A stretch of DNA of 64,000 nucleotides from Lineus longissimus. Lineage: Eukaryota > Nemertea > Pilidiophora > Heteronemertea > Lineidae. A model generated the notes under the pieces. It worked only from the letters and a program-made list of their open reading frames with translations. It was not told the origin of the DNA and searched no databases. Position numbers and translations under genes: made by a program. Positions 1 to 64,000 of this stretch are shown here, piece after piece (position 1 is the first letter of the stretch; each line of letters opens with the position of its first letter). The stretch covers positions 10,170,501 to 10,234,500 of the forward strand of contig NC_088315.1 in assembly GCF_910592395.1 (NCBI RefSeq). Direction: 5' to 3'.

Positions 1-492
1 ATGACTCGTCATTGACTGAGTGGTCATCATGACTATCTCGGTTTTTACTTTTGCCTTTCCCTTTGGTGGGGTTTGTCAGTGCCTTGGCTGGGGGAACATG
101 ATTCCGTGGCCTGTGAGTGTGATTTGTGCAATAGGGGAGGCCTGAGTCACTAAATGTAACGCCTCCGTTTCATAAAAGTAGCCTATTACAAATAGGCCTT
201 AAAGGTATAACTGAGTGGCACCAACATGTTGGTTTAGAAGGTCTAAGTATGCATTAAGACAACAATTAATTTAAAAAAAATCGATTTCAAGCAATGTGGT
301 TCGTTTTCTTTCAACTTTTATTCCCAAACCACGCCCATCCAATAAAAACGAAAATCTTCGGGAATCTTCGGGAATCTTCGGCGATGACGACAACAAAGGA
401 AGACCGAGCGCTCTCAGGAATATCATGGCGGACGGTGCAGTGCATTTGCATGTGAATAGTTTCTTGAGATATCATGCAAATTATCAATTGAT

Positions 493-708
493 ATGGTGAA
501 TAGATGTGTTTTGTTCGGCTGTAATGCCACGGCCGATGCATCGAGTGCTCTTTCGAAGCATTCATTCCCGAAAAAACCAGCAATTCGACGTCAGTGGGTG
601 AAGTTTGTACAAACAACGAGAGTGGACTTCGTGGATCCGAAACCGACCAACACTTCGGCCGTAGTGTGTTCAAAACACTTCACTGACGATTGTTTTGAAG
701 TACCATGA
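493..708 (+). CDS. THAP zinc-finger exon of a transposase
   Basis: The 71-residue reading frame starts MVNRCVLFGC and fits the C2CH THAP pattern: C5, C10, then C59 and H62 (CSKHF), with the conserved Trp at 35. THAP domains are sequence-specific DNA-binding zinc fingers found in P-element and Kolobok transposases and in domesticated host proteins. The frame stops right after DDCFEVP, before the usual C-terminal AVPTIF motif. Either the exon ends at a weak GT donor near 700, or the domain is truncated. The C-terminal exons of what looks like the same transposase lie on the same strand at 5050-5651, beyond the inserted Gypsy element. The THAP call is firm; membership of one gene with those exons is inferred. 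Confidence 0.75.
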   Translation: MVNRCVLFGCNATADASSALSKHSFPKKPAIRRQWVKFVQTTRVDFVDPKPTNTSAVVCSKHFTDDCFEVP

Positions 709-746
709 TTATTGTTTGCCCAGAACGAAAGTGGTTTTCAGGGAGC

Positions 747-849
747 AACTGCAAAATACCCGGGACACTCTGTGCTAAATGATAGGAATGTGTACATAAT
801 GTACAGAGGGACAGAGTGTACATACTACTGTCCCGGCTATTCTGCAGTT
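747..849. repeat. Imperfect stem-loop with 21-bp arms
   Basis: The arms at 747-767 and 829-849 are inverted copies with two mismatches (aactgca-aatacccgggaca type). They lie between the THAP exon and the Gypsy insertion. Function unknown; possibly a remnant of the deleted transposon interior. Confidence 0.6.
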
Positions 850-874
850 ATCGAAATGTTATTGTGTTGAATAC

Positions 875-1017
875 TGTTAATTGATTGAACTCGGAGCAGG
901 ATTCAACCAGAAGCGTCTGCTTTATTGAGCATGCGCATTAGGCATATAGACGTTACATAATACATGAATAGGTGGCAGCACCAGATGGTGTGTAGATTCA
1001 ATTAGATTATACTGACA
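875..1017 (-). repeat. Gypsy 3' LTR (143 bp)
   Basis: TG...CA boundaries. It matches 4617-4752 except for a 7-bp insertion near 889-895 and one substitution close to the end (gaca against gtca). Confidence 0.92.
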
Positions 1018-1105
1018 TCCCCCTTTGTTTCTCTTCTAAGAATATTATGTAATATCATATTTGATAATCCTGTTGAATTTTATATTACCACACTTGTGCC
1101 TAATG

Positions 1106-3325
1106 TCACTGTAAGTCCAATAGTCTATAATATGTGGTTTTGTGAATGAATGACCATTTATCGGCAAATTCCTTGAATTTTCTACTGGTGTATTGCGCAC
1201 CATTGTCAGTTAACAACGATTCAGGTATGCCATGCCTCGCGAATGTTTTCTTGATGTGATTTATCACTGTCTCTGAAGAAGTGTCCTCTAACATTTCGAC
1301 TTAAAAAAATCCGGAGTATGCATCTACTATGACTAAATAGTCCTTGCAATGAAAGTAGAACAAATCACTAGCTGTTTGTTGCCATGGTCTGGTTGGAGTT
1401 TCATTCGGTTTCAATGGCTCTTTCTGCTGTTTGCGCGAGAATTTCTGACAGACTCCGCATTTCGATACTTTATCGGTAATATCGGTTAGCATACCTGGCC
1501 AAAATAGCAATTCTTTTGCTCTGCGCTTACACATTTCTGTGCCTAGATGTCCTTGATGAATAATGTCTATCATTTCAGATCTGAGCGAACGCGGTACAAC
1601 TATGCGGTTGCCTTTGAATACCAGTCCTTCAGCTACATGATATTCGTCTTGGTCTTGCCAATATGGACCTAATGAATTGTCCAGGCTTCTTCTATGTTCA
1701 GGAAAACCATTTCTGATCGTTTCCTGTAGTTTCTGAAGTTCAGTGTCCTGAGCTGTTGCGATTTGAAGCTCTTTTAGTTTCTTATCGGATACTGCTAATG
1801 AGCTAATGAGCAAATGAACTTGAAGATTCACTTCTCTTTCCATGTCACTTTTCTCTTGACCGGGAAGATTGGCTCTCGATAGTGTATCTGCTACTACCAA
1901 TTGTTTTCCTGGGACATGCACTAACTTGAAGTTGTACTTCTGTAGTCGCAGTAGGAAGCGTTGTATCCTGGGTGGTGCTTTGAATAGCGGTTTTTTCAGA
2001 ATTGTTTCTAGCGGCTTATGATCAGACTCAATGAGAAAGTCGCGCCCATAAACATATTGGTGAAATTTCTCACATGCAAATGTTGCGGCTAATGTTTCCT
2101 TTTCAATTTGCGCGTAATTTTGTTCGCATGATGTTAAGGCTCTGGATGCGAAAGCAATCGGGTGGCGTTCCTGTAGCAATGCGGCTCCTATTCCGTCTTT
2201 TGACGCGTCGGCTATGACAGTCAGTTCCTTCTTAGGATCATAGTAACTTAATACTGGAGCTTCGGTTAGCTTTTGCTTTAACAGTTCAATTGCGTTTCTT
2301 TGTGGTTCATCCCAATGCCATTGAGTGTCCTTCTGGAGTAACTCGCGTAGCGGTGCGCTGATCTGCGATAAGTTCGGTATGAACTTTCCAAAGTATTGAA
2401 CCATGCCAATGAATCTCATCAATGTACTTTTATCTTCTGGATGTGGCATTTTGATGATCGCCTCTACCTTTGTCGGATTAGGTTTTACACCATTTTGTGT
2501 AAGCATGAGTCCTACATAAATGACCTCTGTTACACCTACGATGCATTTGGCTTGCTTGAGTTTGAGTCCTACTTCGCGAAGACGATTAAGAACTTTGCGC
2601 AATCTGACATCGTGTTCTTCTTTAGTATCTGCATATACTAAAATGTCATCGACTGATTTACAGCATCCTTCCAGTCCTTCCAATATCTGTGCTAGTATCT
2701 TCTGAAACACCTCAGAAGCTGAAGATATACCAAACGGTAAACGTAGAAAACGAAATCTACCGAAACACGTGTTGAAAGTTGTGAGTCTTGAACTCGCGTG
2801 GTCAAGCTTAATGTGCCAAAACGAACTCGATGCGTCGAGGACAGAGAAATATTTCGCGCCTGCTAGTTTTGCACTGATATCATCTGCTGTTGGTAATTCG
2901 TAATGTTCACGTCTAATTGCTTGATTAAGCTCTTTAGGATCTAAACATATTCGCAAACTACCATCCGGCTTTTCTACGCATACAATAGGATTGACCCAAT
3001 CGGTGGGCTCATCCACGCTTTTCATAATGTTCTGTTCTTGCATTTTTGACAGTTCAGCTTTAAGTCTAGGTTTTAAAGCTTCCGGCATTTTCCTTGGCGG
3101 ATAAATCACTGGATTCGCGTTTTCCTTGAGACTTATGTGATGATCAGGGACTTTGAGACAACCAATCCCATGAAATAAATCTTCGTATTCGTCAAGAATA
3201 GCTTGAGATTTGCTATCTGATTTCGCAATGCGTTTGGGCTGATTGGTTTTCCCAATCGTAGTTTCGGTTTCAGTTTCAGAACCATTGTTAGTGCTAGATC
3301 TCACATCGTAAATGCGTTTCAACAA
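1106..3325 (-). pseudogene. pol: Gypsy pol: reverse transcriptase, RNase H, truncated integrase
   Basis: The 674-codon frame contains reverse transcriptase (fingers and palm, with SVDDILVY at the YxDD position near 2650), RNase H (TVIADASKDGIGAALL) and the integrase HHCC zinc domain (HQGH ... CGVC). An in-frame TAA at 1301-1303, after DAYSGFF, interrupts integrase. The same frame resumes immediately and contains LLTDNGAQY, then ends near 1106 before the catalytic Glu and the whole integrase C-terminus. This is therefore one nonsense mutation plus a deletion, not a frameshift. There is no ATG at the 5' end; pol was probably translated as one polyprotein with gag-pro. Confidence 0.92.
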
Positions 3326-3327
3326 TC

Positions 3328-4584
3328 CTAGGTGAACACTTGACTTTGCTCCCAGAATAGCTTCAGTTTTGACATAGCTACGATGAATTCGATTTGATAA
3401 TCGCGGTTTTTATGCGTACATGTGAGACTACACTTGCCACGAACTTTGATTTCCGATCCGTCGTATGTTGACAATTTCACGTTCCTGACTTGTGACAACG
3501 CTGGCGCTTTCCGAATTTTACGAAACATGTAATACGGAATTACGTTAGCCTGTGCTCCCGTATCTATTTTGAATAGCATTTTGTCGCGTTTTGGACCTAT
3601 TGGCAGTTGTACATGCCATTGCGCTTCATTATCATGCATATCTGATGATTTCGGTTTTGAATTGACTGTTCCAATGAACAATTGTTCGAACTGTTGCAAG
3701 TTGTCGTCATCTTCTTCATCGTATTGACATACTGCATGAACACTTTTCCCGAATTTTCCTTGATGGCTACGTTTCGTAGATCGACAAAATCTTTCGTAAT
3801 GATTTTTCTTTCCACAACCCCGGCATGATTTTCCGTATGCAGGACATTGTTTGGGAAGATGTTGCCTACCGCAATTTCCACAGTCATTGCCTTGACCATG
3901 AAAATTAGACGTTTTTGAGTCTTTGGACTTGGTTCCTGCCGACTTTTTCGACCACTTGTTGATTTTGTTTACACTCGAAGTACCCGTATGTACACTGCCA
4001 TGTACACGGCTTGCACTGTTGCTTACGTTCGCACTTGCGGACGTCGACGAACTCAGGTTTTCTAGATGTGATTTTGACAGTTCTGCGGCTCGGCAAATGT
4101 CAATAGCTTTGGATAAATCTAGTGTTCTTTCTCTCAGGAGTCTTTCTCTGACATTGTTTGACCTAATACCATAGACTCTTCGGTCTTTTATCAATGAATC
4201 TGAAAGAGTTCCGTACTCACAAGTTTTTGACTTGTTGCGGAGGTCCGTGAGAAAATTATCGAATGTTTCGCCGTCCAGCTGTATTCTTGAATTAAATACG
4301 TGCCTTTCGTAGGTTACATTCTTCTTCGGAGTGCAATATTGTTCAAACTTCTCCACCAGTGGATCGTATTTGTCTTTTTCTGCGTCGGTAAACACAAAAC
4401 TTGTGTAAATTTCGACGGCTTCTTCTCCGATCGAGCTGAGCAGGGTCGCGCACTGCAGATCCTCTCCCTTCGATCGTAGATCTGTGGCAATTCGGTACCA
4501 TTCGAATTGTTGTCGCCACTTTCGCCAATTCTCGGCGGTGTTACCTTCCACTCTAAGTGGTTTTGGAGGTTTGAGACCTTCCAT
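3328..4584 (-). pseudogene. gag: Gypsy gag-protease
   Basis: 418 codons from MEGLKPPKPLRVEG at 4584, about 30 nt inside the leader. The product has a capsid-like region, two CCHC knuckles (CGNCGRQHLPKQC and CRGCGKKNHYERFC) and an aspartic protease (KIDTGAQANV). It ends out of frame with pol. In the other frame the ILGAK motif that normally follows protease can be read at about 3340-3358 and leads straight into pol. A single-base indel there is the simplest explanation; a programmed -1 shift is less likely, because gag-pro-pol is then continuous. Confidence 0.9.
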
Positions 4585-4616
4585 TGTGGTTTAAATCGGC
4601 CAAACTTCTGACACCA

Positions 4617-4752
4617 TGTTAATTGATTGAGCAGGATTCAACCAGAAGCGTCTGCTTTATTGAGCATGCGCATTAGGCATATAGACGTTACATAATACAT
4701 GAATAGGTGGCAGCACCAGATGGTGTGTAGATTCAATTAGATTATACTGTCA
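4617..4752 (-). repeat. Gypsy 5' LTR (136 bp)
   Basis: TG...CA boundaries, followed on the minus strand by the tRNA-Leu primer binding site at 4605-4616. Close identity to the other LTR implies a fairly recent insertion. Confidence 0.92.
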
Positions 4753-5049
4753 AATACTCAGGTGATGTGGGCATGTACAGTACATGGTTATATAGCCTAC
4801 ATATAAGCCAGGCCTGACATTGACATATTTAGCATATGCATAGGGCCTTGCACGCAGGCAGGCATGGTCTATCAGTCTTGTGTGATGTGTCGTATGACTT
4901 CGTTTAATGGTTATGACATTTCCACTTGGCACTCAACTATTGTACCCATCAATGTAGTTTTTTAAAGACTACATAAGCACAAGCATACATAATTATGCCA
5001 AACTGACCGCTCACATTCACATGTTAATATGTTTCTACTTGTAGGCTAG

Positions 5050-5651
5050 TTAGCTGGACTCCACTTCAATGAGAACAGTGGCAGGGACCAAGCCAAACTC
5101 GAGAATGGGGCAGAACAATTCAATGTTTTATTCCCCAAATTCAAGAAGGGAGGCTTTTCAGTGAAACGTGTTCTGACCAAGTACACATTCAGTAAGTCTG
5201 TATTATTTTGTTCTAAAAAAATAGGCCAGGTGAAGGAATCTACGATGTTCCCCAGCGGATGAGTACCATTTCCAAAGTAATACTACAGGGTGGTCCATGA
5301 AAAGTGTCCCTAGCCAGTCTTTCAAGTGAATGGGGAAACGCTTCAAAACATCCTGTAATTAGAATGTGCTGGCAGTTTTCAAATGAACACATATATGTAA
5401 TTTGAAATATTGACCAGCCCCTTTTCCTAGGTCACCGCTGAGTAATTGCTGTTCATCACCACAACTGTCTTTTTTCAGACTATGTGACTGAACTTCAGAA
5501 AGAGGTGTGCAGAATCATCCGAGCTGGAGAAATCTGTCAGAATGAAGAACCCCCAGCCCCACTTTCCAGCGCCTTCGAACATCTGGATAAGCAGGAAGCC
5601 ATCAACAGATACCGGAGTGGAAAACGCTACGTGGAGCATGTGGGGAAATAA
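5050..5651 (+). CDS. C-terminal exons of a THAP-type transposase (two exons)
   Basis: Exon 5050-5191 follows an AG acceptor and ends at a canonical gtaagt donor (5192). Exon 5479-5651 follows a pyrimidine tract and cag, and ends in TAA. Joined, they give 104 codons with no internal stop. The first part reads LAGLHFNENSGRDQAK, then FPKFKKGGFSVKRV. The second contains YVTELQKEV and a proline-rich stretch, and ends RYVEHVGK. From memory, the HxNEN...RxQA and FPKxKKGG blocks sit at the C-terminus of a family of THAP-domain transposase-like proteins in aquatic animals. The catalytic core that should precede it is absent from this window. The tail-to-tail neighbour is the ballast gene, 288 bp away. 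Confidence 0.68.
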
Positions 5652-5939
5652 CTTGTGTTGGACTTCTAGATTCCAGTGTGAACTGTATGTGGTGGGAGCA
5701 TATTTGGTTTGACGATCATCTATCACAAATTGCATGCCTGGCCTTGGGCCTAGTCATCATTGATTTTGTACAGATCCTGTTTAACAAACATAACATCACC
5801 AGTATTGGCATTTTATATGAGCAATGTATTTAAAATTTGAAACTTTAAAATTTTGTACAGATTAACAAATACATGCAACTGAACACAATTTTTCTTGTTC
5901 GTCAATGTCATTGTACTTCATAGTCCCTATAGTCAGTGT

Positions 5940-6336
5940 CTAGTCAGAGTCCCCGTGATGAAAACCTCTGAATTCAGCATCCTCCTCGAGTACGGGGGGC
6001 ATGAACTGTGCCCTTGTCCGACTCACTGCACATGATGGCAAAACCACACGGACATCCCGCCCCAGAAACCCCCAACACCACTTCGCTAACTGTCTGTAGC
6101 TTATGTGCCGCATCCTCTTCTCATACGGCCCATCATATGCTGCCCGACCATACTGCTGTCTGTATTGAAGCCAGGCCACCTGCAGGACATGATGGTCCAG
6201 GCAAACTGGGTGTTGGATGATACATGTTGTCCCCTCGGCCTCTATCTCTGCCATCTTGTCTTGGACCCTTTGGATCTCGTGGCAGCACGTACATTCATCT
6301 TCTTTTTGCTGGATCTGGCAGTTGTCGCAGTGGCAC
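5940..6336 (-). CDS. P2X7 C-terminal ballast-domain protein, last exon
   Basis: The exon begins after a tttcag acceptor (6337-6339) and runs to the TAG at 5940. It has the features of the P2X7 intracellular ballast domain: CHCDNC, then ECTCCHE, VCLDHHVLQVAWLQYR, YRQLAKWCWGFLGRDVRV and VVLPSCAV. In P2X7 the clustered cysteines hold zinc and the domain binds guanine nucleotide. No P2X channel domain or membrane segment is present, so this is a soluble stand-alone version, as known from many invertebrates. Reading phase requires two bases from the previous exon. The gene is transcribed towards the transposase exons and lies inside the TTAA element. Confidence 0.85.
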
Positions 6337-6751
6337 CTGAAATGATAGCAATATAGGCCTGTATTTATCATATCAGTGACAGTGACTTTGTAGTCATGAG
6401 CTTAATAAACAGTGTCATGGTAGCAGTACATGGTCGACCTTATTCACGAAGTAAGTCCACGCAACGTTAATAAGAGTACACAAATCTTTTGTGAGTTGGG
6501 ATTGAACAAAAGGTCACCCGCAAACGGACAATAGCTCATGCACTGCGTAAAGTCATGAGGCCTTTGTGAATATGGTCCCTGGTATACGGTACCGGTAGAT
6601 AGTTGGCGATGGTACTGGTAGGTAGGTAGGCTCTTCATTTATAGTGTTCAGTGGGTGACAGTGCTTGAAAATAATGGCCTCCGTCTCCAACATGCTGGTC
6701 ACGGGTGTCTAGATAAAACAATAAAACTGTAATATTCCATACCAGTCAAGA
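6337..6751 (-). other. Putative intron of the ballast gene
   Basis: No open frame of interest. A gtatgg donor-like site sits near 6740, but after the in-frame stop of the upstream exon, so its use is doubtful. Confidence 0.35.
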
Positions 6752-7045
6752 TTATCTCGCCTCGTTGGCCGCTGTTCTTCTTCTGCTACTACAGCTGCCT
6801 GCGCATGTATGAACATGCTGATGCTGTACTTCCACTTGTTCAGGTACGGGTTCAAACATGTAGGGTTCTATCGGTCCAGGAACTGACTCTGGATCCCCAA
6901 CATCGCCGAATAACTCATCATCATCACCACTATCGTAATCGGCAGCAATAAATTGGCTGAGAGCAGACGATGAAGTACTGCAATCGCTACAAATTGATGA
7001 AGAATCGCTTTCGCTGTATGCATTCGCCATGTTTGTTTGGTTCTG
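6752..7045 (-). CDS. Acidic N-terminal exon of the ballast-domain protein
   Basis: The open frame is rich in Ser, Asp and Glu (MANAYSESDSSS, then DYDSGDDDELFG). It contains IEPYMFEPVPEQ, resembling the PYxFEP motif that precedes ballast domains in invertebrate proteins. The best start is the Met at about 7030 (aacATGgcg context) rather than the upstream Met at 7075. The frame stops at 6752. I could not find a donor that joins in phase with the exon at 6336, so an extra small exon or a mutation may lie in 6337-6751. The right end of the TTAA element is only about 230 bp upstream, so the promoter must be short. Confidence 0.6.
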   Translation of the reverse strand, partial: QNQTNMANAYSESDSSSICSDCSTSSSALSQFIAADYDSGDDDELFGDVGDPESVPGPIEPYMFEPVPEQVEVQHQHVHTCAGSCSSRRRTAANEAR

Positions 7046-7579
7046 ATATTCCTGAGATGCCTGAGATGACGTCACTTCCTGTCTGGCCGACGAGTGATTT
7101 TCGTTTTCGCAGGTGGCGGGATTTACAATTTACAAAAGCTGATTGTGCTGAACCTGCTAAATCAATCATGTTGGAATATCAGTGTATACCTTATTTAGTT
7201 AGTAAACTTGCCATTATATAAAAAGAATGGTTTAGAGAAATCAAAAGCCGTTATACCTTTAAATACAATGTAGGCCTACTCGTAAGTCGTATGAAAAATG
7301 TAGGCCTCGGACTACTTCTCAATCTGTAACGTTGTACGATATTGTATCGCCACTTTTTACAGGGGTCTAGCGTCATGACGTAAATACTAAATGGCCTAGC
7401 CTACCGCAACCTATGAATATAAGTAAATTAAGACCTATGCTAAGTGACTTGCCTTCATCCGCTTGAAATCCCAGTGATTTTCTTCCTCACATTCACTGTC
7501 AACATTCTCCGTTCCAGGATCGAGGTCGAGCAGGAATCCCATCTCCTGTTCATTTGCATCTTCAGTTGGGTATCAGGCT

Positions 7580-7803
7580 GTTTCGCTACATTGCCAGTTC
7601 GCTACAAGTCGTTTCGCTACATGTGGCGGTCGTTTCGCTACATGGTAGGTCGTTTCGCTACATGGGTGGAGTCGTTTCGCTACATGATGGGTACGGTCGT
7701 TTCGCTACATGGAGGACGTTTCGCTACATGGGTGGAGTCGTTTCGCTACATGGATGTAGGTAATTTCGCTACATCGTAGGTCGTTTCGCTACATGGGTGG
7801 AGT
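7580..7803. repeat. Tandem TTTCGCTACATGG subrepeats, left arm
   Basis: About ten units of 18-24 bp with variable linkers. Long open frames across it (repeating SFRYMGG-like peptides) are by-products of the repeat. Confidence 0.93.
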
Positions 7804-8245
7804 CATTATTTTTTCAAGTTTGTGCTAAACTCCGGGCTAAATATTTGTTGTGAATTTAGGGAAAAAAATGCTCGAGTATACTGCAATCAAGATGTACAGA
7901 CCGGGGGAGCTGGCGGTACGTACCCATAGGTCTTTGCGGTAGTCTCGCGCGTACCGGATATAACCCATCAAGCTTTTCTCCTTCAGAGAAATACTGCGTT
8001 GCGCTCAAGTGCCTTATAAGGCTGTGAACAAAATTAACGTTCGACCAATGAGAAAGCCACATTACCCTGCATACGAGGTTGGACGCGTGATCACTAAATG
8101 ACAAGTAAAAATAGAATCAGACCACATGTTTCTATATGTCAGAATGCTGCCGTTTGCGCTGTAGTACACGTGTGTTGTCCAAATTTTCGATTTCAAGCAA
8201 GTTTAAGGCCAACCTCGTGTCCACCAGACTAATGCATAATTGGCA

Positions 8246-8286
8246 GTTGAGCGCAACGCAGTATTTCTCTGAAGGAGAAAAGCTTG
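8246..8286 (+). repeat. Extra copy of a 41-bp inner-arm segment
   Basis: Matches 9609-9649 in the same orientation (ttgagcgcaacgcag...). It suggests a past rearrangement inside the foldback interior. Confidence 0.75.
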
Positions 8287-8991
8287 ACGCAAGGGCCCAA
8301 CGCGCCGCGTAGCGGCAAAAAAGCGAAGCTGGCAAAACATTTATAACGGGTCACCGTCACTTATTATTGGACTTATAGCGCATTTACGGGGTTGCAACTA
8401 TTTTGCTTTATAGTGTCACCAGGAAAGAAAAGCATGCGACCTAACGCCGATCTATTTGTATAAACTGATAATCGGAAGGTATATAGTAGGAAATATCAAT
8501 AAAATAATCATTCCATGTCGTCTTTTGAGGGCATTTTTGATTGTAAAAAATATATGTGTACGTCACCGGAGTCTCTGCAATGATAATTTTATCACAGCAG
8601 TCTCGCGCAAGTAGAAGTTCTTTACCTATTAGTTCTTCACTTATTAGTCTCAATGTCTGGCGCAAAGCCAGACGTTTTCCATTACGATTTCACTATACGA
8701 TGTTTGACAAAAAGGAGCAGTGCGCGAGATATGCTAATGAGCAGACTTCCCTCGCTTGAGTTTCGGAAGAATGTTCCATATCGCGCTAAGCTGACCACTG
8801 CTGACCATGACAGACGTGCATTGGACTGGTACAGGTTGGAACTGAACATTGAATATGCTGGTGGTGACGCTTTCTGATGAGAAGTTGGTCGTGACTGATG
8901 CAGTATCCTTGGACTTGTCCACAGCATCGTTCAATCATTGCTCTCTAAGCTGCCTTGATTCTGTACTTACCCAAATACTGAGACCAAATGC

Positions 8992-9055
8992 CTGTTGACT
9001 GTGCTTTAAGAGAGACTGGCGCCATGCCTAGTCTCTCTTAAAGCACAGTCAACAG
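8992..9055. repeat. Perfect 26-bp inverted repeat with 12-nt loop
   Basis: Arms 8992-9017 and 9030-9055 are exact reverse complements, with loop ggcgccatgcct. The size fits a hairpin precursor RNA or the centre of a tiny palindromic insertion. No coding frame crosses it. Confidence 0.9.
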
Positions 9056-9151
9056 ACACCAACCCCCTCAGACTCAGAAACCACAAACGCCCAACCCTTC
9101 CTGCTACCTTAATACTTCTGGATAGGTTATATCTTGATAGGTTATAACCCA

Positions 9152-9385
9152 AAGGCCTCCAAATCTGCGTTGGAGTGCGTTTGAATGACCCCTGTCAATC
9201 AATAATAAAGTACGAACACGGATACGGACGACGAGCGAGCCAACGCGAAGGCCTTGCAAAGGCCTCCAAATCTGCGTTGGAGTGCGTTTGAATGACCCCT
9301 GTCAATCAATAATAAGTACGTATACACGGATAGACGATTGAGCGAGCCAACGCGAAGGCCTTGCAAAGGCCTCCAAATCTGCGTT
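9152..9385. repeat. Tandem repeat of about 110 bp, about 2.2 copies
   Basis: Units begin aaggcctccaaatctgcg and end with gagcgagccaacgcgaaggcc. The copies differ by small indels near cggatacggacg and cggatagacg. Confidence 0.85.
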
Positions 9386-9810
9386 GAATGAAGCGACCGG
9401 CAAAGTTTAAACGTGGCATCAGCGTACCAGGTCTTTGCTTTACTCAGGAGGTGGATTTGTTCATCTGTTGCGAAGATGAAATGCCGGCGATCTCGGACAT
9501 TAATGTCAGCTTTAAAACAGTTGCCCCTCGCGTTTGCATTGATGTCCGGCCGAAATGTGGCTTTCTCATTGGTCGAACGTTAATTTTGTTCACAGCCTTA
9601 TAAGGCACTTGAGCGCAACGCAGTATTTCTCTGAAGGAGAAAAGCTTGATGGGTTATATCCGGTACGCGCGAGACTACCGCAAAGACTTATGGGTACGTA
9701 CCGCCAGCTCCCCCGGTCTGTACATCTTGATTGTAGTATACTCGAGCATTTTTTCCCTAAATTCACAACAAATATTTAGCCCGGAGTTTAGCACAAACTT
9801 GAAAAAATAA

Positions 9811-10042
9811 TGACTCCACCCATGTAGCGAAACGACCTACGATGTAGCGAAATTACCAACATCCATGTAGCGAAACGACTCCACCCATGTAGCGAAACGT
9901 CCTCAATGTAGCGAAACGACCGTACCCATCATGTAGCGAAACGACTCCACCCATGTAGCGAAACGACCTACCATGTAGCAAAACGACCGCCACATGTAGC
10001 GAAACGACTGGTAGCGAACTGGCAATGTAGCGAAACGACAGT
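9811..10042. repeat. Tandem CCATGTAGCGAAA subrepeats, right arm
   Basis: Inverted counterpart of 7580-7803, with matching unit order and linkers. The only clear differences are small indels and a few substitutions. Confidence 0.93.
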
Positions 10043-10560
10043 AGTTGGGTATCAGGCTGTTTCGCTACATTGCCTTCAGTTGTACCGGTAGGAATGTGGT
10101 CTTCTATTGAGAAGCAGTTGACTGGCCCACAGTCAATTAGACCAACATCATCATTATCATCATCATCATCTTCCTCCTGAACGTTGATTGGGGCCTGCAA
10201 ATGGAAAGTGTGACTGACATCAACCAATCTCCAATCTGGACCGTGGACTGGAGAAGAATTTGAGTGGTGCTAGAAAGTAAGTAGACAAGCAGAATCACTA
10301 AAAATAAAGCCTATTCAGAGGTTAAAATAAAAAAATCAGAAAAAAAAATTCCTGGGGTAGCAAGCAGTTGAAGCAATTCGTTAGGTTCGTTAAGTTTTTG
10401 TGAATTGGCAAAGTCACTACACAGTACAGACATATAGTGGACCTCCAAAGTGAGCAGCCTTGTATGAGTATCTTTGGATTGAGTAATACAATTTTCATAA
10501 AAATTTCATATAGCTATTGAGCTAAGAATGATGGTTTTTCATGACTTTCCATCAATCTTT

Positions 10561-11676
10561 TCATTCCCTCTGAAAACCCAACAGCCATGCTAATTTTAAG
10601 AACCGGTCCGATGACTTTACATTGGCAATTCCTTGATCTTCGACGGCTCTAATCAGGTATTTGAGCCATTTTCCGGCCAGGGCGGCGTTCGTCGGGTGTA
10701 CGCCATCGTACAACTCATGGTAGGTATGTTTCTTGTACCTCTTTCCTCTTTTTACCTGAAATATGGAGTACAAAAAAAAAAAATTACGAGAAATTCTCAA
10801 GGCATGGTGAGCAGTTACGCTAGTAAAGCATGTTGTATTGTAATTGCCACCAGATATCAAGCCTTTTATTTCTCGAGCATTTCACTTCAAGAATTCTACT
10901 GATTACAGTGGCTTATGGAAGTGACCATCAAAAGGTAACTGAAAACAAATCTTAAAAAAGCAATATATATAAATGCTCTGTTTAGCTCATGGTAGGTTGA
11001 TGACTTTTAGACTAGTTTACGTTGAAATTGTACAATGAACATTAGAAAGAAGGATAGTGGAGTGTTATTTGCTGGTCTGCTCCACAGCCTTGAGTGCTTC
11101 ATTTTAGATGTTTAGGCTCCCTACCTGAAACTTCAGGAGGTCCCTCTCCCATCTTGGAGTCTTTAATCCCGCTAACCAGTTGATGCTCCAGATGTGACTA
11201 TTTATTTCTTCTATATCATTTTCAAGTCCACGTTGCTGTAATGTCAGCGCTGCCTGTGAAATTTCTGGGATGAGTAACTTTCCATGTTTTACAAGATAAT
11301 CATTGTACTTGATTATTGAAACAGGTGGTATGGGGATCACCAGAACTCTGATACCAAGGAGTTCAAATTGATCCTTAAAGTGATTAATTGCTTCTATTGT
11401 TTTGTGTGCATTGCCATTGGCATTGTAATTGACTTCAACTCCTGAATTGCTCCTCTTTTTCTCTGTCAGGTTGCAAATTCCTGCCCCAAGGATGATTTGA
11501 ATTTGGGAATCAGCCACTCCAAGTTTTTGAAGCTTTTCTACTGCATCCTCTGCTTTCGATTGCAGTGCTTGGATGGTCCCTCCCGGCTTGACAATCCATC
11601 GTTCATTTGCATATATTGGCCGTTGATGCCGCAACTTCAATCCCCGGGAGTCCATCACAAAAATCAGATTCATTTT
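10561..11676 (-). CDS. SGNH/GDSL-hydrolase-like protein (two exons, 5' incomplete)
   Basis: Exon 11676-11125 follows a ttttgcag acceptor and ends TTTCAG at a gtaggg donor. Exon 10755-10561 follows tttcag and ends in TGA. Both junctions are phase 0, and the joined frame is open for about 248 codons. Motifs fit the SGNH fold: block I MDSRG near the start, GAGICNLT in the middle (block III position), and YDGVHPTNAALAGKW near the end (the catalytic Asp-x-x-His of block V, here DGVH). Such domains occur in host esterases and, in invertebrates, in many TE-linked proteins. The substrate is unknown. The exon start implies an upstream exon I could not place. It lies downstream of the Helitron on the same strand. 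Confidence 0.62.
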
Positions 11677-12059
11677 CTGCAAAAGAATGTAATCTAGTTA
11701 ATTTTAAAGGAATTAATCACAAGGTAAGGATAATTCAAAGCAACAGAGTTTTTTCTGTACACGGTACATGTACTTTCACTTGACAGTGTCAATTTTGTTC
11801 CCTAGTCAATTCTTCTGAATTCAAAGGGAAAATGGGAAGAAACACATGCATATCGGTGCTTAACCTTAAATTGCATTATTGTCTGTTCTCCCCAACCACC
11901 TTGACTGCTTGGTTATCACTTACATTCAATGCAAATGGTATGCATTATTGTTCCACTTTGTAGGAATTGGGTTTCTTGCTGAAGTACGCTCCCTTGCTAA
12001 CTTGAATCAGAAGGTTGATGAGAGACAGGGCCAAGTACCGCACCGAATGATTGAAGTGC

Positions 12060-13400
12060 AACGTCAATGACTGAGGAACAGGAAGTCGGTTAGAGACGAT
12101 CATGTCCCCCACCGAACTATTGACATACAAAAATGATTGAGAAGAAGAGTTTTGATTTGGAATGGAAGAAACAATGAAGGTAAGATAAACGATATCCTGG
12201 TCATTGCTGTCATCAGGGGAAGAGTGACTCAAATAAACATTTCTGAAAATTAATGAAGCCAAGAAGACCTAAATTAAGTGACTGAGGAACAGGAAGTTGG
12301 TTAGAGACGGTCATGTCCCCCACCGAATGCTTAGAATACAATGATTGAGATGAAGAGTTTGCTTGGAAGAAGCAATGAGGGTAAGATTTAAAGCAATATC
12401 ATTGTGGTTATTGCTGTCGTCGAGGGAAGAATGACTACAGTAATCATTTCTAAAAAATTAATAAAGCTAAGAAAACCTAAATTCAGTGACTGAGGAAGTC
12501 GGTTAGAGACGGCCATGTCCCCCACCGAACGCTTGGAATACAACAATGTTTGAGAAGAGTTTTTGTTTGGAAGAAGCAATGAAGGTAAGATTTAAAGCAA
12601 TATCATCCTGTGTGGTCATTGCTGTCGTCTGGAGAAGAATGACTCAAGTAAACATTTCTGACAATGATATGAATGAAGCTTAGATTTAGAAGACCTAAAT
12701 TCAATGACTGAGGAAGTCGGTTAGAGACGGTCATGTCCCCCACCGAACGATTGGAATACAATGATTGAGAAGAACAGTTTTTGTTTGGAGGAAGCAATGA
12801 AGGTAAGATTGAAAGCAATGATATCATCCTGGTTATTGCTGTCTGGAGGGAGAATGACTCAAGCAAACATTTCTGACAATGAATGAAGCTAAGAAGATGT
12901 AAATTCAGCTACTGAGGAACATTTGATAAGTCAGTTAGAGACGGCAATGTCCCCCACCGAAGTATTGGAATACAATGATTGAGAAATGAATGAAGAGTAT
13001 TGGCTTGGAAGAAGCACTGAATGAAGGTAAGATAAACAATATCTGGTCATCAGGGAAAGAATTACTCAAGTCAAGTAAACATTTCGTGCATTGAATTAAG
13101 CTAAGAAAACTTGAAGTTAGATGAATATTATTTGAAGATCTAGTGCTTCCTAACATAAAAATTAATGAGGTAAAGAAAAGTCTGTTAGAGACAGCCTTGT
13201 CCCCCACCGAATGATTAAAGTTCATTGAGGAACTTCAGCTTGTGGGGGGCAATGAATGTAAGAATATAACATGAAGGTCTATAGACTAGTGCTTCCTGTC
13301 CTACAGAAGACGTGGAATTCCATGAATGAGGATCAGAAATTTGGTTAGAGACGGCCATGTCCCCCACCGAATGATTGAAGAATTTTAGCTTGGAAGAGAC
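12060..13400. repeat. Seven diverged tandem units around a conserved 28-bp core
   Basis: The core gttagagacggtcatgtc plus ccccaccgaa recurs starting at 12089, 12300, 12502, 12720, 12933, 13183 and 13343 (spacing 211, 202, 218, 213, 250 and 160). Flanks share weaker similarity (gactgaggaa before; gattgagaagaa, gcaatgaaggtaaga and atgactcaagtaaacatttctga after). The core holds at about 90% while the flanks have drifted. Minus-strand frames repeat an SVGDMxVSNR peptide, but units are broken by stops and indels, so I do not call a gene. It lies just past the 3' end of the Helitron helicase. Confidence 0.85.
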
Positions 13401-13585
13401 AATGAATGTGAGAATATTGCATGATGAAGAATTATTGTGCTTCATCAAGAATACTTAAAAAATCATACAATTACAAATGCCAAATGGATAATGGAATGCC
13501 TTTGCCAAATGTGTCAACAATGCATTGCAATGTAAACAAGTAGAAAAAGGCACCAGGTTTCTTGAATGTAATTTATGTATGATAA

Positions 13586-16500
13586 TTATGTAATGACTTG
13601 AATTTCCTTGAGATATCCATATGTAACAGATGTTTGCTCTGCAACTTTCTTGATCCTTTCAATCTCCTTCCCTCTTGCAGTAGTGGTCTCAGTTCTGACA
13701 ATATGACAGAGCCGGTCTTCATTTACCATCACATGAGGGTGAAAGGCAAAGTCCGGATCACCTCCAGAATCTCCTGCTGTCTTGGCCCGCGACAGAGCAA
13801 CGAACAGAGCGCCAGGATTTCTAGACTAGAAAGCTCTTGTCCCGGGATGAATGACAATGTAACGGTATGCTTCATTATCACCAATTGTCATGCCTTGGCA
13901 TCAATGAATGGTGGTTCCCCAGCCAAGTCTCAGGGGAATTTGTTTTCGCCAACATGAATGGCACGGGCATTCCATTAGACGCGTGACAGGTACAATTGGG
14001 ACTATTTTTGTACCAGAAATGTAGGGTGGTCCACTGTACCTGTCGAATTCTACCATTACAACATCAGGTAATCCCATTTTGGGGTCTTTGCCATCTGTGT
14101 GGACAATATCTCTGACAATGCCAGTAGAACCGTTGAATAACCCATAATTTACAGCAAGATTTCCTGTTAACATCACTCTTGCTTCTTGACACAAAAACAG
14201 TTCAGGTAGGAGCCCTCCTGCCTTCTCGCTTGGGGTGTTCTTATGGACTCCTGTGTTCAGTGCTTTAATTCTTGCTATTGGGGCGGAACAGTTGGCTTCA
14301 AGAAGCTTCATCTTATTGTGCTCCCATTCATTGGCATGGGTTGGAAACACAAACAACCCCTTGTCACTCATTCTCTCCAACAAATCTTGTCCATGTGTTT
14401 TCTTCAGTGTGTCTCACTGGAAAGCTTGCAGCCATTTTGCCTGTTCTCTGGTGACGGTGTAGTTCCTCAGAGCATTTAAAGTGTCTTTTAGTTGGCCGTC
14501 CCCATCTTTTTGTCTTATTATAGTTTTTAGAATCACAGCCTTGTCAAACTCCTGCCAGGCAAGTGCACCATGAAGGCATGCATTGACCTCACCTCGTGGT
14601 TTGTATACTGGATGATCACAGACAGGGGGTAGCTGGACATCATCACCAAAAAAGACAACTACCGGAATACCACCCCACGGTTTGCCAGAGTTCAGTCCAT
14701 TTTGAATTCCACAGGAACAGTGGTATTCCATCCATCCGAGGGTTTTGCATCCAACTAGTGATCGTTCATCAATGAGAAGGACATGTAATCCTTCGCAATG
14801 CTCTTGAAGGGTAGATCCAGTCTTTCCATGTGGTGGCGTCATGTCCTTCGTCGAACTTGATCCTATGGGAACCTTCAGAAAGCTGTGGATTGTGGTGCCT
14901 GAAATGAGATTTGCACTGTTTCCTGTTGGCCCAAGAACCTGCACAGCCCTGTTTTCCTGGAAAAGAGTGCGAATCCCTTTCACCAAACATTTGATCAAAA
15001 ATGATTTCCCTGAACCTGCTGTACCTGCAACAACTAACCTTAGGTATGAGGTGAATTCCTGAGGATCTGCTTTGTAGCGGTAAAGAGTGCTCATAACTAA
15101 GTTGTATGCAAATTTCTGATCCTCATTCATCATATCCAAATCTACATCAGGAAGCACTATATTATCATTTGCTCTTTCCTTCCCTTCTTCAGACGAGATA
15201 TTCTCCAGCCAAGTAATCCCAATGTTTGATGGGTACTCCGTGGAGGTGACTCCCCAGTCATGTTCCGGTCCTCCATCATTGTACTTGAAGTCAGTTACCA
15301 CATCAAAATCGACTTGTGGTCGAAGAAGATCCATCCAATCAGGCTGTTCAGCTTCGTCCTCACAAACAACTTTTTCCAACTCTGATGCTTTTCTGTGCTC
15401 GTATTGTCGTGCTCCCTCTACAAAGGTTGGGCAGGACTCCATGTTGAGAAACTCCAGCATTCTCTCCTGCCATGATAAATTTTCATCCTTGATGTCAGGA
15501 ATTTTTCTCCAGTTCGGCCAGTGGAGCAACAGCATATTGCGACCGTAATCTTCAGAAAGTGGCCATGTTGCCTTCATGCTGCCAGCCATCACAGGAACAC
15601 GTCCTTTCCTTGAGATAAAATTGTAGAATGAACAGTTGTCTTCGTTCTTTCTGGCGAGGTACTTGTCCAAGGGTGTACTTTTTGTTAGAGTTTCACCTTT
15701 TTTTCAAGTAACCTCGATCCAGTTGTGCTCACTGACAGGAACTGATGGCTGGATCTGTATAGAGGCAACCTGGACAACTCGTATGTTGCTTCCATGGCTG
15801 AAACATCCCTTGTGACACTATTCATTAGAAGTTTCGTACAGATGGTCTTCGATGTGCTCTCGTTGTCCGTGCAATTAACCAGGTCGTTAAAAAGAGCAGA
15901 TGCTGCTCCAGTTGGCTCATTGCTTTTGCAGGCGTAGCTACAAATATAGCGTCGAACGCCAACAATCTCATCAACAGATGGATGTTCTGGGTCACTGTGC
16001 GAGAGAATAATTGAAATGTCTCCATTTGCCCGCCATGCTTGAGTATGGATTCATGAGTGTTGGACAAGGACAGGGTGATCCCGCTCCATCTCAAGTCTCA
16101 GGATATTGTGTCGGTCACGTGTTATTGCAGGCTGTACCCGCAATAACTTACCTGGCTCGGAGATAGAACCAAATCCCATCCGACACTCTCTCTCCTTCTT
16201 CCCCTTCAACAGCCTCAGACAATAGTCTGAGCATCTGTGCAGGTTGACCCTGTTACTGAGGAGGAGATGATCCTCCAATAGACTATCCTGGTTTTGGCTG
16301 ATGTCACATAGCAATTTGAACAGGGGGTTTGTGTCCTCTGGAGGCGAGGGTGCTGTGCCCTCGGGTGGGGGCCAGAGGTCCTTGCAAGGATTACCCTGCT
16401 CGTCCTTGCCTGCTGGATGCATGGCTGTCATGCCAAATATGCGTTCAGCCCAGTCTGATAGTTCCTTTGCCGTATCTTCCTCACTAAGCTCATTTTGGAT

Positions 16501-18876
16501 GGCATCGAAGAGCAGTCTATGCGGTTGCTGGTCATTCCGCCAACAGAGGCCATGCCAATGAATCATGCCTCTGCTCTTGGCAAATTCTTGGCGATACCAA
16601 TATGCCTCCACCCCAAAAACTTTTTTCATTACATGCTTGAAATACGACTGAGTACGGAGGTCGAAGTACTTTCCAACTATGTGACTGTTTTCTTGCAGCG
16701 CAGCAAAAAGTTGGGATTTGTCATCTAAATCCTGAACTTCGCCTTTGGCCTCCAGGATATAGTCATGTAAAAGTTTCCTCAAGGGTTTGAAATAAAATTC
16801 GGCACAACTGCCGGTGCCAAAAAACTTTGGAAGGCCCTTGCCCTGGGTGATCTGGTACTGGACGAGAGATTCCAATTCCTTAAACCGTTGGGCCCAGTAC
16901 TGAGAGGTTCCCCTAAGTCCAGCACTGAAGTAAAGCACTTTTTCACCAATGGCAGTGTCGCCATTTTTTATTTTATCCTTGAGATCTGCCACTGTCAGGT
17001 GGTCGTCTCCTAAATGTTGACGGACAATGTAAGTTGAACTATCTAGGACTCTCTTTCTAGCAATCATATTGTGGACTACAAATTTAAAATAGTGGTGTCC
17101 AGAAAATCGGCCGTCCTTAAACCATAACAGGTGTTCTGCCCAGTCACTCAAGGAAGTGCATGTGTTAGGCCGGTTGCTATGAAAGTCCCCTGTTCCATAA
17201 GGGAAGAGATAGGGAAAAGCCAATGTGAAGAAATTTCTTGTGGTAAATTCAGAGACGGGTTTGTCATCTCTCGTCGGCCATGGGATGGTGATTGTTCCTC
17301 TCCGTGTCTCTGAAACTTCCACATCTTCTCTTCCCACTGCTTCTTTCACAACATCTTCCACCTTCTTCCGTATATCAGTGGGTGGGTCCGGAAGCAAAAT
17401 GCCTGACACAGTTTGACCATCATCATCAGCAAAACCTTCGGGACAGGTTTGATCTGGAGCAGGCCCTTCATCTCTTCTGTGTTTTGCCTTTGAAGAAAAT
17501 TCAATGGTCTGCAAATTTTGCAATTCACCATCTGCTGGTAGAAGATTGAGGCGCTCCTCACTTATGATTATGTCATCATAGGCAGGATTATTGGCCTTGA
17601 GCCATTTTAGAGCTGCCTCTACTCTGCTTCTAGATACTCTGAAAGCTTTACTTGAGTCATTTTTCCCCTGACGTCGTACTCTTATGATATCGATTTCACT
17701 TGGAAGTTTAGGTAGAATTTTGCCAACTTCATCGATAGCTTGAGGGAACGCCACACAGTGCCCACTTGATGCTAGACCGCCATGTTTCATCAGATGTACA
17801 TTTATGGATGGGGAAATCCTGGAGATAAGCTGCTGTTCCACCGTTGTTAGTTTTGATAACTCGGGTGGCATTTCTCCCGGATCCATGTTGTTATCTGCTG
17901 AAAACATTTTCACATCACTTTTTTCAGTAGCACATCTTCTGCATACATTTTGTGAGTTCGTCTTCATTTGCAGTCTTCTCTCCTGGCATACTGAGCATAA
18001 AGTAAACTTGTATGACATTTGCTCAACCTCAAATGCCCTAATACCTGCCATAGCATTTTGAAACGTCTTGTCAGGCAAGTTTTCTGTGGTGTCTTTCAAC
18101 TCCTCTTCATTGTCTTTTTCTAGATGCAAGGATTCGCGTTTTACCTTCAGGCGCCGGCTGTTGTTCCGCCGTCTTTTTTTCTTTGCACTTGCGCTCTCTG
18201 TCTCAGATGGCTCCAGGGGAACAATTCCCAATCGCTTTGACTGCCTTCTAACTTCTGGTGAAGAGTTCTTGTTTACCTTAGTGGAAGTGATCTTGGTTGG
18301 TACAGGTGGAAGAGCTGTTTGCTCTGGCGGCATCAAAATGCTGTAGTGTTGTTCTCGTAGTAAGAGAGTAATGTGCATCAGTGCGTCATCAGTCTCAATA
18401 GTTTCGTTGTAATAAGTGGTCTTTCTGGTACCATCATTATGCAACTTCCTTCCTTCCAATAAGATGTTGAAGGAACATTTCAGCAGATTTGCTGCAGCTT
18501 GGACTTCACATGATGTTGCATATCCACCCCTTTTAAGCATCGTCTCCTGATACTGCTCTTGACTTTTTATTCCATGGCATACTTCAACCATGGCTTTGTG
18601 CTCTTCCCATGTGCTTAGAATATACCCACATATCAGTGTTCTGTACTGCTTATGGCCAGAGGGGTTCCTTTGTCCGTGTATAACATCATTCAGGCAGTGA
18701 AAAAAGCAATTTCCATCGCCGGGAACATTAACGATTTGGTATTCCTTTATAGCATTGGCAATTTCACTGGTTCGATGGCTTTGTTCTTCCTGGTTTGGCT
18801 GGGTCTGAGGCTCCTTCCTTCTCATCTCACCATCGCTCCGCTGTGGAGGTATATTGTAACAGTGGTCCCAAATCAT
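13586..18876 (-). pseudogene. Helitron RepHel polyprotein with N-terminal OTU domain, decayed
   Basis: A single decayed coding sequence can be followed from 18876 to a TAA at 13586-13588. In order: an OTU cysteine protease (PGDGNCFF with Cys57, and EQHYSIL supplying the His); a basic linker; a DUF6570-like region with Cys pairs (CSVCQ, CRRC) and the PPELSKLT block; a Helitron-like N-terminal region; a HUH Rep motif (MIHWHGLCW, near 16550); a two-Tyr motif (YICSYACK, near 15940); and a PIF1/RecD-type helicase with Walker A GTAGSGKS, DERS, GDDVQLPP and GALFVALSRAKT. Breaks: in-frame TGA at 16051-16053, a +/-1 shift in the A/T run 15698-15704, TGA at 14414-14416, TGA at 13901-13903 and TAG at 13826-13828. 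The Met at 18876 or one about 17 codons further in could be the start. Confidence 0.92.
13586..18876 (-). mobile_element. Helitron, termini not resolved
   Basis: The extent given is the coding part only. I looked for the 5' TC and 3' hairpin-CTRR ends and could not fix either. The SGNH-like gene and the seven-unit array downstream could be inside or outside the element. Confidence 0.75.
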
Positions 18877-18899
18877 TTTCAGTGTCTTGACTCTGATTC

Positions 18900-20950
18900 A
18901 ACCCAAACCTGAAATCAAAGTCTAGGGTGGGTCTAGTTTACAGAAAGATTGGTTAGAAATAGTATGCAATGCTGCCCACGAGATCAGATTGCCAGCCTGA
19001 CAGCACTTATGAAATAAATGAAATGTTTTGATACTCTTATACATCTTTACTAGTGTAGTCATTTGCAAGCAGAATTGAGCATTTTCGCATCAAGAAAGGG
19101 TCAAATCCCTTGGCCTTGGGCAGAAACACTGCCTTGAGCAGAAAGTGCTACTGTCAAACAAGCAAACGAAACTTGGGAATGAGAATGAGTGGTGCTTTTA
19201 GAATAAGAAGGATGTGACTAATGGCAAATTGTTGGGCAAATCTCTTCCATTTTGGACTTGAGTTATGCATTCTTGGAGGGTTTTACATGTACTACAGTCT
19301 ATTATTCATTCCAGTGTTCCTTTTTATGTTTGCAGGTGAACCATACTTACTAATGCAGAAAAACTATGGCTGAGATGATCGGACTGCAATCATGAAGTTA
19401 CATCCATGGAGACAGGATTTGGACAGAAGGTCTCATTCGTGCGAAAGGAAACGAAACGAAAAGGCGCAGGAATAACCCGAATGTGCCAACCACAAGCTTT
19501 CACCATCAAACACATTATTCAAGATGGGTCCCAAGGATTCCTTATTTTCAAGGATGTGACTATAGGATGTAAGATATCACAGCACATTCAACAGGATGTC
19601 CCAGATAAGGTGGACGCATCCATGGGTGACTGTTTGTGTGCAGTGCCAGTGGTAACTTGCATGATGAAATTTGGGTCACATCAATGGAGACATGGGATAC
19701 TGTCTTCAGGATTACAGTGTCACATCCTGAGACAACCATCAGTGGTGATTGCAGACTACCTTCGAAATTGCAACGTCACATCAAGAGACGACCATATTTG
19801 GTAGCTCTGAGTGGTGACAGCAGATATCTTTAAAACTGCTGTAGATATGGCTGTCTTCTGGTTTTGTAGGGGGAGAGGTCTCATGATTCCTTGTGATGGC
19901 CATCGGTGAGGAAAATCTTCTTACCAAGGATATTCCATGTTTTACTGTGAACTGAACATTTTTTGGGTTCAACTTAATCAATTTGCAAAATGAATCAAGC
20001 AACAAAATTTCAGTTAGTGATAATCACACATTGTACACATTAGCCTACAGCTGCTCCTGCAGTTTTGAGAAATGTATGCCACTGCAAGCAAAATGTCAAG
20101 TGTTGCAGTATAAGGTAGGCAATCGCTCACAACACCTTCCTCAAATATTTTCTAGGTGTACTTCATTCACCCACAGTTGAATATTCCCTGTCTTCAAGGG
20201 ATGTGACGTCACATCCAGAGACGCATATTGCATCCTTTGACAGTGGGGAAAACAAATTATTTTGGGAGATATTGAGCGGTATGGGCTTAATTTGGTTCTG
20301 CTGAAGGACGAGAGTTGGTTCTGTTGATGATTCAAGGTCTGGCATGGCATGGGGAGGACAATTTTCAATTCAAGGACAAGAAATAATGTTGCATTGCATG
20401 TTATTTTTGCAGTGATTGTTACAAGGCAATAAAAATGATCGTCATACTGGTGCTACTGTGTCATTCAACAACTTTTATCTTGATCTTTTTACATACCCTG
20501 GCCTTTTAATTAAAACAAAAGACTGTCTGTGTGTGTGGCTGATGTGCGAGGTGATGAAGACGTGGAGATGTGCCTACCAGCAGATTTTCTGTCTCTGTAC
20601 ATCAAAGTTTCACATCTGTCAATGTTGTTTCTCTACCTTGGTCTCTTGGTGACGATCTCTCTTTATTTAGAATATGTCCATTCTGTTATTTCTCACTAGG
20701 ACATGCATTTTCTGGGATACTCGCCACAGATGACATGATTGAAGACACCAGTGACTAGTGCCAGTGTAGCAGACGACGTTGTCCACGAAAGACCATAGCC
20801 TGGTATTCGCCCCATCTCATTTTAGACATTTTGATTAAATGTATTTGCAAAACGTAATTTTTTTAAAAAGTGTTGGACTTTAAACGCCAATGCATGTTAT
20901 CGGTATGTGAAGTAATCTAATCCAGCTCATTTTGAAGCCAGAAAAGTAAA
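18900..20950. other. About 2 kb with no identifiable gene
   Basis: Recurring words such as gacgtcacatc, agagacg and catcaatggagacatggg at 19500-20260 hint at an old, strongly diverged tandem repeat. Short frames here have no recognisable domain. Confidence 0.4.
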
Positions 20951-20954
20951 ATAA

Positions 20955-23900
20955 GCGTGAATAGTTTGAGGGTAGCGCGTGCGTTTGAGTTAGTGCGCAT
21001 GCGCTTTCTACGGAAAATTGAAATGTTGTGAACGAGTGGTTTCAGGTTTCGGTTTCACGGTAGGATTTTGACATGGAAACGGGGCAATAGACATGAAGAC
21101 CAAGGTACTTTCAAGATTATTGCATTATTAATGGAACCAGACCGTCGACATATTGTCACACCCCATGATATTGACGAAATCGTCGTCGAAACGGGCAGCC
21201 CCGGACCGATCATAACTTCAAGGCTGGTGAAAAGGTCAAATTCTAGTAAAAAAACAAACTCAGAACCTACAGAACTTTTAAAACTGAGTACCAACTTGAG
21301 CCCTACCTTAATGTTCTAAAAAACAGGGGGTTGTTTTCAAAAATGGCTAAGTTTCGCCTTAGCAATCACAACCTACTCATCGAAAGAGGTAGACATTTTG
21401 GTACTCAGTTAGAAAAGCGGCTCTGTCCTTTTGGGTGTAACGTTATTGAGGACGAGTTCCACTTTTTTGCACGATGTCCCTCTAACAATAAATTAAGAGA
21501 CGAGTATCTCACAAATATAAATTTTTATAAATGTAGTCAATTATTTTCAAATCTGGATTTTATTTCTATTATGAGTAGTACTGACAACACGACTATTTTA
21601 GATACTGCTATTTTTATCTCGAAAGCCTTTGAAGAAAGACAAACAGCTCTTCAGGGGCACTAATAAATAAGTCATTGTGGTCTTATTTTAATTACCATAT
21701 ACATGTAACTTTCTTTTAAAAATATTTTTGTATGTGTTGTATTTGTATATATGTGCTGCCATACTGTCTTATCCTTTGATAGTTGTGCAATAAATTGAAT
21801 TGAATTGAATTGAATTGGTGAGCGAGAAGACTCGTAGGGGGGGGGGGGGTATATAGTTAGGATGATGCCATCATGGCAGTTGACCGAAGAAGCAGTTGGC
21901 TAGCACACAATGTCAATGATTGATGGCGAGTAGTTGGTGGGTGGGAGAGGGGGGATATAGTTAGGATGATGCCATCATGGCAGTTGACCCAATAGACGCT
22001 GTCGCAGTAGGCCTATAGAAAATAAGTGGGGAGAATGTGGGAAACTAAACACAACAGGAGAAGGATAGGTATTTTTGCCCGGAGATAAGCATAATGATCC
22101 CAAGACCCAAGTGTAATTAAGATTTATATTCTAATTCAAAAAGACCTCAGCCGACCCCCCCCCCCCCCCGCCCTGAATAGTTTGAGGTCTCACTAGCCAG
22201 TGGTGATCAGGTGTTAATCTTGAAGTTATAAGGCATAGAGGTGAAATTTTTCAAATTTGCGTTATACAGGGTGTCTCATGCATTGTGCTACATCAGTCTA
22301 TGCATGACTGTATGTTCAAAGCACGATTTCTTCGCGGAAATAGAAAAATAATCTCTGGCAGCGATGCAGCTTGTTGTTTAATGCATTTCGATTCGCCCCA
22401 GCGTATCGTTACACTTTGATTCGGCCCTGTTTTGACGAAATCTTCAACCGAACAGCGGCATCTCTGCGTAAACATCGTAGCGTCCCGCTGAATTGTTTGG
22501 AAAAGAAAATCTCTCCCCAGGTAAATTGCTGTGCATTAGCGTATACGATTCGCGTGCAAAAATGTCACCTGGGTGTGGAGGTTTTCTGGTTCCGGGTCAA
22601 GTTTTTTTCGTTGATGGTATACACAATTCCTAAAATACACTGCCATCTAGTGGCAGAACCACAGGAAGTGATGCAGAGTGAGGCAGGTAGGTCAGCAACC
22701 TGCATAGCGTGTAGAGTATTGAACAATAGCTATCACTGAAATGGATCCAAATAACTCTGTTGTGCGTGGTGTTTGGCTAGTCTTGCCACAGTATATGTAG
22801 GGGAATTAATGGGTTTCATGTCAGTGAACATGATAAGTGATAATAATTGACCAATTAAATAATGAGGGTAATATGAGGAAGGCTCAGGCCTTGATAGGGA
22901 GCTCTTCGTTAATAGGGCTGGTAAGCGAGAAGACTCGGTAGGGGGGGGGGGGGGTTATATAGTTAGGATGATGCCATCATGGCAGTTTACCGAAGAAGCA
23001 GTTGGCTAGCACACAATGTCAATGATTGATGGCGAGTAGTTGGTGGGTGGGAGAGGGGGGATATAGTTAGGATGATGCCATCATGGCAGTTGACCCAGTA
23101 GACGCTGTCGCAGTATAGAAAATAAGTGGGGAGAATGTGGGAAACTAAACACAACAGGAGAAGGATAGGTATTTTTGCCCGGAGATAAGCATAATGATCC
23201 CAAGACCCAAGTGTAATTAAAATTTATATTCTAATTCAAAAAGACCAACGTCGCCTAGACATACAGTCATGCATAGACTGATGTAGCACAATGCATGAGA
23301 CACCCTGTATAACGCAAATTTGAAAAAATTTCACCTCTATGCCTTATGACTTCAAGATTAACACCTGATCACTTGGTCAAACTTGGTCAGATGTATTCTA
23401 CAATACAAGAGATATGCTATTCAGAAATGTATTGGTTTGTGTGAGAGTAACGTACTGCCGAGTCTACAGCCGCTGGAACAGGGGTATGCATGAAATGACG
23501 TCGCGTCATTTTTGGAGGTAGGTAGGCCTGGCCTCCGCACCGGCTTGTGAGACCTGAGGGTAGCGCGTGCGTTTGAGTTAAGTGCGCATGCGCTTTCTAC
23601 GGAAAATTAAAATGGCCAGTGTTGTGGACGAGTGGTTTCAGGTTTCACGGTAGGATTTTGACATGGAAACGGGGAAATAGACATTGAGACCAATGTACTT
23701 TCAAGATTATTGCATTATTAATGGAACCAGACCGTTGGCATATTGTCACACCCCATGATATTGACGAAATCGTCGTCGAAACGGGCAGCCCCGGACCGAT
23801 CATGTTGGTGCGCTTGAAACTACGGAAAAGTTAGCAGACGGAAAATCTTTTGCGGAATTTTGCCAGTTCAAAGCACGATTTCGTCGCGGAAAGAGAAAAA

Positions 23901-25735
23901 TAATCTCTGGCAGCGATGCAGCTTGTTGTTTAATGCATTTCGATTCGCCCCAGGGTATCGTTACACTTTGATTCGGCCCTGTTTTGACGAAATCTTCAAC
24001 AGCGGCATCTCTGCGTAAACATCGTAGCGTCCCGCTGAATTGTTTGGAAAAGAAAATCTCTCCCCAGGTAAATTGCTGTGCATTAGCGTATACGATTCGC
24101 GTGCAAAAATGTCACCTGGGTGTGGAGGTTTTCTGGTTCCGGGTCAAGTTTTTTTCGTTGATGGTATACACAATTCCTAAAATACACTGCCATCTAGTGG
24201 CAGAACCACAGGAAGTGATGCAGAGTGAGGCAGGTAGGTCAGCAACCTGCATAGCGTGTAGAGTATTGAACAATAGCTATCACTGAAATGGATCCAAATA
24301 ACTCTGTTGTGCGTGGTGTTGGGCTAGTCTTGCCACAGTATATGTAGGGGAATTAATGGGTTTCATGTCAGTGAACATGATAAGTGATAATAATTGACCA
24401 ATTAAATAATGAGGGTAATATGAGGAAGGCTCAGGCCTTGATAGGGAGCTCTTCGTTAATAGGGCTGGTAAGCGAGAAGACTCGGTAGGGGGGGGGGGGG
24501 TTATATAGTTAGGATGATGCCATCATGGCAGTTTACCGAAGAAGCAGTTGGCTAGCACACAATGTCAATGATTGATGGCGAGTAGTTGGTGGGTGGGAGA
24601 GGGGGGATATAGTTAGGATGATGCCATCATGGCAGTTGACCCAGTAGACGCTGTCGCAGTATAGAAAATAAGTGGGGAGAATGTGGGAAACTAAACACAA
24701 CAGGAGAAGGATAGGTATTTTTGCCCGGAGATAAGCATAATGATCCCAAGACCCAAGTGTAATTAAGATTTATATTCTCATTCAAAAAGACCAACGTCGC
24801 CTAGACATACAGTCATGCATAGACTGATGTAGCACAATGCATGAGGCACCCTGTATAACGCAAATTTGAAAAAATTTCACCTCTATGCCTTATAACTTCA
24901 AGATTAACACCTGATCACTTGGTCAAACTTGGTCAGATGTATTCTACAATACAAGAGATATGCTATTCAGAAATGTATTGGTTTGTGTGAGAGTAACGTA
25001 CTGCCAAGTCTGCAGCCGCTGGAACAGGGGTATGCATGAAATGACGTCGCGTCATTTTTGGAGGTAGGTAGGCCTGGCCTCCGCACCGGCTTGTGAGACC
25101 TGAGGGTAGCGCGTGCGTTCGAGTTAAGTGCGCATGCGCTTTCTACGGAAAATTAAAATGGCCAGTGTTGTGGACGAGTGGTTTCAGGTTTCACGGTAGG
25201 ATTTTGACATGGAAACGGGGAAATAGACATTGAGACCAATGTACTTTCAAGATTATTGCATTATTAATGGAACCAGACCGTTGGCATATTGTCACACCCC
25301 ATGATATTGACGAAATCGTCGTCGAAACGGGCAGCCCCGGACCGATCATGTTGGTGCGCTTGAAACTACGGAAAAGTTAGCAGACGGAAAATCTTTTGCG
25401 GAATTTTGCCAGTTCAAAGCACGATTTCGTCGCGGAAAGAGAAAAATAATCTCTGGCAGCGATGCAGCTTGTTGTTTAATGCATTTCGATTCGCCCCAGG
25501 GTATCGTTACACTTTGATTCGGCCCTGTTTTGACGAAATCTTCAACAGCGGCTTCTCTGCGTAAACATCGTAGCGTCCCGCTGAATTGTTTGGAAAAAGA
25601 AAATCTCTCCCCAGGTAAATTGCTGTGTATTAGCGTATACGATTCGCGTGCAAAAATGTCACCTGGGTGCAGAGGTTTTCTGGTTCCGGTCAACCGGGTC
25701 AAGTTTTTTTCGTTGACGGTATACACACACACATT
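20955..25735. repeat. Tandem/scrambled array of a 1547-bp repeat
   Basis: Two near-identical units start at gtaagcgagaagactcgg: 22921-24467 and 24468-25735 (the second cut short). A third, older set (20955-22920) has the same blocks rearranged. Block A (gtagcgcgtgcg... to gaccgatcat) is at 20970-21226. A LINE fragment follows, then the poly-G block at 21817-22152. A 118-bp piece at 22198-22315 is inverted relative to 23259-23376. Block B is at 22316-22740. Each unit carries a 12-nt G run. Blocks A and B have short open stretches (for example PDRWHIVTPHDIDE) but stops separate them. No transposase seen. Confidence 0.85.
21227..21816 (+). mobile_element. 5'-truncated non-LTR retrotransposon (3' end)
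   Basis: An open frame from about 21253 to the TAA near 21663 reads KLRTYRTFKTEYQLEPYL, then FRLSNHNLLIERGRHFG, then CPFGCNVIEDEFHFFARC. This is the typical C-terminal tail of invertebrate CR1/L2-like reverse transcriptases, with a Cys/His cluster. A short 3' UTR follows and ends in a gaatt repeat (21790-21815), the usual tail of such elements. The 5' junction falls inside block A of the 1547-bp repeat at gaccgatcat. It is a dead fragment lacking the polymerase domain. Confidence 0.82.
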
Positions 25736-26206
25736 CGACCCTTAACCATAAAGCTCGCTTAAGAGCTCCCTAATAAAACAGTCTGAATAAGTTTGGGTCA
25801 AGTGATGAGGAGGCTGGCTGAAGGAGTGAAGCCATGCATTGCATGCATTGGATTCTGACATAGACATGATGAACTTAAAGGATAGCTCCTGGAATAAATC
25901 GTTGGCAGCCTTTTTGAACGAAACCAATAGAAATATATTAAATGAGTATTCCTCTTTACCACAAACCTTTTGAAAGTGGAAAAAATATTATAGTTCAGGG
26001 AGAAAAATTGATATTAATAGTCCCTATTTTACTGACATGGACAGCGCCATTTTGAGTCAAATTTCCCTCGGTGATGACGCGGTGTGTGCAATGGCAGTGA
26101 TTGGCTGAAATTCCGAAGCACCGATCGTGCATATCGTGCGCAGTGAATATCCGTTTCTTCGCGATTCACATCTCTCTCGCATGTCTCACGATTTCACGCA
26201 ATTAAA

Positions 26207-26566
26207 TCATTCTAATTTCGTTTTATTTGGACATTCGCGTAATATATGGATTGCTTGAATGCAAAATGCCTCGGTCATGGTCCTCATTTTGGCCATCAAC
26301 ATCGGGTCCAGCTGCATCTTCAATAGCTTGAGCCATAGCGTCAATCTCCCCCTCTCTTCATATTCCGGCTCAAACTGGTAGCCCTGTACACCAACATTTC
26401 CCCCTACATCCAAATCTTCATAACTCCCGCTGCTCATGGAAGTGTCACTGCTGTCAACGTAGCTTTCATCATCCGAAGCCCCCTTGATAACAATACAATA
26501 ACACGATCTCAAAATATCAATCAGCTGACTCCTATTGTGACAATACTGACAATGTGAATTGCACAC
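26207..26566 (-). pseudogene. Acidic N-terminal fragment resembling ballast-domain proteins
   Basis: The frame reads DDESYVDSSDTSMSSGSYEDLD, then GVQGYQFEPEYEE, similar to the acidic exon at 6752-7045 (PYMFEP). After EEYEERG-like residues near 26345 the reading continues better in another frame (EIDAMAQAIEDAAGPD...), which ends in TAA near 26214. A one-base slip in the run of G or C around 26345-26350 is likely. No ballast domain follows. A TGACGTCA palindrome lies just upstream at 26568-26575. The real start is uncertain; the first 25 residues of the longest frame look like leader. Confidence 0.45.
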
Positions 26567-26567
26567 G

Positions 26568-26575
26568 TGACGTCA
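26568..26575. promoter_or_regulatory. TGACGTCA palindrome (CRE/ATF-type site)
   Basis: Perfect 8-bp CRE immediately upstream of the acidic minus-strand frame; position fits a promoter element. Function inferred only. Confidence 0.4.
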
Positions 26576-26948
26576 CGATTCTCCGGTTTTGGAGGAGAGA
26601 TCGCGAAAAAAGTGAGAAAATGGCGCCCTCCATAAACTCAGTCTTTACTCTTGTGCTTCTACGAAGCACATCGTTTTTTCAAAGCTGCTGTGAATTCGAT
26701 TTAAAACCAAATTCAACCAGCCAAGTCTAGACGATTTTTGGGTTCATTCACCTACGGAGTAGACCGCCAAACTAATCTTGGCATTAGTATTGTCCAGTCT
26801 ATTTAATTATAGACATTTTCTTAGCTAGCTTAGTCGACCCGGCTCCATTATTTTGATCTTGGTAGGGTAGAGTTAAGTAGGCTATTCTCCGCTCTATTGT
26901 AATGAACAAGACTCAGATCCATTGCAATAGTGTTTAATTCAAGTAGGC

Positions 26949-29237
26949 ATGTTTTCCTTTCCATTAATTATTGCGTCCTTTCTGGCCTACTTGGGGTTCC
27001 CAGTGTTTTTATTGTCATTGGTACCATTTTTTATATGGCGTACCCCTCCGACGGCATCCTTTGTCTCACCACAAAGGAATGCGTCTGGTGGCGGGAAACG
27101 GGCCGCGAAGACGCCTAAACCCTCCTCCGGTTCCGTTTCCGGGCATATAACCCGGAGGTCTAGCAAACCTCCCGCCACCACCCCTTCCGTCAGCCGAGTT
27201 CCGGTTCCGGCCGCGGCTGCGAAGGATGCGGGATCTGACATTATTAATGTCTGTGGTCCCAAGGGAGACTTACATCCAATAAGTCTCCAAGGGTTTAATA
27301 TACCCCGGACCTCAGGGAACCTTCCGGTTCCTCTGTCGTCCGCTCCCCCGAGTACAAGCCCTTTGTACCCGCGGGAGCACCCTGCTTCCGGTCCGCCGAT
27401 TGCAGTTCCGGTTACTGACGCGGGTTCCCGTTTTTCAGTAACCGAAGACTCTACTGGGGGTTTTTCTCAGTCTTTACTGCGAAATAACCCCAGTCCTCAC
27501 GGACACAGTAGAGTAGGGCCGGACCTTATAACGCCACCTCCGAAACGCCATGCGTCTTCGGTAACAGCGTTTCCGCCCTCCGTACCTCCTTCTAAAAGGG
27601 CATCCGGTAGCTCCATACCGGCGAAGGAGTTACGGGCATTTCCGGTTTCGGACTTCGTTCTACCGGAAATGCAGGCACCTTCCTACGTTGGCCAACCTCT
27701 TGGGTGGAACCAACCGGAAGTGCCACCCCCTCCTCGTAGCAGAGGCGTCGTTCCCATGGAACGAGCTACACAGAGAGGACATCTGAACTCTGGTTCAGAA
27801 TATCGGCATCTTCCGCTTCCGGAAGACCCATTCGCCCGTACATACGGCTTCCAGGGTTCGCTTATGCGCTCACCCTCGCCTCAACCGCCCGTCGTTGAGA
27901 GAAGCCGCACGTCGGGTCCGGAACCCGAGTCGGGACAGCAACTGTCCCAGCTCATCCAGATGGTAGCAGGTCTTACTGATAGACTCAGCCATCTGGAGCA
28001 GGGTTCCGGTTCCTCTGGTGCGCCTGGTCCCATCGGATACCCACCATCCGACTCCTCTATTTTAGAGGAATTTTCTGAGAACGAGAGTTCTCAGCCAGGC
28101 TACCGCTCCCCCAATCAGGAGGAGCTGTCACCAGAGGAGGCCAGTATCTTGTCGGATATGAGGACACTCAGATCCTTGATCAGAGCGTACCTCCCGCAGG
28201 ATCTGTGCCCTACCCCGCCGGAACTGCCAGCCTTGTCAACACCGACCTTTTCACTCTGGGGACAGGAAGTGGATCCCAATCCACAGGTTTCTCAAGGCTC
28301 CACTCGGGCACTTGAATTCCTTCCTCCCTCCCCGTCGGTGGTAGCAGTCTCTGAACTTTTGGAGCGTACAATCAGAGACTCACAAGGCGCCCACCAACGT
28401 ACTTCCATCCCTGTCCTTCCGGCAGTCGGACCGGAAGCTTGGTGTAAACCGGGGAAGTTGTTCACGGCACAACTTCCTCCCGTTAGGCAGTACCGCGCTG
28501 ACTATTATCGAGTCAGCTCGGCCGGCTGTCCAGCTGCAGCATCGACTTCCATATTAAAGGACGATGTACAGCTGGACCAACTCGTGCCTAGGGTGACCTC
28601 CTCCTCGGCTTACCGAGACCTTAGAGCACAAGAGGGTCTGGCAAAAAACACGTTAGCGGTGCTCTCCTACGCAGAGCACACTAACCTGGCCCTAGCCAGA
28701 TCCCTAAAAGATAATGAGTCACTATCTGATGACACAAAATCGCTTGTGACATCCTTGTCACATTCGATTAGGCACGCTATTGCGCTGTCCGCCAAGACCG
28801 CAGCAAATAGCGTCCTACTCCGTAGAGACGCCGCACTGGGCTCTCTCAATGTCATCAGATCCCTCCAGCTGGAAGGGGCCTTAAGAACCGCTCCTATGGA
28901 CGATTCTTTCCTGTTCGCAGATTCTGTACAAGAGGCGGCTCAAGCACAGAAAGATTGGGACAAATTATATGCCCCCACTGCGACACAGAGGGCCAAGACC
29001 TCTCTACCTAACGCTAGAAAGATAGAGAGGCCCCAGCAGGCATCGGGTTCAATCCCGTACGCCAGGCAGGTCCTGCCTAGGCCTACCCCGCCTAGTCAGC
29101 CTGCTCCTGCTGGATCCTTCCGACGGGAAGCGGAGGGTCGCCGGACTGGAAAGAGGAAAAATACTTCCTCTAACCAGGGTGGATCCGGTCCGACTAAGCA
29201 CTCCTTTCGCCCAAGGGGTGCTGGCCGGAAGAGGTGA
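26949..29237 (+). CDS. gag: DIRS gag-like protein
   Basis: 762 codons. The first 30 residues are strongly hydrophobic (FPLIIASFLAYLGFPVFLLS), unusual for gag, so the true start may be further in. The rest is Pro/Ser-rich with basic patches and a conserved-looking core (PEAWCKPGKLFTAQLPPVRQ, then LAKNTLAVLSYAEHTNLALA). It ends in a basic tail (KHSFRPRGAGRKR). This matches DIRS ORF1 in size and position. The stop overlaps the RT frame by about 60 nt in a different phase. Confidence 0.72.
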   Translation: MFSFPLIIASFLAYLGFPVFLLSLVPFFIWRTPPTASFVSPQRNASGGGKRAAKTPKPSSGSVSGHITRRSSKPPATTPSVSRVPVPAAAAKDAGSDIINVCGPKGDLHPISLQGFNIPRTSGNLPVPLSSAPPSTSPLYPREHPASGPPIAVPVTDAGSRFSVTEDSTGGFSQSLLRNNPSPHGHSRVGPDLITPPPKRHASSVTAFPPSVPPSKRASGSSIPAKELRAFPVSDFVLPEMQAPSYVGQPLGWNQPEVPPPPRSRGVVPMERATQRGHLNSGSEYRHLPLPEDPFARTYGFQGSLMRSPSPQPPVVERSRTSGPEPESGQQLSQLIQMVAGLTDRLSHLEQGSGSSGAPGPIGYPPSDSSILEEFSENESSQPGYRSPNQEELSPEEASILSDMRTLRSLIRAYLPQDLCPTPPELPALSTPTFSLWGQEVDPNPQVSQGSTRALEFLPPSPSVVAVSELLERTIRDSQGAHQRTSIPVLPAVGPEAWCKPGKLFTAQLPPVRQYRADYYRVSSAGCPAAASTSILKDDVQLDQLVPRVTSSSAYRDLRAQEGLAKNTLAVLSYAEHTNLALARSLKDNESLSDDTKSLVTSLSHSIRHAIALSAKTAANSVLLRRDAALGSLNVIRSLQLEGALRTAPMDDSFLFADSVQEAAQAQKDWDKLYAPTATQRAKTSLPNARKIERPQQASGSIPYARQVLPRPTPPSQPAPAGSFRREAEGRRTGKRKNTSSNQGGSGPTKHSFRPRGAGRKR

Positions 29238-31341
29238 CTCCCCCCTCCTTTCTCCTCCCGGACGCAAAAAGGAGCCGACTCCGGTAGTCGGGGGCCGTCT
29301 GCAAAAATTTGCAGACATTTGGGACGATTGGTGCCCAAAGGGGTCCCCAGTCCCAAACATGTTGAGGTACGGAGTGAAACTAGATTTCAACCGTACCCCC
29401 CCGACTACCATATATCCAACCCCAGTTCAGCCACCGAAGGACCCAGTCAAGGCCTCTGCCCTCCAAGCAGAGGTCGCGACATTACTGGAGAAGCAAGCTA
29501 TCCAGGTCCTTCAAGATCCATGCTCCCCCGGCTTTTACAGCCACGTTTTCTTGGTTCCCAAGAAAGCAGGGACATGGAGGCTGATCATAGACCTTTCCAG
29601 GTTAAACACCTTCTTGAATGTTCCTCATTTCAAGATGGAAACCACCAGGTCTATAGCAACGGCGATACAGCCCAACGATTGGGCGGTATCGATGGATTTA
29701 ACGGATGCGTACTTACATGTACCGATCCATCCAGACTATCAACACTTCCTTCGATTCCATTACGAAGGAAAGACGTATCAATTCAGGGCCCTGCCGTTCG
29801 GTCTGGCATCGGCACCCCTAATTTTTACGATGATAGTCACAGCCTTCGTCGCTCCCTTTCACGTGATGGGGTTCAAGCTCCATCACTACCTAGACGATTG
29901 GCTACTCCGTTGCAAATCGCGGGAACTACTACTGCAACAACTTCAGGTTCTAAAGCAAAAAGTAGTTTCCGCAGGTTGGATTATCAACGAAACAAAGTCA
30001 GAATTCATACCATCCCAAGACTTCGTTTACGTTGGAGTTCGGTTCCTTACGGCCATAGGGAAAATGCTGCCCCCCCTAGACAGGATAAAGAAAATTCTTC
30101 ATCTCGTCGCAGAATTCAGAGGAAGGACTCAAGCTCCCGCAAGGCGATGCTTGAGCCTTTTGGGACTTCTGAATTCGGCAGCAGACCGAATCCCCCTTGG
30201 CCGTCTATATATGCGTCCCATCCAGATGTTTCTAATGTTTCTATGGAAACCCCACAGGGACCCATTAGACAAGTTGGTATTGATACCTCAATACCTACTC
30301 AAGAACGTCTGGAACTTCTGGGAGTCGGAGACTCGTCTCCAAAGCGGTGTAGATCTTGCTCCACCGCCCCCAGAAGTGTCCCTGTTCACAGATGCTTCCC
30401 TACTAGGGTGGGGAGCACATCTGAACAACGGGGACATGTCCATAAGGGGTCTATGGACAAGGGAGGAGACCATTCTTCCAATAAATATATTGGAAATGAA
30501 GGCTGTCCTTCTTGCCGTGAGGGCTCTTTCCCTTCGCCTGAAGAATCGGAGAGTAACCCTGTTCTCCGACAATTCTACAGTAGTAGCATATGTCAGGAGA
30601 CAGGGAGGCACAAAGTCCGGCATTCTTTGCCAGCTAACTTGGGAGCTTTACCATCTTTGTGCCGACCTTGGAGTATCGATATGTGCCAGACACATACCGG
30701 GCAATCGCAACATCCTTGTCGACGCCCTGTCCCGTCAGAACAAGCTAGTTCAGACAGAGTGGACACTCCATCAGGAGATTGTAGACGACCTTTGTCACCT
30801 TTGGCAATCTCCGAAGGTAGATCTGTTCGCCACCAGGCTGAACAATCGCCTTCCCATCTATTACTCTCCACTTCCGGACGAAGAGGCCCTGGAAGTCGAC
30901 AGCCTTACAGCCTCTTGGGTCGGGCTGAACGCATATGCGTTTCCACCCCTCCCTCTCATCCAACCAGTCCTGAACAAGATCTTGACCAGCCATCCGGTGA
31001 GAATAACTCTCATCGCACCTTGCTGGCCAAATCAGGCCTGGTTCCCAGCCTTGCTGGAGCTCCTGATAGATCACCCCAGGAGTCTTCCTACTTGGAAGCA
31101 CCTCCTGTGGCACCCCCTGGGGAGATGCTACCACCAGAACCCTGGATTTTTCAAGTTTCACGCCTGGAACTTATCCAGTTGCATCTCCACCAGAGAGGCT
31201 TTTCGGACATCGCTGTTAAGCGCATGTCCGCACCTCAAAGGGGGTCTACCCTTGATGTGTATCAAGGAAAGTGGTCTACCTTCACTTCCTGGTGCAGGGA
31301 GAATGGAGTTAATCCGATCTCTCCCTCTATATACAGATTAG
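29179..31341 (+). CDS. DIRS reverse transcriptase - RNase H - methyltransferase-like
   Basis: An uninterrupted frame of about 720 codons with no ATG at its start; the first Met in frame is at 29359 (MLRYGVKLDF). Reverse transcriptase: WRLIIDLSRLN, MDLTDAYLHVPI, LPFGLASAP and the catalytic HYLDDWLL near 29885. RNase H: VSLFTDASLLGWGAH (30378), EMKAVLLAV, FSDNSTVVAYV, and RHIPGNRNILVDALSR. The C-terminal region (KVDLFATRLNNRLPIYYS ... LIAPCWPNQAWFP) is the Dam-methyltransferase-like segment of DIRS elements. Overlap with gag suggests frameshifting or reinitiation. Confidence 0.92.
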   Translation: MDPVRLSTPFAQGVLAGRGDSPLLSPPGRKKEPTPVVGGRLQKFADIWDDWCPKGSPVPNMLRYGVKLDFNRTPPTTIYPTPVQPPKDPVKASALQAEVATLLEKQAIQVLQDPCSPGFYSHVFLVPKKAGTWRLIIDLSRLNTFLNVPHFKMETTRSIATAIQPNDWAVSMDLTDAYLHVPIHPDYQHFLRFHYEGKTYQFRALPFGLASAPLIFTMIVTAFVAPFHVMGFKLHHYLDDWLLRCKSRELLLQQLQVLKQKVVSAGWIINETKSEFIPSQDFVYVGVRFLTAIGKMLPPLDRIKKILHLVAEFRGRTQAPARRCLSLLGLLNSAADRIPLGRLYMRPIQMFLMFLWKPHRDPLDKLVLIPQYLLKNVWNFWESETRLQSGVDLAPPPPEVSLFTDASLLGWGAHLNNGDMSIRGLWTREETILPINILEMKAVLLAVRALSLRLKNRRVTLFSDNSTVVAYVRRQGGTKSGILCQLTWELYHLCADLGVSICARHIPGNRNILVDALSRQNKLVQTEWTLHQEIVDDLCHLWQSPKVDLFATRLNNRLPIYYSPLPDEEALEVDSLTASWVGLNAYAFPPLPLIQPVLNKILTSHPVRITLIAPCWPNQAWFPALLELLIDHPRSLPTWKHLLWHPLGRCYHQNPGFFKFHAWNLSSCISTREAFRTSLLSACPHLKGGLPLMCIKESGLPSLPGAGRMELIRSLPLYTD

Positions 31342-32227
31342 TTGATTTCCTTATTGAATTATTCACGGAAAGACATCTGTCACGGCTATAAAAGGGTACA
31401 AGTCCGCCATCGCTTCTACCCTCCGTGTTTTAAGCACCTGGGATCTTCGTTGGGAGGACCAAATAACCCCTCTTTTCAGAGGAATGTTATTAGAGCGTCC
31501 TAGACCGGTTCACAACACCCCTAAATGGGACCTTTCTGTTGTCCTTAAGGTGCTCATGAGGCATCCTTTTGAACCCATGTCTATTTCATCCATGAAATAT
31601 CTGACACTCAAAACGGTCTTTCTAGTAGCCTTGGCTACCGCCCAACGAGGATCAGAGCTCCATGCACTTTCTTTTAAGAAGCTGGCTTTTAGAGAGGGAG
31701 GGGAGGTTATCCTGGCTTTTATACCAGGATTTCTGGCGAAGAACCAGGGACCGGCCGCCTCTCGGCCCCCGGTTACTATTCCCTCTCTGTCAGGAACGAT
31801 CTCTTATGATCTTCCTGACAGAACTTTATGTCCCGTCAGGGCCCTAAAGTTCTACATAAATAGGACAAAACCTCCCGGTATCCGCCAGGGGAGAGAGCGT
31901 TTGTTTTTGTCCTATAAGGAGGGAAATAAACGAACGATAGCGGCCGCCACTATTTCAAGGTGGATTGTGGAGACTATTCGTCTTTCCTACAACACCTTGA
32001 AGACTTCCTCTGATCTTCGTGTGCTAGCTAACATCTCAGCGCACGAAGTTAGAGCACTAGCCACCTCCTGGGCTAACTACCGAGGAGTTGCTCTTCAAGA
32101 AGTCGTTTCCGCTGCATGTTGGAGTAATCACTCCACATTCTCTCGTTTCTACCTACGAGACGTTTCTTCCCTCGTAGCTGGCATGCACACAATCGGCCCG
32201 ATTGTGTCTGCGGGGCATGTTGTTTGA
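31160..32227 (+). pseudogene. DIRS tyrosine recombinase, one frameshift
   Basis: The N-terminal core-binding part (HLHQRGFSDIAVKRMSAPQR, then YQGKWSTFTSWCREN) is read in one frame and stops at 31391. The remainder (IKGYKSAIASTLRVLSTWDL, then the catalytic domain) runs in another frame to the TGA at 32225-32227. Loss of one base (or four) around 31380 would explain the shift. Catalytic residues are visible: Arg in ATAQRGSELH, His-x-x-Arg in SAHEVRALATSWA, and the Tyr nucleophile in STFSRFYLRD. The recombinase inserts the circular DNA form by site-specific recombination without a target duplication. Confidence 0.88.
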
Positions 32228-32689
32228 TCCTGGCTAGATCAAAAAAGGGGGGGAAGCCCGATTGAAGAGTCAAACGCGCATCTTGCGCCATTTTTGATAT
32301 GCCCTATCTTCAACATTCAAGCAACCCCTAGTAGACTAGAAAGGACGCAATTTCTTATTGTTGTTTAGCAATAACTCATTCTACACCCTTCAACATGCCT
32401 TACTTGCTCTAAGCTCTGTTGCCGGAAAGAAGATGGTTTTATTACGCAATTCTAGCGCTTTCCGGAGAATGGGTCTATTACTCTCTATAATATGATTGTA
32501 ATACCGAGATCAAAATACCGGTCCTCCGGTTCTCCCCATTTCTTTCCCCTGGCGGTCCTCCTTAGCTAATATGCCGGTGGTGCCTCCTGGATGGAACAAC
32601 AGCTCAGCCTTAGGTAAGTCCTCGTTTCCCACCTCCAATAGGTTGCTGGGATTCGATGCAAAAGTGTTCCATAGGTAAGTTTGAATGAC
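32228..32689. other. DIRS 3' untranslated region
   Basis: No coding frame. Internal complementary regions are expected here in DIRS elements, but I could not define one by eye. Confidence 0.4.
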
Positions 32690-33019
32690 ACAAAATGCCC
32701 ATTTCCTTACAAGAAATGGCCATTTTGTTAGTTCATACTTACCTATGGAACACGGCCCTCCCGCCGTCCCCACAAACGGGACATACTCTTTATTAACGCT
32801 CAAGAGTAAAGACTAAATATGGCGGCATGAGATCGGCGCGATCTCGCGGGATCGGTCAGGGCGCCGCCTGGCGGCCGAGCTGTTAACTCAGTTCTCCCTT
32901 TAGAAAATTAAAGGGATACTCTTGTGTTTGAGCCCAAATGGAGTAACATGCAAAAGTGTTCCATAGGTAAGTATGAACTAACAAAATGGCCATTTCTTGT
33001 AAGGAAATGGGCATTTTGT
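32690..33019. repeat. Perfect 64-bp inverted repeat around the DIRS right end
   Basis: Arms 32690-32753 and 32956-33019 are exact reverse complements, separated by about 200 bp. The left arm itself sits in a smaller hairpin (32665-32753) containing ccataggtaag and cttacctatgg. The loop holds the DIRS end (32801-32814), a second ctcaagag/ctcttg pair and a GC-rich centre near 32845. Confidence 0.85.
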
Positions 33020-33649
33020 CCCCCAGAGAGCCTTTTGCCCCCCCCTCCCCGCCAGACCAAAAAGCTAGCTACGCCCCTGGCCCTGTAGGTGTATAGTATA
33101 ATTTACTCTAAGTAAGGGCAGGGCAATAAGGAAAGGTGCTATGCTGCATGTAGGCCCTATTATATTCTATAACAAAGAAACCCAACATATGATTTAAAGG
33201 TGCCGGTGTAATAGAATCAGATGCCCCCTGATATTAAATGCCCTCAACAATAGAACACCGGCACCATTCAATAGGACTCTAAAGAGGCCAAGACCCTTCA
33301 TCCGAAGAAGAACAATACAGGCGGGCATCAGGAAAGGGAGGGCATTTGATTCTATCACAGCGGAACAATATATCTCCCTTTTCCCACAAGAACTAATATT
33401 CCTCACTAAGGAATTCTAGACTGGACTTAGATTCATGGGGACCAGCATTTCTTTTACACCCGCACGCGGAGCATGAGCTGAGCCACTACTGCACGCCAAC
33501 ATATCAACCAACAGCACCGCCATTTCTTCAAACGGTTGGAAGTGATACTACCAGTCACGTGTGGTTCCTGGTCAGAGAGGTTCCTAGCTGTGGAGGTGGT
33601 GCCCAGCCAGAGAGGTAGGCTGGCGGAGGGTGTTGGTGTTCAGGGCGAC
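33020..33649. other. No identifiable gene between DIRS and the satellite
   Basis: A C-rich patch at 33031-33051 and a few short frames without recognisable domains. Probably remnants of old repeats. Confidence 0.35.
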
Positions 33650-36600
33650 AAGACCACTAATGAATATTTCCGTGGTCAATCACCAATTTCCATCGCACCA
33701 GTTACTTGCAAGACTAACCCGTATATCATATCCGAATTTCAGTTTCACTACTTGACGCGTTCTTTGATGCGTCGCGGTCAAACATTGACAATTTAACTGC
33801 TAAAAGGCTAAAAAAAAATCAATTGTGGTCTTGTCTCCATTTACACTACATTTTGGGTCAATATAGTGAAAAATTTGAATGTGCTCAAATCACTCTAATT
33901 CATTTAGAATATTGTATTGCTGATGATTTAAGGTCAAAACAAGCTAAAATAATGAGAAAAAAACTTAATTTGACCCAAATAAGAGTCAACCTAACCCCGG
34001 TCTAAGTTCGGTTTCATTTTTACAAGTCTTGTTGTGTTGCCATTCATTTTGTAATTTCTTTGAAACTACTTAGGCCTTGATTCTGAAAGTTGTGCCCTTA
34101 GCAGCAAAGATATTCCTAAATCACATCCTAAATTTTCAGCTCCATAGCTTGCTTATTCTGGCCAGGGCAGGTCTTTGAATTTGGTGCTGTTGGCTGCAAA
34201 ATCATGACTTTTTGTCGATTTTGTCCTCTTTCGTCGCTTTGGCACAGTTGTACCACTCTTTGAAATGTCTCTCATTTCTCCAAAAATGTCCAGATATGAC
34301 TTTCCTTTGTTGGAGAGTTGTGGGATGTCATCTACATTAGTTTGAAAAAAATCTCAAAATGTTAACCCCTGAAATGTACCTTCATTAAGACCACTAATGA
34401 ATATTCATAGGTTGGAGGGTCGAGGCCTATCAATTAGACGAGTGCATGTTTTTTACTCTCAAGTACATATTTGGAGAGGTATTGAAAAAATATTTGCTGT
34501 GGCAAGTCTACAGATATAAAGAAATTATTTGAGGAAAAAATTAATTTCGAATTTTGCTAATTGGGTAATAGGGGGCGTGTTTTGAGTTTTTTCTGCCAGT
34601 TGGCTGAAAACAGTGGAAATATCAAAGTCTGTCTAATTTGTCGATTATAAAAAAATTTCCGTGGTCAATCACCAATTTCCATCGCACCAGTTACTCGCAA
34701 GACTAACCCGTATATCATATCCGAATTTCAGTTTCACTACTTGACGCATTCTTTGATGCGTCGCGGTCAAACATTGACAATTTAACTGCTAAAAGGCTTA
34801 AAAAATCAATTGTGGTCTTGTCTCTATTTACACTACATTTTGGGTCAATATAGTGAAAAATTTGAATGAGCTCAAATCACTCTAATTCATTTAGAATATT
34901 GTATTGCTGATGATTTAAGGTCAAAACAAGCTAAAATAATGAGAAAAAAACTTAATTTGACCCAAATAAGAGTCAACCTAACCCCGGTCTAAGTTCGGTT
35001 TCATTTTTACAAGTCTTGTTGTGTTGCCATTCATTTTGTAATTTCTTTGAAACTACTTAAGCCTTGATTCTGAAAGTTGTGCCCTAAGCAGCAAAGATAT
35101 TTCTAAATCACATCCTAAATTTTCAGCTCCATAGCTTGCTTATTCTGGCCAGGGCAGGTCTTTGAATTTGGTGCTGTTGGCTGCAAAATCATGACTTTTT
35201 GTCGATTTTGTCCTCTTTCGTCGCTTTGGCACAGTTGTACCACTCTTTGAAATGTCTCTCATTTCTCCAAAAATGTCCAGATATGACTTTCCTTTGTTGG
35301 AGAGTTGTGGGATGTCATCTACATTAGTTTGAAAAAAATCTCAAAATGTTAACCCCTGAAATATGTATGTGTGTTTATTCGTCGAGAAATAGTTCTGACA
35401 CATGTGGTGCATTTACAGATTTGTGCTGGGTGCTAGGTGCTTGTTTACAACGATCTATTTACATATCCGTGAAAAATCAAGGTTCAAAGAATTTAACTAG
35501 TGCACAGGAAATCAATCATTTCTGTTAATTCCCTATGATTAAACGCCGCATCCCCTACGTCTCGCATGACCATCAATTCGCTAATCTGTTCCGCTAACCT
35601 ATTTTGCCCGTTCTTATCATTCACTATATAAAAAACCCTCAACATATCTCCCCAGCTGTCCACATTGTTCCTATCTAACCCATATTTGCATACAACATGT
35701 TGACACTTCTCCCCAGTGAAGATTCACCTGATGTACCTTCATACACTACATTTTGGGTCAATATAGTGAAAAATTTGAATGAGCTCAAATCACTCTAATT
35801 CATTTAGAATATTGTATTGCTGATGATTTAAGGTCAAAACAAGCTAAAATAATGAGAAAAAAACTTAATTTGACCCAAATAAGAGTCAACCTAACCCCGG
35901 TCTAAGTTCGGTTTCATTTTTACAAGTCTTGTTGTGTTGCCATTCATTTTGTAATTTCTTTGAAACTACTTAAGCCTTGATTCTGAAAGTTGTGCCCTAA
36001 GCAGCAAAGATATTTCTAAATCACATCCTAAATTTTCAGCTCCATAGCTTGCTTATTCTGGCCAGGGCAGGTCTTTGAATTTGGTGCTGTTGGCTGCAAA
36101 ATCATGACTTTTTGTCGATTTTGTCCTCTTTCGTCGCTTTGGCACAGTTGTACCACTCTTTGAAATGTCTCTCATTTCTCCAAAAATGTCCAGATATGAC
36201 TTTCCTTTGTTGGAGAGTTGTGGGATGTCATCTACATTAGTTTGAAAAAAATCTCAAAATGTTAACCCCTGAAATGTACCTTCATTAAGACCACTAATGA
36301 ATATTCATAGGTTGGAGGGTCGAGGCCTATCAATTAGACGAGTGCATGTTTTTTACTCTCAAGTACATATTTGGAGAGGTATTGAAAAAATATTTGCTGT
36401 GGCAAGTCTACAGATATAAAGAAATTATTTGAGGAAAAAATTAATTTCGAAATTTGCTAATTGGGTAATAGGGGGCGTGTTTTGAGTTTTTTCTGCCAGT
36501 TGGCTGAAAACAGTGGAAATATCAAAGTCTGTCTAATTTGTCGATTATAAAAAAATTTCCGTGGTCAATCATCAATTTCCATCGCACCAGTTACTCGCAA

Positions 36601-39600
36601 GACTAACCCGTATATCATATCCGAATTTCAGTTTCACTACTCGACGTGTTCTTTGATGCGTCGCGGTCAAACATTGACAATTTAACTGCTAAAAGGCTTA
36701 AAAAATCAATTGTGGTCTTGTCTCTATTTACACTACATTTTGGGTCAATATAGTGAAAAATTTGAATGAGCTCAAATCACTCTAATTCATTTAGAATATT
36801 GTATTGCTGATGATTTAAGGTCAAAACAAGCTAAAATAATGAGAAAAAAACTTAATTTGACCCAAATAAGAGTCAACCTAACCCCGGTCTAAGTTCGGTT
36901 TCATTTTTACAAGTCTTGTTGTGTTGCCATTCATTTTGTAATTTCTTTGAAACTACTTAAGCCTTGATTCTGAAAGTTGTGCCCTAAGCAGCAAAGATAT
37001 TTCTAAATCACATCCTAAATTTTCAGCTCCATAGCTTGCTTATTCTGGCCAGGGCAGGTCTTTGAATTTGGTGCTGTTGGCTGCAAAATCATGACTTTTT
37101 GTCGATTTTGTCCTCTTTCGTCGCTTTGGCACAGTTGTACCACTCTTTGAAATGTCTCTCATTTCTCCAAAAATGTCCAGATATGACTTTCCTTTGTTGG
37201 AGAGTTGTGGGATGTCATCTACATTAGTTTGAAAAAAATCTCAAAATGTTAACCCCTGAAATGTACCTTCATTAAGACCACTAATGAATATTCATAGGTT
37301 GGAGGGTCGAGGCCTATCAATTAGACGAGTGCATGTTTTTTACTCTCAAGTACATATTTGGAGAGGTATTGAAAAAATATTTGCTGTGGCAAGTCTACAG
37401 ATATAAAGAAATTATTTGAGGAAAAAATTAATTTCGAAATTTGCTAATTGGGTAATAGGGGGCGTGTTTTGAGTTTTTTCTGCCAGTTGGCTGAAAACAG
37501 TGGAAATATCAAAGTCTGTCTAATTTGTCGATTATAAAAAAATTTCCGTGGTCAATCATCAATTTCCATCGCACCAGTTACTCGCAAGACTAACCCGTAT
37601 ATCATATCCGAATTTCAGTTTCACTACTCGACGTGTTCTTTGATGCGTCGCGGTCAAACATTGACAATTTAACTGCTAAAAGGCTTAAAAAATCAATTGT
37701 GGTCTTGTCTCTATTTACACTACATTTTGGGTCAATATAGTGAAAAATTTGAATGAGCTCAAATCACTCTAATTCATTTAGAATATTGTATTGCTGATGA
37801 TTTAAGGTCAAAACAAGCTAAAATAATGAGAAAAAAACTTAATTTGACCCAAATAAGAGTCAACCTAACCCCGGTCTAAGTTCGGTTTCATTTTTACAAG
37901 TCTTGTTGTGTTGCCATTCATTTTGTAATTTCTTTGAAACTACTTAAGCCTTGATTCTGAAAGTTGTGCCCTAAGCAGCAAAGATATTTCTAAATCACAT
38001 CCTAAATTTTCAGCTCCATAGCTTGCTTATTCTGGCCAGGGCAGGTCTTTGAATTTGGTGCTGTTGGCTGCAAAATCATGACTTTTTGTCGATTTTGTCC
38101 TCTTTCATCGCTTTGGCACAGTTGTACCACTCTTTGAAATGTCTCTCATTTCTCCAAAAATGTCCAGATATGACTTTCCTTTGTTGGAGAGTTGTGGGAT
38201 GTCATCTACATTAGTTTGAAAAAAATCTCAAAATGTTAACCCCTGAAATGTACCTTCATACACTACATTTTGGGTCAATATAGTGAAAAATTTGAATGAG
38301 CTCAAATCACTCTAATTCATTTAGAATATTGTATTGCTGATGATTTAAGGTCAAAACAAGCTAAAATAATGAGAAAAAAACTTAATTTGACCCAAATAAG
38401 AGTCAACCTAACCCCGGTCTAAGTTCGGTTTCATTTTTACAAGTCTTGTTGTGTTGCCATTCATTTTGTAATTTCTTTGAAACTACTTAAGCCTTGATTC
38501 TGAAAGTTGTGCCCTAAGCAGCAAAGATATTTCTAAATCACATCCTAAATTTTCAGCTCCATAGCTTGCTTATTCTGGCCAGGGCAGGTCTTTGAATTTG
38601 GTGCTGTTGGCTGCAAAATCATGACTTTTTGTCGATTTTGTCCTCTTTCGTCGCTTTGGCACAGTTGTACCACTCTTTGAAATGTCTCTCATTTCTCCAA
38701 AAATGTCCAGATATGACTTTCCTTTGTTGGAGAGTTGTGGGATGTCATCTACATTAGTTTGAAAAAAATCTCAAAATGTTAACCCCTGAAATGTACCTTC
38801 ATTAAGACCACTAATGAATATTCATAGGTTGGAGGGTCGAGGCCTATCAATTAGACGAGTGCATGTTTTTTACTCTCAAGTACATATTTGGAGAGGTATT
38901 GAAAAAATATTTGCTGTGGCAAGTCTACAGATATAAAGAAATTATTTGAGGAAAAAATTAATTTCGAAATTTGCTAATTGGGTAATAGGGGGCGTGTTTT
39001 GAGTTTTTTCTGCCAGTTGGCTGAAAACAGTGGAAATATCAAAGTCTGTCTAATTTGTCGATTATAAAAAAATTTCCGTGGTCAATCATCAATTTCCATC
39101 GCACCAGTTACTCGCAAGACTAACCCGTATATCATATCCGAATTTCAGTTTCACTACTCGACGTGTTCTTTGATGCGTCGCGGTCAAACATTGACAATTT
39201 AACTGCTAAAAGGCTTAAAAAATCAATTGTGGTCTTGTCTCTATTTACACTACATTTTGGGTCAATATAGTGAAAAATTTGAATGAGCTCAAATCACTCT
39301 AATTCATTTAGAATATTGTATTGCTGATGATTTAAGGTCAAAACAAGCTAAAATAATGAGAAAAAAACTTAATTTGACCCAAATAAGAGTCAACCTAACC
39401 CCGGTCTAAGTTCGGTTTCATTTTTACAAGTCTTGTTGTGTTGCCATTCATTTTGTAATTTCTTTGAAACTACTTAAGCCTTGATTCTGAAAGTTGTGCC
39501 CTAAGCAGCAAAGATATTTCTAAATCACATCCTAAATTTTCAGCTCCATAGCTTGCTTATTCTGGCCAGGGCAGGTCTTTGAATTTGGTGCTGTTGGCTG

Positions 39601-42600
39601 CAAAATCATGACTTTTTGTCGATTTTGTCCTCTTTCATCGCTTTGGCACAGTTGTACCACTCTTTGAAATGTCTCTCATTTCTCCAAAAATGTCCAGATA
39701 TGACTTTCCTTTGTTGGAGAGTTGTGGGATGTCATCTACATTAGTTTGAAAAAAATCTCAAAATGTTAACCCCTGAAATGTACCTTCATACACTACATTT
39801 TGGGTCAATATAGTGAAAAATTTGAATGAGCTCAAATCACTCTAATTCATTTAGAATATTGTATTGCTGATGATTTAAGGTCAAAACAAGCTAAAATAAT
39901 GAGAAAAAAACTTAATTTGACCCAAATAAGAGTCAACCTAACCCCGGTCTAAGTTCGGTTTCATTTTTACAAGTCTTGTTGTGTTGCCATTCATTTTGTA
40001 ATTTCTTTGAAACTACTTAAGCCTTGATTCTGAAAGTTGTGCCCTAAGCAGCAAAGATATTTCTAAATCACATCCTAAATTTTCAGCTCCATAGCTTGCT
40101 TATTCTGGCCAGGGCAGGTCTTTGAATTTGGTGCTGTTGGCTGCAAAATCATGACTTTTTGTCGATTTTGTCCTCTTTCGTCGCTTTGGCACAGTTGTAC
40201 CACTCTTTGAAATGTCTCTCATTTCTCCAAAAATGTCCAGATATGACTTTCCTTTGTTGGAGAGTTGTGGGATGTCATCTACATTAGTTTGAAAAAAATC
40301 TCAAAATGTTAACCCCTGAAATGTACCTTCATTAAGACCACTAATGAATATTCATAGGTTGGAGGGTCGAGGCCTATCAATTAGACGAGTGCATGTTTTT
40401 TACTCTCAAGTACATATTTGGAGAGGTATTGAAAAAATATTTGCTGTGGCAAGTCTACAGATATAAAGAAATTATTTGAGGAAAAAATTAATTTCGAAAT
40501 TTGCTAATTGGGTAATAGGGGGCGTGTTTTGAGTTTTTTCTGCCAGTTGGCTGAAAACAGTGGAAATATCAAAGTCTGTCTAATTTGTCGATTATAAAAA
40601 AATTTCCGTGGTCAATCATCAATTTCCATCGCACCAGTTACTCGCAAGACTAACCCGTATATCATATCCGAATTTCAGTTTCACTACTCGACGTGTTCTT
40701 TGATGCGTCGCGGTCAAACATTGACAATTTAACTGCTAAAAGGCTTAAAAAATCAATTGTGGTCTTGTCTCTATTTACACTACATTTTGGGTCAATATAG
40801 TGAAAAATTTGAATGAGCTCAAATCACTCTAATTCATTTAGAATATTGTATTGCTGATGATTTAAGGTCAAAACAAGCTAAAATAATGAGAAAAAAACTT
40901 AATTTGACCCAAATAAGAGTCAACCTAACCCCGGTCTAAGTTCGGTTTCATTTTTACAAGTCTTGTTGTGTTGCCATTCATTTTGTAATTTCTTTGAAAC
41001 TACTTAAGCCTTGATTCTGAAAGTTGTGCCCTAAGCAGCAAAGATATTTCTAAATCACATCCTAAATTTTCAGCTCCATAGCTTGCTTATTCTGGCCAGG
41101 GCAGGTCTTTGAATTTGGTGCTGTTGGCTGCAAAATCATGACTTTTTGTCGATTTTGTCCTCTTTCATCGCTTTGGCACAGTTGTACCACTCTTTGAAAT
41201 GTCTCTCATTTCTCCAAAAATGTCCAGATATGACTTTCCTTTGTTGGAGAGTTGTGGGATGTCATCTACATTAGTTTGAAAAAAATCTCAAAATGTTAAC
41301 CCCTGAAATGTACCTTCATACACTACATTTTGGGTCAATATAGTGAAAAATTTGAATGAGCTCAAATCACTCTAATTCATTTAGAATATTGTATTGCTGA
41401 TGATTTAAGGTCAAAACAAGCTAAAATAATGAGAAAAAAACTTAATTTGACCCAAATAAGAGTCAACCTAACCCCGGTCTAAGTTCGGTTTCATTTTTAC
41501 AAGTCTTGTTGTGTTGCCATTCATTTTGTAATTTCTTTGAAACTACTTAAGCCTTGATTCTGAAAGTTGTGCCCTAAGCAGCAAAGATATTTCTAAATCA
41601 CATCCTAAATTTTCAGCTCCATAGCTTGCTTATTCTGGCCAGGGCAGGTCTTTGAATTTGGTGCTGTTGGCTGCAAAATCATGACTTTTTGTCGATTTTG
41701 TCCTCTTTCGTCGCTTTGGCACAGTTGTACCACTCTTTGAAATGTCTCTCATTTCTCCAAAAATGTCCAGATATGACTTTCCTTTGTTGGAGAGTTGTTG
41801 GATGTCATCTACATTAGTTTGAAAAAAATCTCAAAATGTTAACCCCTGAAATGTACCTTCATTAAGACCACTAATGAATATTCATAGGTTGGAGGGTCGA
41901 GGCCTATCAATTAGACGAGTGCATGTTTTTTACTCTCAAGTACATATTTGGAGAGGTATTGAAAAAATATTTGCTGTGGCAAGTCTACAGATATAAAGAA
42001 ATTATTTGAGGAAAAAATTAATTTCGAAATTTGCTAATTGGGTAATAGGGGGCGTGTTTTGAGTTTTTTCTGCCAGTTGGCTGAAAACAGTGGAAATATC
42101 AAAGTCTGTCTAATTTGTCGATTATAAAAAAATTTCCGTGGTCAATCATCAATTTCCATCGCACCAGTTACTCGCAAGACTAACCCGTATATCATATCCG
42201 AATTTCAGTTTCACTACTCGACGTGTTCTTTGATGCGTCGCGGTCAAACATTGACAATTTAACTGCTAAAAGGCTTAAAAAATCAATTGTGGTCTTGTCT
42301 CTATTTACACTACATTTTGGGTCAATATAGTGAAAAATTTGAATGAGCTCAAATCACTCTAATTCATTTAGAATATTGTATTGCTGATGATTTAAGGTCA
42401 AAACAAGCTAAAATAATGAGAAAAAAACTTAATTTGACCCAAATAAGAGTCAACCTAACCCCGGTCTAAGTTCGGTTTCATTTTTACAAGTCTTGTTGTG
42501 TTGCCATTCATTTTGTAATTTCTTTGAAACTACTTAAGCCTTGATTCTGAAAGTTGTGCCCTAAGCAGCAAAGATATTTCTAAATCACATCCTAAATTTT

Positions 42601-44026
42601 CAGCTCCATAGCTTGCTTATTCTGGCCAGGGCAGGTCTTTGAATTTGGTGCTGTTGGCTGCAAAATCATGACTTTTTGTCGATTTTGTCCTCTTTCATCG
42701 CTTTGGCACAGTTGTACCACTCTTTGAAATGTCTCTCATTTCTCCAAAAATGTCCAGATATGACTTTCCTTTGTTGGAGAGTTGTGGGATGTCATCTACA
42801 TTAGTTTGAAAAAAATCTCAAAATGTTAACCCCTGAAATGTACCTTCATACACTACATTTTGGGTCAATATAGTGAAAAATTTGAATGAGCTCAAATCAC
42901 TCTAATTCATTTAGAATATTGTATTGCTGATGATTTAAGGTCAAAACAAGCTAAAATAATGAGAAAAAAACTTAATTTGACCCAAATAAGAGTCAACCTA
43001 ACCCCGGTCTAAGTTCGGTTTCATTTTTACAAGTCTTGTTGTGTTGCCATTCATTTTGTAATTTCTTTGAAACTACTTAAGCCTTGATTCTGAAAGTTGT
43101 GCCCTAAGCAGCAAAGATATTTCTAAATCACATCCTAAATTTTCAGCTCCATAGCTTGCTTATTCTGGCCAGGGCAGGTCTTTGAATTTGGTGCTGTTGG
43201 CTGCAAAATCATGACTTTTTGTCGATTTTGTCCTCTTTCGTCGCTTTGGCACAGTTGTACCACTCTTTGAAATGTCTCTCATTTCTCCAAAAATGTCCAG
43301 ATATGACTTTCCTTTGTTGGAGAGTTGTGGGATGTCATCTACATTAGTTTGAAAAAAATCTCAAAATGTTAACCCCTGAAATGTACCTTCATTAAGACCA
43401 CTAATGAATATTCATAGGTTGGAGGGTCGAGGCCTATCAATTAGACGAGTGCATGTTTTTTACTCTCAAGTACATATTTGGAGAGGTATTGAAAAAATAT
43501 TTGCTGTGGCAAGTCTACAGATATAAAGAAATTATTTGAGGAAAAAATTAATTTCGAATTTTGCTAATTGGGTAATAGGGGGCGTGTTTTGAGTTTTTTC
43601 TGCCAGTTGGCTGAAAACAGTGGAAATATCAAAGTCTGTCTAATTTGTCGATTATAAAAAAATTTCCGTGGTCAATCACCAATTTCCATCGCACCAGTTA
43701 CTCGCAAGACTAACCCGTATATCATATCCGAATTTCAGTTTCACTACTTGACGCGTTCTTTGATGCGTCGCGGTCAAACATTGACAATTTAACTGCTAAA
43801 AGGCTTAAAAAATCAATTGTGGTCTTGTCTCTATTTACACTACATTTTGGGTCAATATAGTGAAAAATTTGAATGAGCTCAAATCACTCTAATTCATTTA
43901 GAATATTGTATTGCTGATGATTTAAGGTCAAAACAAGCTAAAATAATGAGAAAAAAACTTAATTTGACCCAAATAAGAGTCAACCTAACCCCGGTCTAAG
44001 TTCGGTTTCATTTTTACAAGTCTTGT
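33650..44026. repeat. Satellite array with higher-order structure (987 + 543 bp)
   Basis: Unit starts (cactacattttggg) fall at 33844, 34831, 35744, 36731, 37718, 38261, 39248, 39791, 40778, 41321, 42308, 42851 and 43838. Long units are 987 bp. Short units are 543 bp and lack a 444-bp segment (ccactaatgaatattcatagg to tctctatttaca). From 36731 they alternate long and short with a strict 1530-bp period. Short units share a private change (tctttcatcg instead of tctttcgtcg). One short unit (34831-35743) carries a 370-bp unrelated insert. The BEL element interrupts the last unit. AT-rich, no conserved coding frame. Confidence 0.95.
35363..35732. other. 370-bp insert in one short satellite unit
   Basis: Sequence from atgtatgtgtgtttattcg to gattcacctg is absent from all other units and flanked by normal satellite (cccctgaaat / gtaccttcata). 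No inverted ends or target duplication recognised. Confidence 0.7.
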
Positions 44027-44476
44027 TGTTGGTGACCCAATTTTATTTTCTAAACCTCACTATTTATTTCTGTGCTGCCATCTAGCCATAAACTTTCAAA
44101 CTTTAAAAGGTGTGTGTCATGCTGAGCATGCTGAGGCAGTTGCAATCCGGCCACCATCTTTGAAAGTTCCTTATTTTACAATCTCCACAAAAACATCAAA
44201 TTTATATGGTTTCAACCATACTTTCCCCACTATTAAATACCAACAACTTGTAAGTATATATTTCTAAACCAACAAAGGTCAAAATAGTCAAAAAAGACAA
44301 ATCCAAAAGAGGTTAAAACCACCAACATTGTCACTTGTCCCACTTCATCATGCACTAACTCCATCTTTAGTGCATTCCACATGTAAATTTTCTATTTTTC
44401 CATCCAAGTATTGTCAATACAATATTATCAAAACTATTTCTTCTTTTTCTTGTATCAGTTGTGTCTGTCACGCACA
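44027..44476 (+). repeat. BEL 5' LTR (450 bp)
   Basis: Nearly identical to 52326-52771. The clearest difference is ggtgtgtgtcatgctgagcat here against ggtgtcattctgagcat. Confidence 0.95.
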
Positions 44477-44806
44477 AAAAAGTATTTAATAGGAAAGTTT
44501 TCTACCATTTTCATATATTTTTATAAAATGTTTTGAGCACGGTGCATACATTAGTGTGCATTTGTGTATACGCATGTACATTGCTGTGTGCATTCTTGTA
44601 CATTGTTGTGTACATCCATGTACATTTGCGTACAGCCTTGTGTTTATGTACAGGGTCAACTAAATTTATCTAAATTACTAAAGTGTGGCAAGTGACATTC
44701 TTTTGCATTGGGCACCCCATAATTATAAAACCAAATTACCATTTAATTATTTCCCCGGTACCGAATTGCAACTCATTCGTGACGTCACTGTCGTCAATCA
44801 ACAACC
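44477..44806 (+). promoter_or_regulatory. BEL leader with degenerate TGTACATT repeats and a CRE site
   Basis: 44530-44650 is a run of 10-14 bp degenerate repeats (tgtacattg, tgtgtgcattc, tgtacatcc). A perfect TGACGTCA lies at 44780-44787, 20 bp before the gag ATG. A primer binding site is not evident. Confidence 0.5.
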
Positions 44807-45406
44807 ATGGCGGAACAAGAGATGATGTCACTAATTAAAAAGCTTCGATCTACGAATGCGGCAAATCTGACAAAACGGTGCAACAAAGCAATACGTGCTA
44901 TTGAGGAGCAACGTTCCAAAGCCACTTTGAGGGACTGTGCCGAAATTGTTCAAGCCGATTTAGACACCCTGAAGGGAACACAAGAACTTTATTTGTCGCT
45001 ACTGACAACACCGTCTGACGTCCAAAAAGCGGAAGACTGGATGAAGGACAGATTTGAACATGCTTGTCAAATTACGCGTGATATCTCAACCCAATTGTTA
45101 TCTGATGACCTTCAATCTCACACCACCGCTGGTACCAGTGACCTGTCTGAATCTGTCTCGTCGCATCACAGCCTTGGTAAGCCTTACGAGACAACTCGGG
45201 ACCAACTTCAGAGGGACATTCGAATCGTCCACAAACAAGCGTCCATAAAGGCAGAGATGAATGCCTCCAGACTACGAGAAGAGGTAGAGCTGGGAAAGGT
45301 GAAACAAAAGGAGATTGAAGATTGGTTGAAGGAACACAAACCACCACCAGACGTCCGACCGAAGACAGCCGTGCAAGCTACAGAAGTTACCGCAGCAGAA
45401 CGATGA
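44807..45406 (+). CDS. gag: BEL gag, N-terminal part
   Basis: 199 codons from an ATG in strong context (accATGgcg). The product is mostly helical and charged (MAEQEMMSLIKKLRSTNAAN, then KGTQELYLSLL), as in the coiled-coil N-terminus of BEL gag proteins. It ends in a TGA that overlaps an ATG of the long frame, and the two frames overlap by 85 nt in the -1 relation. BEL elements usually have one gag-pol frame. So either a single-base indel occurred around 45322-45406 or a -1 shift is used. No obvious slippery heptamer was seen. Confidence 0.82.
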   Translation: MAEQEMMSLIKKLRSTNAANLTKRCNKAIRAIEEQRSKATLRDCAEIVQADLDTLKGTQELYLSLLTTPSDVQKAEDWMKDRFEHACQITRDISTQLLSDDLQSHTTAGTSDLSESVSSHHSLGKPYETTRDQLQRDIRIVHKQASIKAEMNASRLREEVELGKVKQKEIEDWLKEHKPPPDVRPKTAVQATEVTAAER

Positions 45407-48400
45407 TTGCAGAACGGCAACTTGATGACAACACAACTACGCGAAAACCAAACCATGTTTCCAAAGTCAAGTGTCCACCAGCAGCTACCGCTACACGTGA
45501 TCTTGAATCCGCGCATGTGATGTTTAAAGACAAACCTGACATTCCATACAAAGCATCCGCCATTAGAAATCAAACTGCGCCAGTCTCTAGGTATTTCACA
45601 CCCAGTGCAGCACATTATGTTACGCCAGGCTTTGAATATCGTGCCATGTCTGATGGAGTCAACCGACCTGATGTGAAGAAAACTGAGCTAGATCCTGAAT
45701 CACCCGCATGGGAGCCGCGACCACCAATCGATGAGTGGATTGACAAATTGGTAGCTGGACAGGAGACGGTGCTGCCAAAGCAGAAGACAACTCAACATGA
45801 GGATCCTATGTTGGCAGCATTGGTAAAACTAGAGAGTGACCGAGGTCTACCCGCTACCCAGATTCCTGTCTTCGATGGCACTGCCCTCTTATGGCCAAAG
45901 TTCGTTGAGCAGTTTTATACTCAAGTGCACTGTAAGCCTGGGATCGATGATGCGCGCCGCATGGATCTGTTACAGTCACATGTTTCCAAGGACGCACTAA
46001 CGATGATCAGAGGGATAGGATACAGCGGTCGATGCTATGCTGATGCACTGAAAGAACTTAAGAGAGCCTTTGGTCACCGGAACCAAGTCGCGCGCGCATA
46101 TCTTGATTTAATTACCACTGGAAACACCATACCATCAAGGAATTCTATTGCGCTGCGCCAGTTCTTCGTCGATATCAGAGACTGCATAATAACATTAACT
46201 CAGTTGAACTATACCAGTGATATGCAAGGAACTGATCTACTTCTGAGAGTGTCAAGACACATCCCAGTTGATCGCATCCGATTTTGGAACCGCCACGTAT
46301 CCGGGATCTCCAAGACCAGGGAACCATCCATACTTGACCTGCGCAACTGGTTGAAGGAATGTGTGGATACGGAATTCAACCCATACTCCGTCAAGTTAGA
46401 AACCTCCAAAGGAAAGACTCCAGCCACAGCTTGCTCATACAACACTGCCTTTCAGAAAACAAAGGAAAAGTCTGAGAAGTCACGAAAAGGAGCCGGGACA
46501 AAGGAAAAGCCTAAAAAGTCCAGTGGTGTAGCCAAGCAGCCAGAGAAGTCCTATAATGGAACCAGAGATGCAGATAATCCAAAGAAAGCTGTACCAAAAG
46601 AAGGCGACAAGAAACCAATCTCATGTCCACTCTGTAAAGAACCGCACAGACTCTATCGTTGTTTCCTGTTTGTAAACAAAAGGCCGCATGAGAGAAGCAA
46701 GATTGCTGAGGACAACAAAATCTGTCTGAACTGTCTGCATTCAAACCATGAACTTAGTCAATGTTTATCAAACCTGCGTTGCCGCGAACCAGGATGTCAG
46801 GAAAAACATCATACTCTCCTCCATCCCGATGACAAGGATCCTAAGAACAACTACGCCAACATTGCTGAAAAAGGTAGCCGAAAGAGTCTGTCGCACGCAT
46901 ATTTTCAACTCGTCCGAGTCAATGTGAGCGGTAGAAACGGAAGATGCCTTCCCACCGTGGCTATGTTGGACTCTGCCAGTGAAATCACCGTCATACATCA
47001 ACAATTAGCGCAAGATCTTGGGTTGAAAGGCAAGACGAAGAAACTCACCATCAAAACTCTGAATGCGGAATCATCATCCAAGTCGCAGACCGTGTCATTT
47101 ACTATGAGGGCTGCCGGTGAGGAATCAGCACAAGTATTGGATGTCAGCGATGCATGGACGGTTGATATTGATGCCTTCAAATGTCCTCCTCAGCAAATAT
47201 CTACATCTTGGGATCATATCCAGGGACTTGGGCTGACCGACATTGATGCGTCAGAGGTGCAGTTATTGATTGGAGTAGACGTCCCTTTGGCACACGTCCA
47301 GACCGATACCAGGATGGGAGACGAAACCGAGCCAATAGCAGTGAAAACTCCACTTGGATGGATGCTGATGGGGATGTCAAAGACTCAAGATTCACACAAA
47401 GCCGTGGCAAACATCAATTTCATCACCAGTAGAGACCAACAGCTACATCAAGACATCGAGAAGTTTTGGCAGACAGAATCCTTTGGCGTCGCCTTCACAA
47501 CTGAAACTCCACTTTCTGCAGAAGACAAGAGAGCTACTAAAATCCTTGAAGAGACTACTCATCTCGTAGATGGCCATTACGAAGTCGGAATGTTATGGAA
47601 GGATCCTGATGCTGTTCTACCAAACAACAAACATATCGCTGTTCGCCGATACCATCTGTTAGAAAAGCGCATGAAGAAAGACTCTGAATTTAAATCTCTG
47701 TACGCTGATACGTTGAATGGTTACATTGAAAAGGGATTTGCCAGGAAGCTGTCAGTCATCGAGGCCGAGAAGATTTCACCAAAGACTTGGTACATTCCAC
47801 ATCACGGCGTCATGAATCCGAACAAACCAGGCAAAATACGAGTGGTATTTGACGCAGCTGCAACCTGCCAAGGCACCTCTCTCAACCTCAACTTGATGAC
47901 TGGACCGGACCTGCTCAACGGCCTATTTGGAATCCTTCAACGCTTCAGACTGTACTGCATAGCCATGTGTGCCGACGTCGAAGGGATGTTCCACATGGTA
48001 AGAGTGCCAGAGACTACAGATGCAGACGCCTTGCGATTCATTTGGAAAAGCGACATTGATGCTCCAGGGCCTCCAGAATCCTACAAGATGTTAGTCCATA
48101 TATTCGGCGCCACCGATTCTCCAACCTGTGCCAACTATGCTCTACAGAGAAGTGCCAAGGACAGCCGAGACCAGTACAGCCAACAAGCCGTTGACACAGT
48201 CCTTCGCTCCTTCTATGTTGATGACGTCGCAAAATCCGTTGATTCCGTACCAATAGCCGTTCCACTCGCCAAAGAGGTAGTCAATATACTAAAAGGGGGA
48301 GGCTTCAGGCTGCATAAATGGATCTCCAATAGCATGGAATTTCTACAGCACATCGAAGAGTCTGAGCGATCGATTCAAGACCTTGAATTTGCGGCAAAAG

Positions 48401-50859
48401 AGTCGAGTAACATACAGCGAACATTAGGCCTGAAATGGGACATCAAGAAGGATATCTTCATCTTCAAGTGCCAACCCAAAGACAACCCACTTACCAAGAG
48501 AGGCGTCGTGAGCACCGTCAGCTCGATCTTTGATCCGTGCGGATATCTGGCTCCATTTATAATACGCGCAAAGATCTTTGTACAAGAATTATGGAGGAGC
48601 GGATTGTCCTGGGACGAGCCACTGACAGAAGAGTTGTCTACCAAATGGAGCAGCTGGTTACAAGATTTGCAGCAGTTATCATCTTTCAAGTTGCCGAGAC
48701 ATCACTTGAACTTCTCACCGCGGGTTGAAGATATCCAGATACACGTTTTCTCTGATGCATCTGAAGCTGGATTCGGAGCAGTCGCCTACCTGAGGTACAC
48801 GGCCGAAAATGAACAACCAACCTCGTCGCTGTTAGCTGCAAAAACCAGAGTCGCGCCGATAAAACCTGTTCTGTCGATCCCAAGACTTGAGCTTCAAGGG
48901 GCACTACTCGCTGCGAGACTGGTAAAATCACTAAAGAAAGAGCTGGATCTAGCAATCACAACCTCAACCTACTGGACAGATTCAACTACCGTCCTGAGAT
49001 ACTTAAAAAACGAAACCAAACGCTTCAAGTCATTCGTCGCGAATAGGATCTCCGAGATTTTGGAAACAACTCAACCAGAACAATGGCGATATGTTCCAAC
49101 CAAATTGAATCCTGCAGATTGCTGTTCGCGTGGCGTCAAGGCATCAACCCTCTGTAATGATCAACAATGGCAGGAGGGACCCGTATTTCTACAACGCAAA
49201 GTTGAAGATTGGCCAAACCTGGACAACAACGATAGCCTGCAGGGAGTTACAGCAGATGATCCAGAAGTGAAAAAGATCGAAAACAAGTCAGTGAATGCCG
49301 TCACTGCCAAGGGAGATGACAACAAGGCTACACCAACGACGCTAGATCTTACTTGCTTACTGGATCCGTCGCATTTCTCCTCATGGAACAGACTCATCAG
49401 AAAAACTGCCTGGCTGAACCGAGCGATATGCAATTTCACCTCCGTCGTTCCGCGTCTTGCATCAAGAGTCGTCAGATCTCCAAGTATAAAGGCTGCTGAA
49501 TACCAAGAAGCTGTAGAGTTCTGGATCCGTACTGCGCAACAAGACCGGTTCCGAGATGAGATAGCCAGCCTCAGAAATCACGAAGCATTGCCGCCGAAAA
49601 GTAAACTCGCCCAGCTGATGCCTATCTTTGATGAAACCAACAACTGTCTCCGCGTCGGGGGTCGTCTCAGAAAGGCTGACATTCCAACCGAAGCCAAGTA
49701 TCAGTTGATCTTACCTGCCGATCATGCTGTGACGTTGCTGCTCTTCAACGATACCCACAGAACCAACTCTCACTGTGGTCGAGAACACCTCTTGGCCATG
49801 ATGAGGCAACGGTACTGGCCTGTTAACGCTAGAGTTTTGGCGAAGAAAACAATCCGATCCTGCTTGCTGTGTTGGAGACGCTACGTACAACCAATCGTTC
49901 CGAGAATGGCTGATCTCCCTAAATGCCGCCTATCCGTCACAGCCGGGCCATTCTACCATACTGGTTTGGATTACTTCGGACCCATGATGATAAAAGTTCG
50001 GAGATCGACGTCAGTCAAGAGATGGGGTTGTCTCTTCACCTGCCTGGGAACCCGAGCCGTCCACATTGAACTTGCCGAGTCCCTTGAAACCGACAACTTC
50101 ATTCTCTGTCTCCGTCGATTTATTGGTAGGAGAGGACATCCAAAGACAATCCATAGCGATAACGGTACCAACTTCCGTGGGGCTGACAATGAGCTGAAGA
50201 ACTGCCTACTCAAGCTGCGCCAGTCTAAGGTCCAAGAGTTCCTCTCTCCCCTCGGTGTGGAATGGATATTCAACCCTCCAGCCAGTCCACACATGGGCGG
50301 GAGTTGGGAAAGTCTTGTGAAGTCCGTCAAAGCCGCCTTGAAAGCCGTCCTGCCGAAACATCAACTAGCTGAATCCGTCCTAAGAACAGCTCTCGTCGAA
50401 GTTGAAGCCGTAGTCAACAGCCGCCCATTGACCCACAATAGCAGCGAACCAGATGATCTGACAGCATTGACTCCGAATCACTTCATCATTGGTCGGGCCG
50501 TCAACGTCGGCGCTCCTGATGTCGTGGTGGATCGTGAAATCGATAGCAGAAAAAGATGGCGTCAAGCTCAAGTGATTGCCGACCACGTTTGCCGAAGATG
50601 GGTCAAGGAATATCTACCTACCCTGACTGTCCGACGTAAATGGTTGAAGGAGGAACGCAGCCTAGCTCCTAATGATCTCGTTATCGTCCAAAACGATCAT
50701 CTACCTCGTGGCAGTTGGGAAATGGCTAGAGTGCTCGACATTTACCCAGGGGATGATGGGAGAGTCCGATCGGTGTTGCTGAAATCTGCGAAGTCTACCT
50801 ATGTGAGGCCGGTGTCCAGGATCTGCTTACTCGAGGAAAACGTCAATGATGAACATTAG
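45322..50859 (+). CDS. pol: BEL gag-pol polyprotein (gag C-terminus, protease, RT, RNase H, integrase)
   Basis: 1845 codons. Cys/His knuckles typical of BEL gag at about 46620-46830 (CPLCKEPHRLYRC, CLNCLHSNHELSQC, CREPGCQEKHH); aspartic protease MLDSASEITVI (about 46970); reverse transcriptase with ADVEGMFHMV and FYVDDVAKS (about 48210); RNase H VFSDASEAGFGA (about 48750); integrase zinc domain (HCGREHLL ... CLLCWRRY) and DDE core with DYFGPM, HSDNGTNFRG and the Glu in MGGSWESLVKS (about 50310); then a C-terminal DUF5641-type region (RWRQAQVIADHVCRRW). No internal stop. Apart from the gag frame break the element looks competent. Confidence 0.95.
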   Translation: MVEGTQTTTRRPTEDSRASYRSYRSRTMIAERQLDDNTTTRKPNHVSKVKCPPAATATRDLESAHVMFKDKPDIPYKASAIRNQTAPVSRYFTPSAAHYVTPGFEYRAMSDGVNRPDVKKTELDPESPAWEPRPPIDEWIDKLVAGQETVLPKQKTTQHEDPMLAALVKLESDRGLPATQIPVFDGTALLWPKFVEQFYTQVHCKPGIDDARRMDLLQSHVSKDALTMIRGIGYSGRCYADALKELKRAFGHRNQVARAYLDLITTGNTIPSRNSIALRQFFVDIRDCIITLTQLNYTSDMQGTDLLLRVSRHIPVDRIRFWNRHVSGISKTREPSILDLRNWLKECVDTEFNPYSVKLETSKGKTPATACSYNTAFQKTKEKSEKSRKGAGTKEKPKKSSGVAKQPEKSYNGTRDADNPKKAVPKEGDKKPISCPLCKEPHRLYRCFLFVNKRPHERSKIAEDNKICLNCLHSNHELSQCLSNLRCREPGCQEKHHTLLHPDDKDPKNNYANIAEKGSRKSLSHAYFQLVRVNVSGRNGRCLPTVAMLDSASEITVIHQQLAQDLGLKGKTKKLTIKTLNAESSSKSQTVSFTMRAAGEESAQVLDVSDAWTVDIDAFKCPPQQISTSWDHIQGLGLTDIDASEVQLLIGVDVPLAHVQTDTRMGDETEPIAVKTPLGWMLMGMSKTQDSHKAVANINFITSRDQQLHQDIEKFWQTESFGVAFTTETPLSAEDKRATKILEETTHLVDGHYEVGMLWKDPDAVLPNNKHIAVRRYHLLEKRMKKDSEFKSLYADTLNGYIEKGFARKLSVIEAEKISPKTWYIPHHGVMNPNKPGKIRVVFDAAATCQGTSLNLNLMTGPDLLNGLFGILQRFRLYCIAMCADVEGMFHMVRVPETTDADALRFIWKSDIDAPGPPESYKMLVHIFGATDSPTCANYALQRSAKDSRDQYSQQAVDTVLRSFYVDDVAKSVDSVPIAVPLAKEVVNILKGGGFRLHKWISNSMEFLQHIEESERSIQDLEFAAKESSNIQRTLGLKWDIKKDIFIFKCQPKDNPLTKRGVVSTVSSIFDPCGYLAPFIIRAKIFVQELWRSGLSWDEPLTEELSTKWSSWLQDLQQLSSFKLPRHHLNFSPRVEDIQIHVFSDASEAGFGAVAYLRYTAENEQPTSSLLAAKTRVAPIKPVLSIPRLELQGALLAARLVKSLKKELDLAITTSTYWTDSTTVLRYLKNETKRFKSFVANRISEILETTQPEQWRYVPTKLNPADCCSRGVKASTLCNDQQWQEGPVFLQRKVEDWPNLDNNDSLQGVTADDPEVKKIENKSVNAVTAKGDDNKATPTTLDLTCLLDPSHFSSWNRLIRKTAWLNRAICNFTSVVPRLASRVVRSPSIKAAEYQEAVEFWIRTAQQDRFRDEIASLRNHEALPPKSKLAQLMPIFDETNNCLRVGGRLRKADIPTEAKYQLILPADHAVTLLLFNDTHRTNSHCGREHLLAMMRQRYWPVNARVLAKKTIRSCLLCWRRYVQPIVPRMADLPKCRLSVTAGPFYHTGLDYFGPMMIKVRRSTSVKRWGCLFTCLGTRAVHIELAESLETDNFILCLRRFIGRRGHPKTIHSDNGTNFRGADNELKNCLLKLRQSKVQEFLSPLGVEWIFNPPASPHMGGSWESLVKSVKAALKAVLPKHQLAESVLRTALVEVEAVVNSRPLTHNSSEPDDLTALTPNHFIIGRAVNVGAPDVVVDREIDSRKRWRQAQVIADHVCRRWVKEYLPTLTVRRKWLKEERSLAPNDLVIVQNDHLPRGSWEMARVLDIYPGDDGRVRSVLLKSAKSTYVRPVSRICLLEENVNDEH

Positions 50860-52325
50860 CGAACCAGGAAAGCCGCTACGATATGAACACTGAACACTGA
50901 CAGTTCATGTTTTTCAAGGATTCGTGCAAATCAGGTTTTAGGAGACATGTGGCATTGAGTTTCAATTTTCCTTATGTCCAATCACCAAATTTTGTGGACT
51001 AACAGAGTTGATTAGCACTCTTGTTTTAAACGATTTACTCAATGACATATTTCTCTTGAAAGCTGATTTTATCTTCTCACTGTTATGTGTTGCATTTGAT
51101 GTGCTGGTAACCTCTCAATGCAATGCATCTCATTAGTAAATTTATAGGATAGTTCCAAAGAAACGCTTTGGATTGTAAATTATGGATAGCTCCATTCTGG
51201 ATGAATCCAAAGAAACGCTTTGGATCGGAGCTTGTGCAATGTTGTGGTGTTTAAGTTATACGGACGTCAGACATGATACATTGAATCACAGGGTTGAAGT
51301 TTATTTACTCTCTTTTAAATTTGGGAAGTTTCAATCCATATTTGGAGATGAGTCCTAAATTTAAAATTTCTGCTCAAATTGAGTAAAATTCTCTACTCCA
51401 TTTAACCCTGTGCTGTCGCTGTCAATCATGGCCGTATTCTGTATGTTCATCCATGTTCGCTTGTGATCGAAGTGAAGTTAACTTGAATCAGACTCATTTG
51501 CTTGATTATTGTAGCAGTCTGCGGGTGGACACATTATTACCGGTTACAATCAATTTATTTTTCATTCTTTTCTTTTTGGCCAAATTCTCAAAATTATTTC
51601 ATAAAGTATTTACAACAACTTTATATTCCTCTGTGTCCTTCCTGGGATTTGCTGCCAAAATCTGGTTCTGGAGTCCTGTATTCTTGTGTACTTCTGAACT
51701 GCCAACACTGGTAGAAAGGACTATATGCCAATATTGTTCGAAGGACTGACAATGTTAGGCAGAACTGACTTCAAGATTGGACATTGAATATATTTCCGGT
51801 TGATTCTGTCACTTCCCTGCAGAATAGTAATGACGATTAATGGTTCCTTCTAATTTCAAGGCTTTACTTTTCATCTCAGGCTGGTCCTCTTTGGAGTGCT
51901 ATCAGTCCTATTTTGTTATTATAATCATGATTTTCATTGTTCAGCAGGAATGTAAACAGACAGTTTATCAACACTAGCATGTTTGCTATTAAGCTTCACT
52001 GCCTATGGCTCAAGCTTCAATGCCATTTTCATGGCTTTAATTTGCTTTACTGCCATACGGCTCAAGCATACTTAAATTTGCTTTTACTGCCATACGGCTC
52101 AAGCATACTTAAATTGGCTCTATACTGCCACACGGCTCGAGCATATTTATCAAACTCTTACTGCCCATCGGCTTTGAGTTTGGTTTTTTGGTGCACTCGT
52201 ATTATTAACGTAAAATTTACACCTTCTTGCTAAGGTTTTTGGACGCTAATTCTCGCACGCCTTTTCAAGGTTAACGCACCGTTTGTTTGGATGTGATCAA
52301 TTTGACTCTGTCAGGGGGGCGGCAA
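50860..52325 (+). other. BEL 3' untranslated region, 1.5 kb
   Basis: Non-coding. Contains two copies of a 19-21 bp palindrome-like word (tccaaagaaacgctttgga at 51154-51172 and 51206-51224) and a 40-bp tandem repeat (tactgccatacggctcaagc units, about 51990-52170, four to five copies). The rest shows nothing recognisable. Confidence 0.7.
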
Positions 52326-52771
52326 TGTTGGTGACCCAATTTTATTTTCTAAACCTCACTATTTATTTCTGTGCTGCCATCTAGCCATAAACTTTCAAAC
52401 TTTAAAAGGTGTCATTCTGAGCATGCTCAGGCAGTTGCAATCCGGCCACCATCTTTGAAAGTTCCTTATTTTACAATCTCCACAAAAACATCAAATTTAT
52501 ATGGTTTCAACCATACTTTCCCCACTATTAAATACCAACAACTTGTAAGTATATATTTCTAAACCAACAAAGGTCAAAATAGTCAAAAAAGACAAATCCA
52601 AAAGAGGTTAAAACCACCAACATTGTCACTTGTCCCACTTCATCATGCTCTAACTCCATCTTTAGTGCATTCCACATGTAAATTTTCTATTTTTCCATCC
52701 AAGTATTGTCAATACAATATTATCAAAACTATTTCTTCTTTTTCTTGTATCAGTTGTGTCTGTCACGCACA
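52326..52771 (+). repeat. BEL 3' LTR (446 bp)
   Basis: Follows the purine tract caggggggcggcaa; ends gtcacgcaca, directly followed by the cttgt duplication. Confidence 0.95.
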
Positions 52772-52776
52772 CTTGT

Positions 52777-53008
52777 TGTGTTGCACTGAAAACAGTGGAA
52801 ATATCAAAGTCTGTCTAATTTGTCGATTATAAAAAAATTTCCGTGGTCAATCACCAATTTCCATCGCACCAGTTACTCGCAAGACTAACCCGTATATCAT
52901 ATCCGAATTTCAGTTTCACTACTTGACGCGTTCTTTGATGCGTCGCGGTCAAACATGGACAATTTAACTGCTAAAAGGCTTAAAAAGTCAATTGTGGTCT
53001 TGTCTCTT
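52777..53008. repeat. Satellite fragment beyond the BEL element
   Basis: Begins tgtgttgc, exactly the continuation of the interrupted unit, then jumps about 560 bp ahead to ctgaaaacagtggaa and ends at cttgtctctta. Its variants (tcaccaat, ttgacgcgttc) match the outer rather than the inner units. Confidence 0.9.
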
Positions 53009-53540
53009 AGTGGATTGAAAACACCTTTATTGGTACAAACGCAAATTTTTGAGCGATATACAGTCCTATATTGGAATAATAATGATATACGGAATATGCA
53101 GGTGCGTTAGTTTTCCCGATTATCGCTATAGCGATTTATTCCAGGAGCTATCCTTTAATCTAATTCAATTGTAGAAGGCCTCTGTAGTTGTTTCTATTCT
53201 AGGCTTGCTAGGCCTTATCAGTTTGGGCCAGAAATATGTAGGAGATGCCTTTGACTTTGTTTCCCAAACCCACTATGATTTTGCTTGGCTATGGTGGGGT
53301 TTTTTGAGTGGTTGTCAGTCAAATTGACACCAAGTCCCAAGGCCAAGTCAATTTTAAACTGTAGGCCTAGGCCTAGTTTTTTTGCATTGCCGGAGTGTAG
53401 GCCTGGGAGTCATGGGCCTTATGATTTAGTTGCAATGTTCAATTATTGCATGACTTTTAAAAATGTCATGAAAGTGCAACATTCCAAACACCAATGCTGC
53501 AACAAACTAAATACACTTTTATCTTAATTGCAGGCTAGAA
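53009..53540. other. Right end of the candidate TTAA element and flank
   Basis: 53132-53158 carries the inverted end and TTAA described for 25879-53154. The rest has no recognisable feature. Confidence 0.4.
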
Positions 53541-53989
53541 GATGGACTCAAGTGTCCACAGTGATGACACCACACTGCCACCATCAAGTGTCACAGTGAT
53601 GACACCACACTGCCACATCACCAATCGGGATTGACCGTGGGATTCCACCGCCACCAAGGACAAGTACCCCTAGGCCTAATGCACCACCAGTACCATCCGT
53701 AAGCCCTGCATGCGGCGACATAATACCAGTCATGCCAGTAGCTGAATCTGATTGCGAGTGCATTGATCCCTCATTGCTGGATGATGCTGGTGATCCTTTT
53801 TCATTGGATCATGAATGATGGGACCATGTCACCAGAGTCTGATTGCCAGAAGTGCTACAAATGTCGACGTCCAATGTCTTGTCATGACAGGGAATGCTTG
53901 TCATGGATGACAACCGTGATGTCAGAGGACTTGATAGAGTTCGACTCATCAGAGGAGCTACGGTTCCAAATGGAAGTAATGGATTAGTT
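53541..53989 (+). pseudogene. Acidic cysteine-containing exon with two frame breaks
   Basis: Follows a ttaattgcag acceptor-like site. ATG gives MDSSVHSDDTTLPPSS. Two near copies of a roughly 38-bp segment (agtgatgacaccacactgcca) follow, and the frame is lost. It resumes as SPIGIDRGIPPPPRTSTPRP and PVAESDCECIDPSLLDDAGD, is lost again near 53817, and resumes as SPESDCQKCYKCRRPMSCHD, ending QMEVMD then TAG. The pieces look like one acidic, Cys-rich N-terminal exon similar in style to the ballast-type acidic exons, but I do not recognise the family. Confidence 0.45.
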
Positions 53990-55150
53990 TTAGGTAAAAA
54001 AGTTACAAAACTATTTTGATGCCAATGAGTATGTATTTTCAAGGATAATAGATACAGAAAAAGAGAAAGCATCGATACAGTTGTACTACTAGTATTTTCA
54101 CCAAAAAATCTGGAAATCTGAAGTGGTGCAATTTTTCACCATGCTCATCATCTTTGTTGTAACCACGACTGGTGCAGTGAGGTACACATCAGTATCTGTG
54201 ACTCTTGGGAGGTTGCTGAAGAGAAGAATAATCCCCAGTTAATAACAATCTTAATAATTTTCGTCAAACTGTTAAGATTCTTGGCAAAACAAGAAATTGT
54301 GTGAACTTACTTGTTCAAAGAAACATTAGATTACATGGTTTGTTTCTGTAATTTACGCCAAGAGGACTCAGTATTTCATTTAGCTCCTCTCAATAAAATG
54401 CATTTCAAAAATATTGATATATACAATCAGCGCTCTTTGAAATGCATTTGATATCTTGACAATATTATAAGTAAATAGTACAGATATAGTACTAGTAGTT
54501 TGGGTAGTATACTGCTGAATATTGACTGTATTACAAATGTACCTTCATAACATTTCCTGCTGGATTGTAATAGCTGTGATCTTGTGAGTTTGTTGATGTA
54601 TAATCCATATCCATTTCGGCAAACCTGGTTTATTCGTGGTCACTTGTTTGTAACGTTAGACAGCGGTTGTTCCAAACTGAAACATGATCGTATCATTTTG
54701 AGTGAAACAGGTACTTTGTGAAAAGAATTACTAATAAAAATACTATGCCGTGGATGTATGTTGCATGTGATATGACGGCATTTGGATACCATTTAATAAT
54801 AAAACTTGAAATAGGCAATTGACATCATTTTGTCTTGTTAATTTTTAAAATTATGACTTGCCCAAACAATTTCCATGCAGACATGACAAATGTGGTCAGC
54901 CTCTTATGCCTCATGTGCTGTGATCCCGGGCTGTGATATCTGGCTATCATTAGTCTCCCTGCAGGCCAATGGCCATGGGCCATGGCCCAAGAAAGAGTAG
55001 CCTACATGTAGCTAGCTGCCTGCCATTGCATCAATGATCATTATCATAAGGCTACATGTTTTCATTAAATACAATAATGGCATTATGCACACAGTACATA
55101 GCCTATAGTATATTAGCCATAGGCCAACCACCACACCACAGAAAATATAC
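53990..55150. other. 1.2 kb with no identifiable gene
   Basis: AT-rich, short frames only. aataaa-like words near 54740-54810 could be polyadenylation signals, with no gene assigned to them. Confidence 0.4.
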
Positions 55151-55157
55151 TATGCCA

Positions 55158-55615
55158 GGGTAACCGGAAAAACGCCGACCGACCGACCGACCGACTGACC
55201 TGCCAACCTACTCATAAGTCAATGTGATATATCCAATCCACGATAGCAGGTCATATGAAATGAGTTGCGCGTTGCAGTTCATGCATTGCATCGGTCGAGA
55301 CACTCGAGTAGAAAAACTACAGTGCATATACTAGGCCCAAATCATGTTTTTATATCCACCGACCATGTAGACAAAGCATATCTTTCGAGTATCGTTATCA
55401 GTTCCTTACCGCGTGGGCTCGTTTTCCCGGTATAATTGACTGAAGATGCTGCTGTCAGACACGTCGGACTCCATCACGTCCATTGCGCTGGGCACTACAC
55501 AGATACATGTGCTATAGAGAAGCGAAAGGGATACTGCATATGACGGTAGGTTGGCAGGTCAGTCGGTCAGTCGGTCGGTCGGTCGGTCGGTCGGTCGGCG
55601 TTTTTCCGGTTACCC
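55158..55615. mobile_element. 458-bp MITE with long inverted ends
   Basis: Inverted ends of at least 50 bp start GGGTAACCGGAAAAACGCCG and continue into gaccgaccgacc repeats and tgacctgccaacctac. A 7-bp target duplication, tatgcca, lies at 55151-55157 and 55616-55622. No transposase; superfamily not assigned. Confidence 0.9.
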
Positions 55616-55696
55616 TATGCCAGGCCTACATGTACATGTTCATGATTAGTGGCAGAGCCATGCAGCATACTTGATACTACATGTACAATGCAGATG

Positions 55697-55968
55697 TACA
55701 AGGCACAACACCAGTGACACCTACATCGGTATAGGCGTCAAATTATTGAAGAATAAAAACAAAAAGTTGACCCTGGGATGGCGTGGGTTAATACCAAGGT
55801 AATCAAGATAAATATTGATTTGAATTATAGAGTAGTATTCAATCTTTCATAAAATATTGATTTCAGTTCTATGGTCCCCCGGGTATTTTCAGGAGGGCAG
55901 CACCAGTAAGAGCTTCATTTCTGGAGACAAGCAGCTTGGAAAGTGAGAATCTGAGAACTGTTTTTTTT
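55697..55968. repeat. Truncated copy of the HNH-side repeat (R1)
   Basis: Matches 58620-58872 and 62768-63030 (ggcacaacaccagtgacacc ... agaatctgagaactgtttt). It is joined at 55969 directly to transposase sequence, so the nuclease gene and the transposase C-terminus have been deleted here. Confidence 0.9.
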
Positions 55969-56304
55969 CCTGACCCCTCAGTCGATTAACCTCTCTCAAG
56001 GAACCTCTGATATTGGCCATGTCTTCCACATTGAGTTCAACAATCTTTTTCCCTACCCGGTTTGCTTTTTCCTGCATGCTACTCAGACAGGGCGTCGGCA
56101 AACCTATTGTGTTCAGGATCTGGCTCTATCCCCTTGAAGTTTCCTATTGATGAATCCAACAGTGCGCACTGTAAGGAAATGTTGGGTATGGCACTTTTAC
56201 CCCCTGCCTTAGCCGATGCCAACTCTGAATACAACTTATTTTTGTCAGAAATGTACTTGCAAAATTTTGCATTTGACCCTCACGGTCACGCAAAGACCCT
56301 TTTT

Positions 56305-57318
56305 AGCTCACCTCTTAGCAGAGGTGAGCTTATCCCATACCGTGGCGTCCGTCGTCCGTCGTCGTCGTCGTCGTCGTCGTCGTCCGTCGTCGTCCGTCGT
56401 CCGTTAGCAGGGCACGTTTCGTAACTGTTAGAGCTATTGAGTTGAAACTTGGTACACATGTACCCTTATGTAATGACACTTTGGAGACCAAGTTTCGGTC
56501 CGATTCGTTTCATGGTTTGGCCACCAGGGGGCCAAACGTTAAAAGTGAAAATATGCAATATCTCCCTTAATAGTAGTCGGGAAATTTTGAAAAAAATATG
56601 GTAGGTACTTCTAGCAAAGGTGCATCATATATCCTCCGGGTTTTTGATTTGACCTCCTTTTCAAGGTCACAGAGGTCAAATGGTGTAAATTGGCCGTTAG
56701 GATGTAACGATGGCACGTTTCTAAACTGCAATGACTATTGATACCAAATTTGGTACACATTTACCCCTTAGTCAGGTGATCTCAGGGACCGAAGTTTGGT
56801 CCAATATGATTCACCACTTGACCACCAGGGGGCAAAATCCAAAAACCTTAAAAATGTGATTATTCCTTAACTTCTTGCCCGATTGCCACCAATTTGATAT
56901 CATGGGTACATCTAACCACCATACAGTATATGTCACACAGGTTTTTAATTTGACCTTCTTGTCAAGGTCACAGAGGTCAAATGGCGTAAATTCGCCGTCA
57001 GGCCGTAACTATGGCACGTTTCTTAACTGCAATGACTATTGATCACAAATTAAGTACACATGTACCCCTTGGTCAGGTGATCTCAGGTACCGAAGTTTGG
57101 TGCAATCTGATTTGCCATTTGGCCTCCAGGGAGGGGGCCAAATCCTAAATTCTTCAAAATGCCATTATTCCTAGTAATGACTTGCCCGATTGGCACCAAT
57201 TTTATATCATAGGTACATCTAATTCTAACAACCATTCAATGTGTCACCCGGGTCTTCTTTGATTTGACCTACTTTTCAAGGTCACAGAGGTCGAATGTAC
57301 TGTAAATTGGCCATTTTG
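56305..57318. mobile_element. 1-kb insertion of three tandem ~300-bp subunits with a terminal hairpin
   Basis: Begins with a perfect 10-bp hairpin (gctcacctct tagc agaggtgagc), then a gtcgtc microsatellite. Three diverged subunits follow, starting ggcacgtttc near 56413, 56711 and 57014, with shared words (accaccagggggc, caaggtcacagaggtcaaatgg). No coding potential. The right boundary is approximate. Confidence 0.7.
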
Positions 57319-58076
57319 GGGAAATTGTAATTGCTTGGACCTAGATCAAACCTAACACTACATGACACAATACCATGCTCTTTATCCATCTTTCCTCCAC
57401 ATGAGGTGAGCACAATGGCCCTGGCCATTTCATTTACTTTATCTTCATATTGAAACTCCGGACGAACACAACCTGTCATATTGTGTGACACAGCTACAGA
57501 GTTCATTAAGTCCATCATTTTTTCTACAGAGATTACATAGTTCTCATCGGTCATGCTGCATGAAGGGTTATATGATGAGGGTTCGAAATGATTTTGTACA
57601 TCTTGATCTGATGGCGGCTTAATGGGTCTCAAAAGTCTGGTCCTACCTGAAGGCCTGTTGTGAATGTCCGGAACAATCCTTGTACCACCCGGTCCCTTTG
57701 TTGTCACTTGATTGTAAAGATCCAGTGGAAGACGTAACCACTCCCCAGGGTCCGAGGCTCGAAAATCCACTTTGGACTTGTACGGAACGTGTCCCTTTTT
57801 GAAAAATGTATCCCTTCGTTTAGTAATCCCTGGTTTTTGACAGTCATAGCGACGCCGCCTAGTGAGCACCATCCTGCTGGCTTGGTAGCCCCAACACATA
57901 CTGATTCTTCTTAACTTCGGCCAATAACCTGTGAGAAAGATGGGGGATTTAAAAAAAATTTAATCTGGACACCTGGACACCTGTTTGTAACTAATATCTA
58001 ACATAATTAATTCATTTCTCTGTCATCAAACTGTCATGAAGCATCAATAAACAATGATTTCTATTGTCCTCTTAAC

Positions 58077-58144
58077 CTTCTGCCTGTTGCTGGATGAACT
58101 CCTTGTGGGGTGACAACATCTTTGACGCTTGATATGTTTTGCAT
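58077..58144 (-). CDS. Predicted first coding exon of transposase, copy 1
   Basis: Minus-strand ATG at 58144-58142 gives MQNISSVKDVVTPQGVHPA, ending AGAAG at a gttaag donor (58076-58071). It is identical in frame to 62229-62296. The best in-phase acceptor is ttaag shortly after the stronger cag of the next exon; the splice choice is unproven. Confidence 0.5.
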
Positions 58145-58471
58145 CTTGAGATGGCCTACTAAACTTTTTGATGCATCTTGAAGGGTAGGATCCTTGAAAT
58201 CAAAAATACTAAAATTTGCAGAAAAAGGGTCCCCGGCTATTGCGTACGATTACGTAATATTAGGCGGGTACCGCCCATATATGGGTGTGGCCATGTTATG
58301 CAATGAATTAATGTGACAAACTGCATGTGTAATGATTTCATTCTTGTATTTCAGAAGAGGGCCTCTCAGAGTCATTGACTGATAGTGATTGATTGCTTTA
58401 ACCCTGTGTTTGTTGAAGACAGCACCTGTTGAATATAAGGGACCGCCCTGTGAACTCCGTTTGAAGTTGCA
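58145..58471. promoter_or_regulatory. Divergent (bidirectional) promoter region, 327 bp
   Basis: Lies between the predicted ATG of the transposase (minus) and of the nuclease (plus). Contains ATTACGTAAT (58249-58258; its centre TTACGTAA is the C/EBP-PAR bZIP palindrome) and CCATATATGG (58275-58284, a perfect CArG box or a TATA-like site). Both are kept in the second copy at 62401-62410 and 62427-62436. Confidence 0.5.
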
Positions 58472-59602
58472 ATGGTAAGTACAATAGACAATTTGATCTC
58501 ATAGGCCATGCAGGGCCTTGATCAAATTTCTTCCCTATGCCTGTTGGATGGGAGGTCTAACCCTTTCAGAATATGCCCACTTTTAACCCATCCGCTATTA
58601 ACCCCTTCCTATTAGGCACAACACCAGTGACACCTACATCGGTATGGGCGTCAAATTATTGAAGAATAAAAACAAAAAGTTGACCCTGGGATGGCGTGGG
58701 TTAATACCAAGGTAATCAAGATAAATATTGATTTGAATTATAGAGTAGTATTCAATCTTTCATAAAATATTGATTTCAGTTCTATGGTCCCCCGGGTATT
58801 TTCAGGAGGGCAGCACCAGTAAGGGCTTCATTTCTGGAGACAAGCAGCTTGGAAAGTGAGAATCTGAGAACTGTTTTACAAAAATAGGATTTTCTCTAGA
58901 TTTTCGTGGTGAACCCTATACGCCATTGCAGTGAGGGATGTCCCAGACCTTGGATATTAACCCCTTGTGGCGGTTTGTAAAAAAACACGGTTTCCTATTT
59001 TTGGCAGATTTTTAAGTTTAATAGAAAATGCATTGCAAATAATCACCGGTGTTGTCCCTATTAGGTACATTCAGTTGGACCGTACACCCATGAATTTTGT
59101 CTCCCACAGTGACACAACAGTAGCTAAAATGGCCGATGAAGCTTGGAAACACACGTACAAGGAAAGAATAAAGGCCCGTAGCCAGGTTGGTAAGAATCGT
59201 GAATGCCGGATATGGACTTGGGGGGCCAAACGGAAGCTGGGGTGTATGATATATGGAGAAATGAGTGCCAAACTGCCAAATGCAAAGAAGTCTAAGAAGT
59301 TTCGTGTACACAGGTTGATGTACATTTTGAATACTGGGGTCACTGACCTCCAGGGTGATGTCTCACATCTTTGTCACAATTCGCTGTGTGTGAATTTGGA
59401 ACATTTGACCCTGGAGCCCAGTGCCATAAACAAGAGTCGTTGCCTGGCCAGAGGACTGTGTATTGGGCACACATCATACCCTGCATGTATACTTAATTTG
59501 CATATGGGGGCTGGTCAAGGTAGGCACATGCTACTGTTGTGTTACAAAATGTTCAAAAGACCCAGGCTTATTAAGCTAATCCCACCCCATGCTAATTTTT
59601 AA
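58472..59602 (+). CDS. I-PpoI-like His-Cys box (beta-beta-alpha-Me) endonuclease, two exons
   Basis: Exon 1 ends ATG (58472-58474) at a perfect gtaagt donor. Exon 2 starts at 59075 after tacattcag. Joined, the product starts M-LDRTPMNFVSHSDTTVAKM and stays in frame to 59602. The core matches the His-Cys box family of I-PpoI: CRIWTWG; HRLMYIL; SHLCHNSLCVNLEHL (metal-site His plus the first zinc cluster); INKSR (the Asn that binds the metal); then CLARGLCIGH and PAC (second zinc cluster). All predicted zinc and catalytic residues are present. The C-terminus after about 59515 may be spliced (ggtcaaggtaggc). It is divergent from T1. Confidence 0.8.
58615..59058. repeat. Repeat R2 (nuclease intron and flank)
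   Basis: Near-identical to 62763-63248 and, in part, 55697-55968. It ends abruptly at gttgtccc, inside the nuclease intron, which marks the duplication boundary. Confidence 0.92.
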
Positions 59603-59645
59603 CGAATTAACCCCTTCCTGGCTGATGCATACATTTTAAACCAAC

Positions 59646-62296
59646 TTACTTTTTTGTTTGATATTTCTTTGGTCCCTTATTCCTGACAGTTGGTCCCTGT
59701 GACGACGTTGATTGGACTGGATCACTGGAGTATGTGTGGTCCCTGCGGCGACGGTCCTCCCCTCCGACATACCCTCCGACTGTGGACCGTGACTCGTTAG
59801 ATGGCGCCTGACTGTATGGGTGCTCCTTGTGGATTTTTTTGTCTTTCTTGCCTTTTGGTTTGGTGATGTTGGTTGGTGTAGGCATACCGCGACCCCGTGA
59901 TTTAGATGACCCTGCTGCTACTCCGGGTATTGGAATCAGTAGCTGGCTGAACTTTTGGTAGTCCCCCTCCTTTCTGGCCCTTTTATCTGTGAGGAAGTCT
60001 CCCATGCGTTTAATTCTTTGCCGTTTGTTTTGCTTCTTGAACTCCGGAGACTCTTTGTAAGCCACATTGTATGCCTTCCTATTCTGGAGCCGTCCTAAGT
60101 TCTTCATAGCATGAGACTGGGGGTTCAGCGGTACATTGAGACCCTTATCAAGCTTGGTCATTGTACTCTTTGCCAATGAATTGTTCACGCGATGGATTGC
60201 ACTGTGTACCCTTGGCAATGCATTTCTGGAGAAAGTAATATTCTTGGGTAGGCTGCTTGAAATGCCACGGTTTGTGGCTTCAGGTTTGTTAGTTGTAACC
60301 CCTGTTTTCAAAGACTCCAATGCAGATTCCCCAAGGCGAACTTCTAACAGGATTTGGAGCAGCTTTCTGTCAGTTTCATTGAATGAAATGTCAAGGGACT
60401 TTTTACCATAGGCCTTAAAGTATTCTGATTTCTTCCTCCAAGAATTGGTGATTCCACCGCTGCACAGGTTGTATTTGTTATTTCTACATTTGGAGCAATC
60501 ACCTGAGTAGCAATCGATCAAACATTGCACCAAGGGTACCAGTTTCTTTGACATTTTCACCACGTCCCCACCCACATCATTCCTGAGTAGTTTCAATGCC
60601 CTGCTGGAGCGTGACTTTACATCTAACATAAACAATTTTTGAAATGTTTTTCGATCATCTGCTGTTCTCCCAGGAAAACAATTCTTACTGAAATCAGTCT
60701 TTAAACCAGCACGAAACATTGCCTGGCCTAAATGAATAGAGTCTGTTTGAGGCTTTACATTGAACAGGGTCCCAAAAATCATATCTGTTGCATCCCTGAC
60801 ACCACAATAAGCAGAACTGTCCCCATCTGTGCAGACATATTCAAGATGAATGCCCTCCTTGGCAAGGTTTGCAGTGATAGTTCTGGCCAACTCATATTCA
60901 GAAAAAGGGAGTACCTCTGGAAAATTTGCAGTGCAATTCTTATGAAACTGTTCGGCTCCCTCATTTGACTCCCTAGCAGAACTCCTTGTGGTAGGCCTAC
61001 TCGCCTTACTTGACTTAGAATTTGACTTTGGGGGAGCGCTCCCACAATGAATAGGTAACCCACGTGCACGGCAGTATGCACCCCTCCAGCATAGCTTATT
61101 GAAAAATGCAACATCAATAACTTTCTTCGAATCGGTTAAATTTTCTGTGGCTATTTCTACAACCTGGGATGCAGCCTGGCCAAGTTTGCCCCTTGTGGTG
61201 ATTCGTTGGCTGTTGTAACGACCGTCCATTGAAGCTGTGAATGCATTCACGTCTTCCTGACCCCTCAGTCGATTAACCTCTCTCAAGGAACCTCTGATAT
61301 TGGCCATGTCTTCCACATTGAGTTCAACAATCTTTTTCCCTACCCGGTTTGCTTGTTCCTGCATGCTACTCAGACAGGGCGTCGGCAAACCTATTGTGTT
61401 CAGGATCTGGCTCCCCTTGAAGTTTCCTATTGATGAATCCAACAGTGCGCACTGTAAGGAAATGTTGGGTATGGCACTTTTACCCCCTGCCTTAGCCGAT
61501 GCCAACTCTGAATACAACTTATTTTTGTCAGAAATGTACTTGCAAAATTTTGCATTTGACCCTCACGGTCACGCAAAGACCCTTTTTTACTTTATCTTCA
61601 TATTGAAACTCCGGACGAACACAACCTGTCATATTGTGTGACACAGCTACAGAGTTCATTAAGTCCATCATTTTTTCTACAGAGATTACATAGTTCTCAT
61701 CGGTCATGCTACATGAAGGGTTATATGATGAGGGTTCGAAATGATTTTGTACATCTTGATCTGATGGCGGCTTAATGGGTCTCAAAAGTCTGGTCCTACC
61801 TGAAGGCCTGTTGTGAATGTCCGGAACAATCCTTGTACCTGCCGGTCTCTTTGTAGTCACTTGATTGTAAAGATCCAGTGGAAGACGTAACCACTCCCCA
61901 GGGTCCGAGGCTCGAAAATCCACTTTGGACTTGTACGGAACGTGTCCCTTTTTGAAAAATGTATCCCTTCGTTTAGTAATCCCTGGTTTTTGACAGTCAT
62001 AGCGACGCCGCCTAGTGAGCACCATCCTGCTGGCTTGGTAGCCCCAACACATACTGATTCTTCTTAACTTCGGCCAATAACCTGTGAGAAAGATGGGGGA
62101 TTTAAAAAAATTTAATCTGGAAACCTGGACACCTGTTTGTAACTAATATCTAACATAATTAATTCATTTCTCTGTCATCAAACTGTCATGAAGCATCAAT
62201 AAACAATGATTTCTATTGTCCTCTTAACCTTCTGCCTGTTGCTGGATGAACTCCTTGTGGGGTGACAACATCTTTGACGCTTGATATGTTTTGCAT
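59646..62296 (-). pseudogene. Mutator-like transposase, long copy (T2)
   Basis: N-terminal exons (62229-62296; 62052-61580) are joined to a 620-codon stretch (61517-59646). The latter includes a Lys/Arg-rich N-part, MDGRYNS (probable catalytic Asp, near 61225), KLCWRGAYCRARGLPIHCG, CTDGDSSAYCG (second acidic motif, near 60825), several Cys pairs (CYSGDCSKC), ESALESLKTGVTTNKPEA and NRGISSSLPKNITFSRN. The C-terminus is basic and Pro-rich. The layout resembles the Mutator-like transposase domain family (Pfam PF20700 type) common in cnidarian and mollusc genomes. Breaks: a one-base slip at 61541-61552 and a deletion at about 61585 that removes the HGIVSC block kept in T1. The start at 61517 is not an ATG. 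Confidence 0.85.
62229..62296 (-). CDS. Predicted first coding exon of transposase, copy 2
   Basis: Second copy of the 58077-58144 exon, with the same ATG (62296-62294) and gttaag donor. Confidence 0.5.
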
Positions 62297-62623
62297 CTTG
62301 AGATGGCCTACTAAACTTTTTGATGCATCTTGAAGGGTAGGATCCTTGAAATCAAAAATACTAAAATTTGCAGAAAAAGGGTCCCCGGCTATTGCGTACG
62401 ATTACGTAATATTAGGCGGGTACCGCCCATATATGGGTGTGGCCATGTTATGCAATGAATTAATGTGACAAACTGCATGTGTAATGATTTCATTCTTGTA
62501 TTTCAGAAGAGGGCCTCTCAGAGTCATTGACTGATAGTGATTGATTGCTTTAACCCTGTGTTTGTTGAAGACAGCACCTGTTGAATATAAGGGACCGCCC
62601 TGTGAACTCCGTTTGAAGTTGCA
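62297..62623. promoter_or_regulatory. Divergent promoter region, copy 2
   Basis: Copy of 58145-58471 with both palindromic sites retained. On the plus side it leads to an orphan nuclease exon 1 (ATG 62624-62626, donor at 62627) whose second exon is missing from the window. Confidence 0.5.
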
Positions 62624-62762
62624 ATGGTAAGTACAATAGACAATTTGATCTCATAGGCCATGCAGGGCCTTGATCAAATTTCTTCCCTATGCCTGTTGGA
62701 TGGGAGGTCTAACCCTTTCAGAATATGCCCACTTTTAACCCATCCGCTATTAACCCCTTCCT

Positions 62763-63248
62763 ATTAGGCACAACACCAGTGACACCTACATCGGTATGGG
62801 CGTCAAATTATTGAAGAATAAAAACAAAAAGTTGACCCTGGGATGGCGTGGGTTAATACCAAGGTAATCAAGATAAATATTGATTTGAATTATAGAGTAG
62901 TATTCAATCTTTCATAAAATATTGATTTCAGTTCTATGGGTCCCCCGGGTATTTTCAGGAGGGCAGCACCAGTAAGGGCTTCATTTCTGGAGACAAGCAG
63001 CTTGGAAAGTGAGAATCTGAGAACTGTTTTACAAAAATAGGATTTTCTCTAGATTTTCGTGGTGAACCCTATACGCCATTGCAGTGAGCATGGAGGTATT
63101 ATTAATAATACCTCCATGCAGTGAGGGATGTCCCAGACCTTGGATATTAACCCCTTGTGGCGGTTTGTAAAAAAACACGGTTTCCTATTTTTGGCAGATT
63201 TTTAAGTTTAATAGAAAATGCATTGCAAATAATCACCGGTGTTGTCCC
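62763..63248. repeat. Repeat R3 (orphan nuclease intron)
   Basis: Copy of R2, ending at the same point (caccggtgttgtccc) and then continuing into unrelated sequence (acaacacaacac). The missing second exon shows that the second element is truncated here. Confidence 0.92.
63089..63118. repeat. 30-bp perfect palindrome inserted with a 7-bp duplication
   Basis: CATGGAGGTATTATT and its exact complement. It is absent from the R2 copy. Flanks cagtgag are duplicated (63082-63088 and 63119-63125). It looks like a two-ended remnant of a transposon with only its tips left. Confidence 0.88.
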
Positions 63249-64000
63249 ACAACACAACACACACTGACACTGTCCATTGCTGTTGTGTTGTTTATGACTG
63301 TGTTTATGGTGGCTTAACTCACATGATATGCATAAAGAAGCCCAATATCAACACTAAAACTTTACCTTCACTCAGTTTCCAGTTCCTGGCATGTTTGGTG
63401 TGCCTATTCAACTAATTAATACCATTTTTCCCTCTTCATAATGCTCTTCCAAGTACACATTGTGTTATGGTCATTATGTAGGCTGCCTGCGAAATTTTTT
63501 TTCTGCAGGATACTTCTGGCATAGTGTACATCTGAGCGCCAATCAGAATTCAAGGCAAGCACGTGTCTTTGTTGACATCATCTTGCCACATGGCGCAATA
63601 ATGTCAACAATGCCACGTGTTCTGATAATCTTGGAAAGAACAAGTTAGCAAATGGTTAGAGGAGTATATTAGCTAAAATATATTTATTTGCAGTATCTTA
63701 ACATGTATTTTCATTGTCGAGTGGACTGTATTTATTGGACTTGTCTGTTAAAGGCGCACTGTGCTCGGCAAAATAGCCGAGGTTGAATGTTTATCTGTCA
63801 ACCGTGTAACTAGTTCTGCTGTATATGCATAGGTGACGCCACCATTCAATTTATTTTGTTTGCTTGTCAAAATGTGTTTTATACAATGGCCCTTCAACAA
63901 TGTTCAAACTACCAAAATCAACAGCAGACATCGGATACACTGTCCCTTTAATAATTATCAACATTGGCAACACTGTCAGTGTCACTGCCCCTTAAGATTT
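63249..64000. other. No identifiable gene at the right edge
   Basis: Short frames only. Repeated small words (caacacaac / gttgtgttg) form a weak inverted pair at 63250-63290. Confidence 0.4.

Follow-up and report, generated by a model that had tools for sequence, protein, structure and literature searches.

Kolobok DNA transposons are described as having a 4-bp TTAA target-site duplication and RR..YY termini, and the Kol0 group among them as carrying a standard second protein with a ballast fold, KolX (Kojima & Bao 2022, PMC9587614). The same paper derives P2X7 from a P2X4-like gene fused to KolX. A THAP/TTAA transposon as the source of the P2X7 tail is already published, in 2022, and is not new. 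The word THAP has no occurrence in the main text of that paper; the tie with Kolobok comes from another source, according to which a THAP domain is usual at the N-terminus of Kolobok transposases (PMC6004289). KolobokP belongs to the same superfamily as the element described here and Lineus longissimus is listed as one of its hosts, but it is characterized by a His-Me finger nuclease and by long direct repeats at its termini, and in the available text KolX is ascribed to the Kolobok0 lineage (Kojima & Bao 2022, PMC9587614). Zebrafish nanor and the stand-alone ZCD proteins are likewise reported to be short, with a variable N-terminus and a C-terminal zinc-cysteine domain (Rump et al. 2020, PMC7016195). 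The main text of the latter paper contains no word beginning with transpos, mobile, Kolobok or THAP, and an Ixodes fusion is spelled TAHP there, probably for THAP.

We analyzed a window of 64,000 nucleotides (the whole stretch of DNA considered) from the nemertean L. longissimus, in which the protein of LOC135492574 is encoded residue for residue. Positions 203-7258 of this window are bounded by TTAA on each side and end in perfect 9-bp inverted repeats. This element is very probably a dead, non-autonomous DNA transposon of the Kolobok superfamily, of Kol0 type. It shares with Kol0 (Kolobok-1_XT type) the TTAA duplication, the RR..YY termini and KolX as second protein as described by Kojima & Bao, whereas the L. 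longissimus copy differs in having no catalytic core, broken frames and an LTR retrotransposon inside. The features of the element are as follows.

199..202, no strand: left TTAA, a copy of the target-site duplication, exact match.
203..211, plus strand: left 9-bp terminal inverted repeat AGGTATAAC, exact match.
493..708, plus strand: THAP-domain exon remnant (PF05485), ATG at 493, in-frame stop at 706-708.
742..852, no strand: foldback of about 110 bp, boundaries set by eye, hairpin of -41.4 kcal/mol (RNA parameters, 741-860).
875..4752, minus strand: inserted LTR retrotransposon with reverse transcriptase, RNase H and integrase zinc-binding Pfam matches and a 5-bp duplication, AATAC.
875..1017 and 4617..4752: LTRs of the retrotransposon, 143 and 136 bp long, whose alignment shows one gap of 7 bp and one differing base.
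5050..5191, plus strand: exon A (LAGLHFNENSGR...), open frame with a GT donor on the THAP strand, candidate transposase C-terminus by position.
5479..5651, plus strand: exon B (YVTELQKEVCRIIRAGE...), AG acceptor and stop codon.
5940..6336, minus strand: KolX/ballast exon (PF20478) with the cysteine motif and stop codon, acceptor AG adjoining 6336, residues 107-237 of P0001, the LOC135492574 product.
6752..7030, minus strand: KolX 5' exon, acidic N-terminus with a PYMFEP motif; 6830-7030 encodes P0001 residues 1-67.
7250..7258, minus strand: right 9-bp terminal inverted repeat GTTATACCT, exact match.
7259..7262, no strand: right TTAA, a copy of the target-site duplication.

The TTAA and 9-bp inverted end reported on each side in the initial annotation proved exact at 199-211 and 7250-7262. 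The duplicated TTAA (199-202 and 7259-7262) and the perfect 9-bp repeats with AG...CT termini, that is RR..YY, are as described for Kolobok; by eye, the inverted ends stop at 9 bp with no further pairing. The 13-mer formed by TTAA and the 9-bp end has two matches in the 64 kb, both exact, and a search allowing two mismatches added none. The number of 13-mer matches alone says little, because shuffled sequences gave similar counts when two mismatches were allowed (mean of 1.93 matches, at least two in 57 out of 100 shuffles). Exact pairing was rarer: the window contains two TTAA-bounded perfect 9-bp inverted pairs lying 2-12 kb apart, whereas dinucleotide shuffles averaged 0.095 each, with at least one such pair present in 17 out of 200. 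The second pair in the window, at 22214/24907, sits inside a longer inverted repeat. A blastn search of the whole 64-kb window (E up to 1e-3) found no other place resembling 199-874 or 4750-7262.

These frequencies are not negligible and many other transposons crowd the region, so that a normal host ballast gene might lie beside unrelated transposon debris, the inverted ends being coincidental. We nevertheless rejected a chance origin of the ends, which tightly bracket THAP and KolX and combine TTAA with Kolobok-type RR..YY termini. KolX is moreover published as a component of Kol0 (Kojima & Bao 2022, PMC9587614), and the disruption of the KolX frame argues against a host gene; this reading is very unlikely.

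The THAP exon noted inside the element matched PF05485 with an E value of 8.9e-12, although only over profile positions 1-61 out of 87 and with an early stop. It is identical at 68 of 71 residues to the L. longissimus protein P0017, whose fuller THAP match spans profile positions 1-86 and which has no Pfam match except THAP. A DDD/E core with a C/DxxH motif is absent from the element copy: only about 709-874 and 4753-5049 are free for one, and 4757-5049 contains stops in all six frames while 709-870 is far too short for a transposase core. Both this loss and the early THAP stop had been overlooked initially. Because the copy is without the core and P0017 contains only THAP, assignment to Kolobok rests on the ends, the THAP domain and KolX. 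When P0017 was used as a query for full-length transposases, 2 out of 5742 were returned, namely P0017 and, as a weak match, a zinc-finger protein from Polyodon (42% across 25% of the query length); no full-length transposase was found in this search or in the search for relatives of the element.

Exons A and B had also been described as the C-terminus of the transposase. A GT-AG intron connects them, but neither matched a Pfam or an NCBIfam family, and they are a putative transposase C-terminus through position only. Elsewhere in L. longissimus, a near-identical exon B peptide occurs in the gene model P0018, and relatives of the THAP exon and exon B in two such models (2 of 162 candidates) point to the repeat nature of these sequences. 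None of the four stretches with the pattern of the 3' exons in viral_contigs is a relative. Exon B lies tail-to-tail with the ballast gene, and the reported gap of 288 bp separating their stop codons (at 5651 and 5940) is correct.

The LTR retrotransposon at 875-4752 had escaped the initial annotation. Its LTRs are supported by a 124-nt repeat pair with 99% identity, and we take it to be of the Ty3/gypsy type by its domain order. Once it is subtracted, coordinate arithmetic leaves 3173 bp of element DNA. The foldback at 742-852 is possibly a small MITE-like insert.

The cysteine-rich P2X7 C-terminal domain ascribed to the convergent gene was recovered by a match to PF20478 (P2RX7_C) with an E value of 1.3e-7 and 32.1 bits, above the cut-off of 23.5. 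The frame of the KolX 5' exon hits a TAA at 6749-6751, ahead of a canonical-looking donor; this break had also been missed, and the THAP and KolX genes are both disrupted. KolX relatives were found among none of 49 in viral_contigs and none of 82 in genome_contigs, as expected since the element is animal. Three blocks of the window (6830-7030, 6592-6708 and 5943-6335), which bypass the frame break, encode all of P0001, and the protein retains the cysteines of the domain. Both observations would suit a domesticated KolX, the host using LOC135492574 with a new middle exon; this would be the third co-option, following P2X7 and nanor. However, the LOC135492574 record may be an automatic prediction across a disrupted frame, and the tryptophan that seven of the 16 aligned proteins (P0003, P0007, P0008 and P0010-P0013) have before the first CxC is missing from the P0001 model; we consider such a domestication highly unlikely. 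We likewise give little credence to the combined proposal that altered splicing round the break has produced a working worm gene, in which 39 new residues link the N-terminus of KolX to the ballast domain, as a fresh co-option parallel to P2X7 and nanor, and that the "ancestral synteny" seen across animals between ballast genes and two markers (Rump et al. 2020) may reflect the transposon's own transposase exons travelling with KolX.

Searching the PDB with a profile of the 16 KolX-type proteins retrieved P2X7 at E values of 1.5e-8 to 9.5e-8, these being the only four hits at E up to 0.01, and P0001 alone matched P2X7 chains only at 0.0016 to 0.1. NCBIfam gave no match for four proteins. A structure model of the canonical nemertean paralogue P0003 was obtained from 15 sequences (P0015 omitted; mean pLDDT of 62.4). 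In a fold search with this model, which represents a paralogue and not the element's own copy, the top 14 matches were all P2X7 (E 0.0012-0.019, probability 1.00); among the best 50 of 70 matches none reached E 0.001 or better, and the one following the P2X7 set had an E value of 3.4. The model of P0001 itself (16 sequences, mean pLDDT of 51.6) was uninformative, P2X7 occupying Foldseek ranks 1-4 of 21 at E 0.53 to 1.0. Likeness to the P2X7 ballast domain (PF20478; PDB 6u9v, 8tr6 and 9e3m) lies in the sequence profile and in the fold of P0003.

The CxCxxC, CI(T) and PSC cysteines of P2X7 align with the KolX-type protein in one or other of two alignments, which disagree over the gap-dependent placing of the middle cysteines. 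Counterparts of rat P2X7 R546, H547 and R578 are present in P0001 while the R574 position is a V, and C151 of P0001 is a cysteine in all 16 KolX-type proteins where human P2X7, by eye, has an L. P2X7 also has a channel and membrane part, whereas the KolX protein has neither. The available text of Rump et al. (2020, PMC7016195) reports only R546 and R578 beyond deuterostomes; the occurrence in a protostome of an R-H pair equal to rat R546-H547 is a small addition that leaves the main picture unchanged.

PF20478, the PDB profile, the P0003 fold and the cysteine pattern together identify the second protein as the KolX of Kol0, for which a ballast fold and seven zinc cysteines are described (Kojima & Bao 2022, PMC9587614), "seven" being judged here by pattern. 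These cysteines bear on a piggyBac-type origin, piggyBac also targeting TTAA, as found here at both ends, and possibly carrying a KolX-like protein. Yet piggyBac KolX-like proteins are described as being without most of the seven conserved cysteines, and piggyBac ends as unlike the RR..YY of Kolobok (Kojima & Bao 2022, PMC9587614), while THAP is usual in Kolobok transposases (PMC6004289). With its AG...CT termini and cysteine-rich pattern, the element was rejected as a piggyBac member, which it is extremely improbable to be.

The initial annotation had proposed that the ballast domain was the cargo of a transposon that supplied the P2X7 tail. This proposal agrees with the TTAA, THAP and KolX data and with Kojima & Bao (2022), but "cargo" is probably wrong, since a second protein, KolX, is treated there as standard for Kol0, which suggests an accessory transposon gene. 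The Kol0-type element of L. longissimus, found independently, illustrates the published claim of a transposon protein as the ballast domain of P2X7. It adds one nemertean case, Nemertea being unnamed among the Kol0 hosts in the available text of that paper (PMC9587614), and alone gives no direction of transfer.

An intact family would encode a THAP-DDD/E transposase and KolX, the THAP domain binding the element ends and the transposase acting by cut-and-paste into TTAA. KolX would be a zinc-stabilised protein of ballast fold whose N-terminus, acidic and probably unstructured, contains PYxFEP. Its most likely role would be that of an accessory partner of the transposase, for instance in assembling the complex, in targeting or in regulation; we give about even odds to an accessory function in transposition of whatever kind. 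For the copy described here to move, a full-length relative would have to provide transposase in trans, and the copy would yield a KolX-like protein only via altered splicing.

Nine of the 16 retrieved KolX-type proteins have PYxFEP in their acidic N-terminus (8 with F and 1 with Y), the remaining 7 (123-174 residues) being without this region; the motif is another small addition to an unchanged main picture. The window is crowded with further transposons, and a KolobokP-like element lies at about 55.7-63.2 kb.

The TTAA-flanked element at 203-7258 is very probably a dead, non-autonomous Kolobok copy of the Kol0 type. This reading of it as decayed follows from a retrotransposon insertion, the lack of room for a catalytic core and a frame break in the gene for KolX, the ballast-fold second protein of Kol0. 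The inverted ends of 9 bp, each bordered by TTAA, lie exactly where the initial annotation had placed them. The 13-mer formed by TTAA and the 9-bp end has two matches in the 64-kb window, both exact; when 2 mismatches are allowed the count is not above chance (shuffle mean 1.93, at least 2 in 57 of 100 shuffles). The real window has 2 perfect inverted pairs of 9 bp that are bounded by TTAA and separated by 2-12 kb, versus a shuffle mean of 0.095, with at least one such pair in 17 of 200 shuffles. Given these shuffle controls the inverted ends by themselves are suggestive, and it is the enclosed content (THAP exon, the exons at 5050-5651 and ballast gene) that makes them convincing. The other TTAA-bounded pair (TCTTGAAGT), at 22214-24910, sits within a longer inverted repeat, which probably represents the arms of another element.

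Two further features lie within the element:
875-4752, minus strand, LTR retrotransposon with reverse transcriptase, RNase H and integrase zinc-binding domains
directly after the THAP remnant, foldback of ~110 bp, a hairpin predicted without a shuffle control

The retrotransposon, overlooked in the initial annotation, is bounded by two LTRs (143 and 136 bp), identical apart from one base and a single 7-bp gap, and is flanked by a 5-bp duplication, AATAC. We take it to be Ty3/gypsy from the order of its domains. By arithmetic on the coordinates, the element measures 3173 bp after its removal. The THAP exon was found as proposed (start at 493, PF05485 E 8.9e-12), and its frame meets a stop at 706-708. 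As for the C-terminal transposase exons proposed with it, two spliced-type exons are indeed present on the THAP strand (5050-5191 and 5479-5651, with a GT-AG intron between them), and they are putative transposase exons by position only. The catalytic core has no room in this copy, as only ~709-874 and 4753-5049 are left and these cannot hold one. Two other L. longissimus gene models carry related pieces: the THAP domain of P0017 (391 residues) is almost complete, and over the first 71 residues of this protein the window THAP piece is identical at 68; P0018 contains the peptide of the second exon with small differences. Judged from these sequences, the relatives would indicate a repeated family.

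The ballast gene was recovered on the minus strand from 7030 to 5940 as P2RX7_C (PF20478, E 1.3e-7), the cysteine-rich C-terminal domain of P2X7, and the convergent stop codons of the two genes are 288 bp apart, as claimed. Use of the canonical-looking donor puts the KolX N-terminal exon out of frame with the ballast exon. The MANAY frame of the N-terminal exon terminates at a TAA at 6749-6751, and an alternative frame gives ...RRDNLDW up to the canonical-looking donor and would yield a WCxC start, which is found in 7 of the 16 aligned KolX-type proteins. A normal product by canonical splicing is impossible for both genes of this copy. All 237 residues of P0001 (L. longissimus LOC135492574) are encoded in the window, in minus-strand blocks 6830-7030, 6592-6708 and 5943-6335, and we take this protein, from its sequence, as the presumed annotation of the window's KolX gene, which makes the host L. 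longissimus or a near-identical organism.

The KolX search retained 16 proteins at E <= 0.001 from 202 candidates; species are named for eight of them (two L. longissimus, two holothurian and four sea urchin). Searched against the PDB, the 16-protein profile matched only P2X7 chains at E <= 0.01; these represent four distinct sequences, with E values from 1.5e-8 to 9.5e-8. P0001 alone reached P2X7 chains with a best E of 0.0016 and three further rows at 0.08-0.1. The fold model of P0003, the canonical nemertean KolX paralogue, has a mean pLDDT of 62.4, with block means of 73-90 over residues 111-190. Among the best 50 of 70 rows of its fold search, rows 1-14 are all P2X7 (E 1.2e-3 to 1.9e-2) and row 15 has an E of 3.4; no row among these 50 has an E of 0.001 or better. 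The fold model of P0001 itself was set aside as its quality was too poor.

Cysteines 123, 124, 144, 151 and 208 (P0001 numbering) are each present in all 16 proteins. Cysteines 107, 109 and 112 occur in 10, 11 and 10 of the 16 (rows with a residue there: 11, 11 and 10), and cysteine 121 in 10, with 15 rows having a residue there. Rat P2X7 R546, H547 and R578 have counterparts in 13, 11 and 16 of the 16 proteins, whereas the place of R574 is a V in P0001. Pairing of the middle cysteines between KolX and P2X7 varies with gap placement, and by eye human P2X7 has no cysteine at the place aligned with the invariant C151. The acidic N-terminus carries PYxFEP in 9/16 (P0001, P0003, P0007, P0008, P0010-P0013 and P0016; one reads PYQYEP); the other seven are shorter records without it.

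The family transposase may bind the element ends through THAP and would then cut and paste into TTAA, assisted by KolX. KolX would combine an acidic N-terminus with a zinc-stabilised C-terminal fold, and our best guess, which has about an even chance of being right, is that it serves protein interaction within the transposition complex.

The central proposal of the initial annotation, that a transposon gene supplied the P2X7 tail, is prior art, since Kojima & Bao 2022 (PMC9587614) already state that P2X7 arose when a P2X4-like gene fused with KolX. According to that paper, Kol0 Kolobok elements encode a transposase and KolX, KolX matches the P2X7 ballast and nanor is likely another domesticated KolX; the word THAP is absent from its main text, whereas the Xenopus Kolobok paper (PMC6004289) describes THAP as usual in Kolobok transposases. 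Capture of a stand-alone ballast domain had been proposed earlier by Rump et al. 2020 (PMC7016195), the main text of which leaves transposons unmentioned. Among the matches listed from the open-access literature no other title links P2X7 and Kolobok; the review PMC9319628 has each word once.

L. longissimus is a known KolobokP host, according to Kojima & Bao 2022 (PMC9587614), and a KolobokP-like element lies at 55701-63248:
59646-61562, minus strand, Mutator-type transposase ORF (PF20700 E 7.7e-43)
58961-59602, plus strand, His-Me finger nuclease ORF (PF05551 E 3.9e-9)
57433-59058 and 61586-63248, direct repeats, 97% identity

A quick scan of this element for TTAA-bounded inverted ends gave only three 6-bp matches, none starting with RR. 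Adjoining the Kolobok copy is a separate inverted-repeat element at 7564-10074 (arms 7580-8063 and 9554-10036, 98.6%), which includes a minisatellite at 7607-7804 with a unit of ~20 bp, GTCGTTTCGCTACATGG... Elsewhere in the window are a minus-strand Helitron-type element at 14414-18897, with two ORFs containing Helitron_like_N, PIF1 helicase, DUF6570 and OTU-like protease domains, and a long plus-strand BEL/Pao-type retrotransposon ORF of 1846 codons at 45319-50859. Large overlapping plus-strand ORFs at 26931-32227 resemble by eye a DIRS-type retrotransposon, one ORF of 289 aa being recombinase-like, also by eye.
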